64,000 bases of DNA, from NCBI GenBank assembly GCA_945946665.1, contig CAMEWO010000009.1:1-64000 (forward strand), given 5' to 3'. This document shows positions 1-64,000 of this stretch, one piece after another. Numbering within the stretch: position 1 is the stretch's first letter; each line of letters opens with the position of its first letter. The notes under the pieces are model-generated. The model saw only the letters and a list, made by a program, of their open reading frames with translations. It was not told the DNA's origin and searched no databases. Position numbers and translations under genes: made by a program. The DNA comes from an uncultured Eubacterium sp. (lineage in GTDB: Bacteria; Bacillota; Clostridia; Lachnospirales; Lachnospiraceae).

Positions 1-66
1 AAGATTAAATTCTATTTCAAGAAAGAGGAAATGGAATTTAAAAATACATTCAAGACTTTTAGTTAG
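1..66 (+). CDS. possible 3' end of an upstream gene (partial)
   Basis: Frame 1 is open from the first base to a TAG at 64-66, giving about 21 residues rich in Lys and Phe. This could be the C-terminus of a gene that starts left of the window. It is too short to assign a family and could be chance. Confidence 0.3.
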   Translation, partial: KIKFYFKKEEMEFKNTFKTFS

Positions 67-101
67 GGCGTTATTCTTGTGTAGAAAAAAAAGATGTATC
101 A

Positions 102-110
102 TGATATAAT
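102..110 (+). promoter_or_regulatory. extended -10 promoter element
   Basis: TGATATAAT is an extended -10 (TG at 102-103, TATAAT at 105-110). There is no good -35 at 17 bp. It lies 37 bases upstream of the HAD fusion gene start and would drive it. Confidence 0.5.
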
Positions 111-147
111 TAAATATCTATAATTAAAAATGCAAAGGTGTGTTAGT

Positions 148-1410
148 GTGAGGATAAACAAATATGGATGGATTAATCCAAAAGAAAACAATCAGCTGGA
201 AATGTTTTATGAGTTATCTGAAGAAATAAAAGATAATGATGATCAAAAGTTTCAATATTTATTGATGGCCTATGATGAATTGAGAGATGAACTTAAGATG
301 AGAATACAGCAACGAGATAACTTAGCAATTCAGTTTATTGTGATTGTTGGTGTGCTTTCGGGAATAGCTTTTACTGATTATGAATATGCATATTTTACTA
401 TTTTAATTATTCCATTGATGACTTTATTTTTTTCAATTCAAATATTTAGTAGTTATGAAGTTCATGATAGATTGGTTAAATTTATCAGGGAACATATAGA
501 AGTAGAGTTAGGACGTGTGTTGAACGTTGATGAAAGAAAATTCTATGACTTTTTTTGGGAACATTATTGCAAACAAGATAGAATAATTCATAATGTAAAA
601 ATGCCTGGTGGTCGAAAAGGTTTTTTTCAAATGTTGTTAAAGATAGTTCCTTTTTTATGCTCTATTGCATTTTTCTTTAAGTGTTATTCTAATAATGAAA
701 TTGATGTCAAAATAAATGCGATAATTAGTGTAGTTTCTTTTGTCGTTTATATAGTTTTGGGGTATTATTATTTGTACAGATTTAATATAAAACCGATGAA
801 AGTCGAATGTGAAAAACTATCGGCATGTGATTACTTAAAAAGATTACGCAAAGTAAATAACAAGCAGAAGGCTGTATTTTTTGATAGAGATGGTACCCTT
901 CATGTTGATAAAGTGGAAACTACTTTAGAAAAAGGATTTGAACTCTTCCCTGATACAATTAGTACATTAAAGGAAATTCAAAAAAGAGGATACAGAATTA
1001 TTATTGTAACAAATCAAAGTGGAATTGCTAAAGGCCATATTACACTTAAGCAAATGAAGAAGTTTAACAAAAAATTGCGAGTATCTCTAAAAAGAAAAGG
1101 ATGCAAAATTGATGCTATCTATTATTGCCCACATAAAAAGAGTGATAATTGTAATTGTGCAAAGCCTAATACAGGAATGTTTGATAGGGCGAGAATGGAA
1201 TTTAACATTGATATGAAAAAATCATATATTGTTGGAGATAAGATAGGTGACATAAAGGCAGCTCAAAATGCTGGAATACCAAACAGTAATTGGTGTTTGG
1301 TTACTACTGGAATTTATGATAATGATGATTTTCATAACGAACCAGATTTGGATGTACTGGAACCTAAGATTTTTCCTAATCTAAAAAGTTTGTTAGAGGA
1401 GATAAGATAA
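148..1410 (+). CDS. membrane-anchored HAD phosphatase (histidinol-phosphatase/GmhB-like domain fused to a 4-TM domain)
   Basis: Two-part protein. Counting from the ATG at 130, residues 66-105 and 167-217 hold four hydrophobic segments that look like two membrane hairpins, separated by a cytosolic stretch. Residues about 247-426 form a HAD phosphatase of the histidinol-phosphatase/heptose-bisphosphatase (GmhB) type: motif I DRDGT at 252-256, motif II TNQSG from 294, a zinc loop CPH...CNC at 333-343, and motif IV VGDKIGD ending at D374. All catalytic residues are present. Soluble GmhB-like enzymes are about 180-190 residues, so the membrane part is an addition. GTG at 148 is preferred because AAAGGTG sits 7 bases upstream; the ATG at 130 has no ribosome site. 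The substrate is unknown. It is not next to heptose or histidine genes; the neighbour is a CARF nuclease, so a stress or defence role is possible but only inferred. Confidence 0.75.
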   Translation: MRINKYGWINPKENNQLEMFYELSEEIKDNDDQKFQYLLMAYDELRDELKMRIQQRDNLAIQFIVIVGVLSGIAFTDYEYAYFTILIIPLMTLFFSIQIFSSYEVHDRLVKFIREHIEVELGRVLNVDERKFYDFFWEHYCKQDRIIHNVKMPGGRKGFFQMLLKIVPFLCSIAFFFKCYSNNEIDVKINAIISVVSFVVYIVLGYYYLYRFNIKPMKVECEKLSACDYLKRLRKVNNKQKAVFFDRDGTLHVDKVETTLEKGFELFPDTISTLKEIQKRGYRIIIVTNQSGIAKGHITLKQMKKFNKKLRVSLKRKGCKIDAIYYCPHKKSDNCNCAKPNTGMFDRARMEFNIDMKKSYIVGDKIGDIKAAQNAGIPNSNWCLVTTGIYDNDDFHNEPDLDVLEPKIFPNLKSLLEEIR

Positions 1411-1767
1411 TTAATGGCAGAAGCAAGAGATAGATGTAATTGTTTCTGTCATTTCTTAATAGTAAACATTTCAGTTTTACTACTAATTCTACTACTAAAC
1501 AGTAGTAACAACTTACTAAATTCTGCTCTGATTTGTCACATTTACACATTTCAGAGCATTTCGTAAAAAAAACGAAATCCCTCGCAAACCAGGGCATTTT
1601 CGGGCAAATCAAGGAAAAATAAAACAATGATAAAAGTACTTTTCATCTGCCACGGCAGTAGGCGTTTATATTAGGGAATTTCTCTATTTATATAACCTTT
1701 AGTTGGAATAGACGCTTCTTGAAACAGATTTGCAATTTTTTAAAATAGTACATGTAGTGAAGAAAAC
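1411..1767. other. intergenic region with two small inverted repeats
   Basis: No gene is supported here. An 8-bp inverted repeat TGCTCTGA/TCAGAGCA lies at 1524-1531 and 1551-1558, followed directly by a 7-bp one ATTTCGT/ACGAAAT at 1558-1578. They may end transcription of the HAD fusion gene but the T-runs are poor. Nothing clear is seen between 1630 and 1760. Confidence 0.4.
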
Positions 1768-1796
1768 TTGATTAAAACAAGCGTAGAAGGTATTAT
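1768..1796 (+). promoter_or_regulatory. sigma-A-type promoter of the CARF nuclease/HAD operon
   Basis: TTGATT at 1768-1773, a 17-bp spacer and TATTAT at 1791-1796, 53 bases before the start of the CARF gene. Good spacing and near-consensus boxes. Confidence 0.6.
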
Positions 1797-1849
1797 TTAA
1801 TAGGTACCATCTATAGGTATATCAATAGCGAGTTACAAAGGAGCAATTC

Positions 1850-3064
1850 ATGAATAATAATGTGGTTATAGAGTTCTTTGACAACGAACCTCTTGAAAAT
1901 CTTATTACATGCCTTAACTATGAGATGGACAAGGTTGTATATATAGGCTATCCACAGACTATGACTGAAAAGAAACGGCAGGATACATCTGAATCCCTTA
2001 TTTCATTGTGTGGTTTGTCACAGGACAATATTGAATACATAGAGGTTAATGATAACAGTCTTGGTGTGATACTTGAGATAATTGAGCAGGTTATAGTAAG
2101 AGAGGCTGACAATAAGAACCAGTGCTTTATAGATATAACAGGTGGAGAAGATCTTGTCCTTGTGGCTCTGGGACAGGCATCAGTTTTATTTAAAGCACCT
2201 ATGCACCGCTATGATGTTATTAATAATGAACTTAATGTGTTAAATCCTGAACTGGGAATTAAGATTACGGATAAAGCTGTGCCACGGAGGATAAATGTAG
2301 ACATAGAGAATCTTATCCGTGTGTATGGTGCAAGGATTAACTATAATCACCAGAGTTGTAAAAGAACAGTGGATGACAGAGATAAATATATAGATATGAT
2401 TAATAAACTGTGGGAGGTATCCACAGACATCACTTACAAATGGAATAGTATGTGTGGAGTTCTTAACAGGATGTTGAAGCTATATTCACAAGATAAGATG
2501 AATATCAGCGTATCAATGAAGGATTTTAACAAAACATACAGCAGTATTCTTAATGATGATAGAAACCAGCTTTATTGGAATAAATTCATTAACGCAGTAA
2601 AGAAAGCAGGATGTATCAGCACATACAGTGCTAATAACAAATATTTCAAGTTGAGTTTCAGCAGTGAAATTGCAAGAAATCTGCTTACTGATCCGGGGCT
2701 GGTTCTGGAACTTCATACATATTTTGGTTTGATGGAAAAAGGTGAGTATGATGAATGTCTTACTGGAGTGCATATTGACTGGGATGGGGAGATTCATCAG
2801 GATATAACAGGAAATCCTGGTGATGATGTAGAGAATGAGATTGATGTTATAGCAAGAAAAGGTAACATTATGACATTCATATCCTGCAAGAATGGGGAAT
2901 TTAAGAAGGAGGCACTGTACGAACTTGATGCGGTAGTGTCTCATTTTGGAGAGAAATATATACATAAGTGTATTGTGGCAACACAGCCTTTAAAACATGC
3001 TGATATTATGAGAGCACAGGAGATGGGAATAGTGATTTGCAATAAAACAGATGTTATTCTGTAG
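1850..3064 (+). CDS. Card1/Can2-like CARF-domain nuclease (DUF1887 family)
   Basis: 404 residues. The N-terminal half is a CARF-type Rossmann domain: strand/loop DITGGEDLVLVAL at 95-107 matches the nucleotide-binding loop of DUF1887 CARF proteins. A helical linker region (about 175-280) follows. The C-terminal part is a PD-(D/E)XK-type nuclease: NEID at 329-332 and FISCKNG around 343-349, with D332 and K347 as the expected metal and catalytic residues; the usual Glu before the Lys is Ser-Cys here. Known relatives (Card1, Can2) cut DNA or RNA after binding cyclic oligoadenylate made by type III CRISPR complexes. No Cas gene or array lies within this window. AAAGGAG precedes the ATG by 5 bases. 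A HAD gene follows after 12 bases, so the two are probably co-transcribed. Confidence 0.8.
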   Translation: MNNNVVIEFFDNEPLENLITCLNYEMDKVVYIGYPQTMTEKKRQDTSESLISLCGLSQDNIEYIEVNDNSLGVILEIIEQVIVREADNKNQCFIDITGGEDLVLVALGQASVLFKAPMHRYDVINNELNVLNPELGIKITDKAVPRRINVDIENLIRVYGARINYNHQSCKRTVDDRDKYIDMINKLWEVSTDITYKWNSMCGVLNRMLKLYSQDKMNISVSMKDFNKTYSSILNDDRNQLYWNKFINAVKKAGCISTYSANNKYFKLSFSSEIARNLLTDPGLVLELHTYFGLMEKGEYDECLTGVHIDWDGEIHQDITGNPGDDVENEIDVIARKGNIMTFISCKNGEFKKEALYELDAVVSHFGEKYIHKCIVATQPLKHADIMRAQEMGIVICNKTDVIL

Positions 3065-3076
3065 GGAGAAGGAGTT

Positions 3077-3529
3077 ATGGAAGAGGTATATTTATTTCTT
3101 GATATAGATGGAGTTCTTAACAGAAGGTCAGACTGGGATAAAAAATTCTATATGAATCCGGAATGTCTGCAGGCTTTTGATGAATTAATCAATAAACTGC
3201 ATAAAAAATATGACCTTCGGATTATTCTATCGTCAACATGGCGGTTCGCAATGAGTAACGATGAAAGTGATTCTGTTCTGTTACCGCTTAACACTGTCCT
3301 GCATAAATATAACCTGGGAATATATGGTTCCACAGTGAAATCAAACAAAACAAGACAGGAAGAGATAGAGTACTATATTAGAAGGAATGGTGTCAATAAG
3401 TACGTTATTCTGGATGATGATGCATCACTTTTCCCAGATAGAAGCAGGATTAACATATATCTTACTGACTATAAAACCGGATTAAGCAGTAGGGAAGTAA
3501 GGGCAGTTATAAAAAGCATTGGCACATAA
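3077..3529 (+). CDS. small HAD-family phosphatase resembling the HAD domain of Swiss-Army-Knife RNA-repair proteins
   Basis: 150 residues, essentially one HAD domain. Motif I is LDIDGVLN (D9, D11), motif II is SSTWR near residue 53, and a VILDDD stretch near residue 115 supplies the metal-binding acidic residues. The pattern resembles the HAD_SAK group, which includes phosphatase domains linked to RNA end repair. The gene starts 12 bases after the CARF nuclease stop and has AGAAGGAG before its ATG, so translation is linked. A phosphatase that trims ends made by the nuclease is a reasonable idea, but only inferred from family and position. Confidence 0.7.
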   Translation: MEEVYLFLDIDGVLNRRSDWDKKFYMNPECLQAFDELINKLHKKYDLRIILSSTWRFAMSNDESDSVLLPLNTVLHKYNLGIYGSTVKSNKTRQEEIEYYIRRNGVNKYVILDDDASLFPDRSRINIYLTDYKTGLSSREVRAVIKSIGT

Positions 3530-3620
3530 ATCTGTATGGCTTTGTGTTGAGGGAAAAAAGTTTCTGCTGAGATTTTTGAAAAATTTTACAAGTGAGTTAT
3601 ACGCAGATGGGGATATTTCG

Positions 3621-3767
3621 ATGGAAAATGAATTGATTAAAAAGCTTATAACAGCATGGGATCCTGACTTTACTAAAGTAACGGATGAAGAAAGAGAACT
3701 TCTCGAAAAAAGCGATGCTGAAATGAAACGAGGCGAGTATATTCCAGAAGAAGATATCTGGTCATAA
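3621..3767 (+). CDS. 48-residue antitoxin-like small protein
   Basis: Starts at the ATG after GATGGGG. The product is acidic, with a pattern (DPDFTKVTDEERELLEKSDAE then GEYIPEEDI) that resembles small orphan antitoxin-like proteins common in Firmicutes. No toxin partner is recognisable beside it. The reading frame extends upstream to a TTG at 3519 but that part has no ribosome site and lies across the end of the HAD gene. Confidence 0.5.
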   Translation: MENELIKKLITAWDPDFTKVTDEERELLEKSDAEMKRGEYIPEEDIWS

Positions 3768-3811
3768 GCTCAGTGGTTACAAGATGATATGTAAGAGGGT
3801 AATTGCTTATT

Positions 3812-4138
3812 ATGAAAGCCGAAATTGAATTAAATAATATGGATATAAATGACAAGAACCAAAATGACTTAATTCTTCGCGGGGTTAATGTCGGAAAATA
3901 TAATAAGGGATTATACAATCGCTGGGAATTAAAATATATCGAAGAGAACAACGATGTTATTGCAGATATAGAAAATTATGTATGTGGGCTCATTCACGAC
4001 AAATTAAAAATACCGGTAGAAACTGCCCAAGATGTTATTAAAGCAGATGAAATAATAAGAAATACGTACAATTCCTCAATTATAAGTTGTTTTGAAGATA
4101 TGCTGAAGGGAGAAATGTTTTTAACACATGATAATTAA
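3812..4138 (+). CDS. hypothetical small protein
   Basis: About 108 residues from the ATG at 3812 (AGAGGG about 12 bases upstream; a TTG at 3803 is too near the ribosome site). Mixed charged sequence with helical character, no signal peptide, no Cys motif and no family recognised. It sits between the antitoxin-like gene and the HipA/CtkA-like kinase, in an accessory region. Confidence 0.5.
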   Translation: MKAEIELNNMDINDKNQNDLILRGVNVGKYNKGLYNRWELKYIEENNDVIADIENYVCGLIHDKLKIPVETAQDVIKADEIIRNTYNSSIISCFEDMLKGEMFLTHDN

Positions 4139-4290
4139 CAATACTGAACATACAATTTTTAAATTACTTCGGTCATATATTCTTGAGGTATAAAAGATAT
4201 GTAAACTTGGACTCTTAAAGGTGATTTATATTATGTGTTATAGTATATTAAAAGTAGTAAATATAATACTGTAACAAGAAGGTACAAGTT

Positions 4291-5268
4291 ATGTTAAACA
4301 TTGAAGATTGGAGTAATTTGCCATTAAGCGATAGAAACGGTACGTATGGCGGTATGGCTGGGGCAAAAAGAGGTGTAATATACAATAATGAACCCTGGAT
4401 GATTAAATTGCCTAAAAGGATAAAAAGAGTGAACGTATCTGAATTATCATATACGACATCTCCTTTGTCCGAATATATTGGAAGTCAGATATATTCTGCT
4501 TTAGGTTATGATACGCATGAAACAAAGTTGATTGAATATGAAGGTAAAATAGCGGTTGCCTGCAAAGATTTCCGAAAGAATAATGAAATGCTGCTTGAAA
4601 TTAGAACAATTAAAAATGCTGTAAATGAAGAATTGGCAAAAATACTTGAAAAGGATTTCTCTGGCTCAGCTCCATCACATCTTATAAATCTTGATGAGAT
4701 GTTATTGCATATAGATTATAATGATATTTTGAATTCAGTTAAAGGATTAAAAGAACGATTCTGGGACTGTTTAGTTGTAGATGTACTTATTAACAACAAT
4801 GACAGAAATGATGAGAATTGGGGAATCTTGCGTTGTGATGTAAGAGACAGGATTGCCCCTATATTTGGTAATGGCGCATCATTTTCTGATAATTTATCAG
4901 AAAATATGATAGAAGATTATATGCAAAATCCGGAAAAGATTAGGAATAGTGCTTTAAATACTGCTACAGCATTTCATATAAACGGAAAACCAGTATGCGT
5001 CAGGTTCCTGTTTGAAGATTATGAAAATAGTGATTTTAAAGCTGCTGTTATGAGGAATATACCTCTTATTGAGAACAATATGGATGAAATATGTAAAATT
5101 ATTGACAATATTCCAGAGATTCATAATGGTAAATTAGTATGTTCAAAACAACGGGCTGAATTCTATAAGATTGGTATGATATATCGTATGAATGAATTAA
5201 TGGTTCCATGCTATAATAGAATCAGAAAATGTGATTTTTCTGCAGGAGGATGGATGGAAAATGGATAA
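4291..5268 (+). CDS. HipA/CtkA-like kinase with a substituted metal-binding Asp
   Basis: 325 residues, close to the length of CtkA-type HipA-like kinases. N-lobe: a glycine-rich start (YGGMAGAKRGVIYNN) and MIKLPK with the ATP-binding Lys. C-lobe: NNNDRNDENWGIL is the catalytic loop (HipA pattern N-x-D-R-x-x-x-N). The following metal-binding loop reads APIFGNGASF where relatives have YDNGSS, so the key Asp is Gly (codon GGT near 4870; GAT would restore it with one base). The protein may be a pseudokinase or a recently damaged kinase. AAGAAGG precedes the ATG. The next small gene overlaps its stop by 8 bases, so the two are coupled. HipA-like kinases act as toxins or as regulators by Ser/Thr phosphorylation; the target here is unknown. 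Confidence 0.75.
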   Translation: MLNIEDWSNLPLSDRNGTYGGMAGAKRGVIYNNEPWMIKLPKRIKRVNVSELSYTTSPLSEYIGSQIYSALGYDTHETKLIEYEGKIAVACKDFRKNNEMLLEIRTIKNAVNEELAKILEKDFSGSAPSHLINLDEMLLHIDYNDILNSVKGLKERFWDCLVVDVLINNNDRNDENWGILRCDVRDRIAPIFGNGASFSDNLSENMIEDYMQNPEKIRNSALNTATAFHINGKPVCVRFLFEDYENSDFKAAVMRNIPLIENNMDEICKIIDNIPEIHNGKLVCSKQRAEFYKIGMIYRMNELMVPCYNRIRKCDFSAGGWMENG

Positions 5269-5443
5269 TAATGCTGTTGATATGTATTTAATGGATGAGA
5301 CAGATGTTCCTTATAAAGAAGGCGAATATGAACGCAAATTAGAAGATGACATTGTGTTATTAAAAATGGTAATCAAAGATAATTTGGAATTAAAGCCAAA
5401 TAGCCGGTTGTATCAAGTCGCTAAAAAATTGAATATGATTTAA
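5261..5443 (+). CDS. 60-residue acidic protein coupled to the kinase gene
   Basis: The ATG lies inside the last codons of the kinase gene (8-base overlap), with GGAGG 8-10 bases upstream, a classic coupled start. The product has a YLMDETDVPYKEGEYE patch, a DD pair and a basic, amphipathic C-terminus. A second protein at 9204-9401 on the other strand shares the MDET-PY-E-E pattern and general layout, so this is a small family. A role as partner or substrate of the kinase is inferred only from linkage. Confidence 0.65.
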   Translation: MDNNAVDMYLMDETDVPYKEGEYERKLEDDIVLLKMVIKDNLELKPNSRLYQVAKKLNMI

Positions 5444-5527
5444 AATATTAAAAGTGAGTTTTAAATGTTGTATTCTGTCATATGTTACATGTAACATATA
5501 TAGAGAAATTTTGAAAGAGGAAATATA

Positions 5528-6314
5528 ATGATTGATTTTACAAATGCTCCTATTGACCTGATGAGCAATTATGGTGGTTCGGACCAAAAAAGAGGCATTA
5601 TATATAACAATAAAAGATATATGCTAAAATTATCTGATAGAATAGAAACTGATGAAGATTCATTGAAAGATTCATATTCAAAATGCTTTGGCAGTTACAA
5701 AGCCGGGAAGAGTTCCAAAAATTTCAGAAATATATGACATATTAGGAGAAGAAAATATATATTTCAACAGGGAACAAGGTAAAATAGCATTAGAAAGATA
5801 CTGGGATACTTTTATTTTTGATAGTTTTTTTGATAATTTTGACCGACATGGCAATAACTGGGGATATTTAATTAATAAGGACAATGACATTAAGCTGGCT
5901 CCGATATATGACTGTGGTTCATGTTTATATCCTCAAATATCTGATGATGCTATTCCTGCTGTAATTAATGATGAAGAAGAGATTAATAAAAGAATTAATA
6001 TATTTCCTAAAGCAGCTTTAGAATTCGATAACGGAGAAAAAATCAATTATAAAGAATATATTAATTCACTATCTAATCCGGATTGTACAGACGCTTTGTT
6101 GCGTGTATATCCTAAGATTAACATCAGAAATATCAATGAGTTTATTAACAATATGGACGAGATATCAGATATCCGCAAAGAATTCTATAATATAATGCTA
6201 CAAAAGAGATATGAGTTAATATTGACTCCAGCATACGAAAAGGCAATAGATATCCTTAATAAAAAAAAACTTCGTAAGACTGATGATATAGATGATGATA
6301 ATATGAATCTGTAA
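5528..6314 (+). pseudogene. decayed HipA/CtkA-like kinase (internal deletion plus frameshift)
   Basis: 5528-5737 encodes a proper N-terminus (GGSDQKRGIIYNNKRYMLKL, with ATP-binding Lys) after a good ribosome site GAAAGAGGA. It then runs out of frame. From about 5690 the other frame gives the C-lobe: ERYWDTFIFDSFFDNFDRHG then NNWG, APIYDCGSCL, and a normal C-terminal helical part to 6314. Compared with the intact kinase at 4291-5268, about 100 residues between the N-lobe and the catalytic loop are missing. Here the catalytic Asp residues are intact, the reverse of the upstream paralogue. The C-terminal frame could still be translated from a TTG, but it lacks an N-lobe. Confidence 0.75.
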
Positions 6315-6329
6315 AGAAAGGACTGTATA

Positions 6330-6527
6330 ATGTCAAACAACATATATTTTAATTTTGACTTACCTTTACAGCTGCTTAAACAATTGGAAGAATACAAAAG
6401 TGACCCAAGCCCTTTACATAAAGATTTGTACCAGGATGAAATACGCAGCTTATCAAGAATGTTAGATGACGAAGAACAGGAAGAAGCTGTCATTGAATAC
6501 TTCTGCAGAAAGGGAAAAAGACCATAA
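6330..6527 (+). CDS. 65-residue acidic hypothetical protein
   Basis: ATG with AAAGAAAGGA upstream, 15 bases after the kinase remnant. Acidic (DDEEQEEAVIEY) with a short basic tail. No family recognised. Its place after a kinase gene parallels the 60-residue protein at 5261, though the sequences are not clearly alike. Confidence 0.55.
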   Translation: MSNNIYFNFDLPLQLLKQLEEYKSDPSPLHKDLYQDEIRSLSRMLDDEEQEEAVIEYFCRKGKRP

Positions 6528-6566
6528 ATGTTGACGAAGATACAAAAAGAAAGGAAGTAAAAAACA

Positions 6567-7253
6567 ATGTACAACAAGAAGACACTAGCCGTAATAGGCA
6601 TGACAGCCCTTATGCTTGTCACAATGGCAGGCTGCGGGTCAAAGAACAAATCAGCAGCTGAGGTAAATACAACAACTGCCACAACAGTTGCACCAGTTAA
6701 GGTAGAGAATGAAACAAAGAAGTCTGTAACAGAAGCTACTACAGAAGCAGCTACAGAGGCTGTAACTGAGGCTCAGACAGAAACACAGGCTGCAAGTGAG
6801 GAAGCAACAGAAGTGGTTAAAGAGGCACCGGCTGAGGTAGTAGAAACACCAGCAGAAGCACCGGCTGAACCAGTTATAGAAGCACCAGAGCCAGTTGTTG
6901 TAGAAGGTTCTGCTCCTCCATCAGGTCAACCAGATGAACCAGTTGAAAGCCCAGAGCCTATTACTAATGCAGGTTCGTTAACTGTATTAAATACAAAAGT
7001 TGACGAAAAGGGTGTAAAGAAGTTATATGATGGAGCTTCTATTGATATGAGCAAGGTTAATATTCCGGAGGGTGTAACATATATATATACCTCTAATGTA
7101 GCAGGTCCTTTATATGAGTTTTATTATGGTGATGTTCGTATTACAAGTACAATAAAATATTGGGCGTATTCAGAGGAAGAAGTATATGAACAAATTAACC
7201 GTGACTTAGCATCTAGTATACAACATTTCAGAAAAATAGGTAAAATTAAGTAA
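6567..7253 (+). CDS. lipoprotein with long Thr/Ala/Glu/Pro-rich spacer
   Basis: 228 residues. A lipoprotein signal peptide with lipobox VTMAGC places it on the outer face of the membrane. Residues about 30-135 are low-complexity repeats of TEA, EAPAE and EPV type, typical of a wall-spanning stalk. The last 95 residues look folded (YIYTSNVAGPLYEFYYGDVRI) but match no family I recognise. GAAAGGAAG precedes the ATG and a clear terminator follows. Confidence 0.75.
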   Translation: MYNKKTLAVIGMTALMLVTMAGCGSKNKSAAEVNTTTATTVAPVKVENETKKSVTEATTEAATEAVTEAQTETQAASEEATEVVKEAPAEVVETPAEAPAEPVIEAPEPVVVEGSAPPSGQPDEPVESPEPITNAGSLTVLNTKVDEKGVKKLYDGASIDMSKVNIPEGVTYIYTSNVAGPLYEFYYGDVRITSTIKYWAYSEEEVYEQINRDLASSIQHFRKIGKIK

Positions 7254-7278
7254 TTGATTAAAATATAATAACATATAG

Positions 7279-7308
7279 AAAGCTCTCATATTGGTTGAGA
7301 GCTTTTTT
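7279..7308 (+). terminator. Rho-independent terminator after the lipoprotein gene
   Basis: AGCTCTC (7281-7287) and GAGAGCT (7297-7303) form a 7-bp stem, 9 with flanking A/T pairs, followed by six Ts. Confidence 0.8.
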
Positions 7309-7420
7309 ATTGGTTAAATATCTCAACAAACTCCTTTCTTTAAAATAAAATAAACTGTCATATATATAAAAGCGATTATATATCGAAATAATAATATTTT
7401 ATGGAAAGGGGCAATAATTA

Positions 7421-9157
7421 ATGAGTGTCAAAAAATTACGATTATCTATCATTTCTTTTATAATGATAGCTTTTATTATTATGAGTACACTGTTATCTAT
7501 TCCTATGAAAACATATGCATCGAATCCGGATAGAGAATATCCTCATAGTATTTCATTATCCTTAAGTAGAAGTGGAAGTACTGTTACTTATAGCATAACC
7601 GTAGATGTTCGGGAAGTTATCAATTCAGATGGACCTAGTGGTGGTGCTTTTTACCCAGCTAGGGGTGATTATGAAGTAACATTAACCTATAATGGAACAA
7701 CAATAGATGTTACAAGTGGTTCTTACAACGCAGAATGGGGTTCTTGTAATCTTGTTTCAGAATCTGGTACATTTAATTGTTCTGATTCAGTTACAGCAAC
7801 AGCCACTATTACATATCTAAGTGGTGGCGATTCTTTTGGAAATGATTGGACAGGTTATTCGCGCAGTGCAACCCAAAGTTTAGGATCTGGCAGTAGCGGA
7901 AGTAGTAGTGGAGGTAGTAGTGGAGGTAGCAGCGGAGGTGGAAGTTATCATTTTCCATCTACTTCAACAGCACAATTAAGTTTCGTTAAAGATTCTGCTA
8001 CAACAGGACATTTAGCATACACTGCAAAATCAAGTACTGATGGTAGTTGGGTTCTTTATTGCGGAGGAAGTTTAGTCAAAAGTGGTGATGCGTCTCAATC
8101 TGGGACAAGTGGTTCATACCCCGTTACAACTGCTCAAAGTGGAAGAACTTGCAGAATTGATGTTACCACACCTTCATCTATGGAGGATTATAGTTGGATT
8201 GGAGGTCCAATTGTATATTATGGTGCTTCAAGTGATTCAGATTCAACAACAATACCAAATGCATATACATTAAAGTATGATGCTAATGGAGGAATAGGGG
8301 CTCCTTCAGCACAAACAGTATGGTCTGGAAGTAGTGTAGCCATACCATATGTTTCGCCTCAAAGAACAAATTACAAATTTTTAGGCTGGAATACAAATCC
8401 ATCATACAATAATTTGCCATATAATGCAGATCCTCCTGCGGGGACATTAACTGCAGGAAGAGCATACAAAGTAAATAGTAATACAACTTTATATGCTGTG
8501 TGGAGTATAGATAAGGTACCTTATAATATTGCATTCACCCTGAATGGTAAACCAGCCACAAATGATTTTGCCTATATCACAGGCTATGTAAATGGCGGTA
8601 CTCAGGTTACTCAGTCAAGAGAGTTTTCTTATCTTGAAATACCGGGATATACTGTATCGGCTAAAATAAAATCTTCGGATGAGAATGTATTTCTAATGGT
8701 TGGGGATAACAAATCTCCGGGCTATGAATATACAATCCCGACTAAAACAATAAATACTGGGACAACGGATACAGTAAACTGTGGAACAATACATACCGTA
8801 GCATACGATGCTAATGGCGGTACATATGGCAAGGATGCAGCCGGAAATGATATTCCGGGTCCGGAAGACATGACAAAGTACTACGGAACAAGTATTGTTG
8901 TATCGTCTAATACACCAACCAGAATAGGTTATAACTTTACCCAGTGGAAAGTAACATATAAAGTAGTAGGTTCATTAAATTGTGTTGTTTCAGAAAACTT
9001 TACAGATACCAATGGAACAACCTACGGTAACATAACTTATGGTAAGATGATAAGAAACAATGCTGTTGCAGCTTACAAGGATGGCGACTGTAACGGAGAT
9101 GGACATCTTACTACTGAAGATGCCGAACTGATTGCTAAATACCTTAACGGGGATTGA
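7421..9157 (+). CDS. secreted InlB-repeat protein with a C-terminal dockerin-type repeat
   Basis: 578 residues. Signal peptide 1-34 (SIISFIMIAFIIMSTLLSIP then TYAS). An N-terminal beta-rich domain is followed by a Gly/Ser linker (GSSGSSSGGSSGGSSGGGS around 155-175) and a second beta-rich region. Two InlB/Flg_new-type repeats follow, each beginning YDANGG (near 287 and 460) and ending in a GW or QW pattern. The final segment DCNGDGHLTTEDAELIAKYL is one dockerin-like calcium loop-helix; true dockerins have two. There is no LPXTG. It may bind other wall or cellulosome-like proteins through the repeat. GGAAAGGGG precedes the ATG. Confidence 0.75.
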   Translation: MSVKKLRLSIISFIMIAFIIMSTLLSIPMKTYASNPDREYPHSISLSLSRSGSTVTYSITVDVREVINSDGPSGGAFYPARGDYEVTLTYNGTTIDVTSGSYNAEWGSCNLVSESGTFNCSDSVTATATITYLSGGDSFGNDWTGYSRSATQSLGSGSSGSSSGGSSGGSSGGGSYHFPSTSTAQLSFVKDSATTGHLAYTAKSSTDGSWVLYCGGSLVKSGDASQSGTSGSYPVTTAQSGRTCRIDVTTPSSMEDYSWIGGPIVYYGASSDSDSTTIPNAYTLKYDANGGIGAPSAQTVWSGSSVAIPYVSPQRTNYKFLGWNTNPSYNNLPYNADPPAGTLTAGRAYKVNSNTTLYAVWSIDKVPYNIAFTLNGKPATNDFAYITGYVNGGTQVTQSREFSYLEIPGYTVSAKIKSSDENVFLMVGDNKSPGYEYTIPTKTINTGTTDTVNCGTIHTVAYDANGGTYGKDAAGNDIPGPEDMTKYYGTSIVVSSNTPTRIGYNFTQWKVTYKVVGSLNCVVSENFTDTNGTTYGNITYGKMIRNNAVAAYKDGDCNGDGHLTTEDAELIAKYLNGD

Positions 9158-9203
9158 TGCTACTTTGTGTATAGCAGCTAGAGGCAAGGTGGATGCACAT
9201 GAA

Positions 9204-9401
9204 TTATGCATTATGTAAAAAATCCGAAAGCGTATGCATACGTTGTGAAGGTTGATAATCTTCTGTATTAAGATGATATTTTTCAATTATCATTTCATCA
9301 AATGCATCATCTTCTTTTGTTCTTGGATAAGGACATTCATTCTCTGGATATGGAGCAGAAGTTTCATCCATATAATATCTTAAATTTTCATCAGTATTCA
9401 T
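9204..9401 (-). CDS. 65-residue acidic protein, paralogue of the kinase-linked small protein
   Basis: On the minus strand TTGAGGTGA lies 6 bases before the ATG, so the start is well supported. The product contains YYMDETSAPYPENE, an EDD motif and a Gln/Arg-containing tail, matching the pattern of the 60-residue protein at 5261-5443. Here it stands alone with no kinase gene beside it. Function unknown. Confidence 0.6.
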   Translation of the reverse strand: MNTDENLRYYMDETSAPYPENECPYPRTKEDDAFDEMIIEKYHLNTEDYQPSQRMHTLSDFLHNA

Positions 9402-9514
9402 AAATTCACCTCAATGTATAATGGAAAATATAAGGATATACAATATATCATACGCAGTTATTTTATCATAACTTATGGTGCAATACAAATAAAGAATGCA
9501 ATTTACCCCAATGA

Positions 9515-10870
<1,356 letters not shown>

Positions 10871-10890
10871 ATGAATATAGCAAATTAATA

Positions 10891-10942
10891 TATACACGTT
10901 GTGTAGTTATACTACTTATGGTAAAATATACACAACGTGTAT
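10891..10942 (+). repeat. pair of TACACNNNGTGTA palindromes, operator-like
   Basis: TACACGTTGTGTA at 10893-10905 and TACACAACGTGTA at 10929-10941. Each is a palindrome with 5-bp arms, and the two are also inverted copies of one another (14-bp arms, 23-base loop). They sit between eno and the RhuM-like remnant, about 110 bases before the latter. They could be a regulator-binding pair or a weak terminator for eno, but no T-run follows directly. Confidence 0.5.
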
Positions 10943-11048
10943 TTGTGTGTATAATAATAAAAAATATATGATAATATATAAGTGACCAGATGGAGTGTGT
11001 TATTCGTTCGTTTGATGACATTAGAAAAATTTAAGGAGTTTACAGGCG

Positions 11049-11793
11049 ATGAGTATAAGAAAAGAGGATATTTCTATCAGGAGTTCAGCTGGAGAGTATT
11101 TATCATATGTGGCATCTACTGGCAATGGAGATGTTAATATGGAAGTGTTATATTTTGAGGAATCGATTTGGATGACTCAGAAGATGATGGCAACGATGTA
11201 TGATACAACTAAGCAAAATATTAGTCAGCATATTCAAAAAATCTATGATGACAATGAATTAGATGAAGATTCAACTGTAAAGAATTTCTTGACAGTTCAA
11301 AAAGAAGGTTTGCGTGAAGTGGAAAGAGATTTAGTTCACTACAATCTTCCAATGATAATCGCTGTAGGTTTTAAAGTTAATTCTGAGCGGGCAGTACAGT
11401 TTAGAAAATGGATTAACCAAATTGCAACCACTTATACAATTAAAGGTTGGGTAATGGATGAAAATCATACCTAGTGATGTGATTGTTGCGAAAAATTATC
11501 TAACACAAGAAGAACTTGGTTCATTATCAAGAATTGTATCGGCATATCTTGATTTAGCGGAGGATAGAGCAAAAAGAAAAATCCCAATGACAATGGAAGA
11601 TTGGGCAAACAGATTAGATATTTTCCTGCAGGCAGATGATAGAGAAATATTACAAGGAGCTGGAAAGATAACGGCAAAAATTGCAGAAGAACATGCTTTG
11701 ACGGAGTTTGAAAAATATCGGATTATTCAGGATCAGCAGTTCTTATCTGATTATGATAAATATTTATTAGAGTTAGAAAATTCAAGAAAATAA
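11049..11793 (+). pseudogene. RhuM-family (virulence RhuM-like) gene with internal deletion and frameshift
   Basis: 11049-11474 encodes the RhuM N-terminus: EVLYFEESIWMTQKMMATMY, then TTKQNISQHIQKIYDDNEL and the region ending in IKGWVMDE. Intact relatives continue for about 110 residues before the C-terminal block. Here the sequence jumps, out of frame, into that block (IPSDVIVAKNYLTQEELGSL, then YLDLAEDRAKRKIPMTMEDW) read from 11458 to 11793. AAGGAG precedes the first ATG. Intact RhuM proteins are about 330 residues and of unclear, possibly toxin-like function. Confidence 0.75.
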
Positions 11794-11836
11794 TATATCG
11801 AAATATTTTTTGCAATATAACTAGTCTGGCAGATAA

Positions 11837-13342
<1,506 letters not shown>

Positions 13343-13373
13343 TTATAGAAGTTAATGTTTAAGGAATGGGATT

Positions 13374-15323
13374 ATGATTAGAGATTTTTTGCCTGTATCA
13401 AGGGCTGACATGGAAAAAAGAGGAATTAAACAGCTGGATTTCGTATATGTTATCGGCGATGCCTATGTGGATCATCCATCCTTTGGACATGCCATAATAA
13501 GCCGTGTCCTTGAGGCTCATGGATATTCGGTAGGCATTATATCCCAGCCTGACTGGCGGGATGATAAGAGTATAACAGTTCTCGGAGAGCCAAGACTGGG
13601 ATTTCTGGTAATGAGCGGCAACATGGATTCCATGGTGAACCATTACACAGTTTCCAAGAAGAGAAGAAGTACGGATGCATATACTCCGGGTGGGGTAATG
13701 GGAAAGAGACCGGATTATGCTGCTATTGTATACTGTAACCTGATTAGGAGAACATACAGAAAAACACCAGTAATTGTGGGAGGAATTGAGGCATCTTTAA
13801 GGCGTCTTGCCCATTATGATTACTGGTCGAATAAGGTAAAACATTCTCTTCTTCTTGATTCCGGGGCTGATCTGCTTCTTTACGGAATGGGAGAGCGGTC
13901 TGTGGTGGAAACTGCAGATGCCCTGGCGTCGGGAATTGATATTAAGGATATTACATTTATAAGGGGAAGCGTGTATAAGACAAGGGATTTATCATCTATA
14001 TATGATTATGTCATGCTTCCTTCATATGAACAGGTAAAAGAAGACAGGGAGACATATGCCAGGAGCTTCTACACCCAGTACACCAATACAGATGCTGTTA
14101 TTGCAAAGACACTTGTGGAGCCTTATCCAAATGGAGTGTATGTGGTCCAGAATCCACCGGCAGCTCCCCTTTCTACACAGGAGATGGACGATGTATATGA
14201 TTTGCCATATATGAGGACATATCATCCAATGTATGAGAAGGATGGAGGAGTACCGGCAATAAGGGAGATTAAGTTCTCACTTACGAGCAACAGAGGGTGT
14301 TTCGGTGGCTGCAGTTTCTGTGCGTTGACATTCCATCAGGGGAGGACTGTACAGGTAAGGTCTCATGAATCAATTATTGCTGAAGCAGTGGAGATGACGA
14401 AAGACCCTGAATTCAAAGGCTATATCCATGATGTTGGTGGTCCTACAGCTAATTTCAGGCATCCATCATGTAAGAAACAGCTGGAAAAAGGCGTGTGCCC
14501 AACAAGACAGTGTCTTTTTCCTAAACCATGTGGCAATCTGGATGTGGACCATAAGGATTATCTTGAGCTTTTAAGAAAGCTAAGGAAGCTGCCTGGTGTC
14601 AAGAAGGTATTCATAAGGTCCGGTATACGTTTTGATTACCTGCTGGCTGATAAGGATGATACATTTTTCAGGGAAATGGTCAAATATCATATCAGCGGAC
14701 AGTTACGGGTTGCACCAGAGCATGTATCTGATAACGTTTTACGTCTTCTTGGCAAGCCGTCAAATGCAGTGTATCAGGAATTTATCAGAAAATATGAGAA
14801 GATAGATAAACAGCTGGGATTAAACCAGTATGTGGTGCCTTATCTTATGTCATCCCATCCGGGAAGTACGTTGAAGGATGCAATACAGCTGGCAGAATCT
14901 GTCAGGGACATGGGATATATGCCGGAGCAGGTACAGGATTTCTATCCTACACCATCCACTATATCAACCTGTATGTATTATACAGGATATGACCCAAGAA
15001 CCATGGAGAAGGTATATGTTCCTGACAGTCCTCATGAGAAGGCTATGCAGAGGGCACTTATCCAGTACAGAAATCCTGATAATTATGACCTGGTGTATGA
15101 AGCATTGAAATCCCAGGGCAGGGATGATTTGATTGGATTCGGACCAAAATGTCTTATTAAGCCAAGAAAGATGGCTGCAAAGTCAGGAGGATACGGAGAA
15201 AAAAGTAGAAATTCACATATAGGAAAGAGTCAGGCAGGGAAACAGGAAGTTCCGGGACGGGACAAATCATGTGCCCCTAAGAAAAAGAAAACAATCAGGA
15301 ACACCCACAAGCCAAAAAAGTGA
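13374..15323 (+). CDS. YgiQ-family radical SAM protein
   Basis: 649 residues. N-terminal YgiQ domain ([20 protein letters not shown], then [13 protein letters not shown]), followed by a radical SAM core with CFGGCSFC (C-x3-C-x2-C) that would hold a [4Fe-4S] cluster, and the C-terminal helical part ([20 protein letters not shown]) typical of the family. The last 50 residues are a Lys-rich tail. The reaction of YgiQ proteins is not established. Likely co-transcribed with glpK. Confidence 0.9.
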
Positions 15324-15340
15324 AAACTTATAAAAAGTAC

Positions 15341-15368
15341 TTCCAATTTTAAGAAAAATGTATATAAT
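15341..15368 (+). promoter_or_regulatory. promoter of eda
   Basis: TATAAT at 15363-15368 with TTCCAA 16 bases upstream. The -10 is consensus and the -35 weak. Confidence 0.5.
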
Positions 15369-15413
15369 TAAGAAAGCAAATATTATGCAATTGAAAGGAG
15401 TTCATATATTAAT

Positions 15414-16055
15414 ATGGGAACAATGGCAGACAAATTTGAGGAACTTGGAGTAATTCCAGTAGTAGTATTAAACGATGCTAAGGATGCACTTCCATTAGCT
15501 AAGGCTTTATATGAGGGTGGACTTCCATGCGCAGAGGTTACATTCCGTACAGCAGCTGCTGAGGAGTCAATCCGTCAGATGCATGAGGCTTATCCAGATA
15601 TGGTACTTGCAGCAGGTACAGTTCTTACAACAGAGCAGGTTGACCGTGCAGTTGCAGCAGGAGCTTCATTAATTGTAAGCCCAGGATTTGATCCAGAAAT
15701 CGTTGATTACTGTATCTCAAAGAATATCGAGGTAGTACCTGGTATCGTTACACCATCTGAGCTTGCCCAGGCTGTTAAGCGTGGTCTTACAAGAGTTAAG
15801 TTCTTCCCAGCTGAAGCAGCAGGTGGACTTGCTATGATTAAGGCTATGTGTGCAGCATATACTAACGTAAGAATTATGCCAACAGGTGGTATCAATGCAA
15901 AGAACATCGGGGATTATCTTGCATGTGATAAGATTTTCTGTTGTGGTGGAAGCTGGATGGTTAAGGGTGACCTTATCAAGGCTGGCGAATTCGACAAGAT
16001 TAAAGAGATGACAGCAGAGGCTGTTGAGGTAGTTAAGAAGGCACGTGCTAAGTAA
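15414..16055 (+). CDS. eda: 2-keto-3-deoxy-6-phosphogluconate / 4-hydroxy-2-oxoglutarate aldolase
   Basis: 213 residues, normal for the class I aldolase family. It cleaves KDPG to pyruvate and glyceraldehyde-3-phosphate, the last step of uronate/pectin or Entner-Doudoroff catabolism. Visible are the catalytic Glu segment (AEVTFRTAAAEESI), GTVLTTEQV, SPGFDPEIV and the Schiff-base Lys in RVKFFPAE. AAAGGAG ends 13 bases before the ATG, an unusually long gap; a second ATG three codons in is even farther. The codons look those of a highly expressed gene. It is monocistronic, between its own promoter and a strong terminator. Confidence 0.93.
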   Translation: MGTMADKFEELGVIPVVVLNDAKDALPLAKALYEGGLPCAEVTFRTAAAEESIRQMHEAYPDMVLAAGTVLTTEQVDRAVAAGASLIVSPGFDPEIVDYCISKNIEVVPGIVTPSELAQAVKRGLTRVKFFPAEAAGGLAMIKAMCAAYTNVRIMPTGGINAKNIGDYLACDKIFCCGGSWMVKGDLIKAGEFDKIKEMTAEAVEVVKKARAK

Positions 16056-16145
16056 TACAGTTACCCTGCATATGTGTCATTCTACTTAAACCGATTGCAG
16101 AGCAGGACAGATGACCTGTTCTTAATCAGTAATAAGATTACATAG

Positions 16146-16183
16146 ACTTCTGGAATATTTCCATAATATTCCAGAAGTTTTTT
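16146..16183 (+). terminator. strong Rho-independent terminator after eda
   Basis: CTTCTGGAATATT (16147-16159) pairs perfectly with AATATTCCAGAAG (16165-16177), a 13-bp stem with 5-base loop followed by six Ts. Confidence 0.9.
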
Positions 16184-16234
16184 AAAGAGAAAGTGAATTA
16201 TAGGATATAATATAGTCAGGGGGTATTTGGGAAA

Positions 16235-16999
16235 ATGAGTGAAGAGATTAAAGGAATAATACATTCCACTGAAAGCTTCGGTTCTGTAGACGGACCAGGA
16301 GTAAGATATATCGTATTTTTACAGGGATGCAGAATGCGCTGCAGTTACTGCCATAATCCTGATACATGGGCTTTAAAGGATGATAATTCTTATGAGGAGA
16401 CACCACAGGATACATTAAAAAAAGCGTTGAGATACAAGCCATACTGGAGAAATAATGGCGGTATAACTGTAAGTGGAGGAGAGGCACTGCTTCAGATTGA
16501 TTATGTTACAGAACTTTTCAGGCTTGCAAAACTTGAGGGGGTTAATACTACTCTGGACACATCAGGCAATCCATTTAAATTAGAAGAACCATTTATCAGT
16601 AAATTCAATGAGCTGATAAAATATACAGACCTGTTTATTCTTGATATTAAGCATATTGATGCAAAAAAACATAAAGCTCTCACATCGTGGGATAACAGCA
16701 ATATATTAAAGATGGCAGAATATCTGTCTGACCATGGAAAGAAGATGTGGATTCGTCACGTGCTTGTTCCTGGGGTTACAGATGATGAAAATGATTTGAA
16801 AAAGCTTTCTGAATTCGTTAAATCCCTTAAAACCGTGGATAGGTTTGAAATCCTGCCATATCACACACTGGGGGTATTCAAATGGAAAGAACTGGGAATA
16901 CCTTATAAACTCGAAGGTGTTAATCCGCCAACAGGTGAGGAAATTAAGAGGGCAGAGGAAATTCTTCAGACTTCGTCTTACACTGGATTTAAGAATTAG
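16235..16999 (+). CDS. pflA: pyruvate formate-lyase activating enzyme
   Basis: 254 residues. Radical SAM enzyme that installs the glycyl radical on pyruvate formate-lyase under anaerobic conditions. CRMRCSYCHNPDTW is the C-x3-C-x2-C cluster motif of activases, preceded by ESFGSVDGPGVRYIVFLQG. It lacks the extra ferredoxin-like cluster insert seen in other glycyl-radical activases, which supports PflA. A TATAAT at 16206-16211 lies just upstream. No pflB is adjacent within the window; the neighbours are unrelated, so pflB must lie elsewhere. Confidence 0.92.
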   Translation: MSEEIKGIIHSTESFGSVDGPGVRYIVFLQGCRMRCSYCHNPDTWALKDDNSYEETPQDTLKKALRYKPYWRNNGGITVSGGEALLQIDYVTELFRLAKLEGVNTTLDTSGNPFKLEEPFISKFNELIKYTDLFILDIKHIDAKKHKALTSWDNSNILKMAEYLSDHGKKMWIRHVLVPGVTDDENDLKKLSEFVKSLKTVDRFEILPYHTLGVFKWKELGIPYKLEGVNPPTGEEIKRAEEILQTSSYTGFKN

Positions 17000-17006
17000 T
17001 CTATAT

Positions 17007-17035
17007 TTGCCTTTTTACCAATAGAATAGTATAAT
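17007..17035 (+). promoter_or_regulatory. promoter of the RelA/SpoT-domain gene operon
   Basis: TTGCCT at 17007-17012, a 17-bp spacer, TATAAT at 17030-17035, 36 bases before the ATG. Confidence 0.65.
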
Positions 17036-17071
17036 GTTATATAGCTATGTGATGGTGAAAATGAGGTAATA

Positions 17072-18931
17072 ATGATTAATAATTTATTTTGTAAAGAAAA
17101 TGTGGAGCAGATACGTGTACCTGAAGTTGTACAGACAGATTTGCTTAATATAATTGAAGACAAGCTGAAAAAAGCTGGATTCTACTATAGGATTGCGTAC
17201 AGAGTCAAGGCTGTGGATTCTATTGTCAACAAGCTTAATTTCAAAGAGTACAGGGTACCAGGTACTGAGAATGAAGATAAGAAGATGCAGGATCTCATAG
17301 GTATAAGGATTATGCTGTATTTTGTTGATGATGTATCTATATGTAGGAACTTGCTGGATACATTATTTGCCGAGCCAGGCATATGGGAAACCACAGAAAC
17401 CACAGAATATGAGTTCAAGGCTATGAAGGTTAATGGTATATTCAGACTGCCAGGTTATCTTGCAAAGACTATTGTTAATCCGGTACTTTCAGATTATATT
17501 GATGATACATTTGAAGTCCAGGTAAGGACCAATTCTTTTGAGGGCTGGCATGAAATTGAGCATGACCTGCGCTACAAGGGTTCAGCTTTCGGTGAGGGAA
17601 ATGAGCCTCTTGCAAGAAAGATGAACAGTATCCTTGCCACATTTGAGCTGTGTGATGACTCCTTAGTCAAGCTCCTTGAAGACCTGGGACACCAGCATTA
17701 CAAGGATCACAAATGGGGCGACATGATAAGATGTCATTTTCGGCTTAAGATGAACAGTGACCTTATGAGTCCTGAGATTGAACATGTATTTGATGAGGAC
17801 ACAGAACTGGCAAAGAGATTCTTTAAATTTCCAAGAGGCAATGCCATATCAAAGCTGTGGAATAACACCCAGGATTTTGCCCAGATACCTGAACTGTCCA
17901 TCGACTATATTGTAAGGATAGTCAATGAGATTGGTCCGAGAGATGAGAGGCTTTTTAAAGCCTTTGCCATTATTGACAGTAAGTCCGGGCAGGATGATGT
18001 TGCTGGAAACAAGCATAAGAAGTTTGAACCATTCAAGGTTCTGGGCAGATTCATTGTATTCCAGTCTGAAACCATGCTTGAAACAGGTAATATTGGTACA
18101 CTGGAGGCATTTAAAAAGGCTTCCGGATACATATATGCATGGATTAAATCAAGATATAACAAATGTCTGTCAGGTCTTCCTGATACTGTGGATAATTACA
18201 GTGGTTCGGAACCGGGATATTCTGTTATGGTAAAATATGATGAAGATGCCATGTATTTTGAAGAGGTATCAACCCATATTGATTCCAAGATTGCCAGCAG
18301 AATATGGATTTCCAGGGCTGTGCTTAAGAATGTGGATGGCAGGATTTCATTTTTTGTGGTAAACCAGTATGCTGAACCTAAGGAAAGGTACAGGGATAAT
18401 GAGAATGTTCTGTTCTCACGTCCTAATTTCTATGGTGAGATAGCAGATAATATTGGAATATATGATGTTGATAAGCTTAAAGAGAATGTGACTGGTATTG
18501 ACGTAAACAGCTATTCCGGGCTAAAGAATCTTATTGATTCAGATAACCGTAAATTCCCTGTTGTTGTATTCTCCGGGGGAAGGGACGGATGGATGGATGA
18601 ATTTGATATTGACTTTTTTGCCAGACTTGTGGGATATTACTGTCATGTCAGAAGCATAGATGACCCTGAGGTTGAGCGTATGATGGCTGATGACTATGGT
18701 CTGGACAGGGAAAGAATTAATGATTCAATTACAGTATTCTACAAGGGCAGCGCACCTCAGATAAGTTATAAATCAGACATATCTGATACTACATTTGAAG
18801 TAATCAAGCTGGAACAGAAGAAGTACTGGAATGAGAATGGCTGCAGGGCGTTCAGGCGCAAGCTTGTGTCAGAGATAAGAGAGGACAATGCCAGACAGGC
18901 AGAGAAGAATAGAGATAACAGCATATGCTGA
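17072..18931 (+). CDS. RelA/SpoT-type nucleotidyltransferase domain fused to a large uncharacterised C-terminal region
   Basis: 619 residues. Residues about 20-190 form a RelA/SpoT synthetase-like domain: RVKAVDSIVNK at 44-54 (R-x-K-x3-S-I), DLIGIR at 74-79, and FEVQVRT (E148, Q150, R152) then WHEIEHD. The G-loop (NGIFRLPGYL) lacks the usual Tyr-Arg-Ser-His pattern. There is no HD hydrolase domain and no TGS/ACT domain, so it is not a long RelA; the 430-residue C-terminus is also far beyond small alarmone synthetases. Near 496-526 the C-terminus has PVVVFSGG, then FARLVGYYCHV, and near 555 VFYKGSAP, a pattern I associate with a widespread uncharacterised bacterial domain. Whether it makes (p)ppGpp or another nucleotide is open. 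gltX follows after 33 bases. Confidence 0.75.
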   Translation: MINNLFCKENVEQIRVPEVVQTDLLNIIEDKLKKAGFYYRIAYRVKAVDSIVNKLNFKEYRVPGTENEDKKMQDLIGIRIMLYFVDDVSICRNLLDTLFAEPGIWETTETTEYEFKAMKVNGIFRLPGYLAKTIVNPVLSDYIDDTFEVQVRTNSFEGWHEIEHDLRYKGSAFGEGNEPLARKMNSILATFELCDDSLVKLLEDLGHQHYKDHKWGDMIRCHFRLKMNSDLMSPEIEHVFDEDTELAKRFFKFPRGNAISKLWNNTQDFAQIPELSIDYIVRIVNEIGPRDERLFKAFAIIDSKSGQDDVAGNKHKKFEPFKVLGRFIVFQSETMLETGNIGTLEAFKKASGYIYAWIKSRYNKCLSGLPDTVDNYSGSEPGYSVMVKYDEDAMYFEEVSTHIDSKIASRIWISRAVLKNVDGRISFFVVNQYAEPKERYRDNENVLFSRPNFYGEIADNIGIYDVDKLKENVTGIDVNSYSGLKNLIDSDNRKFPVVVFSGGRDGWMDEFDIDFFARLVGYYCHVRSIDDPEVERMMADDYGLDRERINDSITVFYKGSAPQISYKSDISDTTFEVIKLEQKKYWNENGCRAFRRKLVSEIREDNARQAEKNRDNSIC

Positions 18932-18964
18932 CAGCAAATATGGATGAAAGAAGAGGATAAAACA

Positions 18965-20620
18965 ATGGACTACAACAAATTAGCAGATTTACTTTTTCCA
19001 GATGTGGTTAACACACCTGAATTCTATGAGGAAAAGTTTCCTTACAGAAAGCTTCCTAATAAGGCAGAGGTAACAAGAATGGCTCCAAGCCCAACAGGAT
19101 TCATACATCTGGGAAATCTTTACAGTGCCCTTGCTGATGAAAGAATTGCCCATAAGAATGGAGGCGTGTTCTATTTAAGAATTGAGGATACTGATGAGAA
19201 GAGAAAGGTAGATGGTGCTGTTGAGCTTATTATTGATACTCTGAAGTATTTTGATATAGAGTTTGATGAGGGAGCCGGTTTTGAAGAGAATCCGGAGAAG
19301 AATGCCTATGGCCCATATTTCCAGAGACAGAGAGTAGATATCTATCATGCCTACGCAAAGAGCCTTGTCCAGAGGGGTCTGGCTTATCCATGCTTCTGTA
19401 CAGAGGAAGAACTGGATGCTGTCAGGGCAAAGCAGGAGGAGAAGAAGGTTCTTACTGGTTATTATGGTGAGTATGCCGTGTGCCGTGACCTGTCAATGGA
19501 GGAGATTGAAGCTAACCTTGCTGCCGGTAAGTCATACGTGCTCAGACTGCGTTCACAGGGTAATCCTGAGAAGGAGATTACATTTGTTGATGAAATTAAG
19601 GGAGAGATTAAGCTCCCTGAGAATATTCATGATATTGTACTGTTAAAGAGAGATGGAATTCCAACATATCATTTTGCCCATGCAATTGATGATCATCTTA
19701 TGAGAACTACAGTTGTAGTAAGAGGCGGGGAGTGGCTTGCTTCGGCACCTATTCACTATGAGCTTTTCCATGTGTTAGGCTTTAAGATGCCTAAATATGC
19801 CCATACTGCCCACCTTATGAAGTTTGATGAGGAGACAGGTGGTAAGAGGAAGCTGTCTAAGAGGAAGGACCCTGAGCTGTCCCTGGATTATTACAGACAG
19901 GATGGATATCATCCATACTGCATGAAGGTTTATCTTCTTACTCTTCTCAATTCCAACTTTGAGGAGTGGCATGAAAAGTTCCCTGATAAGGATATTAATG
20001 AATTTCCATTTTCAATTGATAAGATGAACCAGTCAGGAGCCTTATTTGATAAGGACAAGCTTCACAACATCTGTAAGAATGAGTTGTCAAAGCTTTCAGA
20101 GGATGAGGTTTATGATTTCTTATACAAATGGGCTTATGAGTATGAGAGTAAAAAGGCACCAGTCTGGTTTGCTGATAAGGAGAAAATGCTTGCAATCTTA
20201 AGACTATACATGGGTGTAGGCATGAAGAGAAGAAGAAAAGACCTGATATATGCAAAGCAGATTTTCAAACTGGTTTCATATTTCTTTGATATAGAAGAAG
20301 ATGATGATAAGGACGATTTCAGGCTTGATAAGGAGGAAGTCAAGAAGCTTCTTAAAGCTTACCTTGATTCTTATTCTCATGAGGATGACAATTCTGTATG
20401 GTTTGATAAATTAAAGGCAATTGCTGACAGTAATGGATACGCTTCCGATATGAAAGCCTACAAGGCTGAACCGGAAAAATATAAAGGCAACGTGTCTGAT
20501 GTGGCAGAGGTTGTAAGAATTGCAGTTACCGGCCATGCCAATACACCTGATTTATGGTCTATTGTCCATATTATGGGTGAGGACCAGATGAGACAGAGAA
20601 TAGAAAAGATAATAGGTTAG
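18965..20620 (+). CDS. gltX: glutamyl-tRNA synthetase
   Basis: About 551 residues. Charges tRNA-Glu with glutamate. Class I landmarks: RMAPSPTGFIHLGNL (HIGH region), RIEDTDEKRK, and KRKLSKRKDPE (KMSKS region). The ATG at 18965 follows AAGAGGA and is preferred over an in-frame ATG at 18944. The C-terminal anticodon-binding part is longer than in short clostridial GltX, with an acidic insert (EEDDDKDD near 450). It lies in one transcription unit with the RelA/SpoT-domain gene, which is notable because alarmone synthesis responds to tRNA charging; the link is inference. Confidence 0.93.
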   Translation: MDYNKLADLLFPDVVNTPEFYEEKFPYRKLPNKAEVTRMAPSPTGFIHLGNLYSALADERIAHKNGGVFYLRIEDTDEKRKVDGAVELIIDTLKYFDIEFDEGAGFEENPEKNAYGPYFQRQRVDIYHAYAKSLVQRGLAYPCFCTEEELDAVRAKQEEKKVLTGYYGEYAVCRDLSMEEIEANLAAGKSYVLRLRSQGNPEKEITFVDEIKGEIKLPENIHDIVLLKRDGIPTYHFAHAIDDHLMRTTVVVRGGEWLASAPIHYELFHVLGFKMPKYAHTAHLMKFDEETGGKRKLSKRKDPELSLDYYRQDGYHPYCMKVYLLTLLNSNFEEWHEKFPDKDINEFPFSIDKMNQSGALFDKDKLHNICKNELSKLSEDEVYDFLYKWAYEYESKKAPVWFADKEKMLAILRLYMGVGMKRRRKDLIYAKQIFKLVSYFFDIEEDDDKDDFRLDKEEVKKLLKAYLDSYSHEDDNSVWFDKLKAIADSNGYASDMKAYKAEPEKYKGNVSDVAEVVRIAVTGHANTPDLWSIVHIMGEDQMRQRIEKIIG

Positions 20621-20651
20621 TATAGATTACCAAGGAAAGGCAGCAGTCATT

Positions 20652-21542
20652 ATGGATAATACAAAAACTCCAAACCCGTCGTCGGGCATAGACCCCGATT
20701 CGGATGATGTATATTCTGTTGAGGTGGTAAGACCGGTTGGTACTTCCCACCCTGAATACCCATCCATAGTTTATTCCCTGAATTATGGATATGTTAACGG
20801 TATCACCACAGAAGATGGTGAACCACAGGGGGCATTTATTGTAGGATTAGAGACACCAGTTGAACATTTTACAGGCCACAAGATTGCCATTATTCACAGG
20901 AATAACCCCTGTGAAGAAAAATGGGTTATTGCACCGGATAATACACCGTACAACAAGCAGCAGATTGAGGAAATGGTATATTTTGTTGAGCAGTTCTATG
21001 AAAGCTCTGTGGAGATGCTGAACGAAGAAATGTGGGATGCCTATGACCAGGATGAGAATAAGCTGGGATATCAGGTCCCAAGAAGTATGGCAAAATCGCT
21101 GGATGACGGAGTATACCATATTGCTGTAGTTATCTATACAAGAAGAGAGGATGGCTGTGTACTTACAACACAACGTTCAAGAAATAAAACATATCCTTTA
21201 AAATGGGAGGTAACAGGAGGTTCAATCCTTGCCGGAGAGACACCTGCCCAGGGTGCATGCCGTGAATTAAAGGAAGAGACGGGAATTGACGTTGATGAAC
21301 AATCTCTTTTCCTTATGTATCATTACCGTGATGATGAAAGACATTGTATATATTATGCATTCCGGGCTGAGATTACCGTGGATACAGCAGTCCATCTTCA
21401 GTTAGGGGAAACTATGGATTCCCAGTTTCTTCACGAAGGGGAATTTGTTAAACTCATTGAATCTGACCGGTTTGTCCCTTCAGAACAGGGTAGATTTACA
21501 TTGTTTAAGGAAAGAATCCTTAACTCTCTTTTCCGTAATTAG
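20652..21542 (+). CDS. NUDIX hydrolase with N-terminal extension
   Basis: 296 residues. The NUDIX box GGSILAGETPAQGACRELKE then ETG is complete (G-x5-E-x7-R-E-x2-E-E-x-G), in a domain covering about residues 155-290. The first 150 residues are a separate region of unknown role (EHFTGHKIAIIHRNNPCEEK). It would hydrolyse a nucleoside diphosphate linked to some moiety; substrate unknown. GAAAGG lies upstream of the ATG and it follows gltX by 31 bases. Its 3' end overlaps the convergent MATE gene by 23 bases. Confidence 0.8.
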   Translation: MDNTKTPNPSSGIDPDSDDVYSVEVVRPVGTSHPEYPSIVYSLNYGYVNGITTEDGEPQGAFIVGLETPVEHFTGHKIAIIHRNNPCEEKWVIAPDNTPYNKQQIEEMVYFVEQFYESSVEMLNEEMWDAYDQDENKLGYQVPRSMAKSLDDGVYHIAVVIYTRREDGCVLTTQRSRNKTYPLKWEVTGGSILAGETPAQGACRELKEETGIDVDEQSLFLMYHYRDDERHCIYYAFRAEITVDTAVHLQLGETMDSQFLHEGEFVKLIESDRFVPSEQGRFTLFKERILNSLFRN

Positions 21543-22854
21543 TATAACTCTTTACAAGAAGAGGAAGCTCTGCAACAAGCATTCCAATCCAGCCTGCCAG
21601 GTATGAATATGGAAGCGCTTCAATTTCAAATGAAAAGCAGAATACCAGAATTGCAGCTGCAAGGACTCTTACTCCCATATTGATAAAGCTGCTTATAAGG
21701 GTAATCTTCAAATCTCCAATGCCTCTGAAGTATCCCTGGATACCATTGGTGGCTGCAGGAAGAAAATACATAACAGCTATGAGTTTCAGGTACTTTACAC
21801 CGTGGTTAATAACTTCTGTATCCTTTGTAAACAGGTTAAGAAGCGGTGTTGCAAAGAAAAAGCATACTGAAAATATAATTAAGGCATATACGAATTCAAT
21901 ACGCATACCGCATCGGAATGCTTCTTTAAGGCGCCCCTTCTTTCCGGCGCCTTTACTCTGTGCCATAAGTGATGTCATTGCGTGGGCAATGTTCTGCTGT
22001 GGCGTGTAAGCAAAATCGTCAATTCTGTTAACTACTGCAAAGGCGGCAGAAACAGACACTCCCATGGTGTTAACAATAGCCTGTATTCCAAGTTTTCCTA
22101 ACTGTACCGTTGCCTGCTGCATGGCAGATGCCCAGCCATAGGAAACTGTCTTTTTCAACAGGGATTTATCGAAAACCAGCCATTTTCTGCCAAGTTGGAG
22201 AACAGGCACTTTTTTCTGGATGTATATGATACACAGAACACAGGAAATTGCCTCGCTCAATACTGTAGATATGGCACATCCCTCACTTCCCATGTTAAGG
22301 GCAATTACAAAGAAAAGGTCTCCTATTATGTTAATAATTGAGCTGGTTATCAGGAACAGGAGAGGAGATTTACTGTCACCAAGAGCACGTAATGTGCTGG
22401 CAAAGCAGTTATACATATATGTGAAAATAAGCCCCGCGAATATAATCCTTAAGTAGCGTACTGTCATATCCATAATCTGAGGGTCTACCTGCATAAGCGA
22501 AAGCAAAGGTCTTGCAAATATTATGCAGATTAAGGATAAAACCAGGGAAAAGACTGTTCCGGAAATCATGGTGGTGCTTATCTGTCTGTGAAGTCTGTCA
22601 TAGTCTTTTGCTCCGTACTGGTTTCCCATAAGAATACTGGCACCAAGACACAGACCATTAAGGAGAAGAATAAAGAGAGTGGTTATGGGATTGCATATAC
22701 CAACTGCAGCCAATGCCCCCTTTCCTACAAAATTTCCTACAATTATACTGTCTACAGCATTGTAGGTAAGCTGGAAAATGTTTCCCAGTACCAGGGGGAT
22801 TGTAAAATTAATAAGCTGTGGTGTTATCTTTCCTGTGGTTAAGTCCTTTGCCAT
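21520..22854 (-). CDS. MATE family efflux transporter
   Basis: 444 residues with about twelve hydrophobic segments and the MATE start LINFTIPLVLGNIFQLTYNA then DSIIVGNFVGKGALAAVG. The internal repeat (second half beginning near TVSYGWASAMQQATVQLGK) is visible. Likely Na+ or H+ driven export of drugs or metabolites across the inner membrane. Substrate unknown. Divergent from the thiE-HAD gene, convergent with and overlapping the NUDIX gene. Confidence 0.88.
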   Translation of the reverse strand: MAKDLTTGKITPQLINFTIPLVLGNIFQLTYNAVDSIIVGNFVGKGALAAVGICNPITTLFILLLNGLCLGASILMGNQYGAKDYDRLHRQISTTMISGTVFSLVLSLICIIFARPLLSLMQVDPQIMDMTVRYLRIIFAGLIFTYMYNCFASTLRALGDSKSPLLFLITSSIINIIGDLFFVIALNMGSEGCAISTVLSEAISCVLCIIYIQKKVPVLQLGRKWLVFDKSLLKKTVSYGWASAMQQATVQLGKLGIQAIVNTMGVSVSAAFAVVNRIDDFAYTPQQNIAHAMTSLMAQSKGAGKKGRLKEAFRCGMRIEFVYALIIFSVCFFFATPLLNLFTKDTEVINHGVKYLKLIAVMYFLPAATNGIQGYFRGIGDLKITLISSFINMGVRVLAAAILVFCFSFEIEALPYSYLAGWIGMLVAELPLLVKSYTNYGKES

Positions 22855-22968
22855 GTCCTAATATCTCCAGTTTCTGGTGTTTTGCCGATTTTTCTTCGTA
22901 TTAAAATTTCATACATTCTAGCACATAATATGTTGAATGTGAAGAAATATTTAACATCCTTATTCATA

Positions 22969-22997
22969 TTGCAAAAGTAGGAATACAAGTCTATAAT
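22969..22997 (+). promoter_or_regulatory. promoter of the thiE-HAD fusion gene
   Basis: TTGCAA at 22969-22974, exactly 17 bp, TATAAT at 22992-22997. No TPP riboswitch is visible in the short (25-base) leader that follows. Confidence 0.65.
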
Positions 22998-23021
22998 ATT
23001 CTATCAGGAGGAATTCCAGTT

Positions 23022-24299
23022 GTGAATTATGGTAATATGAAAGTTAATTATAAAGATATGCTGCTGTACGCAGTGACTGACAACAGATGGCTTGGCGAAA
23101 GAAGCCTTGTAAGCCAGGTGGAAGAGGTATTAAAAAATGGTGCTACTTTTTTGCAGTTAAGGCACAAGGATGCTACACATGAGGAGCTTGTCCGGGAAGC
23201 AATGCTTATTAAACCGGTTGCAGCAAAATATAATGTACCATTTGTAATAGATGATGATGTCCTGGCAGCAAAAGAGGCTGATGTGGACGGGGTTCATATA
23301 GGACAGTCAGATGCAGCTTACAGTGAAGCCAGAGCTGTACTTGGTTCTGACAAGATAATCGGTATGACCGCCAAAACTGTACAGCAGGCAAAGGAGGCAG
23401 AAGCTCTGGGAGCAGATTACATTGGAACGGGTGCAGTATTTGGCTCAACAACGAAATCTGATGCTGTGTATATGCCAAAAGAACTTCTTGTAGATATTGC
23501 AGATAGTGTTGATATTCCTGTTGTTGCCATAGGTGGAATTAATTATGACAATATGGATTATCTTAAAAGTACAGGTGTTTCAGGAGTGGCAGTTGTATCT
23601 GCAATATTTGCCAGTGATAATCCGGGAACTGCAACAGCCAGGCTTCGTGAAAAAGCTGAGAAACTTTTTTCTTACAGCAGAAAGAATATAATATTTGACC
23701 TGGATGGGACCCTGTTTGATTCCATGCCTTTCTGGGGAAAAGTATCCGGTGAATATGCATCGTCAAAGGGTGCGGCTATTCCTGAGGATTTCTATGATGT
23801 GACTTATACAATGGATCTTAACGAATGTGGAAGATATTTTCAGGATGTATTAAAGATTGATGTTCCAATATCTGATATGAAGAAGGAAGTCCTTGATATT
23901 ATGGGGGAACATTATGCCAGGGATATCCCTATGAAGCCTGGAATGAGAAGGCTGATTCTGAAGGAGTATGAGAATAAGAGCAGAATGTGTATATTTACTA
24001 ATTCTGACGAGAAATGTGCTAAGGATGCCATTGAGAGAATGGGACTTTCACATTGTATTTCCATGATTACAACATCTTACAGTCTGGGAGTTAACAAAAA
24101 AGACCCGGCCGGGTACAGAAAAGTATGCGAGATTATGGGCTTTGAGCCTTCTGACACGTATATATATGAAGATGTTCTTCATGGGGTTAAAACCGGAATT
24201 GCTGCAGGATGCAGAGTGATAGGTGTATATGATGAGGATTCAGCCTCACATTGGGATGAGATTAAGAGCATAGCATGGGATACAATCAGGGTAAAGTGA
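23022..24299 (+). CDS. thiE: thiamine-phosphate synthase fused to a HAD phosphatase
   Basis: 425 residues, two enzymes in one chain. Residues about 10-215 are ThiE: ATFLQLRHKDA, PFVIDDDVLAAKEADVDGVH, GMTAKTVQQAKEAEALGADY and AIGGINYDN. Residues about 222-425 are a HAD phosphatase (IIFDLDGTLFDSMPFW, FTNSDEK, then EDVLHGVKTG). ThiE joins HMP-PP and thiazole phosphate to give thiamine phosphate; the fused phosphatase may dephosphorylate this to thiamine. That coupling is inference. The start is GTG at 23022, ten bases after AGGAGG. No other thi biosynthetic gene is nearby. Confidence 0.9.
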   Translation: MNYGNMKVNYKDMLLYAVTDNRWLGERSLVSQVEEVLKNGATFLQLRHKDATHEELVREAMLIKPVAAKYNVPFVIDDDVLAAKEADVDGVHIGQSDAAYSEARAVLGSDKIIGMTAKTVQQAKEAEALGADYIGTGAVFGSTTKSDAVYMPKELLVDIADSVDIPVVAIGGINYDNMDYLKSTGVSGVAVVSAIFASDNPGTATARLREKAEKLFSYSRKNIIFDLDGTLFDSMPFWGKVSGEYASSKGAAIPEDFYDVTYTMDLNECGRYFQDVLKIDVPISDMKKEVLDIMGEHYARDIPMKPGMRRLILKEYENKSRMCIFTNSDEKCAKDAIERMGLSHCISMITTSYSLGVNKKDPAGYRKVCEIMGFEPSDTYIYEDVLHGVKTGIAAGCRVIGVYDEDSASHWDEIKSIAWDTIRVK

Positions 24300-24362
24300 A
24301 AACATATTGGATTTTTTGCGTGACAGGTGAAATAATAGAATAGATTAGGAATTGGGATTAGT

Positions 24363-25436
24363 ATGGGTAAAAAGGTTGTTGTTGGAATGTCAGGTGGTGT
24401 GGACTCCTCAGTTGCTGCGTATCTCCTTAAACAGCAGGGATATGATGTGGTGGGAGTTACCATGCAGATATGGCAGGATGAGTCTCATGAGGAAATAGAG
24501 AATAAAGGCGGATGCTGTGGGTTATCTGCTGTTGATGATGCAAGGCGTGTGGCTGCAATGTTGGACATTCCTTACTATGTAATGAATTTTAAAAGTGAAT
24601 TCAAGCGTGACGTAATTGATTATTTTGTAAGGGAATACCTGGCAGGTAGAACGCCTAATCCATGTATTGCATGTAACCGTTATGTGAAATGGGAGTCATT
24701 GTTAACACGTAGTATCCAGATAGGCGCAGATTATATTGCCACAGGCCATTATGCAAGGATATGTGAGCTTCCTAATGGAAGATATGCTATAAGGAATTCT
24801 GTTACTGCAAAGAAAGACCAGACTTATGCATTGTATAATCTTACCCAGGATCAGCTTAAGAGAACTCTTATGCCAATCGGTGATTATACCAAGGAAGAGG
24901 TCAGGAAAATTGCAGAGGATATTGGACTTATGGTGGCAGGAAAACCGGACAGTATGGAAATCTGTTTTGTGCCTGATAATGATTATGCATCATTTATTGA
25001 AAAAGAGACAGGAGTAACCAGCGTTCCGGGAGATTTTGTGGATGTGGATGGTAATGTAATAGGAAAACATAGAGGTGTTATTCACTATACTGTAGGTCAG
25101 AGAAAGGGGCTGGGAATTGCTCTTGGAAAGCCTGCATTTGTGGTAGCCATAAGACCGGAGCAAAACCAGGTGGTTATTGGTGAGGACAGGGATGTGTATA
25201 CTGAAAGACTGTATGCTAATAATCTTAATTTCATGGCAGTTGATGATATCCCGGAGCCTGTTCATGTAAAGGCTAAGATAAGATACAGCCATGAGGGGGC
25301 TTACTGTACTGTAAGAAAAATTGACAGCGATACGATTGAATGTATATTTGACCAGCCTGTAAGGGCAGTAACACCGGGACAGGCGGTGGTTTTGTATGAT
25401 GGAGAATATGTTCTTGGCGGTGGAACTATTATTTAG
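24363..25436 (+). CDS. mnmA: tRNA-specific 2-thiouridylase
   Basis: 357 residues. Makes the 2-thiouridine at tRNA wobble position 34. PP-loop MSGGVDSSVAAYLLKQQGYD, first catalytic Cys in PNPCIACNRYVKW, second in SMEICFVPDN. The C-terminal beta-barrel (VHVKAKIRYSHEGAYC) is complete. It is followed after 23 bases by an Rrf2 regulator, and in many Firmicutes mnmA sits near a cysteine desulfurase; none is adjacent here. Confidence 0.94.
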   Translation: MGKKVVVGMSGGVDSSVAAYLLKQQGYDVVGVTMQIWQDESHEEIENKGGCCGLSAVDDARRVAAMLDIPYYVMNFKSEFKRDVIDYFVREYLAGRTPNPCIACNRYVKWESLLTRSIQIGADYIATGHYARICELPNGRYAIRNSVTAKKDQTYALYNLTQDQLKRTLMPIGDYTKEEVRKIAEDIGLMVAGKPDSMEICFVPDNDYASFIEKETGVTSVPGDFVDVDGNVIGKHRGVIHYTVGQRKGLGIALGKPAFVVAIRPEQNQVVIGEDRDVYTERLYANNLNFMAVDDIPEPVHVKAKIRYSHEGAYCTVRKIDSDTIECIFDQPVRAVTPGQAVVLYDGEYVLGGGTII

Positions 25437-25459
25437 AGTATATTTAGGGAGGAAAAGCT

Positions 25460-25894
25460 ATGAGAGTATCAACAAAGGGAAGGTATGCGTTAAGATTAAT
25501 GCTGGATTTGGCTCTTAATAATACAGGAGAGCCGGTGAGTATCAAGGATATATCTAAGAGACAGGATGTGTCTGATAAATATCTTGAGCAGATAATATCT
25601 GTATTAAATAAGGCTGGATTCGTTAAAAGCATAAGAGGTGCCCAGGGCGGATATATGCTTAAAAGGGCTCCTGAGGAATACACAGTTGGGATGATTCTAA
25701 GACTGACTGAAGGTTCCCTTGCCCCTGTGGAATGTGTAGAGGATGAGGAAACAGTTTGTCCAAGAAAGCAGACCTGTGCCACATTTACAGTGTGGAAAAA
25801 GATGAATGATGCAATCAACAGTGTTGTGGATAATATTACACTTGCCGACCTGGTGGAGATATCTGAGAGACAGGCAGACAATTATATTATCTGA
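25460..25894 (+). CDS. Rrf2-family (IscR-like) transcriptional regulator
   Basis: 144 residues. Winged helix at the N-terminus (STKGRYALRLMLDLALNN, then DISKRQDVSDKYLEQIISVL and IRGAQGGYML), with three cysteines in a CVEDEETVCPRKQTC spacing as in Fe-S-binding IscR-type proteins. A cluster-sensing regulator of Fe-S or sulfur genes is likely. GGGAGG lies upstream. Its stop overlaps the end of the convergent MATE gene by 8 bases. Confidence 0.88.
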   Translation: MRVSTKGRYALRLMLDLALNNTGEPVSIKDISKRQDVSDKYLEQIISVLNKAGFVKSIRGAQGGYMLKRAPEEYTVGMILRLTEGSLAPVECVEDEETVCPRKQTCATFTVWKKMNDAINSVVDNITLADLVEISERQADNYII

Positions 25895-27215
25895 CGATAT
25901 ATTTTCTGAAGAAATTCTTCATGCTGAATAACAATGGGATGACCATAATAATCCATGCAATTGGTTCGGATATCATAATGCCAGTATATCCTATTGCCGG
26001 AGCAAGAAGAACAGCCACAAGAACCTTGACTATAAGTTCCATGGAACTTGATATAAGCGGGGTGATATTGTCTCCGAAGCCCTGCATTGACTGCCTGAAA
26101 AGGCATATTACCGCAGGGATATAATAAAGGGCGGTATTAATCCTTAAATATGTGGTTGCAGTCTGGATTACTTCAGGCTCCGATGTGGCTGTAATTGCCT
26201 TTATTATTACAGGAGACAGCGTATTGGCAATGATTATCACACCTGTACACCACACAAACGTGACAAGAACAGCATCTTTAATTCCAGTCTTAATTCTATT
26301 GTACTCCCTTGCACCGAAATTCTGGCTGCAGTAAGTGGCAAGAGTTGTTCCAAATACAGAAAAAGGCAGCATGAATATAGAAGTTGCCTTTCTTGCAGCA
26401 GTGTGTGCAACGATTATATTAGTTCCGAATGTATTGATGCTGGTCTGCAAAGCTACAGTACCGATATGTACAAATGATATCATGAAGCTCATGGATGCTC
26501 CGGTAGAAAGCATTTTACCGAATAAAGGCTTTGATTGTGTGAAATTATCCTTTGACAGATGAAGATTTGGATACTTTCTGTACATGTATATAAAGCACAG
26601 AACTGCCGACACAAGCTGGGACAGTACAGTTGCAAATGCAGCTCCTGCAACACCTGTATTTAAAAATCTGATAAATGAATAATCAAGTATTACGTTAAGT
26701 ACAGTGGAAACTACAAGGAAAATAAGAGGAGTAAAAGAATCTCCGATTGCCCTTAATATAGAAGCCAGCATATTGTACAGAGCACCAGCCAGCAGGCCTG
26801 CCATTATTATTCTTAAATAGCTGGCACAGTCGTTGTAGAGCTCAGGTGAAACATTAAGCAGGGATAAGACTGCAGGCATTGCCACTGTACCTATAACGCT
26901 TATGGAAACTGCAATTGATATAGTAAGTATGACAGTTCCGGCAATGGCGTTCTTCATTATTCTTTCATTGCCTGCACCAAAGTTAGTTGCTATAATTATG
27001 GCAAATCCGTTGGTGAAGCCGTTGAGCAGATTATTCAGCAAATCACACAGTGATGTGGTGGAACCCACAGCTGCAAGGGCACTATCACCAAGTATGGAAC
27101 CTACAATTCTTGTGTCAACAAGGCTGTAGAATAACTGGAACAGCTGGCCGATGAACAGCGGCACGGCAAACAGTAATATTACTTTAAGGGGTGAACCTTT
27201 GGTCAGGCTTCGCAT
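25887..27215 (-). CDS. MATE family efflux transporter
   Basis: 442 residues, about twelve membrane segments. Starts KGSPLKVILLFAVPLFIGQL with FYSLVDTRIVGSILGDSALAA, the MATE pattern. A different subgroup from the MATE at 21520 (low identity by eye). Substrate unknown. It is transcribed towards the Rrf2 gene and divergently from tcdA. Confidence 0.88.
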   Translation of the reverse strand: MRSLTKGSPLKVILLFAVPLFIGQLFQLFYSLVDTRIVGSILGDSALAAVGSTTSLCDLLNNLLNGFTNGFAIIIATNFGAGNERIMKNAIAGTVILTISIAVSISVIGTVAMPAVLSLLNVSPELYNDCASYLRIIMAGLLAGALYNMLASILRAIGDSFTPLIFLVVSTVLNVILDYSFIRFLNTGVAGAAFATVLSQLVSAVLCFIYMYRKYPNLHLSKDNFTQSKPLFGKMLSTGASMSFMISFVHIGTVALQTSINTFGTNIIVAHTAARKATSIFMLPFSVFGTTLATYCSQNFGAREYNRIKTGIKDAVLVTFVWCTGVIIIANTLSPVIIKAITATSEPEVIQTATTYLRINTALYYIPAVICLFRQSMQGFGDNITPLISSSMELIVKVLVAVLLAPAIGYTGIMISEPIAWIIMVIPLLFSMKNFFRKYIVR

Positions 27216-27333
27216 GATACTCTCCTTTTCTTAAAGTTTTCTATTAAGAATAAAAAGGGCAAATTATATTTATGCCAACGGAATTATATACAAATATGAA
27301 ATGATTGTAAAGTTATAAATAAGGAGACAGAAT

Positions 27334-28065
27334 ATGTCAGAATCAGAACAGTTTTCAAGAACAAGACTTTTAATAGGCGATAAGGCGTTAGAAAAGCTGA
27401 AAAACTCCAGAGTGGCAGTATTCGGCGTGGGAGGTGTTGGCGGATTCGTGTGTGAGGCACTTGTAAGAAGCGGCATAGGTGCTGTTGATCTTATAGACAA
27501 TGATACAGTGTGCCTTAGTAATCTAAACAGACAGATTATCGCCACAAGGAAAACCATAGGCCAGTATAAGGTTGATGTAATGAAAGAGAGAATTCTCGAT
27601 ATTAATCCTGAAGTAAAGGTTGTCACACACAAATGCTTTTTTCTTCCTGAAAATGCAGATGAAATCCCATTTCGGGAATATGATTATGTGGTGGATGCAA
27701 TTGATACTGTTGCTGCCAAGATTGCCATTGTAATGAAGTGTGATGAGCTTAATATTCCTTTAATAAGTTCAATGGGAACTGGAAATAAACTTGACCCCAC
27801 AAAGCTTCAGATATCTGACATATATAAGACAAGGGTGTGTCCTCTTGCCAGGGTAATGCGCCATGAACTTAAGAAAAGGGGGATTAAGAAACTGAAGGTG
27901 TTATATTCAGAGGAAAATCCTATAACTCCGCTTAAAGAATACAGTTCTGCGGAAGAAACTAAAGGTTCAAGCCGCCGTTCAACACCGGGAAGTGTATCTT
28001 TCGTGCCTTCAGCTGGTGGTTTGATTATAGGCAGCCAAGTAATAAGAGATCTTATTAATATGTAA
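27334..28065 (+). CDS. tcdA: tRNA threonylcarbamoyladenosine dehydratase, ThiF/E1-like
   Basis: 243 residues. Rossmann ATP-binding [32 protein letters not shown], and DAIDTVAAK as in TcdA (CsdL/YgdL). It converts t6A37 of tRNA to the cyclic form ct6A using ATP. The ThiF/MoeB zinc Cys pairs are absent, which fits TcdA. AAGGAG precedes the ATG. Seventeen bases separate it from the DUF2130 gene. Confidence 0.88.
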
Positions 28066-28081
28066 GAAAGGAACAACAGAT

Positions 28082-29251
28082 ATGCAGGAAATAAAATGTC
28101 CTAATTGTGGTGAGGTTTTTCAGGTTGATGAAACAGTATATGATAAGATTGTGAAGCAGGTAAGAGACAGGGAATTTGACAGGGAACTGGAAAGGCGGGA
28201 AGAGCTTCTTGCCTCTAAGAATGAACTGGAAATAGAAAAACTTAATGCCAGGTTATCCGCTGCCAGTACAGAAAAGAAGCTGGCAGTAAACCAGGCAAAC
28301 AGTGAGAAAGAAAGGGAACTTGCTGAAAAAGATATTCTTATATCTAAATTAAAAGGGGAGATTGCAAGCAAGGATAATGAGAACAAGCTGAAAACACAGG
28401 CTTTGAAGGAACAGTACGAGGAAAAAATCAAATTAAAGGATGAGCAGATTGAATATTACAGGGATTTCAAGGCTAAACAGTCCACTAAAATGGTTGGTGA
28501 AAGTCTTGAGCAGCACTGTGATTATGAGTTTAATAAAATCAGGGCAAGTGCATTTCCCAATGCATATTTTGAAAAGGATAATGATGCAAGGTCTGGAAGT
28601 AAAGGTGACTTCATATTCCGTGATATGGATGAGAATGGAACAGAATTCATATCCATTATGTTTGAGATGAAAAATGAGACGGACACAACATCAACGAAGA
28701 AGAAAAATGAAGATTTCTTCAAGGAACTGGACAAGGACAGAAGGGAGAAAAACTGTGAATATGCAGTTCTTGTATCTCTTCTTGAAATTGATAATGAACT
28801 GTATAACACGGGAATTGTGGATGTTTCCTATAAATATCCTAAGATGTACGTTGTAAGACCACAGTTTTTTATTCCTATAATCACGTTGCTTCGCAACGCA
28901 GCTATGAATTCCTTGGAATACAGGCAGGAACTGGAGACTATAAGACACCAGAATATTGATATCTCTAACTTTGAGGAGAAAATGAATCTGTTCAAGGAAG
29001 GGTTCTCAAGAAATTACCGCCTTGCAAGTGACAAATTCCAGACAGCAATTGATGAAATTGATAAGTCCATATCCCATCTTCAGAAGATAAAGGATGCTCT
29101 TATATCTTCTGAAAACAACTTAAGGCTTGCCAATGACAAGGCAGAAGACCTGACTATCAAGAAGCTTACCAGAGGAAATCCAACAATGAAGGCATTGTTT
29201 GATGCACAGAGCAAAGAAAAGAATAAGTCTGATAGTGAGAGTGAACAGTAG
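28082..29251 (+). CDS. DUF2130 family coiled-coil protein with an N-terminal zinc-ribbon-like CPNCG
   Basis: 389 residues. CPNCGEVF at the N-terminus, one half of a zinc ribbon, then a long charged coiled coil (about 25-130), then a compact domain (about 140-300) with [20 protein letters not shown] and SKGDFIFRD that resembles a PD-(D/E)XK fold (D...E-x-K: IMFEMKNE), and a second helical region. This is the DUF2130 layout. A nuclease-like role is inferred from the E-x-K motif. GAAAGGAACA precedes the ATG; probably in one unit with tcdA. Confidence 0.8.
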
Positions 29252-29288
29252 ATTTTGAGCTGAAATAATCTGGCTTTATTAATTATTA

Positions 29289-29357
29289 ACAAGGTGACTA
29301 TTTTAATAATGTCATATATGTGAGAATATCCTTGTAAATTTATTTTTTACAAAGGAG
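29289..29357 (+). promoter_or_regulatory. leader with mutually exclusive pairings around the ribosome site
   Basis: CCTTGT (29330-29335) can pair with ACAAGG upstream (29289-29294). The overlapping CCTTGTAAA (29330-29338) can instead pair, with one bulge, with TTTACAAAGG (29346-29355), which hides the AAAGGAG ribosome site of the ECF gene. Two competing folds of this kind are what a translational riboswitch or thermoswitch looks like. No known riboswitch class was recognised. Confidence 0.3.
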
Positions 29358-29369
29358 TTTGAAAAGGAA

Positions 29370-29954
29370 ATGAAAGACAACAGTAACAAAATCAAAGTTC
29401 TGGCACAGGCTGCGTTATGTGCCGCACTGTGTTATGTAGGTGCAACATTTATTAAGATTGATATTCCGGTTGGAACAGAGAGTACCATGTTCCATTTTGG
29501 TAATACATTCTGCGTACTTGCCGCTTTACTTGTTGGTGGTGTATGGGGTGGACTTGCAGGCGCTGTGGGAATGACAATCAGTGATTTGACAACAAGATAT
29601 GTTACAAGCGCACCTAAGACATTTGTATTAAAGTTATGTATTGGTTTAATAGTAGGTCTTGTGGCTCATAAGGGCTTCAAACTGTCAAAGGAACACTCAA
29701 AGAAATATACAGTTGTTGCAACCGTTGTTTCTTCTGCAGCAGGTATGATATTCAACATATTTGCAGACCCAATTGTAGGATACTTCTACAAGACATATAT
29801 TCTTGGGGTTCCACAGGATCTGTCAAAGGCACTGGCAAAGATTGGTGCGCTTACAACATCAGTTAATGCAATTATAGCAGTTATTTTCGCTTCTGTTATA
29901 TATCTTATCTTAAGACCAATATTAAAGAAGAGTGGATTATTAAGAGAACTGTAA
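29370..29954 (+). CDS. ECF transporter S component (substrate-binding membrane subunit)
   Basis: 194 residues with five to six hydrophobic segments. The N-terminus has the ALCAALCYVGATFIKIDIPVG pattern and the GGVWGGLAGAVGMTISD stretch of ECF S components. It captures a vitamin or similar solute and works with a shared EcfT-EcfA1-EcfA2 module that is encoded elsewhere (none in this window). Substrate unknown. ATG at 29370 with AAAGGAG 12 bases upstream. Confidence 0.8.
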   Translation: MKDNSNKIKVLAQAALCAALCYVGATFIKIDIPVGTESTMFHFGNTFCVLAALLVGGVWGGLAGAVGMTISDLTTRYVTSAPKTFVLKLCIGLIVGLVAHKGFKLSKEHSKKYTVVATVVSSAAGMIFNIFADPIVGYFYKTYILGVPQDLSKALAKIGALTTSVNAIIAVIFASVIYLILRPILKKSGLLREL

Positions 29955-30001
29955 TTCTTTAGTGCAGATTTAATTTTTGCACTGACTATTAAAAAACATA
30001 T

Positions 30002-30041
30002 ATCCGGCGGTATGGTAGGTATATCATATTGCCGGATTTTT
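30002..30041 (+). terminator. Rho-independent terminator after the ECF gene
   Basis: ATCCGGC (30002-30008) pairs with GCCGGAT (30031-30037); GGTATG/CATATT extends the stem inward with G-U pairs. A run of five Ts follows. Confidence 0.75.
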
Positions 30042-30172
30042 GCTTTTGGGTACATGCATTTTTCATAATTATATGGTAAAATTGGCATAAATGTGTAAGT
30101 AACGTGAATTTGCATAATATAAAGAAAATATGCTGTTATTGCATTGTTATATTAGCTGCTGGGAGGATTGGG

Positions 30173-31906
30173 ATGCTTAAATATCTGAAAAAATATTGGT
30201 TCTTTGCTCTGCTTGCCCCTGTTTTCATGATGGGAGAGGTTTTTATGGACCTGGTTCAGCCAAGGCTTATGAGTGTTATTATTGATGAAGGAGTTCTGGG
30301 AATTAATAATAACAATATTGGTGATATGGGAATCGTGATAAACACTGGAGTGAAGATGATTCTTCTTGTTGCTGTAGGCGGATTGTGCGGAATCCTTTCA
30401 GGAGTTTTTGCCCACCTGTGTGCCCAGAATTTTGGTAATGATTTAAGAAAAGATGCATTTAAGAAAATAATGTCTTTTTCATTTTCACAGACAGACCAGT
30501 TTTCAACAGGTTCATTAATTACAAGGGTGACTAATGATATTACACAGCTTCAGAATCTTGTTTTACACAGCATAAGAGGTTATGTGAGAACTTCCCTGCT
30601 TTTTATCGGTGGTATTGTGTGTATGGTATCACTTGATATGTCATTTGGTATTGTAATTGCCTGTGCATTGCCATTTGTGCTTTTTTGCGTTGTTTTTTTC
30701 ATTTCAAAGGCTAATCCCATGTTTACTTTACTTCAGAAGAAGCTTGATAAGGTAAACAATGTCATGCAGGAAAATGTATCAGGAGCCAGAGTAGTAAAGG
30801 CTTATGTAAAGGAAAGCTATGAGACTAAGCGTTTCGGAAAAGCTAATGACGAACTTGTTGATACACAGTTAAGAGTTCTTATCATTCTTTCCTATATGAC
30901 ACCTATTATGAATATTATTCTTAATATATCTGTTGTAGCAGTCATTAAAATCGGTTCAATCCAGGTTGCAGCAGGCGCTGTGACTCCAGGTAATGTCATG
31001 GCTGCAATTACATATGTGACCCAGGTATTAAATGCTGTTATGAGAATGACAATGATATTCCAGACAATGTCAAGAGGTATCGCTTCTGGGAAGAGAGTTA
31101 TGGAAGTTGTTAAATGTGAGCCTTTAATTAAGGATGGAAGCTTTGACAAAGAAACTGCTGTGAAGGGTAAAGTTGAATTTAAGAATGTTTCATTTGCTTA
31201 TCCGGGAATGGGAGATGACAGAATTATTGATAATTTCTCCCTTACAATTAATCCGGGAGAGACCATAGGAATACTTGGCTCAACAGGATGTGGAAAAACA
31301 AGTCTGGTAAGTCTTATTCCGAGATTTTTTGATGTTACGGAGGGGCAGGTTCTGGTAGATGATGTGGATGTAAGAGATTATAAGCTGTCAGTGTTACGGG
31401 ATAAGATATCAGTTGCACTTCAGAAGAGCGAGGTGTTCTCAGATACTTTCAGGGGGAATATTGCCTGGGGTAATGAGATGCTGTCTGATGAAGACATAAA
31501 CAGGGCAGCGGATATAGCCCAGGCATCAGAATTTATTAATAATAAACCGGATGGCATGGATACCCTGTTAAACCAGGGCGGTACCAGCCTTTCGGGAGGG
31601 CAGAAACAGCGTGTTGCCATAGCAAGAGCTGTTTTGAAACATGGTGAGATTATGATTCTTGATGATGCAACCAGTGCCCTGGATCTTAGGACTGAAGCAG
31701 CATTTTACAATGAACTGGGCAAGGATCATGGCAGTGCAACCAAGATTATAATTGCACAAAGAATTGCTTCTATTCAGAATGCTGACAGGATTGCTGTCAT
31801 TGAAAATGGAACTCTGGCAGCACTTGGCACCCATGAAGAATTGCTTGAAAACAGCAGTATATACAGGGATATATATGAATCACAGCAGAAGAGTGCTAAA
31901 GCATAA
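30173..31906 (+). CDS. heterodimeric ABC exporter, half-transporter with degenerate ATP site
   Basis: About 577 residues: six-helix membrane domain (1-300) and an ATPase domain with Walker A GSTGCGKTS, signature LSGGQKQR, Walker B MILDDATSALD. The catalytic Glu after Walker B is Asp and the H-loop His is Gln (IIAQRIASI), the hallmarks of the non-hydrolysing site in asymmetric exporters. The ATG at 30173 follows GGGAGG; an upstream in-frame ATG at 30104 would add 23 residues without a ribosome site. Partner of the next gene. Substrate unknown, probably a drug or lipid-like compound. Confidence 0.9.
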   Translation: MLKYLKKYWFFALLAPVFMMGEVFMDLVQPRLMSVIIDEGVLGINNNNIGDMGIVINTGVKMILLVAVGGLCGILSGVFAHLCAQNFGNDLRKDAFKKIMSFSFSQTDQFSTGSLITRVTNDITQLQNLVLHSIRGYVRTSLLFIGGIVCMVSLDMSFGIVIACALPFVLFCVVFFISKANPMFTLLQKKLDKVNNVMQENVSGARVVKAYVKESYETKRFGKANDELVDTQLRVLIILSYMTPIMNIILNISVVAVIKIGSIQVAAGAVTPGNVMAAITYVTQVLNAVMRMTMIFQTMSRGIASGKRVMEVVKCEPLIKDGSFDKETAVKGKVEFKNVSFAYPGMGDDRIIDNFSLTINPGETIGILGSTGCGKTSLVSLIPRFFDVTEGQVLVDDVDVRDYKLSVLRDKISVALQKSEVFSDTFRGNIAWGNEMLSDEDINRAADIAQASEFINNKPDGMDTLLNQGGTSLSGGQKQRVAIARAVLKHGEIMILDDATSALDLRTEAAFYNELGKDHGSATKIIIAQRIASIQNADRIAVIENGTLAALGTHEELLENSSIYRDIYESQQKSAKA

Positions 31907-31938
31907 GTAAAATATGAGGAAAGGAGGGCAGAATTGTT

Positions 31939-33768
31939 ATGGAACAAAAGGCAAGTGGAAACCAGGTTCAACTGAATAACTATAAAATACCTGGAATGCG
32001 TGGACCCCGAAACCGTGGAAGAGAAGTTGAAAAGCCTAAAGAAGGAAGAAAAACATTAAGAAGGCTTCTCACATATTTTGGCAAAGAGCTGAAGATGATG
32101 ATAGCTCTTCTTGCAGCAGTTCTTATAATCGTTATATGTTCAGTGTACGCTCCCAGATTACAGAGCAATGCCATTGACTATATTGCAGCAGGGCAGTTTT
32201 CAATGCTTACACCTGTGCTTCTTACCATGATAGGCTTATATCTGGTTAACAGCGTATGTACATTTATTCAGACAAGGTTCAGTGCCATTTTAAGCCAGCG
32301 TGTGGTTAAGAAAATGAGACAGGATCTTTTCCAGTCCATTGTTAATCTTCCTATTAAGTACCTTGACAGTCATCCTCATGGTGACATTATGAGCCGAATG
32401 ACTAATGATGTGGAAAATATATCTAATACAGTTTCACAGTCTCTGTCATCTCTTTTTTCAGGAATTCTTACAATCATTGGAACGGTGATAATGATGTTTG
32501 CACTGTGTCCTCAGCTGGCAATTCTGTCATGTACCACAGTTATTCTTACTGTTCTTGCCACCAAAGGATTATCAGCTGCCATGAGAAAATTCTACAGGAA
32601 ACGTCAGGAACTTCTTGGAGCCCTGAATTCCCAGGTGGAAGAAATGGTAACAGGATACAAGACTGTTGTGGCATATAACAGACAGGAGAAAGTGTGTACC
32701 GAGTTCGACAAGACTTCCGATGAACTTACCAAAGTGGGAATAATAGCAGAGATTCTTGGTGGTTCCATGGGGCCTGTAATGAATGTTATCAACAATGTAG
32801 GATTTGTAATAATAGCCGCATTTGGTGGATATTTTGCAGTTAAAGGAATAGTGTCAATCGGAACCATATCTGCATTTATTGTATATGCAAAACAATTTGG
32901 CCGTCCAATAGATGAAATTGCGCAGATATATGGACAGATTCAGACAGCTATCGCAGGTGCAGAGCGTGTATTTGCCATTATGGACCATGAGAGCGAGGAT
33001 AAATCGGGAGATAAGCTGATTACAAGTAATTCCCCTGTTATAACATTTAAAAATGTTAATTTCTCATATCAGGAGGGCAAACAGGTTCTGTATGATTTTA
33101 ACCTTGAGGTAAAAGGCGGACAGAAGGTTGCCCTGGTAGGTGCTACAGGTTCCGGAAAAACTACAGTAGTCAATCTTCTTATAAGATTTTACAATATTGA
33201 CAGTGGAGAAATTCTTATTGATGGCGTAAATATTAAGGATATTGACATTGCCGATTTAAGAAAGAATACTGCCATAGTCCTTCAGGATACAGTACTTTTT
33301 GCTGATACCATAAGAAATAATCTTCTCTATTCCAATGAGAATGTCACAGAGGAGGAGATGGTTGAGGCGACAAAGATGAGTAACTGTGATTCCATGATTA
33401 GAAAAATGCCTGAAAAGTACGATTCTATGCTGTCAGCCTCAGGACAGAATATATCCCAGGGTCAGAGACAGCTGTTATCGATAGCCAGAGCATTCCTTGC
33501 CCATCCCAAGATTCTTATTCTTGACGAGGCAACCTCAAGCGTTGATACAAGAACAGAGAAGAAGATTCAGGATGCCATGGTAAATCTTATGAAGAACAGA
33601 ACCAGCCTTATCATCGCCCACAGACTGTCCACAATCCAGGATGCAGACTGCATCGTTGTTATGGATCAGGGTAAGATAGTAGAGATGGGAAATCATGATG
33701 AGCTGATAACCAGAAAAGGCCGCTATTACAATCTATACATGACCCAGTTCGCCGGCCAGGAAACCTAA
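31939..33768 (+). CDS. heterodimeric ABC exporter, half-transporter with canonical catalytic residues
   Basis: 609 residues. A charged N-terminal extension (about 45 residues, GMRGPRNRGREVEKPKEGRK) precedes the six-helix domain and an ATPase domain with GATGSGKTT, ILDEATSSVD (catalytic Glu present) and AHRLSTIQ (His present). Its signature is ISQGQRQ instead of LSGGQ, so the partner supplies the canonical signature to the active site. Thirty-two bases after the first half gene with AAAGGAGGG. Together they form one exporter. Confidence 0.9.
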   Translation: MEQKASGNQVQLNNYKIPGMRGPRNRGREVEKPKEGRKTLRRLLTYFGKELKMMIALLAAVLIIVICSVYAPRLQSNAIDYIAAGQFSMLTPVLLTMIGLYLVNSVCTFIQTRFSAILSQRVVKKMRQDLFQSIVNLPIKYLDSHPHGDIMSRMTNDVENISNTVSQSLSSLFSGILTIIGTVIMMFALCPQLAILSCTTVILTVLATKGLSAAMRKFYRKRQELLGALNSQVEEMVTGYKTVVAYNRQEKVCTEFDKTSDELTKVGIIAEILGGSMGPVMNVINNVGFVIIAAFGGYFAVKGIVSIGTISAFIVYAKQFGRPIDEIAQIYGQIQTAIAGAERVFAIMDHESEDKSGDKLITSNSPVITFKNVNFSYQEGKQVLYDFNLEVKGGQKVALVGATGSGKTTVVNLLIRFYNIDSGEILIDGVNIKDIDIADLRKNTAIVLQDTVLFADTIRNNLLYSNENVTEEEMVEATKMSNCDSMIRKMPEKYDSMLSASGQNISQGQRQLLSIARAFLAHPKILILDEATSSVDTRTEKKIQDAMVNLMKNRTSLIIAHRLSTIQDADCIVVMDQGKIVEMGNHDELITRKGRYYNLYMTQFAGQET

Positions 33769-33784
33769 TCCAAACATATGTTTT

Positions 33785-33797
33785 TGAACTGAGTTCA
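33785..33797. promoter_or_regulatory. isolated copy of the par-region palindrome TGAACTGAGTTCA
   Basis: A 13-bp palindrome identical to those upstream of parA at 57951 and 58301, here 17 bases after the stop of the ABC exporter and 24 kb away from parA. Could be a remote ParB site. Confidence 0.45.
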
Positions 33798-33910
33798 CAA
33801 ATTTTTATAATATAATTCGTCAATAATTCTCCATGCCGCCACCTTTGGCCGGCGGCATATATTATTGTAAGAAAAGTCTTCACTCTCCACCACCCTCCTT
33901 ATCCCATATG

Positions 33911-34175
33911 CAGCCTCCTAAAGAGAGATAATGTCTGCTCATGTGGTTTCCCGGAGGAAAACCATATATTCTTAAAGCCTTGGCACGAAATAACCAGACG
34001 GATATAAACTACAGTAGGGCAAGTGGAAACATTTAGATTCTCTTCGTCGTTTCCATTTGCCCTACTGTAGTTTATATCCGTCGTCCGTTTAATCAGTACC
34101 AGACTATCCTCAATATGCCAGTTTTCCTCCGGTAAGCCAACATCTAACGCCTTATCCCTCTTTAGGCAGGCTCTG
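33911..34175. repeat. large imperfect inverted repeat with a near-perfect 34-bp inner stem
   Basis: The inner arms at 33997-34030 and 34049-34082 are complementary at 33 of 34 positions around an 18-base loop. Outside that the arms continue with roughly 70% complementarity for about 85 more bases on each side (CCGGAGGAAAAC at 33951-33962 opposite GTTTTCCTCCGG at 34121-34132; CCTAAAGAG blocks at both ends). The right arm includes the last codons and stop of the GltD-like gene. It lies between two convergent genes and could stop transcription from both sides. The arms look like an inverted duplication rather than an ordinary terminator. Confidence 0.75.
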
Positions 34176-35384
34176 CATATACTCATGCATTGATTCCGCC
34201 ACAATCTTACTATGTGCCACAGCCTCTACAACAGTTCTTGCTCCATAGATTACATCACCAGATGCAAATATGCCTGGTCTTGAGGTATGGCCTGTCTCAT
34301 CAGCTTCAAGGAGTCCTCTGTTGTTTGCCTTAAGACCGTCAGTTGAATTAACAATACGGTTCATTGGTCCCTGGCTGATAGAAATAATTACACTGTCGGC
34401 AGGATAGAGAGTATTAGAATTCTCAACCTCAGTAAATGAGCCATCGTCATTCTCAATCACATCGCAGAAGATAACACCATCATCAGTAATTTCTACAGGT
34501 TTCTTGTTATACTCAAAACGTACACCCTCAAGCTGGGCATAGCTGAACTCATAATGGCTTGCAGCAACTTCCTTTGTGATAGAGAAACAGGTAATATTAC
34601 GTGATCCCTTTCGCATGGCAGTTCTTGCAACATCCATAGCTGCATTTCCAGCACCGATTACTATAACATTCTCTCCCAGACGGTAGCTGTCAGGGTTATT
34701 CAGGTAATTAATTCCAAAGTGTACATTGCCGAATGTTTCACCTTTGATATGTAAGGAATTAGGTTTCCAAACTCCAGTTCCAACGAAAATTGCCTTGTAT
34801 CCGTCACGGAAAAGGTCATCAATGCCAATGGCACCGCCAATTAATGTATTAGGACGGATTTTAATTCCCTTTAATTCCAGATGTCTGTACTGAATATCAT
34901 CAAGAACACTTTTTGGGAGTCTGAATTCAGGAATACCATATCTTAAAACTCCGCCAATCTTATCCTTGCCTTCAAAAATAGTTACATTATAACCGTATCT
35001 TTGAAGAATAATTGCAATGGTAAGTCCGGCAGGTCCTGAACCGATAATTGCTACCTTCATTCCGTTAGAAGGAGCAGGGCCAGCAGTCATCTGTGATGCA
35101 AATGTAGTAGAAATATAATTCTCAATTGTGGAAAAATGAACGGGTGCACCCTTCTTGCCCATAACACAGTGTCCTTCACACTGCTTTTCATGGTTACATA
35201 CCAGGCTGCACACTGTTGTCAGAGGATTGTTCTCAAAAAGCATCTTTCCGGCCTCATTAAGTTTATTCTCTTTCAGAAGTCTGATTACAACCGGAATGTT
35301 TGTGCTTATGGGACAACCCTTCTGGCACTGGGGTACCTTGCACTGTAAACATCTGTTAGCTTCATCCATTACATGTAATGCCAT
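34152..35384 (-). CDS. NAD(P)-dependent flavoprotein, GltD/NfnB-type (glutamate synthase small-subunit-like)
   Basis: 410 residues. N-terminal Cys-rich domain (CLQCKVPQCQKGCP, then CSLVCNHEKQCEGHC) holding Fe-S clusters, then an FAD site (AIIGSGPAGLTIAIILQRYG) and an NAD(P)H site (VIGAGNAAMDVARTAMRKGS). The family moves electrons from NADPH to a partner. No GltB, NfnA or dihydropyrimidine dehydrogenase partner is adjacent, so the reaction is open; stand-alone relatives occur in Clostridia. ATAGGAGA precedes the ATG. The gene end lies inside the inverted repeat. Confidence 0.85.
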   Translation of the reverse strand: MALHVMDEANRCLQCKVPQCQKGCPISTNIPVVIRLLKENKLNEAGKMLFENNPLTTVCSLVCNHEKQCEGHCVMGKKGAPVHFSTIENYISTTFASQMTAGPAPSNGMKVAIIGSGPAGLTIAIILQRYGYNVTIFEGKDKIGGVLRYGIPEFRLPKSVLDDIQYRHLELKGIKIRPNTLIGGAIGIDDLFRDGYKAIFVGTGVWKPNSLHIKGETFGNVHFGINYLNNPDSYRLGENVIVIGAGNAAMDVARTAMRKGSRNITCFSITKEVAASHYEFSYAQLEGVRFEYNKKPVEITDDGVIFCDVIENDDGSFTEVENSNTLYPADSVIISISQGPMNRIVNSTDGLKANNRGLLEADETGHTSRPGIFASGDVIYGARTVVEAVAHSKIVAESMHEYMQSLPKEG

Positions 35385-35553
35385 ATTGAATCTCCTATCT
35401 AAAAAATTATATTAATTAATACTTCGTTGAATATATATTTATTATATTCTATTCTTGTCCCATTTACAACTTGACTTGTGATTTTTTCAATGATAGAATT
35501 TCATTTTAATGAGGGAATAGTTTATAAATAATTTGAAAAGGTAGGAATAATTT

Positions 35554-36543
35554 ATGCAGGCTTTTTTGTATGTAGTGCTTCTTTTATTTGGGTTTGTTCT
35601 TCTTATAAAAGGTGCAGACTGGTTTGTTGATGGTGCTGCTGCGCTGGCGAAGAAACTTAAAGTTCCGGGAGTTATTATCGGACTTACAGTTGTGGCTATG
35701 GGAACAAGTGCTCCAGAGCTGGCTGTAAGTGTTACATCAGCTATTTCACATTCTAATGGACTGTGTCTTGGTAACGTAATTGGTTCTAATCTGTTTAACC
35801 TTCTGGTAGTGCTTGGTGCCTGTGCAGTTATTTCTCCAATTTCAGTGGAGAAGGGAATCCTTACAAGAGACTTTCCATTTTCTCTTGTAACGACAATGCT
35901 TGTGGCTGTATTTGCCGGATTAGGATTTATCTTTTCAGGAAATATAAAGAATGCAGACATGACAACACAGACAGGAACACTTACAAGAACTAATGGAATA
36001 ATTCTTCTAGTGTTCTTTGCATTATATCTTGCTGTTACAGTTATTGTTGCCATTAAGAACAGAGAAGAGGGAGAGGATATTGAATCACTGCCTTTATGGA
36101 AAAGCCTTCTCTATCTTGGTGTAGGAATTGCCTGTATCGTAATAGGAGGCAATCTTGTTGTAGACAATGCAAAGCAGATTGCATACCTGCTTGGAATGTC
36201 AGAAACACTGGTAGGACTTACCATTGTTGCTATTGGTACATCTCTTCCAGAACTCGTTACTTCGGTTGTTGCGTCAAGAAAAGGGCAGAATGGCATGGCT
36301 GTTGGTAATGTAGTTGGTTCCAATATATTCAACCTTCTTCTCATTATTGGTGTATCATGTGTTATCAATCCAATTGGTATTGCATTTGAATCAATAATAG
36401 ATATGGTGTGTCTGCTTGTTGCCAGTGTTATGTCTTATATTTTCTGTATTACAGGTAAGAAGGTATGCAGGTCAGAGGGAGCGGTTATGGTTGTCTGTTA
36501 TGTGGCATACACAGGATATGCCATAGCAAGGGCTATGTTCTGA
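35554..36543 (+). CDS. calcium/sodium antiporter (CaCA family)
   Basis: 329 residues, ten or so membrane helices. The two alpha repeats are clear: MGTSAPELAVSVTSA with GNVIGSNLFNLLVVLG in the first half, and IGTSLPELVTSVVAS with GNVVGSNIFNLLLIIG in the second. Exports Ca2+ (or a related cation) in exchange for Na+/H+ across the plasma membrane. Twenty-six bases before the next gene. Confidence 0.93.
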   Translation: MQAFLYVVLLLFGFVLLIKGADWFVDGAAALAKKLKVPGVIIGLTVVAMGTSAPELAVSVTSAISHSNGLCLGNVIGSNLFNLLVVLGACAVISPISVEKGILTRDFPFSLVTTMLVAVFAGLGFIFSGNIKNADMTTQTGTLTRTNGIILLVFFALYLAVTVIVAIKNREEGEDIESLPLWKSLLYLGVGIACIVIGGNLVVDNAKQIAYLLGMSETLVGLTIVAIGTSLPELVTSVVASRKGQNGMAVGNVVGSNIFNLLLIIGVSCVINPIGIAFESIIDMVCLLVASVMSYIFCITGKKVCRSEGAVMVVCYVAYTGYAIARAMF

Positions 36544-36569
36544 TAAAGGGTTAGTTTATAGAATCGAGG

Positions 36570-37133
36570 ATGGGTATGGATTTAGATACTTTAATTCATA
36601 ATTTTAAAGGTCATTTAAATACAATCAATAACCACAAAAGAATGGTAATGGAGTACTGTTTCAGGGTGGGCTTATATAAGCAGGGACTTCTTCATGATCT
36701 CTCCAAGTATTCTCCACAGGAATTTATTCCGGGAGTGATATATTACCAGGGAGACAGAAGCCCTAATAATGCACAGCGGGAAGCATTGGGATATTCTGAT
36801 GCTTGGCTTCACCATAAGGGACATAATAAGCATCATTATGAGTACTGGATTGATTATCCCACTAATAAAGATGCGGGGCTTGTTGGTATGAAGATGCCTG
36901 TAAAGTATGTTGTTGAAATGTTCTGTGACAGAGTTGCCGCCAGCAGGAATTATAACAAAGAAAAGTATACAGATGCAGATGCCCTTAATTATTATCTTAA
37001 AGGGAAAGGGCACTATGTAATCCACCCGGATACAGACAGACTTCTGCACAAGCTGTTAAAGATGCTTGCAGAACATGGGGAAGATTATACATTTACCTAT
37101 ATAAGAAGACATGTTCTTCACAGACCATATTAA
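36570..37133 (+). CDS. DUF5662-like protein, His-rich (possible HD-type metal site)
   Basis: 187 residues, soluble. Conserved-looking GLLHDLSKYSPQEF and HHKGHNKHHYEYW suggest a metal site made of His and Asp, reminiscent of HD-domain enzymes. I recall this as DUF5662; the reaction is not known. RBS is weak (GAGGATGG). It sits between the antiporter and a methyltransferase, all close together, so probably one transcription unit. Confidence 0.7.
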   Translation: MGMDLDTLIHNFKGHLNTINNHKRMVMEYCFRVGLYKQGLLHDLSKYSPQEFIPGVIYYQGDRSPNNAQREALGYSDAWLHHKGHNKHHYEYWIDYPTNKDAGLVGMKMPVKYVVEMFCDRVAASRNYNKEKYTDADALNYYLKGKGHYVIHPDTDRLLHKLLKMLAEHGEDYTFTYIRRHVLHRPY

Positions 37134-37151
37134 TATCATATGAGGTGAATA

Positions 37152-37946
37152 TTGAACGAAATAGAGCAGTATTACAACAAGTTTAATGAAGATAAAAGAC
37201 TTTTATCAAGACATGGAAGAGTTGAGTTCTATGTGACTTACACCTATATCCAGAGACACCTGTCAGCTGTTCTTGATGAGAGAAAATGTGCCAAAAGTGA
37301 TATTAAGATTATGGATATAGGCGCAGGAACAGGCGCATACTGTATTCCTCTGGCAGATGAGGGCTACACTGTGAGTGCAGTTGAGATGGTAAAGCATAAC
37401 CTTGGAATATTGAAGAAGAAGACAAAGCTGGTTGATGCAAGGCAGGGTAACGCCTGTAATATGAAAAAATATGCTGACGACACATTTGATGTAACTCTTT
37501 TATTTGGTCCAATGTATCATCTGTTTTCCCATGAGGATAAGATTAAAGCTCTGTCTGAGGCAAAAAGGATTACAAAACCTGGCGGGGTAATATTTGTGGC
37601 TTACGTTATGAATGAGTATGGTGTAATTACTTATTGCTTTAAGGAGCGCCATATCAGGGAAATAATGGAAAATCACAGGCTAACAGAGGATTTTCATACA
37701 GTAAGCCAGGTGGAGAATCTGTATGACTATGTAAGAATAGAGGATATTAATAAGCTGAACCAGCAATGCGGACTGAAAAGGAAGATGATAATTTCCCCGG
37801 ACGGAGCGGCTGATTATATGAGACAGTATCTTAATAAGCTTGATGAAGAGGAGTTTCAGTATTTCCTGGGTTATCAGCTTTCCATCTGTGAAAGACAGGA
37901 TTTAATAGGAGCAGGAGCCCATACAGTTGATATATTAATTAAATAA
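37152..37946 (+). CDS. class I SAM-dependent methyltransferase
   Basis: 264 residues. SAM motif I MDIGAGTGAYCIPLADEGY, acidic residue at the end of strand 2 (VSAVEMV), and motif II DTFDVTLLFGPMYHLF. The start is TTG with GAGGTGA seven bases upstream. Substrate unknown. Followed by a clear terminator. Confidence 0.85.
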   Translation: MNEIEQYYNKFNEDKRLLSRHGRVEFYVTYTYIQRHLSAVLDERKCAKSDIKIMDIGAGTGAYCIPLADEGYTVSAVEMVKHNLGILKKKTKLVDARQGNACNMKKYADDTFDVTLLFGPMYHLFSHEDKIKALSEAKRITKPGGVIFVAYVMNEYGVITYCFKERHIREIMENHRLTEDFHTVSQVENLYDYVRIEDINKLNQQCGLKRKMIISPDGAADYMRQYLNKLDEEEFQYFLGYQLSICERQDLIGAGAHTVDILIK

Positions 37947-37956
37947 ATGCAGTGTC

Positions 37957-37998
37957 AATGCAGCTTTCGCATATTATATAATGTGGAAGCTGCATTTT
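37957..37998 (+). terminator. Rho-independent terminator after the methyltransferase gene
   Basis: AATGCAGCTT (37957-37966) pairs with AAGCTGCATT (37987-37996), with a further CAT/ATG pairing inside; TTTTG follows. Confidence 0.75.
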
Positions 37999-38017
37999 GA
38001 TAAAATGTGATTAATAG

Positions 38018-38045
38018 TTGACATTGATATATTAAATGGTATAAT
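38018..38045 (+). promoter_or_regulatory. promoter of the metal-resistance operon
   Basis: TTGACA (consensus) at 38018-38023, 16-bp spacer, TATAAT (consensus) at 38040-38045. A strong promoter that would need a repressor. Confidence 0.85.
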
Positions 38046-38054
38046 AGAATTAAA

Positions 38055-38076
38055 CATATGAATAATTGTTCATATG
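38055..38076. promoter_or_regulatory. ArsR/SmtB-type operator
   Basis: CATATGAA-N6-TTCATATG, a 22-bp palindrome 10 bases downstream of the -10 box, over the transcription start. It matches the general form of CzrA/SmtB operators (ATATGA...TCATAT). The ArsR protein at 40394-40762 is the obvious ligand; metal would release it. Confidence 0.75.
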
Positions 38077-38173
38077 AAAAGATTTTAAGATAAACAGATT
38101 TTCCCGCAGGGCAAAATCAAAAATCAGAATTGCGGTTTCTTCAGAAAAAAGCGTATGTGGAAGGGAGATTAAT

Positions 38174-38392
38174 ATGAAAAAAACTTATAAAATTGAGGTT
38201 GATTGTGCTAATTGTGCCAATAAGATGGAGGAAGCAGCTAAGAATACAGCTGGTGTAAAGGATGCGTCTGTTAATTTTATGGCTTTGAAGATGGCGGTAG
38301 AATTTGAGGATGGCGCAGATTATAAGGCTGTTATGGAGCAGGTGCTTAAAAACTGTAAGAAAGTTGAAGATGACTGCGAGATTTATTTTTAA
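38174..38392 (+). CDS. heavy-metal-associated (HMA) domain protein
   Basis: 72 residues, a single ferredoxin-like HMA domain with the metal site CANCA (C-x2-C) near residue 14. It would carry a soft or transition metal ion to the ATPase encoded next; that ATPase has no HMA domain of its own. GGAAGGGAG precedes the ATG. First gene of the operon. Confidence 0.88.
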   Translation: MKKTYKIEVDCANCANKMEEAAKNTAGVKDASVNFMALKMAVEFEDGADYKAVMEQVLKNCKKVEDDCEIYF

Positions 38393-38470
38393 TATTGGTA
38401 AAACTGAAATTAGTAATAGGAAATTCAGGTCTTAATTAGATTTGGAATCTTTAGTTGGAGGAGATTTTCA

Positions 38471-40369
38471 ATGAATAAAAAGCAGCAGAAAGTTCTTATC
38501 AGAATCATAGTTACAGTGATTATGATTGTAGTACTGCATTTTTGTGACTTTAAAGGTGTTATTAATATATGCCTTTATCTGATTCCGTATATGACCATTG
38601 GTTATGATATTCTTAAGAAAGCTGTAAAAGGTATTAAGAACCGTCAGCCTTTTGATGAGAATTTTCTTATGGCAGTGGCAACAGTGGGAGCATTTGGTAT
38701 TGGAATCTATAATGAGATTCAGGGGCAGCCTGGAGAGTATTCTGAGGCAGTGGCGGTTATGCTGTTTTACCAGATTGGTGAACTTTTCCAGAGCGTTGCT
38801 GTAGGCAAAAGCAGGAAGAATATAACAGAGCTTATGGATATCAGACCGGACTATGCCAATTTATGTGTAGGACAGGAAATAAACCAGGTAGATCCTGATG
38901 AGGTGGAAATCGGTTCGGTGATTCTGGTTAAACCGGGAGAGAAGGTTCCCATTGACGGAGTGGTTATAGAGGGAAGTTCTTCTCTTAATACATCTGCCCT
39001 GACAGGAGAGAGTGTTCCAAGAAGTGTGAAATCCGGCGATGAAATAATAAGCGGATGCATCAATATGACTGGTCTTATCAAAGTAAGAACCACAAAAGAG
39101 TTTGGGGAATCTACAGTTTCCAAGATTCTTGACCTTGTGGAGAATTCCAGCATGAAAAAATCCCGTTCTGAAAACTTTATTTCAAGATTCGCGAAATATT
39201 ATACACCAGTTGTATGTTACAGTGCGCTGGCTTTGGCTGTGGTTCCTCCTGTGATTTTACTTATTGCAGGTAAATCAGCAATGTGGAATACATGGATTTA
39301 CAGGGCTTTAACATTTCTTGTAATCAGCTGTCCATGTGCTCTTGTTATCAGTATACCATTAGGATTTTTTGCAGGAATAGGAGGCGCCTCATCCTGCGGT
39401 GTAATGGTTAAGGGCTCTAATTATCTGGAGGCACTGGCATCTGTTAAGACAGTTGTTTTTGATAAGACAGGAACTCTTACAAAAGGTGTATTTCAGGTTA
39501 CAGAGGCCATACCTTATAATGGTTTTTCTAAAGATGAGTTGATAAAATATGCCGCATTTGCAGAGTGTTACTCCACCCATCCTATTGCAAAAAGCTTAAG
39601 GGAAGCCCTGGATGGTGATATTGATAAGAATGCTGTCTTAGATGTGGAGGAATTAAGTGGTAAGGGTATTAAAGCTTCTGTTTATGGAAAAAATATACTG
39701 GCCGGCAATGAAAGGCTGATGAAATCCATGAACGTAGAATATACCCAGTGTGACAAGGCAGGAACCATTGTTTATGTTGCTGTGGACGGAAAGTTCGCTG
39801 GTTATATATTAATTTCTGACACAATTAAGGATAATACCAGGGAAGCAGTAAGGCAGTTAAGGAAGACAGGCGTTAAGAACATTGTCATGCTTACCGGCGA
39901 TTCAGATAAAGTTGCAGCAGACGTGGCATCAAAGGTTGGAATAGAGGAATATTACAGCCAGCTTCTTCCTGGGGATAAGGTGACAAAGGTTGAGGAATTA
40001 TTAAATAATAAGCCGGAAAAAGAAAAACTGGCATTTGTGGGAGACGGCATTAATGATGCACCAGTTCTTACAAGGTCAGATATTGGAATAGCCATGGGGG
40101 CGTTGGGCTCAGATGCAGCTATTGAGGCAGCCGACGTTGTTCTTATGGATGATGATCCTTTAAAGATTGTTAAGGCCATAAGAATTGCGAGAAAATGTTT
40201 AAGAATTGTGTATGAAAACATATACTTTGCCATCGGAATCAAAGTTGTATGTCTTATACTTGGAGCAGTTGGAATTGCCAATATGTGGGTTGCAATATTT
40301 GCAGATGTTGGTGTAATGGTACTGGCGGTTCTTAATGCCATAAGAGTTCTTTTTGTAAAGAAACTGTAA
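38471..40369 (+). CDS. P1B-type heavy-metal exporting ATPase (Zn/Cd/Co/Pb type)
   Basis: 632 residues. Metal-site helix ISCPCALVISIPLGF (CPC), phosphatase motif LTGES, phosphorylation site DKTGTLTKG, HPIAKSL, and hinge GDGINDAPVL. The N-terminal HMA domain usual in CadA/ZntA is missing and replaced by the separate 72-residue protein. Exports metal across the plasma membrane at the cost of ATP. Metal identity (Zn, Cd or similar) is inferred from the ArsR type and overall similarity. Confidence 0.92.
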   Translation: MNKKQQKVLIRIIVTVIMIVVLHFCDFKGVINICLYLIPYMTIGYDILKKAVKGIKNRQPFDENFLMAVATVGAFGIGIYNEIQGQPGEYSEAVAVMLFYQIGELFQSVAVGKSRKNITELMDIRPDYANLCVGQEINQVDPDEVEIGSVILVKPGEKVPIDGVVIEGSSSLNTSALTGESVPRSVKSGDEIISGCINMTGLIKVRTTKEFGESTVSKILDLVENSSMKKSRSENFISRFAKYYTPVVCYSALALAVVPPVILLIAGKSAMWNTWIYRALTFLVISCPCALVISIPLGFFAGIGGASSCGVMVKGSNYLEALASVKTVVFDKTGTLTKGVFQVTEAIPYNGFSKDELIKYAAFAECYSTHPIAKSLREALDGDIDKNAVLDVEELSGKGIKASVYGKNILAGNERLMKSMNVEYTQCDKAGTIVYVAVDGKFAGYILISDTIKDNTREAVRQLRKTGVKNIVMLTGDSDKVAADVASKVGIEEYYSQLLPGDKVTKVEELLNNKPEKEKLAFVGDGINDAPVLTRSDIGIAMGALGSDAAIEAADVVLMDDDPLKIVKAIRIARKCLRIVYENIYFAIGIKVVCLILGAVGIANMWVAIFADVGVMVLAVLNAIRVLFVKKL

Positions 40370-40393
40370 GAAGGGGAAGGAGTTTCAGAATAT

Positions 40394-40762
40394 ATGCATA
40401 AAATCGAATTAGAATGTGAATGCTGTGAACAGGTTGAAGTACACCAGGATCTTCTTAAGATTGTCAATGAATCTCTTCCTGATGAGAATGAACTGTACGA
40501 TCTGGCAGAGCTTTTTAAAGTGTTCGGCGATTCAACAAGAATAAGGATTCTGTATGTACTGTTTGAGTCAGAGGTGTGTGTATGTGACCTTGCATCAGCA
40601 CTTAACATGACCCAGTCAGCCATATCACATCAGTTAAGAATTTTAAAACAGAATAAACTTGTAAAGAGCAGAAGAGATGGTAAATCTATATTTTATTCTC
40701 TTGCGGATGACCATGTGAAAACTATAATTGCACAGGGAAGAGAACATATTACGGAAGATTGA
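40394..40762 (+). CDS. ArsR/SmtB-family metal-sensing repressor
   Basis: 122 residues. Winged helix with FKVFGDSTRIRILYVLFES, CVCDLASALNMTQSAISHQL and RDGKSIFYSLADDHV. CVCD marks the alpha-3 metal site; DDHVKTIIAQGREH resembles the alpha-5 Zn/Co site; the N-terminus has CECC as in CadC. It should bind the operator at 38055-38076 and be released by metal. Last gene of the operon, 24 bases after the ATPase gene. Confidence 0.9.
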   Translation: MHKIELECECCEQVEVHQDLLKIVNESLPDENELYDLAELFKVFGDSTRIRILYVLFESEVCVCDLASALNMTQSAISHQLRILKQNKLVKSRRDGKSIFYSLADDHVKTIIAQGREHITED

Positions 40763-40835
40763 TTTTTAACATTGTATTTTTATTGAAAATGCGTTAGAAT
40801 AAATTATCATTATTTTTAACGAATAGGAGAAGGTT

Positions 40836-42230
40836 ATGGATAAGTTTTTCAAAGTTTCAGAACATGGTTCAACCGTAAGAACTGAGATTATTGCCGGTAT
40901 CACAACATTCATGGCGATGTCATACATCTTGTTTGTCAACGCTGGAATGTTTGCTGAACTGGGAACAGTATCTTACAGCGCAATGTACATTGCAACAGCA
41001 CTTTCTGCTGTAATTGGTACATTCTTAATTGCATTTATTGCAAATCTTCCACTGGGTCTTGCCTCTGGTATGGGCCTTAACGCATTTTTTGTATATACTG
41101 TATGTTTTACATTCGGTTTATCATATGCTAATGCGTTAGTTTTAGTTTTATTTGATGGTGTTTTATTCACACTTCTTACTGTAACAGGTGTAAGAGCAAA
41201 GCTTTTCTCTGCAATTCCTGATTGTGTAAGAAAGATTATTCCAGCAGGTATTGGTCTGTTTATTGCGTTTATCGGACTACAGAATTCAGGAATTGTTGTA
41301 AACAACCAGTCAACATGTGTTTCATTAGCTTCATTTAATCTTCTTAGCGGAGCAGTAACATGGGGAGATATTATGCCTAAGCTTGTTACTATTGCAGCAA
41401 TTATTATTATTGCAGTTCTCTCTGTCAAGAAGGTAAGGGGCTCAGTATTCTGGGGTATCTTAAGTGGTACAGTCCTTTACTATGTATTAGGATTTACTAT
41501 ATCTGGTTTCTATACAGGATTTGCTTCTAAGTTAAGCTTTAACCCATTCTCAGCATTTGGTGACTGGGCTTCAGAAGCATTTTTAAAGGTATTTACAGAA
41601 GGATTTAATTTCAGTGGATACCTTGCTTCACATTCTACAGCAGAGTTAGTTCTTGTTATCCTTACAACAGCTCTGGCATTCTGTATGGTAGATATGTTTG
41701 ATACTCTTGGAACACTTTATGGTGCATGTTCAAGAGGTGGTATGCTTGTTAATGGTGAGGTACCTAATTTTGAGAAGGCTATGCTTTCAGATGCTCTTGC
41801 AACATGTGCAGGTGCTGTGTGCGGTACATCAACTGTTACAACATATGTTGAGTCAGCTACTGGTGTTGGTGAAGGTGGTAGAACAGGTTTAACTGCATTT
41901 ACAACAGGTGCTTTGTTCTTTATTGCAATGTTCTTAAGTCCTGTTGCAGCGTTAATTCCAGGATGTGCTACTGCAGCTGCTCTTGTGTACGTTGGTGTTC
42001 TTATGATGGGCTGTGTTACAGAAATTGACTGGAAGGATGTATCAGTGTCAGTTCCAGCATTCCTTACAGTTGCATTCATGGCATTCACATACAACATCAG
42101 CTATGGTATTGCATTTGGTCTTATTTCATATATCTTTATCAAGATTGGTACAGGAAAGGTCAAGGAAGTTAAGGCATTTACATGGCTTATCGCAGTGTTA
42201 TTTGCATTAATGTTCTTCCTTACACATTAA
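40836..42230 (+). CDS. NCS2-family purine permease (AzgA/PbuG type)
   Basis: 464 residues, twelve to fourteen helices. Starts FKVSEHGSTVRTEIIAGITT with FMAMSYILFVN, and has ASGMGLNAFF and TVTTYVESATGVGEGGRTG, all typical of hypoxanthine/guanine permeases. AGGAGAAGG precedes the ATG. The 73-base leader is too short for a purine riboswitch. Confidence 0.93.
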   Translation: MDKFFKVSEHGSTVRTEIIAGITTFMAMSYILFVNAGMFAELGTVSYSAMYIATALSAVIGTFLIAFIANLPLGLASGMGLNAFFVYTVCFTFGLSYANALVLVLFDGVLFTLLTVTGVRAKLFSAIPDCVRKIIPAGIGLFIAFIGLQNSGIVVNNQSTCVSLASFNLLSGAVTWGDIMPKLVTIAAIIIIAVLSVKKVRGSVFWGILSGTVLYYVLGFTISGFYTGFASKLSFNPFSAFGDWASEAFLKVFTEGFNFSGYLASHSTAELVLVILTTALAFCMVDMFDTLGTLYGACSRGGMLVNGEVPNFEKAMLSDALATCAGAVCGTSTVTTYVESATGVGEGGRTGLTAFTTGALFFIAMFLSPVAALIPGCATAAALVYVGVLMMGCVTEIDWKDVSVSVPAFLTVAFMAFTYNISYGIAFGLISYIFIKIGTGKVKEVKAFTWLIAVLFALMFFLTH

Positions 42231-42323
42231 TTTTTATGTAGCATTTTTGTTGATATTAATTCAATCTAGTGATATTATGTAGTAGGATGATATATACGTA
42301 TTAAAATACAGATAAGGTAGGGC

Positions 42324-42506
42324 ATGAATATGATTGAAGCAGGTGCACGTTGTGATAAATGTGGACGTATAGATACAATTGCGTATACTTCAGACACAGC
42401 CGTCAAAGTTATGCTTAGACAGAAGGGTTGGAGGTTTAAGGATAATATGTGTTTATGCCCAATATGTATAATTAAAGACCCATCACAGGCAAAAGAATAT
42501 CAATAG
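42324..42506 (+). CDS. 60-residue zinc-ribbon-like small protein
   Basis: Two C-x2-C pairs (CDKCG near residue 10 and CPIC near 46), spacing of a small zinc ribbon. AAGGTAGGG precedes the ATG; a second ATG two codons in is equally usable. Function unknown. Confidence 0.65.
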   Translation: MNMIEAGARCDKCGRIDTIAYTSDTAVKVMLRQKGWRFKDNMCLCPICIIKDPSQAKEYQ

Positions 42507-42565
42507 AGCAAGAGTTTATATTGCTTATCAATATGATTAGATATATAGTATGAAAGTTTACACTG

Positions 42566-42597
42566 GCCCAGTAATGCGGTTGCATTATTGGGCTTTT
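42566..42597 (+). terminator. Rho-independent terminator
   Basis: GCCCAGTAATGC (42566-42577) pairs with GCATTATTGGGC (42582-42593), a 12-bp stem with one G-T, followed by TTTTGTTTT. Confidence 0.9.
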
Positions 42598-42648
42598 GTT
42601 TTCTTTTTGTTTCCTTAAAGTTATTATTTTCATAAAAAGGATTGTCAC

Positions 42649-44046
42649 ATGTTTAGAAAGTTAAAAAACAAATATATAGGGGATTCCAATTTCTACATTA
42701 TGGTTCTTGCTATGGTTGTACCTATGATCTTGCAAAATCTCGTAACTAATTTTGTAAGTATGTTGGACAATATAATGGTTGGACAGCTTGGAACAGAGCA
42801 AATGAATGGAGTTTCTATAGTTAATCAATTTATGTTTATATTTAATATATCAATATTTGGTGCTATATCGGGACCAGGTATATTTGGTGCGCAGTTTTTT
42901 GGAAAGGGCGACTATAAGGGTCAGAAACATACGGTACATTTCAGGATTGCGGTTGTTATTTTGCTTACAGTAATATTTGAAATAGTCTATTCTACTTTTG
43001 ATAGACAGCTTATTTCATTATACATATCAAAGGATGATGCCCCTGAATTAATCGAAGCTACATTACGGTATGGAAGAGAATACATGGGGGTTATGCTTGT
43101 TTCTATGTTACCATTTGCAATAGGACAGGCATATACAAGTGCTGTAAGAGAGTGCTGTGAAACGAGAATTCCATTATTTGCTTCGCTTTCAGCTGTGTTA
43201 ATTAATCTTTTCCTGGATTATGGTTTGATTTTTGGAAAATTTGGTCTACCTAATCTTGGTGTTACTGGTGCAGCATGGGCTACAGTTGTTGCTAAAACCA
43301 TTGAAGCCGGAGTAATTATAGTATGGGCTCATACTCATCTTGAAAGAAACAGGTATTTGATGAATTTCTTTAGAGATGTAAGAATTCCTGGGAAGCTATT
43401 TAAAGATATGGTAGTTAAAGGTACGCCGCTACTTATTAATGAGTTTTTCTGGGTTTTGGGAATGTCAGTAATAGCGCAGTGTTACTCTGTCAGAGGTCTT
43501 GATGTTGTTGGCGCACGTAATATTTCAAGTGTAATGAATAATCTATTTAATGTTGTATTCATTCAGATGGGTGCTGCAACAGCAATACTTTTAGGTAATA
43601 AGCTTGGCGCAGGCAAATTAAAGGAAGCAAAGGACATGTCAAACAAACTTATATTCTTTTCCGTAAGTACCAGTGCAGCACTTACATTTTGTATGATACC
43701 GTTGGCATATCTGTTTCCGATGCTGTACAATACATCTGAATATATCAGGTCTTTATCAACCTATATGATTATTGTTTTAGCATTTGCCATGCCTATGTTT
43801 GCATTTACTAATTCAGCATATTTTACACTTAGAAGTGGCGGTAAAACAGGTCTGACTTTCCTTTTAGATTTTATATTTACATGGATTATTCAGATTCCTG
43901 CAGCATTCATTCTGTGTTATAAGACTTCCATGGATTTCAGACTATTATTTGCAATAGTGACATATCTTGAAGTAATTAAGATTATTATAGGTACTGTACT
44001 TGTAAAGAGTAATCTATGGATACAGAATATAGTTGAGAAGGAGTAA
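42649..44046 (+). CDS. MATE family efflux transporter
   Basis: 465 residues, about twelve helices. VLAMVVPMILQNLVTNFVSM with LDNIMVGQLGTEQMNGVSIV is the MATE pattern. Third MATE gene in the window. AAAAGGA precedes the ATG. Its stop lies within the ribosome site of cysK, so the two are coupled. Confidence 0.88.
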   Translation: MFRKLKNKYIGDSNFYIMVLAMVVPMILQNLVTNFVSMLDNIMVGQLGTEQMNGVSIVNQFMFIFNISIFGAISGPGIFGAQFFGKGDYKGQKHTVHFRIAVVILLTVIFEIVYSTFDRQLISLYISKDDAPELIEATLRYGREYMGVMLVSMLPFAIGQAYTSAVRECCETRIPLFASLSAVLINLFLDYGLIFGKFGLPNLGVTGAAWATVVAKTIEAGVIIVWAHTHLERNRYLMNFFRDVRIPGKLFKDMVVKGTPLLINEFFWVLGMSVIAQCYSVRGLDVVGARNISSVMNNLFNVVFIQMGAATAILLGNKLGAGKLKEAKDMSNKLIFFSVSTSAALTFCMIPLAYLFPMLYNTSEYIRSLSTYMIIVLAFAMPMFAFTNSAYFTLRSGGKTGLTFLLDFIFTWIIQIPAAFILCYKTSMDFRLLFAIVTYLEVIKIIIGTVLVKSNLWIQNIVEKE

Positions 44047-44053
44047 TTTGGAT

Positions 44054-44983
44054 ATGATTTACAATAATATTCTTGAAGCTGTTGGACATACACCTATGGT
44101 TCGGCTTAATCATATGGCTGAGCCTGATAGTGCACAGATTCTGGTTAAGTTTGAGGCGGTTAATGTGGGTGGATCAATTAAGACAAGAACAGCTCTTAAT
44201 ATGATTGAAGCTGCAGAAAAAGAAGGTTTGCTTAACAAAGACAGCATTATTGTTGAACCAACAAGTGGTAATCAGGGAATTGGTCTTGCCCTGGTGGGAG
44301 CCGTTAAGGGATATAGGACGATTATAGTTATGCCTGATTCTGTAAGTGAAGAACGAAGGAAATTAGTCCGTCACTATGGGGCAGAAGTAAAGCTTATTCA
44401 TGATGCAGGGGACATAGGAGCATGTATTGAGGAATGTTTGCAGACAGCACTTAATATGCAAAAGAAAAATCCGAGAGTTTTTGTTCCTCAGCAGTTTGCC
44501 AATATGAACAATACTCTTGCTCATAAGAACCATACCGCTTTAGAGATAATGGAACAGGTAGCAGGTCCAATTCATGGATTTTGTTCTGGAATTGGAACAG
44601 GTGGAACAATCACTGGAATTGGTGAGGTCTTAAAAGCACAGAATCCTGACATTGAAATATGGGCTGTGGAGCCTGAGAATGCTGCAATTCTTGCAGGAGG
44701 AACGATTGGGACTCATATTCAGATGGGCATTGGAGACGGTGTTATTCCGGATATATTAAATCAGTCAATTTATGACAATATCTATATTATCACAGATGAG
44801 GAAGCCTTAAATGTTTCTAAGCGTTTGGCCAAAGAAGAAGGTCTTATGTGTGGTATTTCAAGTGGAACTAATGTTGCTGCCGCAATTAAGCTGGCTAAGA
44901 AGCTTGGACCAGGTAAAACGGTTGTTACAGTACTTCCTGATACAGCAGAAAGATATTATTCAACACAATTATTTGAAGAATAA
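44054..44983 (+). CDS. cysK: cysteine synthase (O-acetylserine sulfhydrylase), PLP-dependent
   Basis: About 309 residues. Forms L-cysteine from O-acetylserine and sulfide. HTPMVRLN, the PLP Lys in GGSIKTRTAL, SGNQGIGLALVGA (SGNTG in most), and GIGTGGTITGIGE phosphate-binding loop. The ATG at 44054 is 10 bases after AAGGAG; a TTG at 44048 is 4 bases after it and also possible. The Thr of the SGNTG loop being Gln may hint at another substrate within the family. Followed by a strong terminator. Confidence 0.88.
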   Translation: MIYNNILEAVGHTPMVRLNHMAEPDSAQILVKFEAVNVGGSIKTRTALNMIEAAEKEGLLNKDSIIVEPTSGNQGIGLALVGAVKGYRTIIVMPDSVSEERRKLVRHYGAEVKLIHDAGDIGACIEECLQTALNMQKKNPRVFVPQQFANMNNTLAHKNHTALEIMEQVAGPIHGFCSGIGTGGTITGIGEVLKAQNPDIEIWAVEPENAAILAGGTIGTHIQMGIGDGVIPDILNQSIYDNIYIITDEEALNVSKRLAKEEGLMCGISSGTNVAAAIKLAKKLGPGKTVVTVLPDTAERYYSTQLFEE

Positions 44984-44989
44984 ATAAAA

Positions 44990-45025
44990 AATAAGTCCCG
45001 TCATAGAGATATGGCGGGACTTATT
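44990..45025. terminator. bidirectional terminator between cysK and trpD
   Basis: AATAAGTCCCG (44990-45000) pairs with CGGGACTTATT (45015-45025), plus CAT/ATG pairing inside. A-run before and the minus-strand T-run make it work for trpD as well. A second small hairpin AACTTCG/CGAAGTT lies at 45026-45055. Confidence 0.85.
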
Positions 45026-45060
45026 AACTTCGCTAAATCATTGTTTAACGAAGTTTGAGT

Positions 45061-46068
45061 TCAATTGTTTGTTTTTTCTATAAATGTTTCCAGCTGTTTC
45101 TTGGCAGCGCCGCTTTCAATAAGAATGCGGGCCTTAGCAATAGCATCTTCCATTGTGATATTATCTGATGCTATATAGATTGCAGCTCCTGCGTTGAGAA
45201 GAACTGCATCAAGCTTAGGACCAGGCTGGTCATTAAGGATATCAAGGGCAATCTTTGCATTTTCTTCTGGAGTGCCACCAACAAGGTCTTCCTTGGCACA
45301 TCTTGTAAATCCATATTGTTCAGGTGTGATTTCATATGTTTTGAAATTATCGCCCCTGAATTCACATACCTTAGTAGGTGCGCTTAAAGATATTTCATCA
45401 ATAGAATCTGTTCCATAAACAACCATTGCACGTTTAACTCCAAGATTGCGGAGAACATGGGCAAGAGGTTCAATAAGGTCTTCGGAATAAACTCCAAGAA
45501 GCTGCATATTGGCACCTGCCGGATTAGCAAGAGGTCCTAATATGTTAAACAGAGTTCTTATACCCATCTCTTTTCTTACACTGCCAACAAATCTCATGGC
45601 TGTGTGATATTTCTGTGCAAATAAAAAGCAGATGTCAATGTCCTTAAGAAGCTGTGCACTCAAAGCAGGAGCGATGTCAATCTTAACTCCCAGAGCTTCA
45701 AGGCAGTCTGCTGTTCCACATTTGCTTGAAGCTGCCCTGTTACCATGCTTTGCAACAGGAATTCCGGCTGCTGAAGCAACAATTGCAGATAATGTGGAAA
45801 TGTTAAATGTATTAGAACCATCTCCGCCAGTTCCTACAATCTCAAGAACATCCATGTCATTTAAGAATCTTTCACAGTGAGAACGCATAACCTTGGCAGC
45901 TGCTGTGATTTCGTCAATTGTTTCACCTTTCATTGCCAATGCTGTAAGAAAAGAGGCTTTCTGGGCATCTGTTGCCTCGTTTGTCATTATCTCTTCCATA
46001 ACAGCAGTCATCATTTCGGTTGTTAAATCATTTCTCTTTACAAGTAAACCTATGGCTTCCTTTATCAT
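45061..46068 (-). CDS. trpD: anthranilate phosphoribosyltransferase
   Basis: 335 residues, normal. Joins anthranilate and PRPP in tryptophan synthesis. [14 protein letters not shown] and [21 protein letters not shown] are the PRPP and anthranilate sites; [19 protein letters not shown] follows. GGAGG lies about ten bases before the ATG. No other trp gene is adjacent, so it stands apart from the usual trp operon. Confidence 0.94.
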
Positions 46069-46108
46069 TATGTGTTAACCTCCAATAGATAAATCTACAC
46101 TGTGTTCA

Positions 46109-47275
46109 TTATATTCTCCTCGCTGCATTTGTCAAGGTTTTGCAGCTAAAGACATCATCAAATATAAAGCTGTCATACAGGTCAGATATATTGTCTTCAG
46201 AGTACTCAATTTCTCTTGAAAAAATGTGTATTATATCCATTAAAATCTTTTTATCATCTTGATTAGAATCCCTTTCTTTCTTGAATATAAAAAGATCTTT
46301 GATTATAACAAGGTTAGATACAATAAGCTGTGCTTTGCCAGTCAGATTATGGTCAAAGGAAGCTTTCAGCATATACCTGTATACATAATATTTTGTAAGC
46401 CGTGTAAAATAAAGTTCAAGTAAATTATTGTCATAAGATGGACAACTGACCTCATCATTGTTTTCATACAGGTAACCATATGCATTACTGCTAAGCTCCT
46501 GCCATTTGTTGTTAAGAGGCTCCAGATCCAGGTATGCCCACCATATTTTCATGTTAATGTCTTTTATTACTTTATTGTCAGGTTTACTGTTACCATTTGA
46601 CGTGATTATACTTGTATTTGTATCCTGTTTTAATAAACTGGCTTTAATATCCTCTATCAGATCAATATCACTGCAGAATTTACGGATTTCATCATAGTCA
46701 TTACTATTAATCATATTCTGGAGATGATCAAACATATCAAGAATAACACAGAGTTTATCAGTTAATAATAAGCTGGTATCATCCAGCATTGCCATAATTT
46801 TATCCCGTAGAATAAACAGGGACTGTCCAAGACTGGAATCATATTCTCCCCATATTTCTTCTTCGTCGATATCAGTTTCTTCAAGTATGAAAGGAGTAGA
46901 ATCATTAAGAATAATTCTTGCAGCTTCCTCACATGCCATACCAATTCCCGTTTCTTTAATGTTGCCATAATACTCTGTAAATCGTGGAAATTGTGTACAT
47001 ACCAGTCCCATATGTTCGGGACCTAACTCTTTATAGATTTCGCAGAGATTATTATTAAGTAAAAACGGACATTGTCCATTATTAAGCTTAAAGCATCCAG
47101 CTTCTTTATCAACATACTTTTTTAGTCTATCCCCAAAATCCCCTTGTACTGTGTCATAATAATCAATGGTTTCTTCATCAATATCAATCTGCCATCCGCC
47201 AAAACAACAGTTGTCTATGCATTTATCAGCAATGCATGTAAAATGTTTATAATAGCCGGGTACTCTGAGCTTCAT
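46109..47275 (-). CDS. FliB-family (flagellin lysine-N-methylase) Cys-rich protein
   Basis: 388 residues. N-terminal cluster of cysteines (CIADKCIDNCCFGGW, later CPFL, LCEIY, LVCTQFPRF) identical in layout to FliB and its many clostridial relatives, which use a Cys-rich metal site. True FliB methylates lysines on flagellin. No flagellar gene is in this window, so substrate remains open. The gene ends 40 bases from trpD's start. Confidence 0.75.
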   Translation of the reverse strand: MKLRVPGYYKHFTCIADKCIDNCCFGGWQIDIDEETIDYYDTVQGDFGDRLKKYVDKEAGCFKLNNGQCPFLLNNNLCEIYKELGPEHMGLVCTQFPRFTEYYGNIKETGIGMACEEAARIILNDSTPFILEETDIDEEEIWGEYDSSLGQSLFILRDKIMAMLDDTSLLLTDKLCVILDMFDHLQNMINSNDYDEIRKFCSDIDLIEDIKASLLKQDTNTSIITSNGNSKPDNKVIKDINMKIWWAYLDLEPLNNKWQELSSNAYGYLYENNDEVSCPSYDNNLLELYFTRLTKYYVYRYMLKASFDHNLTGKAQLIVSNLVIIKDLFIFKKERDSNQDDKKILMDIIHIFSREIEYSEDNISDLYDSFIFDDVFSCKTLTNAARRI

Positions 47276-47314
47276 TGTTGCTCCTCCTGATTACTGAATG
47301 TATGTATTATTTCA

Positions 47315-47794
47315 TTAAATGTTGTCAATGGTTATATCTCCCGTTTTGTACGGAATTACTTTAGCAAGGTCTTTTAAATTCATCTCAACCTGATATCCAA
47401 TTTTTCCTGCGGAGAACATTATTGTATCATACTCTTCTGCTTCTTTCTGGAATGTTGTAGGAAACAGCTTTTTCATACCAATCGGTGAACAGCCACCGTG
47501 AATATATCCTGTAAGAGGCAGGAGATCCTTTGATTTAAGCATATCTATAGATTTCTCCCCAACAGCTTTTGCAGCTTTCTTAAGGTCAAGCTCAGCTTCC
47601 ACCGGAATTACAAATACATAATTCTTACCTGATTTTGCCACGGTAACAAGAGTTTTAAATACTCTGTCCGGATTCTGGTTGAGATACGCTGCCACCTCTG
47701 TTCCGCTTATTGCCTTGGAATTGTCATATGTGTGGGCAGTGTAGCTGATTTTCTTCTGGTCAAGAATCCTCATTACATTAGTTTTTTCTTCCAT
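47315..47794 (-). CDS. ybaK: Cys-tRNA(Pro) deacylase, YbaK/EbsC family
   Basis: 159 residues from the ATG at 47794. Trans-editing enzyme removing Cys from tRNA-Pro. TNVMRILDQKKISYTAHTY, FKTLVTVAKSGKNYVFVIPV, KKAAKAVGEKSIDML and GGCSPIGMKK are family hallmarks. The frame opens further up to an ATG at 47842, which includes AAAGGAGGAG as coding sequence; no start lies at the ideal distance from that site, so the start is uncertain. TTTGTCGGACAAA just before the ATG is a small palindrome. Confidence 0.88.
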   Translation of the reverse strand: MEEKTNVMRILDQKKISYTAHTYDNSKAISGTEVAAYLNQNPDRVFKTLVTVAKSGKNYVFVIPVEAELDLKKAAKAVGEKSIDMLKSKDLLPLTGYIHGGCSPIGMKKLFPTTFQKEAEEYDTIMFSAGKIGYQVEMNLKDLAKVIPYKTGDITIDNI

Positions 47795-47855
47795 ACATGT
47801 TTGTCCGACAAATGTATCAGACTCCTCCTTTATTAGTCTCATTAAGCTTATTTAA

Positions 47856-49409
47856 TCAAGCCCTTGTGGACCACTGGCTGCAATCCCAGACTTCAGTTGC
47901 CAGATCTTCGTAGAATTCCGGCTCATGGCAGACCATAAGAATACTGCCCTTATATTCCTTTAATGCCCGTTTAAGTTCTGCTTTGGCATCTACATCCAGG
48001 TGGTTGGTTGGTTCATCCAGAAGAAGAATATTGCTTTCTCTGTTAATAAGCTTGCACAGACGTACCTTTGCCTGTTCACCACCACTTAATACCTTTACCT
48101 TGCTTTCGATATGCTTGGTGGTAAGTCCACATTTAGCAAGAGCTGAACGTACTTCGTACTGGGTAAATCCAGGAAATTCCTGCCATATCTCTTCAAGACA
48201 GCTGGTGTTATTATCAGGAGGCATCTCCTGTTCAAAATATCCTATCTCAAGATAATCACCAAGTTCTACCTCACCGCTTAATGGTTTGATAAGTCCTAAT
48301 ATACTTTTAAGAAGTGTTGTCTTTCCAATACCATTAGCACCCTTTAATACAATCTTACTACCTCTTTCCATGCTTAGATTAAGAGGGCTTGAAAGTGGTT
48401 CCTCATATCCAATTACAAGGTCCTTAGTTGTAAATATGTATTTTCCGGAAGTTCTTGCATTCTTAAAATTAAATTCCGGCTTTGGTTTTTCACTGGCAAG
48501 TTCAATTATTTCCATGTTATCCAGTTTTTTCTGTCTTGACATTGCCATGTTCCTTGTGGCAACTCTGGCTTTGTTTCTGGCAACAAAGTCCTTAAGGTCA
48601 GCAATCTCCTTCTGTTGCCTGTTATAGGCAGCTTCCAGCTGGGATTTCTTCATGGCATATACTTCCTGGAATTTGTCATAGTCTCCGGGATATCTTACAA
48701 TCTGAAGATTTTCCACATGATAGATTACGTTGATTACACTGTTAAGGAATGGAATATCATGGGATATGAGTATAAATGCATTCTCATATTCAATGAGATA
48801 TCTTTTTAACCATTCAATATGTTCTACATCAAGATAATTAGTGGGCTCATCCAGAAGTAAAATGTCGGGTTTTTCTAATAAAAGCTTTCCCATTAACACT
48901 TTAGTTCTCTGGCCACCTGATAAATCTGTTACATCCTTCTCTAATCCAAGTTCTAACAAACCAAGTGCCCTTGCTACTTCTTCAACCTTTGAATCAATCA
49001 TGTAGAAATCATGCATTGTAAGGTTATCCTGAATTACTCCCAGCTCCTCCATCATTGAATTCATCTCTTCATCTGATGCACTTCCCAGTTTTTCGCATAT
49101 TTCATTCATATGCTGTTCCTGGATAAATAAATCATCAAAAGCGGATTTCAATACAGATTCAATTGTCATTCCCTTTTCCAGTACAGCGTGCTGGTCAAGG
49201 TATCCAACTTTCACATTCTTTGCCCATTCTATCTTTCCTTCATCAGGCATCATTTTTCCTGTGATAATCTGCATAAATGTAGATTTTCCTTCTCCGTTAA
49301 CTCCAATTAGACCTATTTTGTCTCCTTTATTCAGCTGAAATGATGCATTTTCAAATATAGCCCTGTCTCCAAAGCCATGGGATAATTTTTCAACAGTTAA
49401 TAAACTCAT
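47856..49409 (-). CDS. ABC-F family ATPase
   Basis: 517 residues, two ATPase domains and no membrane part. Walker A GVNGEGKST and GANGIGKTT, signatures LSGGQRTK and LSGGEQAK, Walker B LLLDEPTNYLD and LLLDEPTNHLD. The layout fits the YbiT/YkpA branch, ribosome-associated factors. Not obviously an antibiotic-resistance type. Eleven bases after hflX on the same strand, so likely one transcript. Confidence 0.92.
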   Translation of the reverse strand: MSLLTVEKLSHGFGDRAIFENASFQLNKGDKIGLIGVNGEGKSTFMQIITGKMMPDEGKIEWAKNVKVGYLDQHAVLEKGMTIESVLKSAFDDLFIQEQHMNEICEKLGSASDEEMNSMMEELGVIQDNLTMHDFYMIDSKVEEVARALGLLELGLEKDVTDLSGGQRTKVLMGKLLLEKPDILLLDEPTNYLDVEHIEWLKRYLIEYENAFILISHDIPFLNSVINVIYHVENLQIVRYPGDYDKFQEVYAMKKSQLEAAYNRQQKEIADLKDFVARNKARVATRNMAMSRQKKLDNMEIIELASEKPKPEFNFKNARTSGKYIFTTKDLVIGYEEPLSSPLNLSMERGSKIVLKGANGIGKTTLLKSILGLIKPLSGEVELGDYLEIGYFEQEMPPDNNTSCLEEIWQEFPGFTQYEVRSALAKCGLTTKHIESKVKVLSGGEQAKVRLCKLINRESNILLLDEPTNHLDVDAKAELKRALKEYKGSILMVCHEPEFYEDLATEVWDCSQWSTRA

Positions 49410-49420
49410 GTAAGGCTCCT

Positions 49421-50656
49421 TTATTGTAATTGATTGTAAACAGAACGTGGTACTTTTGCCTGAACTTCTATTCCCTGTTCTGTATATTCTTCTTTAATAA
49501 GCTGTCCATATTCACGGATAAGCTGTATCTTTCCTGCATCTTTATAAGAAAAGACTTTGTTCAGTTCTATTCTGTTTTCCATAATAATTTCCTGCAGCTT
49601 TTGCATAAATTCATCAAGACCATAACCAGTCCTTGCTGAAATCCGTATGGTTGCATCTGCATTTTCATCCTTTAATATATAGGTTCCATCTGTTATATCA
49701 CATTTGTTCAGAAGTGTAATAACGGGTTTATCCTCTACATTAAGGCTTTTTAGTGTTTCGTATACAGTTTTAATCTGATGCTCACAGTCCGGATTGCTGG
49801 CATCTACCACATGTACAAGGATGTCAGCGTATTTTGCCTCTTCAAGTGTACTTCTGAAAGCCTGGATGAGATGGTGTGGCAGCTTCCTGATAAATCCTAC
49901 TGTGTCAGTAAGCAGAACTTTCTCACCATTAGGAAGAACCTTTGAACGGGTGGTTGTGTCCAGAGTGGCAAACAGTTTATCTTCTGAAAGAACTCCTGCA
50001 TCTGACAGTTTGTTAAGAAGTGTTGATTTTCCGGCATTAGTGTATCCTACAATGGCCACAACAGGTGTGGTTGTGTTTACACGTCTTGCACGGAGTACAT
50101 TTCTATGGTTTTCAACTTCTTTAAGTTCATTTGAAAGCTTAGAAAGCCTGTCCTTGATAATTCGTCTGTCTGTTTCCAGTTTCTTTTCTCCAGGACCTCT
50201 TGTTCCAATACCGCCACCCAGACGGCTTAAGGTTGTTCCAAGACCTGCAAGTCTTGTCATTCTGTATTTTAACTGGGCCATCTCAACCTGAAGTTTACCT
50301 TCACTTGTGGAAGCTCTTGCAGCAAATATATCAAGAATTACCATGGTTCTGTCCATTACCTTGGTGTCAAGAATATCCTCAAGGTTTTTAAGCTGTGCAG
50401 GGCTTAATTCATCATCGCATATTATTCCGGTTGCATCCATCTGGTCTATCATTATCCTTGCTTCATCAAGTTTTCCTTTACCTATATATGTTGAAGGATG
50501 GGCATATTCTCTTGGCTGGATAATTCTTCCAACTGTTTCAGCTCCGGCGGTTCTTGCCAGTTCAGCAAGCTCATCAAGTGATTTTGCTGTATCATCATCT
50601 TCAAGCTGGACACCGATAAGAATAACTCTTTCTATTTCATTATCTGTATTATACAT
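49421..50656 (-). CDS. hflX: ribosome-associated GTPase HflX
   Basis: 411 residues. N-terminal HflX domain (TVGRIIQPREYAHPSTYIGK, GKLDEARIMI), linker helices with RGPGEKKLETDRRIIKDR, then a GTPase with GYTNAGKST, DTVGFIRKLPHHL and NKCD. It splits stalled ribosomes under stress. No promoter was clearly seen in the 43 bases before the recombinase gene; the two may be transcribed together. Confidence 0.93.
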   Translation of the reverse strand: MYNTDNEIERVILIGVQLEDDDTAKSLDELAELARTAGAETVGRIIQPREYAHPSTYIGKGKLDEARIMIDQMDATGIICDDELSPAQLKNLEDILDTKVMDRTMVILDIFAARASTSEGKLQVEMAQLKYRMTRLAGLGTTLSRLGGGIGTRGPGEKKLETDRRIIKDRLSKLSNELKEVENHRNVLRARRVNTTTPVVAIVGYTNAGKSTLLNKLSDAGVLSEDKLFATLDTTTRSKVLPNGEKVLLTDTVGFIRKLPHHLIQAFRSTLEEAKYADILVHVVDASNPDCEHQIKTVYETLKSLNVEDKPVITLLNKCDITDGTYILKDENADATIRISARTGYGLDEFMQKLQEIIMENRIELNKVFSYKDAGKIQLIREYGQLIKEEYTEQGIEVQAKVPRSVYNQLQ

Positions 50657-50699
50657 ATAAATCCTCTTTTCTATCTATTGCCATGGAGCTTAGGAGCGA

Positions 50700-51668
50700 T
50701 TACGTTGTTTTAATGGAAATTACGCTGTAATCTGCACTTGTAATATAGTTCCCCTCTGATACGACTCTTTCATATCTTGGAAGCCATTTTGATGTAATTC
50801 CGCAGTAAGCAGCTACTTCATCCTCAGAAAGCTTGCCCATGAGCATATATTTTATTGCTGCATGTCTAAGGGACTGCAGCGTGAATTCTTTCTTAATTAC
50901 TTTGTCATATATTCCCTGATCCACATAGCTTTTAAGTATCCTTTCCGCATCCCTTGGTTTAAGGTTAGTTCCTCTTTTGTTAAAGAAGATATACTCAGGG
51001 GTGCTGTCAACACATACAGTTATATTATCACGTTTTTTAAGATATTTCTTCATAATTTTGCTAACATCTGAAGGAAGTTTTATTATTCGTGAAACCTTCT
51101 TTGATTCCCTGATTTTAATGCATATTATTCCCTTCTTCTCTGTCATAATTGAATCATTGGTTATCCTGCAGATTTCAGATGTTGTGAGACCACATTTTAC
51201 CACTAGTGATAGTATGCACACAAATGTATCATCATTATTCTTTTTCCCCTTCTCAAATAAATAATTGATTTCTTCTTCCGTTGGAATCTCATCTTCAGAT
51301 AGCATCTTAGAACTGTCAGGAATGGTATAATCCCTGAAAAAGTTTGTATACACTTGACCTGCCATATTCTTTCTATGTTTTATGTAATCGCATAATGACT
51401 TCATTACGGATAATCTCATTATCGCAGTACTTCTTGATAATTTACCAGAATTCATTTTCGTTACCAGGTCATTAAAATATTTATCTGCATCAGAATGGGT
51501 CATCTCATCTGGAGTATGACCTGTAACTTTCACATATGCCTTTACAATATTATAGTAATTTTTTCTTGCTCTGTCTGAAAGATTTGCTGCAAAGAAATTC
51601 CAAATTGAATATAAAAATTCATCAGTTAATTCACTGTTGTTTTCTGATTTTGTCTGGTTTTTTTCCAA
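50700..51668 (-). CDS. tyrosine-recombinase-fold protein with degraded catalytic residues
   Basis: 322 residues. N-terminal SAM-like DNA-binding domain (about 15-105) and C-terminal integrase domain (125-310). Of the usual R-K-H-R-H/W-Y set, the first Arg is Thr (CGLTTSEICR, T162), the His of box II is Gln (LQSLRHAA, Q265), while R268 and a Tyr in RYERV (Y299) remain and the late His/Trp is not evident. It may have lost strand-exchange activity or act as a DNA-binding or topology factor. TTG start after GAGAGGA. Position beside the replication module suggests a former resolvase of that replicon. Confidence 0.7.
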   Translation of the reverse strand: MEKNQTKSENNSELTDEFLYSIWNFFAANLSDRARKNYYNIVKAYVKVTGHTPDEMTHSDADKYFNDLVTKMNSGKLSRSTAIMRLSVMKSLCDYIKHRKNMAGQVYTNFFRDYTIPDSSKMLSEDEIPTEEEINYLFEKGKKNNDDTFVCILSLVVKCGLTTSEICRITNDSIMTEKKGIICIKIRESKKVSRIIKLPSDVSKIMKKYLKKRDNITVCVDSTPEYIFFNKRGTNLKPRDAERILKSYVDQGIYDKVIKKEFTLQSLRHAAIKYMLMGKLSEDEVAAYCGITSKWLPRYERVVSEGNYITSADYSVISIKTT

Positions 51669-51843
51669 TGTTATTTCCTCTCATATAATTGATATAAAAT
51701 AGTTACTATTCTTTTACAAATCCATTAGATTATAACATACTATGACGACATATGTCTATATTCTCTCAAAAAGCCACCCCACCACCCCATCTCAAAAATT
51801 TCAAAAAAAGTAATTAAAAAGAAAATCTGGAATCTAATAGCGT

Positions 51844-51872
51844 TTGCATTCGGATTAAAATTTATTTATAAT
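51844..51872 (+). promoter_or_regulatory. promoter of the rep gene
   Basis: TTGCAT at 51844-51849, exactly 17 bp, TATAAT at 51867-51872, 33 bases before the ATG. Confidence 0.75.
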
Positions 51873-51904
51873 AGGGTTTAAAGATTTGGAAAGGCGTAAC
51901 GATA

Positions 51905-53293
51905 ATGGAACAATATTCAAGACAATTTATTGAAGAGCTGTCAAAGCACATAGACCCTGCTATTATTGATTTCTTTAACATGAAGCATGATCTGTTTAAA
52001 TTTCCGGCTTCCAATATTCCTGAATTAATTGATGAGACACTTATGGATTATCTGGAAGGAAAAACAAGCCGTGAGGATCTTGTGCCAATTATTAATAAAA
52101 TCAAGAAATCAAGGCTTCAGAAAAGGGCCAGATGGTATACTTCATACATTGATGATATTGAGCACCTTACTATAGATGATCCTAAACATCCTCTTGCTCA
52201 TGTTATCAATCTTGCACGCTCTCTTCCAATTGACCAGTATGCTATAATGTTTGGCAACAAGGAAATTGATGATATTATTGAGGATTACAAGCAGAAGGCA
52301 AAGGAATGGAAAGATAACTCCAACAGTCTGTTAATACTATTTCCTGGACTCTCTACATTTACTAACAAATCAATCTATAAGTCTCTCAAGAATGATTTGA
52401 TAATAAGTGCATGGAAATACATTGAGAATGAGCTTACCGGCAACATTGACTCTTATATGAGAATGTTCCCTGAACAGCTGTTGGACAAGCCACTCTTCTC
52501 TCCTTCTTCATTTACACTGATGATGGACCAGGCATCCAATAATCTGCTTAAAGAAATCATTACAGATGATGAAGGTACGGAGCTTCTTGAAGTCACAGTC
52601 AACAGTGGCAAGCTTACACCTCCAAAGTCTATGGATTCCAGTGATTTAAAGCTTGTCAATGCGTTCATATCAAGCATTAATATGCAGGAATTTTCAAAGG
52701 ACAAGTCAGTTGTCGTTGATCTTAATACCCTGGGTAAAGAGCTTGTGGACTACCATGTTGGCAAGAATGTAATCACTAAAATCACTAATTCCTGCCGCAA
52801 ACTTGTTGAGTACAATTTTTCTTACGAGGAAGAAGGCACTAAGCTGTTCTTCAACCTTTTTGATAATATAACAATCAAGGAGGATGCAGAAAGACCTTAC
52901 GCCATTGCCCAGTTTGGCGAGATTTTAAGTAACGCTATCATCCAGAAGAAGCTCATATCCATTACTTCTGCTTCCTATGATGTATTGCGTAACAATCTTT
53001 CCAAGATTATATGCTATGCCCTTAAACGTGAACAGATTGCTAACCAGGAGACACTTACCGGCGAGTACAGTTACACATATTTCCAGAAAATAGTCCGTTT
53101 TAAACTGACCAATAAAAAGAAAAATATGCAGCTTATACAGGAGAGCCTTCAGGAATTTGTTGATAACCGAATAGCAATTAAAAGCTTTGAGCTTACCAAC
53201 GGTGTGTTTATAATTCACTTTCTTCCTCTATCCCCTGCAGAAATTGAGGATCTGCATTTTGATAAAGCGAAAGCTCTTCCTGACCTTTCATGA
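51905..53293 (+). CDS. probable plasmid-type replication initiator
   Basis: 462 residues, soluble. The N-terminal half is helical; the C-terminal half (about 190-450) has alternating helix and beta segments (SFTLMMDQASNNLLKEIITD; VVVDLNTLGKELVDY; YAIAQFGEILSNAIIQKKLI) that look like tandem winged-helix domains of Rep proteins. I do not recognise a named family with certainty. Assignment rests on position: own strong promoter, terminator, then an iteron array and parAB. GGAAAGG lies 11 bases before the ATG. Confidence 0.55.
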   Translation: MEQYSRQFIEELSKHIDPAIIDFFNMKHDLFKFPASNIPELIDETLMDYLEGKTSREDLVPIINKIKKSRLQKRARWYTSYIDDIEHLTIDDPKHPLAHVINLARSLPIDQYAIMFGNKEIDDIIEDYKQKAKEWKDNSNSLLILFPGLSTFTNKSIYKSLKNDLIISAWKYIENELTGNIDSYMRMFPEQLLDKPLFSPSSFTLMMDQASNNLLKEIITDDEGTELLEVTVNSGKLTPPKSMDSSDLKLVNAFISSINMQEFSKDKSVVVDLNTLGKELVDYHVGKNVITKITNSCRKLVEYNFSYEEEGTKLFFNLFDNITIKEDAERPYAIAQFGEILSNAIIQKKLISITSASYDVLRNNLSKIICYALKREQIANQETLTGEYSYTYFQKIVRFKLTNKKKNMQLIQESLQEFVDNRIAIKSFELTNGVFIIHFLPLSPAEIEDLHFDKAKALPDLS

Positions 53294-53412
53294 TTATTCA
53301 GGAATTCAATATTATATTAGAATTCCAAGTAATCAAGGATTAAGTTTTATGTATGCTTCTACTTAAGATAATTATTGGATTATATGTCTACATTTTTTAT
53401 AATGATAGTTTG

Positions 53413-53447
53413 GAGATGTTGTCAAGAAATTGCAACATCTCTTTTTT
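53413..53447 (+). terminator. Rho-independent terminator after the rep gene
   Basis: GAGATGTTG (53413-53421) pairs with CAACATCTC (53433-53441), followed by six Ts. Confidence 0.9.
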
Positions 53448-53598
53448 ATTTTTCCTGTATTTATGCAGATTTTAGCATTTATTGTCGATATTTTTTTATA
53501 TTTAATTGTCATAAAATCTTGTAAGCCTTAATTTTACTGTATTTCTTTATATATAATTTTGCATCTTTTTCTTTTATGTATTTTTCTTTGAATTTTTT

Positions 53599-54045
53599 GT
53601 AGACACTTTTGGAGTAAATTATTATTAATTAGAATAAAAAAGTAGATAATTTTAGAGTAAAACTAAATTTTGTAGATAATTTGAGAGTAAAAATATAGAA
53701 TCTTTTGTAGAAAACAGGGTTTTATTATATCTTTTAGAATAGAAATAATATTATCTATAAATATTTTCTACATTTTTTCTTCTGTTTTTTTTTGAAAATG
53801 TCTACATTTTTGGCTTAAATAGTGGGGTTTTCTATAAAAATATGGATTTAAATATTTTCCCACAACAAGATGTAGATATAAAAAGAGTAAAATCCACAAA
53901 ATATGATTTTTGTAGAATTTGAAAATTTTTTACAAAAATTTCGTAGACATTTTTGGAGTAAAAATCCTATGTTTATCAAAAAATGTAGACATAAAAATGA
54001 AAAAATGTTCAATTTTTTTGATTTTGAAGATAAATATCGAGTAAA
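53599..54045 (+). repeat. six 20-bp iterons in an AT-rich region: candidate replication origin
   Basis: Direct repeats of the form GTAGAYA-N8-GAGTAAA begin at 53599, 53642, 53672, 53872, 53943 and 54026, each exactly 20 bases and all in the same orientation; the sixth starts GAAGA. Half-copies lie at 53801 (TCTACATTTTTGGCTTAAA) and 53984 (GTAGACATAAAA). The segment from 53450 to 54060 is extremely AT-rich. Iterons plus an adjacent initiator gene are the standard form of a theta-replicating plasmid origin. Confidence 0.75.
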
Positions 54046-54109
54046 ACTGTCCGTTTGATTTTTATAGCCAAAAAATGCTAAATTAGACGCTGGAAAGGTG
54101 GTGAGCCAG

Positions 54110-55300
54110 GTGGACAATTTTGCAAACATTGGCAAGGCTGTACTGTTACAATCTCTGGGTCTTCAGAGAAATTATTCTGAAGAAATTGAATCAACCATTG
54201 ATGTCACAGACTATGATAAACCAGCCTGCACTTCTTGTAAATATCATTCTATTATTAACAGCTTCAGTCCAGATTCTGAAGCTTATAAGAGCGCACTTGC
54301 CAGATGCAACAGCTGCCCTTACCGCTCTACCACTACAAAGACAATACATAAGAAAGTTTACCACAACGAATTGAACCGTTATGGTTATAAGCCTATGCTT
54401 AAATCTGTTGCCATTAAGCTTCTGCTTCTTCTGCATTTTTATCATCCAGACCAGTTTGGTGTTGTTAGCCAGCTTTCCTTTGACGATTGTGCAATGCAGC
54501 TTAATTGCAGTACCAGAACTATATATAACAATCTTAATATATTGGCTTCTTTCGGTTACATATCTTTTTCCAAGAATAATGCACATTACTTCAGTGTATG
54601 TCTTAATGATTATGAAAGCTACTACCTTCCTGCATCACAGGGAGGCAGAGGCTATATTGTTATGTCCAGTGAGCTGCTTAAACAGGTTATTTCCATTGAT
54701 AATCTTATGTCTTTGCGAATTCACTTGAGAGAACTGGTAGAACTGGATACACTTAATCTTAAGGGTCCTTTTACTGCGGTGAATAAGACATTTAAGGAGA
54801 TGAAGCTCTCTCTTCCATCCTACTGCAAGCCATGCATTATCAAGTCATGTGTAAAACATGAAACGGGTATATTTAATATAACTTTCAAGGAAAGTTCTGT
54901 CAGATTTGAAATCCTTGACAGATTTGATTCCAAAAAGCAGAAATCAATGCTATATGATACATATATTCTCATGTTTAATGACTTTTTGCATAGCTTTAAT
55001 TCTTCTGTTATCAGGGTGAATACAGAAAACTACATCCCGTCTGAATTCAGGGACTTCTTCACTCCTGAATTATCAGAAGATAAAAACTTCTGCCTTATGC
55101 ATGTTAAGGATTTTGAGATTGAAGATTTAGCCCAGCTTTCGATGCAGTACTCTTTCAATAATGTTGTTTCGGCACTAAGCAGTGTTTACCGGGATTACAT
55201 TCTGAAGGAAAAGGCTGTTAATAACCTTGGAGCCCTTCTTCGAACTATTATAATATCTAATATTAATAAGCGGTGTCTTCACCATGGAAATGCGGCTTAA
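54110..55300 (+). CDS. zinc-ribbon/winged-helix protein, probable replication or copy-control factor
   Basis: About 396 residues from GTG at 54110, which is 6 bases after AGGTGGTGA; a GTG at 54098 lies within the ribosome site itself. CTSCKYHS and CNSCPYR form two C-x2-C pairs of a zinc ribbon near residues 40-75. A helix-turn-helix follows (LSFDDCAMQLNCSTRTIYNN, then LNILASFGYI). The C-terminal 200 residues are unfamiliar, with several more Cys. It directly follows the iterons, so it may be the true initiator or a regulator. No family recognised. Confidence 0.55.
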   Translation: MDNFANIGKAVLLQSLGLQRNYSEEIESTIDVTDYDKPACTSCKYHSIINSFSPDSEAYKSALARCNSCPYRSTTTKTIHKKVYHNELNRYGYKPMLKSVAIKLLLLLHFYHPDQFGVVSQLSFDDCAMQLNCSTRTIYNNLNILASFGYISFSKNNAHYFSVCLNDYESYYLPASQGGRGYIVMSSELLKQVISIDNLMSLRIHLRELVELDTLNLKGPFTAVNKTFKEMKLSLPSYCKPCIIKSCVKHETGIFNITFKESSVRFEILDRFDSKKQKSMLYDTYILMFNDFLHSFNSSVIRVNTENYIPSEFRDFFTPELSEDKNFCLMHVKDFEIEDLAQLSMQYSFNNVVSALSSVYRDYILKEKAVNNLGALLRTIIISNINKRCLHHGNAA

Positions 55301-55899
55301 ACTTCTCTTTCCAGACTGTCAGGTTTTTTAATTAATTTTCTTACAGTCTTATTTGCGTGCCTATCACCCATTATTTTCCTGATTTTATCCTTTAATTATT
55401 CTAAATTTAATTTAGAGTTTTCCATATTCTTACTTAAATCTCTATGTATACATTATATTTCATATTATTATTTATTACTGCTAAAGTATTTTGATTATTA
55501 AAATATAGTTTTTATTATTCTTTTTGAAAGTTTTCAACCTATTTTTTCTCTTTTTCTACTATCTCGTGTATCTTTTCATCATTTACCAGTTTGAATTAAA
55601 CCTTTATTTGCTTTAAATCATCTGTCTTTGTTTTCTTTTCACTGGGTGTTATTAAGTTTTTTCCATCACAAAAGCAAAAAAGAAACGGCATCAAAATCCC
55701 ACAATCCTGATGGAATCTTGCTTTGCCGTTTCGTTATTTATCAATATCTGTTTTTTTAATCTGTTAAAAAATATGTCTTTATATTTTGCCCATATTTTAA
55801 TTTTTTTTATTTATTTGATAATTTAATCCTTTCAATGGATAAATCTCTTATATGGACAAATTTCGACGAAATTCTTATATATTGTAAAAATAATATAAT
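55301..55899. other. AT-rich intergenic region with the parAB terminator
   Basis: No gene seen. The one clear element is an inverted repeat GAAACGGCA (55682-55690) / TGCCGTTTC (55724-55732), with a T-run on the minus strand, about 170 bases after the parB stop; it should terminate the parAB transcript. Confidence 0.6.
55682..55732 (-). terminator. terminator of the parAB operon
   Basis: Nine-base-pair stem GAAACGGCA/TGCCGTTTC; read on the minus strand it ends in TTTTTT. Confidence 0.65.
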
Positions 55900-57096
55900 T
55901 TACAAATTTTCAAGAAGGTCATTCAATCTGTCTTTTAGTATCTGTACTCTTACTTTAAGATCCAGATCATTTTTAATGACTGATTTGTTGTTCTTTAATA
56001 TATCAAAATTATTCTCAAGAAGATTTAAAGCCTGTTCTGTCTTGGCAATAGAATTGATTCTTTTTAATTCTGAATCTGATATTGCTGTCTGTCGCTTCTC
56101 TTTCTCCTTCTGGGCCTGTTTAATTTTCTCAATATTATTTTCCAGCTTTGCCTTTTCTCTTTCAGCTCTGTTCTTTGCCTCTGTAATGAACTTAATCTCA
56201 TCTTCCAGAGCTTCTCTGCTCTTCTCAGCAGGGGCGTTGTTTTCCAGTTCTGCTATCCTTTTTTCAAGAAGCTTGACAGTATTTTCCTGGGATTTAATCT
56301 GGTTATTTGCCTCCTCCAGTTCTGACTTATATCTTTTTGCTTCTTTTTCTCTCTCTTCTGAAAGAGCTTTGATAGACTGATATTCAGCATTCTCAACTGT
56401 TCCATTTTTATTAATAAGCTCTAAGATACTTTTCTGTGCACCCTCATCCAGTTTACCGAATTTATCAGCCTGGTTTAAGTCAATGCCATTAGCGTTAAGA
56501 AGTTCACTTAACTCTGGAATCAGCTTTTCAGCTGTTGTATATTTTCTTGCCTGTCTTTCTGATATATTAAGCTGTTTTGCTATTTCAGCATTAATATTTT
56601 TGATTTCACCTTTTAGCTTCTTGGCTTCATAAAGTTCCTTAAGCCTTGAAATCTCCCATCTTTTCACTTCCATAGATGTTTCTCGTACATCATGGTTGGC
56701 AGATATAAGCATTATCTCCTCATCTATATCAGAGATATTGGATTTCTCTACTTTACAAGGAATTCCGGATGGAAACAGTTCCTTATATTCTTTGTCTGAC
56801 ATCATGCAGATTGCCCTGAAACGTCTCTCTCCTGAAACAAGACGGTATACGTCATTATCTGTGTCATATATTACTGACAGATTATGTCTTAAACCATTGA
56901 TTTTAATGCTTTCCATGAGGGCTTCTATTCCCTCCTGGGAATACATCTCATTCTTTGGGTTAGATTTTATCTTTGATTTATCAATGAACTGAAAATTGTA
57001 TTCCGCTTTTGCCTGGACTTCCTTAAGTTTATTTCCTCCGTCATTGTTTAATACGCCCTTACTGGTTATGCCTGCTCCAAAAGTCTTCTTTGCCAT
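55900..57096 (-). CDS. parB: ParB-family partition protein
   Basis: 398 residues. N-terminal ParB/CTPase-like domain with SKIKSNPKN (site-start), INGLRHNL and GERRFRA (box II); central helix-turn-helix AEIAKQLNISERQARKYTTA; then a long charged coiled coil (about 225-355) and a C-terminal helical end that probably dimerises. It should bind the centromere repeats upstream of parA and work with ParA in segregation. ATG directly abuts the parA stop, so translation is coupled. Longer than chromosomal Spo0J (about 280) because of the coiled coil, more like plasmid types. Confidence 0.88.
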   Translation of the reverse strand: MAKKTFGAGITSKGVLNNDGGNKLKEVQAKAEYNFQFIDKSKIKSNPKNEMYSQEGIEALMESIKINGLRHNLSVIYDTDNDVYRLVSGERRFRAICMMSDKEYKELFPSGIPCKVEKSNISDIDEEIMLISANHDVRETSMEVKRWEISRLKELYEAKKLKGEIKNINAEIAKQLNISERQARKYTTAEKLIPELSELLNANGIDLNQADKFGKLDEGAQKSILELINKNGTVENAEYQSIKALSEEREKEAKRYKSELEEANNQIKSQENTVKLLEKRIAELENNAPAEKSREALEDEIKFITEAKNRAEREKAKLENNIEKIKQAQKEKEKRQTAISDSELKRINSIAKTEQALNLLENNFDILKNNKSVIKNDLDLKVRVQILKDRLNDLLENL

Positions 57097-57924
57097 TTAT
57101 TTTTCCCCCTTCAGATATTTTGCCAGCTCCCTGAAATGCTTGTTATCCATTAATCCCAGATAATTTACAAGTTCTATGTAGTCCTGTGCTGCAGTACATC
57201 TTTTATCATATGTTAATAATGGTTCAAATGTTGTATTAGATTCACTTACTGATATACTGTTTCTGATTGATACAGGTAAGAATTTATCTTCAAACATATT
57301 CTCATAGCTTTCAAACATTTGTTTAAATAGTGTTGTTCTGCCTGCAACTCTTGTCATAAATATTCCGGCAAATTCTATTGATAACGAATATTTTGTATTA
57401 AGCTCTTCTATGGTGTCTAATAAAGACATTAATCCGTCATATGAGAAATTGTCTACCCCTATTGGTGTAATTATCTTGTCACTTGCACATATGGCACAGG
57501 TTGTAAGATATGATTTGAAAGGTGAATTATCAATTATGATGTAGTCATATTCATCCTTTAACAGTGATAAATTATTTCTTAAGCAAAGCTCTATATTCTT
57601 TTCTTTACTCTTGTCGTATATCTTGTAGATAAGAGTGTTCAGCTCTCTTGATGCAGATAATATTGATATGTTGTTATAATCTGTTGTTGATATATATTCC
57701 AGTACACTCTCTTTATCTTCCATCCTTGAACAGAATATCTGTTCGTAATTAACATCCTTGATATTGTCAACATTGCTGAACATTTTTGTAGTGTTCATCT
57801 GGGGATCAAGGTCAATTAACAGTATGTTATAACCTGAAATTGCCAGTATCTGTGATATTGTAATGGCTGATGTGGATTTTCCTACACCACCTTTTTCATT
57901 AATTAAACTAATAATTTCTGACAT
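57097..57924 (-). CDS. parA: ParA-family partition ATPase
   Basis: 275 residues from the ATG at 57924, which has GAAAGGAT before it. Deviant Walker A KGGVGKST, LLIDLDPQMNTT and DYIIIDNSPF are the MinD/ParA motifs. Drives movement of ParB-bound DNA along the nucleoid. An in-frame ATG at 57978 would add 18 residues but the palindrome TGAACTGAGTTCA at 57951-57963 lies there, more likely an operator/centromere copy in the leader. No N-terminal HTH, so type Ib-like by length. Confidence 0.9.
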   Translation of the reverse strand: MSEIISLINEKGGVGKSTSAITISQILAISGYNILLIDLDPQMNTTKMFSNVDNIKDVNYEQIFCSRMEDKESVLEYISTTDYNNISILSASRELNTLIYKIYDKSKEKNIELCLRNNLSLLKDEYDYIIIDNSPFKSYLTTCAICASDKIITPIGVDNFSYDGLMSLLDTIEELNTKYSLSIEFAGIFMTRVAGRTTLFKQMFESYENMFEDKFLPVSIRNSISVSESNTTFEPLLTYDKRCTAAQDYIELVNYLGLMDNKHFRELAKYLKGEK

Positions 57925-57950
57925 AGTAATCCTTTCATTATGCTTTGGTT

Positions 57951-58657
57951 TTGAACTGAGTTCATTTTTACAGTTCATTGTACAACTATTATTTATTATA
58001 CAGATTATTAATTTTATTTCAATAGAAAATTCAATTAATTATTACAAAATGAGATGCTTCTTGAATTATTTCGTTTTTTGAACTCAGTTCACTTTACTGT
58101 AATGCAAGTTTTGTTAGGTTTGAACTCAGTTCACTTTACTGTAGTGCAAGTTCTGTTAGGTTTGAACTCAGTTCACTTTACTATAATGCAAATCCTGTTA
58201 ACTATGAACTCAGTTCACGTTGCAGCAATGCAACTCCTGAATATATAAAATGAGAAAAAATACTCATAGAAGAATTGAAAATCACATATTATATATTATA
58301 TGAACTGAGTTCAATATTTAGAAGTTTTATATGAAGAATAGAAAAATGAGAAAGAAAAAAATAGTTATGAGAAATCTCATCATATATTTATTCATTAACA
58401 AGGTAGAAAAAAGATTATATATATAAAATAAAAACCAGAATAGAAAAATAACATATAAAACACATAATATAGAATAGGGTAATTATCTTAAAAAATTTTA
58501 TAAGAATGTAACACAGACAGAATATGGAAATAAGTATTATTAAATAGAAATTAGAATATATATACATTGAACTATAAGATACAAAAATTGAATGAAATAA
58601 TATATAAACAGTAAAGTATTATATATAAAAGATTGGAAAAAATGTGAACTGAGTGCA
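57951..58657. repeat. partition centromere: TGAACTSAGTTCA palindromes including four tandem 42-bp repeats
   Basis: The 13-bp palindrome TGAACTCAGTTCA occurs at 58079, 58121, 58163 and 58205, always 42 bases apart, with the intervening sequence (CTTTACTGTAATGCAAG core) also repeated and decaying in the last unit. Further copies, as TGAACTGAGTTCA, lie at 57951 (in the parA leader) and 58301, and one with a mismatch (GAGTGCA) at 58645. Regular 42-bp spacing equals four helical turns. This is the expected shape of a ParB-binding site and parA operator. The remaining sequence from 58320 to 58800 is very AT-rich without genes. Confidence 0.75.
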
Positions 58658-58801
58658 AATAATAAAATGAAATCACATGTAATCAGAAAAAAAATAAAGC
58701 TTTAATGTAAGATTGAATATCATCTTGACAATATATCCAAATAATATTTTAATAAATACAGCAGATTAATTAAAAATAATGAAATGCAAGAACATATGTA
58801 T

Positions 58802-58827
58802 CAAAATGTTCCACGTGGAACATTTTG
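58802..58827. promoter_or_regulatory. parS-like site, 26-bp perfect palindrome
   Basis: The core TGTTCCACGTGGAACA at 58807-58822 matches the chromosomal parS form TGTTNCACGTGNAACA bound by Spo0J/ParB. The symmetry extends over 26 bases. It lies at the edge of the par region, 70 bases before the amidase gene. Confidence 0.7.
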
Positions 58828-58893
58828 TCGTATATTGTCAAAAGTATAGAACAATCAGTAAATATGTGCAGAACAGGCATGGAGGACAATAGA

Positions 58894-59958
58894 ATGTACC
58901 AGCAGGAAGAAATAACAGGAAGCAGAGAACAAGAAGAAAATGAAATTAAAGAAAAAATAATATGTTGTGGAATTCAAGTGAATTGTAATGATAAAAAGCA
59001 CAACATGTTGGAAAGAGTGGAAAAATATATTGACCAGGCAAAAGATGAATTGAATAATATGGGAAAAGATATGGATTTACTGGTTTTGCCTGAACAATTT
59101 GTCCAGCTTCCAGAAACTGCAGAGTATTATAAAGAACCATATGGAATAACTGAAATGTATGTTGAAGCAGGTGTGGACGGACTGGATAGTGATGTGAAAA
59201 GGAAGCATAAGGATGAATTCAGAGACTGGGCAAGCGGGATTGCCAAAAAATTTAATACTAATCTTGTAGCAGGTTCATATCCTTACGTCGACAAGAATGG
59301 GAAAATATACAACAGAAGTCTTGTAATCGACAGAGAAGGAAAGATTATCGGCAAATATGATAAGATTCACCTCTTTGATGCTTTTAATGTTAGAGAATCG
59401 GATATATTCACTGCTGGAAATGAATTAGGAATATTTGACCTGGACATAGGAAAGATTGGTGTGTGGATATGCTATGACCTTAGATTCCCAGAAATAGCCA
59501 GGGCATTAAGAGCAAGAGGAGCAGATATGTTTGTTGTTCCTGCGGCATTCTATAAGCCACACAGGGAACATTTTGATATTCTGGTAAAATCAGCAGCAAT
59601 AATGAATGTAACACCAATAATAGCAGTTAACCAGTGTGGTATGCTTATAAACAACAGCCAAAGGGGATTTGTAGGAGGTTCAGTTATCCTTGACGCAAAA
59701 GGAGCGAGAAGAAGCGTAAATCATGTGGAAGATGTAAACGATATAGATTACAAGTATCAAGATAATAAAGAAAAAGACGAAAAAGGTGAGTATAAAATAG
59801 ACGAGAATGGTCTGGAGAATAATTTCGCGGAAAAAGATGATGAAAATATGGAAGGCTATATACTAGGAGAAATTGACAAGAATTTTACCCGGATTTCAAG
59901 GGAAGCCAATCCTGAATATACCAACAGAAGAATTGACCTTTATAAGGAATGGTTATAA
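58894..59958 (+). CDS. carbon-nitrogen hydrolase, omega-amidase/Nit2-like
   Basis: About 354 residues from the ATG at 58894, which has GGAGG eight bases upstream; a longer frame starting at TTG 58825 runs through the parS site and is unlikely. Nitrilase triad: Glu in VLPEQF, Lys in KYDKIHLFD, Cys in VWICYDLRFPE. After the conserved PEI... part there is an acidic insert of about 45 residues (DVNDIDYKYQDNKEKDEKGE) before the final EIDKNFTRISRE, not usual for the family. Pairs with the aminotransferase 33 bases downstream: together they could deaminate alpha-ketoglutaramate or related omega-amides after transamination. Confidence 0.85.
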   Translation: MYQQEEITGSREQEENEIKEKIICCGIQVNCNDKKHNMLERVEKYIDQAKDELNNMGKDMDLLVLPEQFVQLPETAEYYKEPYGITEMYVEAGVDGLDSDVKRKHKDEFRDWASGIAKKFNTNLVAGSYPYVDKNGKIYNRSLVIDREGKIIGKYDKIHLFDAFNVRESDIFTAGNELGIFDLDIGKIGVWICYDLRFPEIARALRARGADMFVVPAAFYKPHREHFDILVKSAAIMNVTPIIAVNQCGMLINNSQRGFVGGSVILDAKGARRSVNHVEDVNDIDYKYQDNKEKDEKGEYKIDENGLENNFAEKDDENMEGYILGEIDKNFTRISREANPEYTNRRIDLYKEWL

Positions 59959-59991
59959 AATACAGATATGTAAAATCAGGAGGAAAAAACA

Positions 59992-61185
59992 ATGTATGTA
60001 AACGAAAAAATGTATGAACTTGGAAGCAAAAAATCTGCAATCCGTGAGCTGTTTGAGTATGGCAAGAAAAGGGCAAAAGAAGTTGGAGCAGAGAATGTAT
60101 ATGATTTCAGTCTTGGAAATCCAACAGTTCCAGCGCCAGATTGTGTTAATGAAACAATCAGGGAACTGACCAATGAGCTTGATTCAATTTCACTTCATGG
60201 ATACACATCAGCTCAGGGTGATGAAGCAACAAGAAAGGCAATAGCAGATTATCTTAATAAAACGTATGATACACATTTTAATCCAGATAACTTCTATATG
60301 ACATGTGGTGCGGCAGCTTCATTAACAATCACACTGAATGCACTGGTATCAAGTCCGCAAGATGAAGTGATTGCAATAGCTCCATTCTTCCCTGAATATA
60401 GGGTGTTTGCAACAGCTGCGGGAGCAAAATTCGTTGTTGTATCAGCTGATACAACAGGATTCCAGATTAAATTCGATGAGTTGGAAAGTAAGATTAATAA
60501 AAATACTAAGGCAATTATTGTTAACTCACCTAATAATCCATCTGGAGCTGTATATTCGGAGAATACAATTAAGAGACTGGCTGCACTTCTGGAAAAGAAA
60601 GAAAAGGAATATGGAACAAGCATATTTATTATATGTGATGAACCATACAGAGAAATTGTATATGATGGGGTAACTGTTCCATATGTAACAAAATACTATA
60701 ACAACACAGTTGTATGTTATTCATACAGTAAATCTTTATCACTTCCAGGTGAAAGAATTGGATATATTCTGGTTCCAGATGAAGCAGATGACAGCAAGAC
60801 ACTGTATGCAGCTGTTGCAGGAGCAGGAAGGGCACTTGGTTATGTGTGTGCACCTAGTATGTACCAGAAGGTTATTGCAAAATGTGTGGGAAATACAGGA
60901 GATGTTAACTTATATAAGAAGAACAGAGACCTGTTATATGAGAATCTTACACAGATGGGATATCATTGTTTCATGCCACAGGGAGCATTCTATATGTTTA
61001 TGGAGGCTCTTGAACCTGACTCAGTACATTTCTGTGAAGTGGCAAAGGAAGAGAATCTCCTGCTGGTTGCTGCCGATGGCTTCTGTTGTCCGGGCTGGGT
61101 AAGAATATCATATTGTGTTGATGAGGCTATGATTGAGAGATCATTTAAGGCATTCAGAAACCTGAAAGAGAAGTATAATAAGTAG
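59992..61185 (+). CDS. class I/II PLP-dependent aminotransferase
   Basis: 397 residues. SLGNPTVPAP, HGYTSAQGDEATRKAIADYL, NSPNNPSGAVYS, ICDEPYREI, and the PLP Lys in SYSKSLSLPGERIGY. Fold type I. Substrate not certain; the adjacent omega-amidase points to glutamine or asparagine as amino donor. AGGAGG precedes the ATG. Confidence 0.88.
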   Translation: MYVNEKMYELGSKKSAIRELFEYGKKRAKEVGAENVYDFSLGNPTVPAPDCVNETIRELTNELDSISLHGYTSAQGDEATRKAIADYLNKTYDTHFNPDNFYMTCGAAASLTITLNALVSSPQDEVIAIAPFFPEYRVFATAAGAKFVVVSADTTGFQIKFDELESKINKNTKAIIVNSPNNPSGAVYSENTIKRLAALLEKKEKEYGTSIFIICDEPYREIVYDGVTVPYVTKYYNNTVVCYSYSKSLSLPGERIGYILVPDEADDSKTLYAAVAGAGRALGYVCAPSMYQKVIAKCVGNTGDVNLYKKNRDLLYENLTQMGYHCFMPQGAFYMFMEALEPDSVHFCEVAKEENLLLVAADGFCCPGWVRISYCVDEAMIERSFKAFRNLKEKYNK

Positions 61186-61220
61186 TCAAGTGAAAAATGT
61201 TAGAAATATGTCGAAAAATG

Positions 61221-61250
61221 TTGACAAATCATTTCTTAAAGGCGTATATT
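61221..61250 (+). promoter_or_regulatory. promoter just ahead of a terminator
   Basis: TTGACA (consensus) at 61221-61226, an 18-bp spacer, TATATT at 61245-61250. The transcript would meet the terminator at 61281 after only about 60 bases. Confidence 0.6.
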
Positions 61251-61280
61251 CTTCTATAAATTAAGATAGTTTGTGTGGAC

Positions 61281-61317
61281 AAAGGCGCTCTGATAATTAT
61301 ATCAGGACGCCTTTTTG
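61281..61317 (+). terminator. Rho-independent terminator after the aminotransferase gene
   Basis: AAAGGCG-CT-CTGAT pairs with ATCAG-GA-CGCCTTT around AATTAT, and five Ts follow. Confidence 0.88.
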
Positions 61318-61401
61318 TCGTAATTGGATAGGAATCAGTTTACCTGACTCGTAATTGAAATTCGCAGGCTGTCTGGAAAATAAAGAAGGAGGCAGATAAG
61401 A

Positions 61402-62003
61402 ATGATTGATATATATGGAAAAGATTTATTAGAGCATTCAGATGTTGTCAATGAACTGTTAGCAAGGTATGGCGTGAAATTTGGTATCTATAAGAATAAT
61501 ACCTTCAAAGAGCAGCTGTTTCCATTTGATCCTATCCCAAGAATTATCGAAAAAAACGTTTCTGGCCAACAGATAACACAGATATTAACAGGATGTTTCC
61601 CGGATATGACCTGGGAGAGACAACACAGCGCATTGCTGCAGGAGTATTTGAGGTAATTAAGGATTATACATATGGAATGCAGTTTGCATCATTTTATATG
61701 CCTGGAAAATTCATGCCTCACGTAAGAATGATGAAGACAGGATTTGAGGATGTGGAACTGGCAAAAATGTTCGGCATGCCTTATGTTGTCTTAAGAAAGG
61801 TAAGACCATACGAGACAACAACTCTCAATTATAACTGGCAGCTGTGGGATACTAAGGCCTTCAGTATATATACAACGTCAACAAATAATGTGGATAAGGT
61901 AAGTGCCAATACTGCCATAAGATGCATCTTAAACTTCATGTCAAAGGAGAAGATTATCCAGTATCAGGGACATGATGGTTATATATTGTTCAAAAATTTA
62001 TAA
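61402..62003 (+). pseudogene. scar gene: ATP-grasp N-terminus joined to M14 deacylase C-terminal part
   Basis: 61402-61552 encodes the start of a circularly permuted ATP-grasp (CP_ATPgrasp/DUF404-type) protein: LLARYGVKFGIYKNNTFKEQ followed by LFPFDPIPRIIEKN, with AGGAGG before the ATG. From about 61555 the sequence is in another frame and another family: FWPTDNTDINRMFPGYDLGE, then ASFYMPGKFMPHVRMMKTGF and RPYETTTLNYNWQLWDTKAF, which is the middle and later part of an M14 succinylglutamate-desuccinylase/aspartoacylase-like protein, truncated at 62003. The zinc-binding HxxE motif and the ATP-grasp core are both missing, so neither enzyme can work. It looks like the trace of a deletion that removed everything between two genes of one cluster. 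Confidence 0.75.
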
Positions 62004-62011
62004 AACTATTT

Positions 62012-62107
62012 CATAAAATGTGATGGAAATGCAAATTATGGCTCATAAAATGTGAGAAAAAGATAAATTATGGCTCATAAAATGTGATTAAATACATTAA
62101 TTATGCT
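62012..62107 (+). repeat. three tandem 32-bp direct repeats
   Basis: CATAAAATGTGA recurs at 62012, 62044 and 62076, each 32 bases after the last, with AATTATGGCT or AATTATGCT near the end of each unit. A decayed fourth unit may follow near 62120. They lie between the scar gene and the lipoprotein gene. Confidence 0.7.
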
Positions 62108-62260
62108 ATTTTTGTAATAAAATTTGAGCCAGGAGATGTGCTTGAACAGTCCTACCACCCATTTTTTGTCATAGTGAAATTAACACATACGTAAAATATA
62201 AAACAGCCGTACATTTGCGAAAAAGGCAATAGTAATATTTTGGCAAAGGGGAGCAGAATA

Positions 62261-63457
62261 TTGAAGGCAGTTAAGAAAAAGCTGGTGAGTTTTATATTGG
62301 TATGTGTAACATTATTATGTGGATGCGGTGGGAGTAATATCCAGGTTATGGATGCTGTTTACCTGGGTGTAGAGAATTATGGTTCAGAAAAGGTCAATAA
62401 GGATAACAAGAAAAAATTTTCCTACCGGTTTGAGATAGATGGAAAGGAAAAGATTTTAAAGATTGATAACGGAGTTAAGAATGAACAGGGTGAATATACA
62501 TATCCAATCCAGAATGTTCTTAAGGAAGGTTACTCATATGAAATTACTGTTAAAAATAGAAAAGTGACAGGGGCAGAAGAAATATATACAGAAGCTTATA
62601 GTTATCAGCCACCGGTTATGGGAAATCCAGGGGAGAAAACCCTGAAAAACTTCTTTGCAACGGCAATGATGCCTGTAGGAACAACACTCTACATATATGG
62701 TGGAGGATGGAACTGGCAGGATGAAGGTGCTGCGTTTCAGACGAGAACAATTGGGTTGTCAGATGACTGGAGAAGGTTCTTTTACTCTCAGGATGTAAAC
62801 TATACATTCAAGGAAAAGGATGGAGATGAAAGCAAGAAGGATGCGGCACATAGCTATTATCCTTATGGTGGATATAATGAATACTACTATGCAGGATTAG
62901 ATTGTTCAGGATATGTTGGATGGACACTTTATAATGTGATGAATAAAGAAGATGGCAAAGATGATTACGTCATGTCATCAACAAAGATGGCCAGAATCCT
63001 GGCGGAAAAGGGGTGGGGTAAATGGACACAGAATTTTAAGAAACCGGTTAATTATAAGGATTCTGAATTCCTGCCGGGAGATATATTCAGTAAAAAAGGT
63101 CATATATGGATATGCCTGGGAACATGCGAAGATGGCAGTATTCTGATTCTGCACAGCACAGCGGCGTACAGCAGGACAGGGCAGCCTGGAGGGGGTCCTG
63201 AGCTTTCAGCAATAGGAGAATCAAAGGACTGTGATGCATACCGTCTTGCCGATGAGTATATGTCTACATATTTTCCAGATTGGTATGCACGCTATCCTAT
63301 CGCGTTGAAAAATTATGAAGAGTATACACATGTGGAAGGGGAGTATGTGGGGAAGTTTTCATGGAATCTGACAGGAGCAGATGCGGTGTTAAGTGACCCG
63401 GATAACCTTAGAAGTAAAAGACCTGAAGAAATATTAGAAATATTATTTAAAGGCTAA
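62261..63457 (+). CDS. lipoprotein with an NlpC/P60-like cysteine peptidase domain
   Basis: About 398 residues from a TTG at 62261, placed by AAAGGGGAG eight bases upstream; a TTG seven codons earlier (62240) would put that ribosome site inside the gene. Signal peptide with lipobox VTLLCGCGG, so surface-anchored. The C-terminal region (about 200-370) has GLDCSGYVGW with the catalytic Cys, and LPGDIFSKKGHIWICLG with the catalytic His, as in NlpC/P60 peptidoglycan endopeptidases. The N-terminal 150 residues form a separate beta-rich domain. Probably a cell-wall hydrolase. Confidence 0.82.
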   Translation: MKAVKKKLVSFILVCVTLLCGCGGSNIQVMDAVYLGVENYGSEKVNKDNKKKFSYRFEIDGKEKILKIDNGVKNEQGEYTYPIQNVLKEGYSYEITVKNRKVTGAEEIYTEAYSYQPPVMGNPGEKTLKNFFATAMMPVGTTLYIYGGGWNWQDEGAAFQTRTIGLSDDWRRFFYSQDVNYTFKEKDGDESKKDAAHSYYPYGGYNEYYYAGLDCSGYVGWTLYNVMNKEDGKDDYVMSSTKMARILAEKGWGKWTQNFKKPVNYKDSEFLPGDIFSKKGHIWICLGTCEDGSILILHSTAAYSRTGQPGGGPELSAIGESKDCDAYRLADEYMSTYFPDWYARYPIALKNYEEYTHVEGEYVGKFSWNLTGADAVLSDPDNLRSKRPEEILEILFKG

Positions 63458-63484
63458 ATTCAATTCACACCAGAAGAAGCTATA

Positions 63485-63514
63485 TTGACGAAAAAATGGA
63501 GAGTGTGCTATACT
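63485..63514 (+). promoter_or_regulatory. promoter upstream of the cobalamin riboswitch
   Basis: TTGACG at 63485-63490, 18-bp spacer, TATACT at 63509-63514. Confidence 0.65.
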
Positions 63515-63537
63515 AACGCGAGTTGAATAGGAAGCAG

Positions 63538-63700
63538 TTAGGTGTCGGAACATTTTTTCTAAAATGGTTCCGGTGAAAAGGGAAACAGGTGAGAATCCTG
63601 TACGAACTCGTCACCGTAATTAGGGAGCTAAGCCGAAATATCACTGGGAAACTGGGAAGATGGCGGATGCGTTGATCTATAAGCCGGGAGACCTGCCTGA
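63538..63700 (+). promoter_or_regulatory. cobalamin (B12) riboswitch
   Basis: Contains the hallmarks in order: GGTGAAAAGGGAAACAGGTG (B12-box start), AATCCTGTACGAACTCGTCA, CACTGGGAAACTGGGAAG, and the 3' box AAGCCGGGAGACCTGCC. It senses adenosylcobalamin or a related corrinoid and controls a gene beyond the right edge, most often B12 transport or synthesis, or a B12-independent isoenzyme. Confidence 0.92.
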
Positions 63701-63805
63701 TTGTTGTACAGAAACGAAAGTTTCAAAACCACGAGTAACTGGTTGTACATGAATATGTGGGAGAGCTTTTAGGTAAGCTTCAGTCCCGTTGTTATTTGTG
63801 TGTAA

Positions 63806-63837
63806 AACCCTTTACCTGTGCAGGTAGAGGGTTTTTT
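63806..63837 (+). terminator. terminator of the riboswitch expression platform
   Basis: AACCCTTTACCT (63806-63817) pairs with AGGTAGAGGGTT (63822-63833) as a 12-bp stem (one T-G) with loop GTGC and six Ts. It lies about 105 bases after the aptamer, at the place of a ligand-controlled stop. Confidence 0.82.
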
Positions 63838-63839
63838 GC

Positions 63840-63975
63840 AGCAAAAGCCCTGCAAGCGAAAAATGTGCTTGCACAATTTTTCATTTGCAGGGCGCAAGAA
63901 CAGCGAGAAGCTATGCTTCGAGCTGTTAGTGTGCGGAATCGAGTAGGAGTCAGCCTACTCGATTAGCAAAAGCCC
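63840..63975. repeat. cluster of three hairpins flanked by an 11-base direct repeat
   Basis: Hairpin 1 at 63847-63893 (GCCCTGCAA ... TTGCAGGGC, imperfect stem of about 22 bp), hairpin 2 at 63899-63927 (AACAGC ... GCTGTT with GAAGC/GCTTC), hairpin 3 at 63937-63964 (AATCGAGTAGG/CCTACTCGATT, perfect 11 bp). AGCAAAAGCCC occurs at 63840-63850 and again at 63965-63975. A repeat element or mobile structured sequence is likely. Confidence 0.7.
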
Positions 63976-64000
63976 GGAAAGGGAAAAGCGTCAGCCTGCT

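Follow-up and report, generated by a model that had tools for sequence, protein, structure and literature searches.

A plasmid-type replication and partition locus suggests a one-way chromid in Lachnospira

Introduction

Passages of Xie et al. 2021 (PMC7858055) describe unidirectional chromids in Pseudoalteromonas, which combine a skew of one sign with a terminus beside the origin. Of 16,103 replicons over 200 kb, that study predicted 77 to be unidirectional and classed 2,304 as unpredictable; pEubeli2, a circular replicon of Lachnospira eligens, may be among the unnamed Firmicutes cases of Table S1. Closer to Lachnospira, the relevant part of PMC5716241 calls Butyrivibrio (Lachnospiraceae) replicons of 92 and 186 kb chromids; they belong to the same family and are smaller than the 626,744-bp L. 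eligens replicon. No title or abstract that we found calls the latter chromid or unidirectional, and PMC9877435 contains both words, 'chromid' and 'eligens'.

Here we analyze a 64,000-nucleotide stretch of DNA (the window) from an uncultured Lachnospira species other than L. eligens. Judged from its sequence, its replication and partition locus in all probability is the control region of a second chromosome that extends across the genus.

Results

Profile searches and sequence reading in the window found all the plasmid-type replication and partition parts at 50700-58827. The main features, with the housekeeping genes assigned by Pfam or orthology, are:

9575..10870, plus strand: eno
18944..20620, plus strand: gltX
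24363-25436: mnmA
44033-44983: PALP (cysK-type) protein
45061-46068: trpD-type protein
45061..51668, minus strand: six leftward genes adjoining the origin, which would meet the inferred rightward fork head-on (skew by gene)
50700..51668, minus strand: tyrosine recombinase (PF00589, Phage_integrase, 6e-15)
51729..51758, minus strand: promoter-like site of the recombinase (11/12 promoter match; whole scan not above chance)
51905..53293, plus strand: Rep1, conserved replication protein, fold without assignment (conservation)
53413..53453, plus strand: intrinsic-terminator-like hairpin 3' of rep1 (read by eye)
53598..54045, plus strand: origin tract with six direct iterons (pattern and alignment of gaps)
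54098..55300, plus strand: Rep2, predicted to be an iteron initiator of the RepE/pi/RctB fold; N-terminal CxxC...CxxC
55900..57096, minus strand: ParB-like centromere-binding protein (phrog_4715, 5.7e-25)
57097..57978, minus strand: ParA ATPase (PF13614, 3e-39; phrog_164, 1.5e-55)
57952..58313, no strand: chromid parS array of six TGAACTSAGTTCA palindromes
58807..58822, no strand: Spo0J (chromosome-type) parS TGTTCCACGTGGAACA

An earlier note on this DNA had listed a recombinase-fold gene, a second replication-type protein, parB, parA, two kinds of centromere and the five housekeeping genes, and each is present at the positions above. It had also given rep1 its own promoter and terminator. The terminator-like hairpin is there (GAGATGTTG...CAACATCTC, then a T-run), although its loop exceeds the limit of our terminator pattern scan, whose list it is absent from; the promoter is unproven, as the promoter scan did no better than shuffles (24 matches versus 20.9 +/- 5.1). 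An Rfam scan of 50-59 kb gave zero matches at gathering score. Gene order and iterons are kept in other Lachnospira, which places the module beyond chance.

The 626,744-bp circle of L. eligens ATCC 27750 (pEubeli2) carries an orthologous module, with identities of 80% for Rep1, 48% for Rep2, 78% for ParA, 72% for ParB and 40% for the recombinase. Replicons of this type (NC_012780.1, NZ_CP085937.1) share with the window the five genes, their order, the iterons and the placement of gltX and mnmA to the recombinase side. The suspected link to the second replicon of L. eligens holds for the module, but the window itself comes from another species. Orthology to a closed circle, together with dnaA on a separate contig (C33), supports the candidate chromid origin, and we infer that contig C9 (77,525 bp), which carries the module, is part of a separate circle.

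Among the 57 window ORFs, 17 have a match of >45% identity on pEubeli2; the chromosome side of this comparison covered 400 of 2,144 kb. Since eno is chromosomal in L. eligens and lies on C9 here, it has changed replicon, moving onto the chromid. A search of the window's genome for second copies returned one enolase match and, for gltX, one strong match plus a distant 26% match on C1. The module could instead lie within the main chromosome of the window's species, as an unclosed C9 bearing eno would allow. We consider this very unlikely: gltX, mnmA and eleven further non-module genes match the L. eligens chromid at >45%, soj/spo0J (C38) as well as dnaA are on other contigs, and a second genome, G016, has eno together with three of the neighbours that it has here.

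The L. eligens replicon is recorded and typed as a plasmid, which would suit an ordinary accessory megaplasmid. That reading is extremely improbable, for rplT and the strong gltX match of L. eligens are on the chromid only, its annotation lists aspS, thrS, infC and rpmI, and Rep1 is genus-wide: it occurs in 16/22 Lachnospira genomes, including 13/13 of the high-quality ones. In a family-wide draw, Rep1 was found in 9/396 genomes, including three Lachnospira and one marginal case. rplT is single-copy in 21/22 genomes; the exception, which is 78% complete, yielded no copy. gltX shares the Rep1 contig in G000, G001, G014, G017 and G019 and is on another contig in the 11 remaining Rep1-positive drafts. 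By the chromid definition in the relevant part of PMC5716241, the replicon combines plasmid-type replication and maintenance genes with core genes otherwise chromosomal (scored by presence only), a G+C content like that of the chromosome (36.8%, against 37.2% for 400 kb sampled from the 2,144-kb chromosome), and a separate, smaller size, known for L. eligens only (626,744 versus 2,144,190 bp). Its dinucleotide distance is 28.8, against 25.5 between chromosome halves. On these sequence comparisons, the chromid is probably inherited vertically within Lachnospira.

The claim of six iterons in an AT-rich tract was borne out. Direct copies of TGTAGAYAN6GAGTAAA start at 53598, 53641, 53671, 53871, 53942 and 54025 (the last one weak) in the 807-bp gap between rep1 and rep2, which is 78% AT and also holds inverted half-iterons at 53766 and 53798; the rest of the window has no further iteron scoring at least 9 bits. 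Strict iterons are found in 14/14 gaps examined, at 2-7 copies per gap and always in the same orientation, and the reversed strict pattern, used as a control, has 0 matches in 10 whole genomes. DnaA-box-like sites are present in 7/14 gaps and absent from that of the window.

The earlier note took the first rep gene for the probable initiator; the predicted fold favours Rep2, which is the better candidate iteron-binding initiator. Its predicted two-winged-helix fold is that of RepE, pi and RctB, the initiators of mini-F, R6K and Vibrio chromosome 2, and the direct iterons adjoin rep2. Identity to these proteins is 6-13%, and Rep2 differs from them in its cysteine motif and in a 120-residue, mostly helical C-terminal part outside the structural match. 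As Rep2 gave weak HTH matches only and no Pfam match to an initiator profile, we class it as a fold-alike of RepE/pi/RctB rather than a family member. Unlike those systems, the Lachnospira origin has a second conserved protein, Rep1, which is 17-25% identical to nine aligned Bacilli plasmid proteins and has no match in PHROGs or NCBIfam. A Pfam match of Rep1 to T6SS_HCP (18.4 versus a cut-off of 23.5 bits) was taken as spurious, and its predicted structure (pLDDT 51.6) was too poor for use. Three scans of viral contigs confirmed no relatives of Rep1 or Rep2, and a PDB sequence search with both profiles at E up to 1 gave weak matches only, judged unrelated.

For partition, ParB scores 24.3 bits against PF02195, just under the cut-off of 26.3. 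In the adjoining array, four of the six TGAACTSAGTTCA palindromes lie within a 42-bp tandem repeat and the first is inside the parA 5' end; all 11 modules reaching that far have 2 to 8 exact copies at the parA start or past it. The genome has five exact matches to TGTTCCACGTGGAACA, the single one here and four on C38 with soj/spo0J. A Spo0J-type parS is near 9/11 modules at <=1 mismatch (four of the nine exact) and absent, by the same search, near modules L150 and L151. In L. eligens, three copies of TGTTTCATGTGAAACA are on the chromosome at 2.133-2.135 Mb and one is on the chromid (at 290,181). The chromid site there matches the parS of the host chromosome; near modules L150 and L151 there is no such match. 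The occurrence of a chromosomal parS beside a plasmid parS suggests, on sequence, how in concrete terms a plasmid could be brought under chromosomal segregation.

The tyrosine recombinase, a putative dimer resolvase of the chromid, matches XerA, XerD and XerC profiles at scores far under their cut-offs. It is at the same place in 15/16 modules, counting the window (the other 14 proteins being 35-53% identical to the window's), and was not found in L151. The -35 of its promoter-like site overlaps a palindromic element, TGACGACATATGTC (51743-51756), exact in 11/15 aligned intergenic regions and with 1-2 changes in the other four. A crtS-like chromosomal trigger site was the model behind our search for further copies of TGACGACATATGTC or the iteron. 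The L. eligens chromosome has no exact TGACGACATATGTC or strict iteron; G000 has one extra exact TGACGACATATGTC, on C4.

A skew minimum had been expected at 53.6-54.0 kb. Raw skew changes instead at about 45 and 58 kb, following gene orientation, and synonymous-site skew is without change there; no minimum marks the origin because the replicon looks unidirectionally replicated. The six leftward genes at 45061..51668 have a whole-gene GC skew of -0.124 and a synonymous-site skew of +0.173, the sign of the rest. On the L. eligens chromid, the one species for which skew was followed round the whole circle (the others being flanks), the synonymous sign is the same in 20/20 bins, and a second assembly shows it in 12/12 stretches, which cover 240 of 629 kb. 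The end-segment genes of L. eligens resemble the lagging genes of its chromosome (p 0.29) and differ from the leading ones (p 5e-10). In single chromids, left-flank head-on and right-flank rightward genes differ in 6/8 testable species (p <= 0.016), the exceptions being G004 (p 0.16) and G020 (p 0.095), and left-flank and right-flank head-on genes show no synonymous-site difference in 6/6 testable species. From sequence, this suggests that the chromid is copied in one direction only.

Bidirectional replication from the locus, with the single sign arising from transcription, codon bias or recent rearrangement, would fit the raw skew reversals beside the module (290-329 kb of pEubeli2, 45-58 kb of the window), the co-orientation of most genes and an intermediate left-flank whole-gene skew. 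It seems unlikely: genes of either orientation share the synonymous sign on the L. eligens chromid, the chromosome reverses by the same measure, and left of rep1 the pooled sign stays positive over about 100 kb (G019 +0.195, G014 +0.208), with one stretch of G014 close to zero. Gene strand does dominate synonymous skew in the multipara clade (G002-G004), in accord with the bidirectional reading. A positive left-flank synonymous skew is therefore no valid sign test for that clade; its 15 genes are included in a 68-gene pool and were separated in the comparison within single chromids. The right flank gives a negative pooled value in G002, G004 and G011 (31 sites). A single-sign skew by itself does not place an origin.

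Left-flank genes pooled from ten species have a whole-gene skew of 0.074, against -0.013 in the L. eligens chromosome baseline (p 7e-6), and by that baseline their synonymous skew also differs from lagging genes (p 0.025); in L. eligens alone the whole-gene difference has p 7e-5. Not being wholly lagging-like, these genes make a minor leftward fork possible. Two forks might start and the leftward one be blocked at once by an origin-side barrier. This variant of the one-way reading, which skew cannot separate from a single fork and which the cited part of PMC7858055 leaves open for Pseudoalteromonas too, would explain the intermediate left-flank values by occasional escape. We regard it as a serious possibility that we do not favour. 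The look for a barrier covered conserved motifs, and no dif-like site was identified; the chromid's best match to the B. subtilis dif consensus has 7/28 mismatches.

Rep1 is shared with Bacilli megaplasmids such as pSC2 of Paenibacillus polymyxa, some of which have recA or phoH neighbours; Butyrivibrio is absent among the 17 plasmid records matched by Rep1. A Rep2 relative adjoins Rep1 in Virgibacillus, P. thiaminolyticus and Priestia koreensis, where the two are in tandem, and in Aneurinibacillus, where they are divergent; it was not confirmed on pSC2 or Niallia. The five Bacilli Rep2 proteins examined are without the CxxC pair. By the same measure, skew changes sign at rep in four of the seven Bacilli megaplasmids sampled (pSC2, Niallia, Aneurinibacillus, P. 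thiaminolyticus) and in G313 and G373, and does not flip in four sampled relatives (W01, W06, W07, G170). The flank pools of these relatives held 1 to 5 stretches per side, leaving out other stretches of W01, W02 and W04-W07, mostly far from rep; G310 and G398 (contigs of 12-14 kb) and W03, W09 and W10 were excluded from skew sampling.

Discussion

The explanation we think likely is a vertically inherited chromid origin and centromere with Rep2-iteron initiation and a single rightward productive fork. Computation supplied the parts, their order and conservation, the core genes confined to the L. eligens replicon, the one-sign synonymous skew of that replicon and the Rep2 fold prediction. In our model, Rep2 would bind the direct iterons of the rep1-rep2 gap, open the AT-rich tract and load the replisome, with Rep1 as its presumed partner or regulator. 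One productive fork would exit rightward via rep2, parBA and parS, round the circle, and finish beside rep1 on its recombinase flank, which would make origin and terminus neighbours; there the recombinase would resolve dimers. On NC_012780, such a fork would start at about 294.4-294.9 kb and finish at about 297 kb. ParA and ParB would segregate the origin via the TGAACTSAGTTCA array, and the Spo0J-type parS may, judging by the site, let chromosomal ParB, and hence SMC, act on the chromid origin.

We also hypothesize a single-replichore chromid whose one-way mode derives from a two-way ancestor with the same Rep origin, co-managed by Spo0J/SMC via a captured parS. This is tentative and rather doubtful; our confidence is lowered by the conflict between the Rep2 tree and the Rep1 tree, which groups G313 and G373 with Bacilli. 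Such a history would reverse the trajectory that passages of PMC7858055 give for Pseudoalteromonas, where unidirectional replication is inferred first, whereas several relatives of Lachnospira with Rep1 look bidirectional. Pseudoalteromonas is of a different phylum, and the direction in Lachnospira is deduced from sequence skew.

Core genes on a one-fork replicon are rare, given the few such replicons predicted in PMC7858055 (77 among 16,103). A gut genus with such a chromid, and with relatives that share its Rep1 and look bidirectional, would offer a natural comparison between one fork loaded and one of two forks blocked.

A probable chromid origin conserved across Lachnospira

The earlier note had proposed a chromid origin at this locus, an interpretation that is now well supported by an orthologous L. 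eligens replicon carrying core genes and by the occurrence of Rep1, a conserved replication protein, across Lachnospira. Rep1 was found in 16 of 22 Lachnospira genomes, including 13/13 of the high-quality ones; a family-wide draw of 396 genomes, each at least 90% complete, yielded nine, of which three were Lachnospira and one was marginal. By tblastn against plasmids, Rep1 and Rep2 (the predicted iteron initiator) were 80% and 48% identical, respectively, on the L. eligens replicons NC_012780.1 (pEubeli2) and NZ_CP085937.1.

The window's genome (G000) comprises 2.45 Mb in 48 contigs, and the window is the first 64,000 bases of contig C9 (77,525 bp). Of its 57 ORFs, 17 match the L. eligens replicon at >45%, and three match the chromosome at that level, with 400 of 2,144 chromosomal kb sampled. 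The replicon's annotation includes gltX, mnmA, aspS, thrS, infC-rpmI-rplT and carAB, among others; its rplT has no second copy in the genome, and the only other match to its gltX is distant (29%) and chromosomal. eno lies on C9 in G000 and on the chromosome in L. eligens, while in the near relative G016 it adjoins three genes that also neighbour the window eno. Thus, a core gene has switched replicon. DNA identity between the window eno (9575-10870) and the G016 eno (L180) varies along the gene, with one part at ~92% and another at 77%, a pattern that suggests a mosaic.

Every module part claimed earlier is present: recombinase, rep1, six iterons (in a gap that is 78% AT in the window), rep2, parB, parA and two kinds of parS. 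The rep1 gene, described earlier as a probable initiator with its own promoter, is there, but a promoter scan yielded no excess of sites over shuffles. Of 16 modules, 15 have the recombinase, 14 rep2 and 11 parAB, and the parts that were located always follow the order recombinase(-), rep1(+), gap, rep2(+), parB(-), parA(-). Missing parts mostly reflect truncated contigs or flanks; in module L151, the recombinase was not found in sequence that is present.

The element TGACGACATATGTC (51743-51756) is kept between recombinase and rep1, overlaps the likely recombinase -35 box and has one additional exact copy in G000 (C4:66338). A 32-bp tandem repeat (2.5 copies, 62011-62092) lies outside the module. 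Two isolated strict iterons (TGTAGAYAN6GAGTAAA) occur far from the chromid origin in L. eligens (NC_012780.1, 103506 and 467366), possibly as titration or regulatory sites; their sequences recur in G014 on other contigs, and the window has no such distant iterons.

Two kinds of partition site

TGAACTSAGTTCA palindromes surround and precede the parA start in 11/11 modules reaching it. Beyond them, nine of the 11 carry one Spo0J-type parS (≤1 mismatch; exact in four), which is absent at that threshold from modules L150 and L151. Exact searches of 10 whole genomes found five Spo0J-type sites in G000, four of them on C38, the contig with soj/spo0J. In L. eligens, the exact site does not occur, and a one-mismatch variant has three chromosomal copies (2.133-2.135 Mb) and one on the chromid. 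Judging from this site, the host partition system may act on the chromid. A lone TGAACTGAGTTCA palindrome lies at 33785-33797, 24 kb away from the parS array.

Base composition and replication direction

In raw GC skew, pEubeli2 stays near -0.2 almost throughout; the value is weaker in a few 10-kb bins and near zero or positive only at 290-329 kb. To tell replication apart from transcription, skew was taken at four-fold degenerate sites, separately for genes on each strand. Along the L. eligens chromosome, genes of either strand switch sign between 1.01 and 1.10 Mb, apart from two exceptional sets, the rightward genes in the 1-kb and 330-kb stretches. On the chromid, the sign is constant in 20/20 pooled bins, both origin-adjoining ends included, and in 12/12 sampled stretches of the FDAARGOS_1570 assembly.

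Genes left of rep1, head-on to the inferred rightward fork, resemble lagging and not leading genes. This holds in L. eligens (p = 0.29 versus lagging, 5e-10 versus leading), in 95 genes of ten further species set against the L. eligens chromosome (0.025 and 2e-28; G011 contributed no gene), and in 38 genes of the multipara clade (0.5 and 1e-5), with G004 contigs C1 and C2, taken as chromosomal, as baseline. When each chromid was considered alone, these genes differed significantly from rightward genes of the right flank in 6/8 testable species. Counting against one-way replication, whole-gene skew of the left-of-rep1 genes is intermediate, gene strand dominates synonymous skew in the multipara clade, and pooled right-flank skew is negative in G002, G004 and G011 (31 sites in the last), three of the 11 species that had data. 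One-way chromid replication would be the simplest reading of base composition.

Distant relatives and a possible change of mode

The plasmid search also returned distant matches (21-28% identity) to Rep1 and Rep2 on Bacilli plasmids and to Rep2 on Clostridioides plasmids. Of the 10 non-Lachnospira relatives sampled, six look bidirectional from the Rep locus, because their four-fold-site skew flips at rep. Four of these come from Bacilli (P. polymyxa pSC2, Niallia, Aneurinibacillus and P. thiaminolyticus) and two are other Lachnospiraceae genomes (G313 and G373); no flip was seen in Virgibacillus, Priestia, Pontibacillus or G170. Aneurinibacillus, P. thiaminolyticus, G313 and G373 have a confirmed Rep2 relative; for pSC2 and Niallia none was confirmed. 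G170, a Lachnospiraceae genome of 7.4 Mb, matches by Rep1 profile only (C22:786924-788333, inside a contig of 962 kb, with no skew reversal there), perhaps as an integrated or inactive copy.

The Rep2 tree places Lachnospira, G313 and G373 in one supported Lachnospiraceae clade with Bacilli outside; the Rep1 tree conflicts, grouping G313 and G373 with Bacilli. Both trees have long branches and midpoint roots. A switch from two-way to one-way replication in the Lachnospira line is weakly suggested.

Unidirectional chromids exist in Pseudoalteromonas (PMC7858055), so a one-way chromid as such is already known. What would set the Lachnospira case apart is its phylum, its initiator, its dual parS and possibly the polarity of the change.
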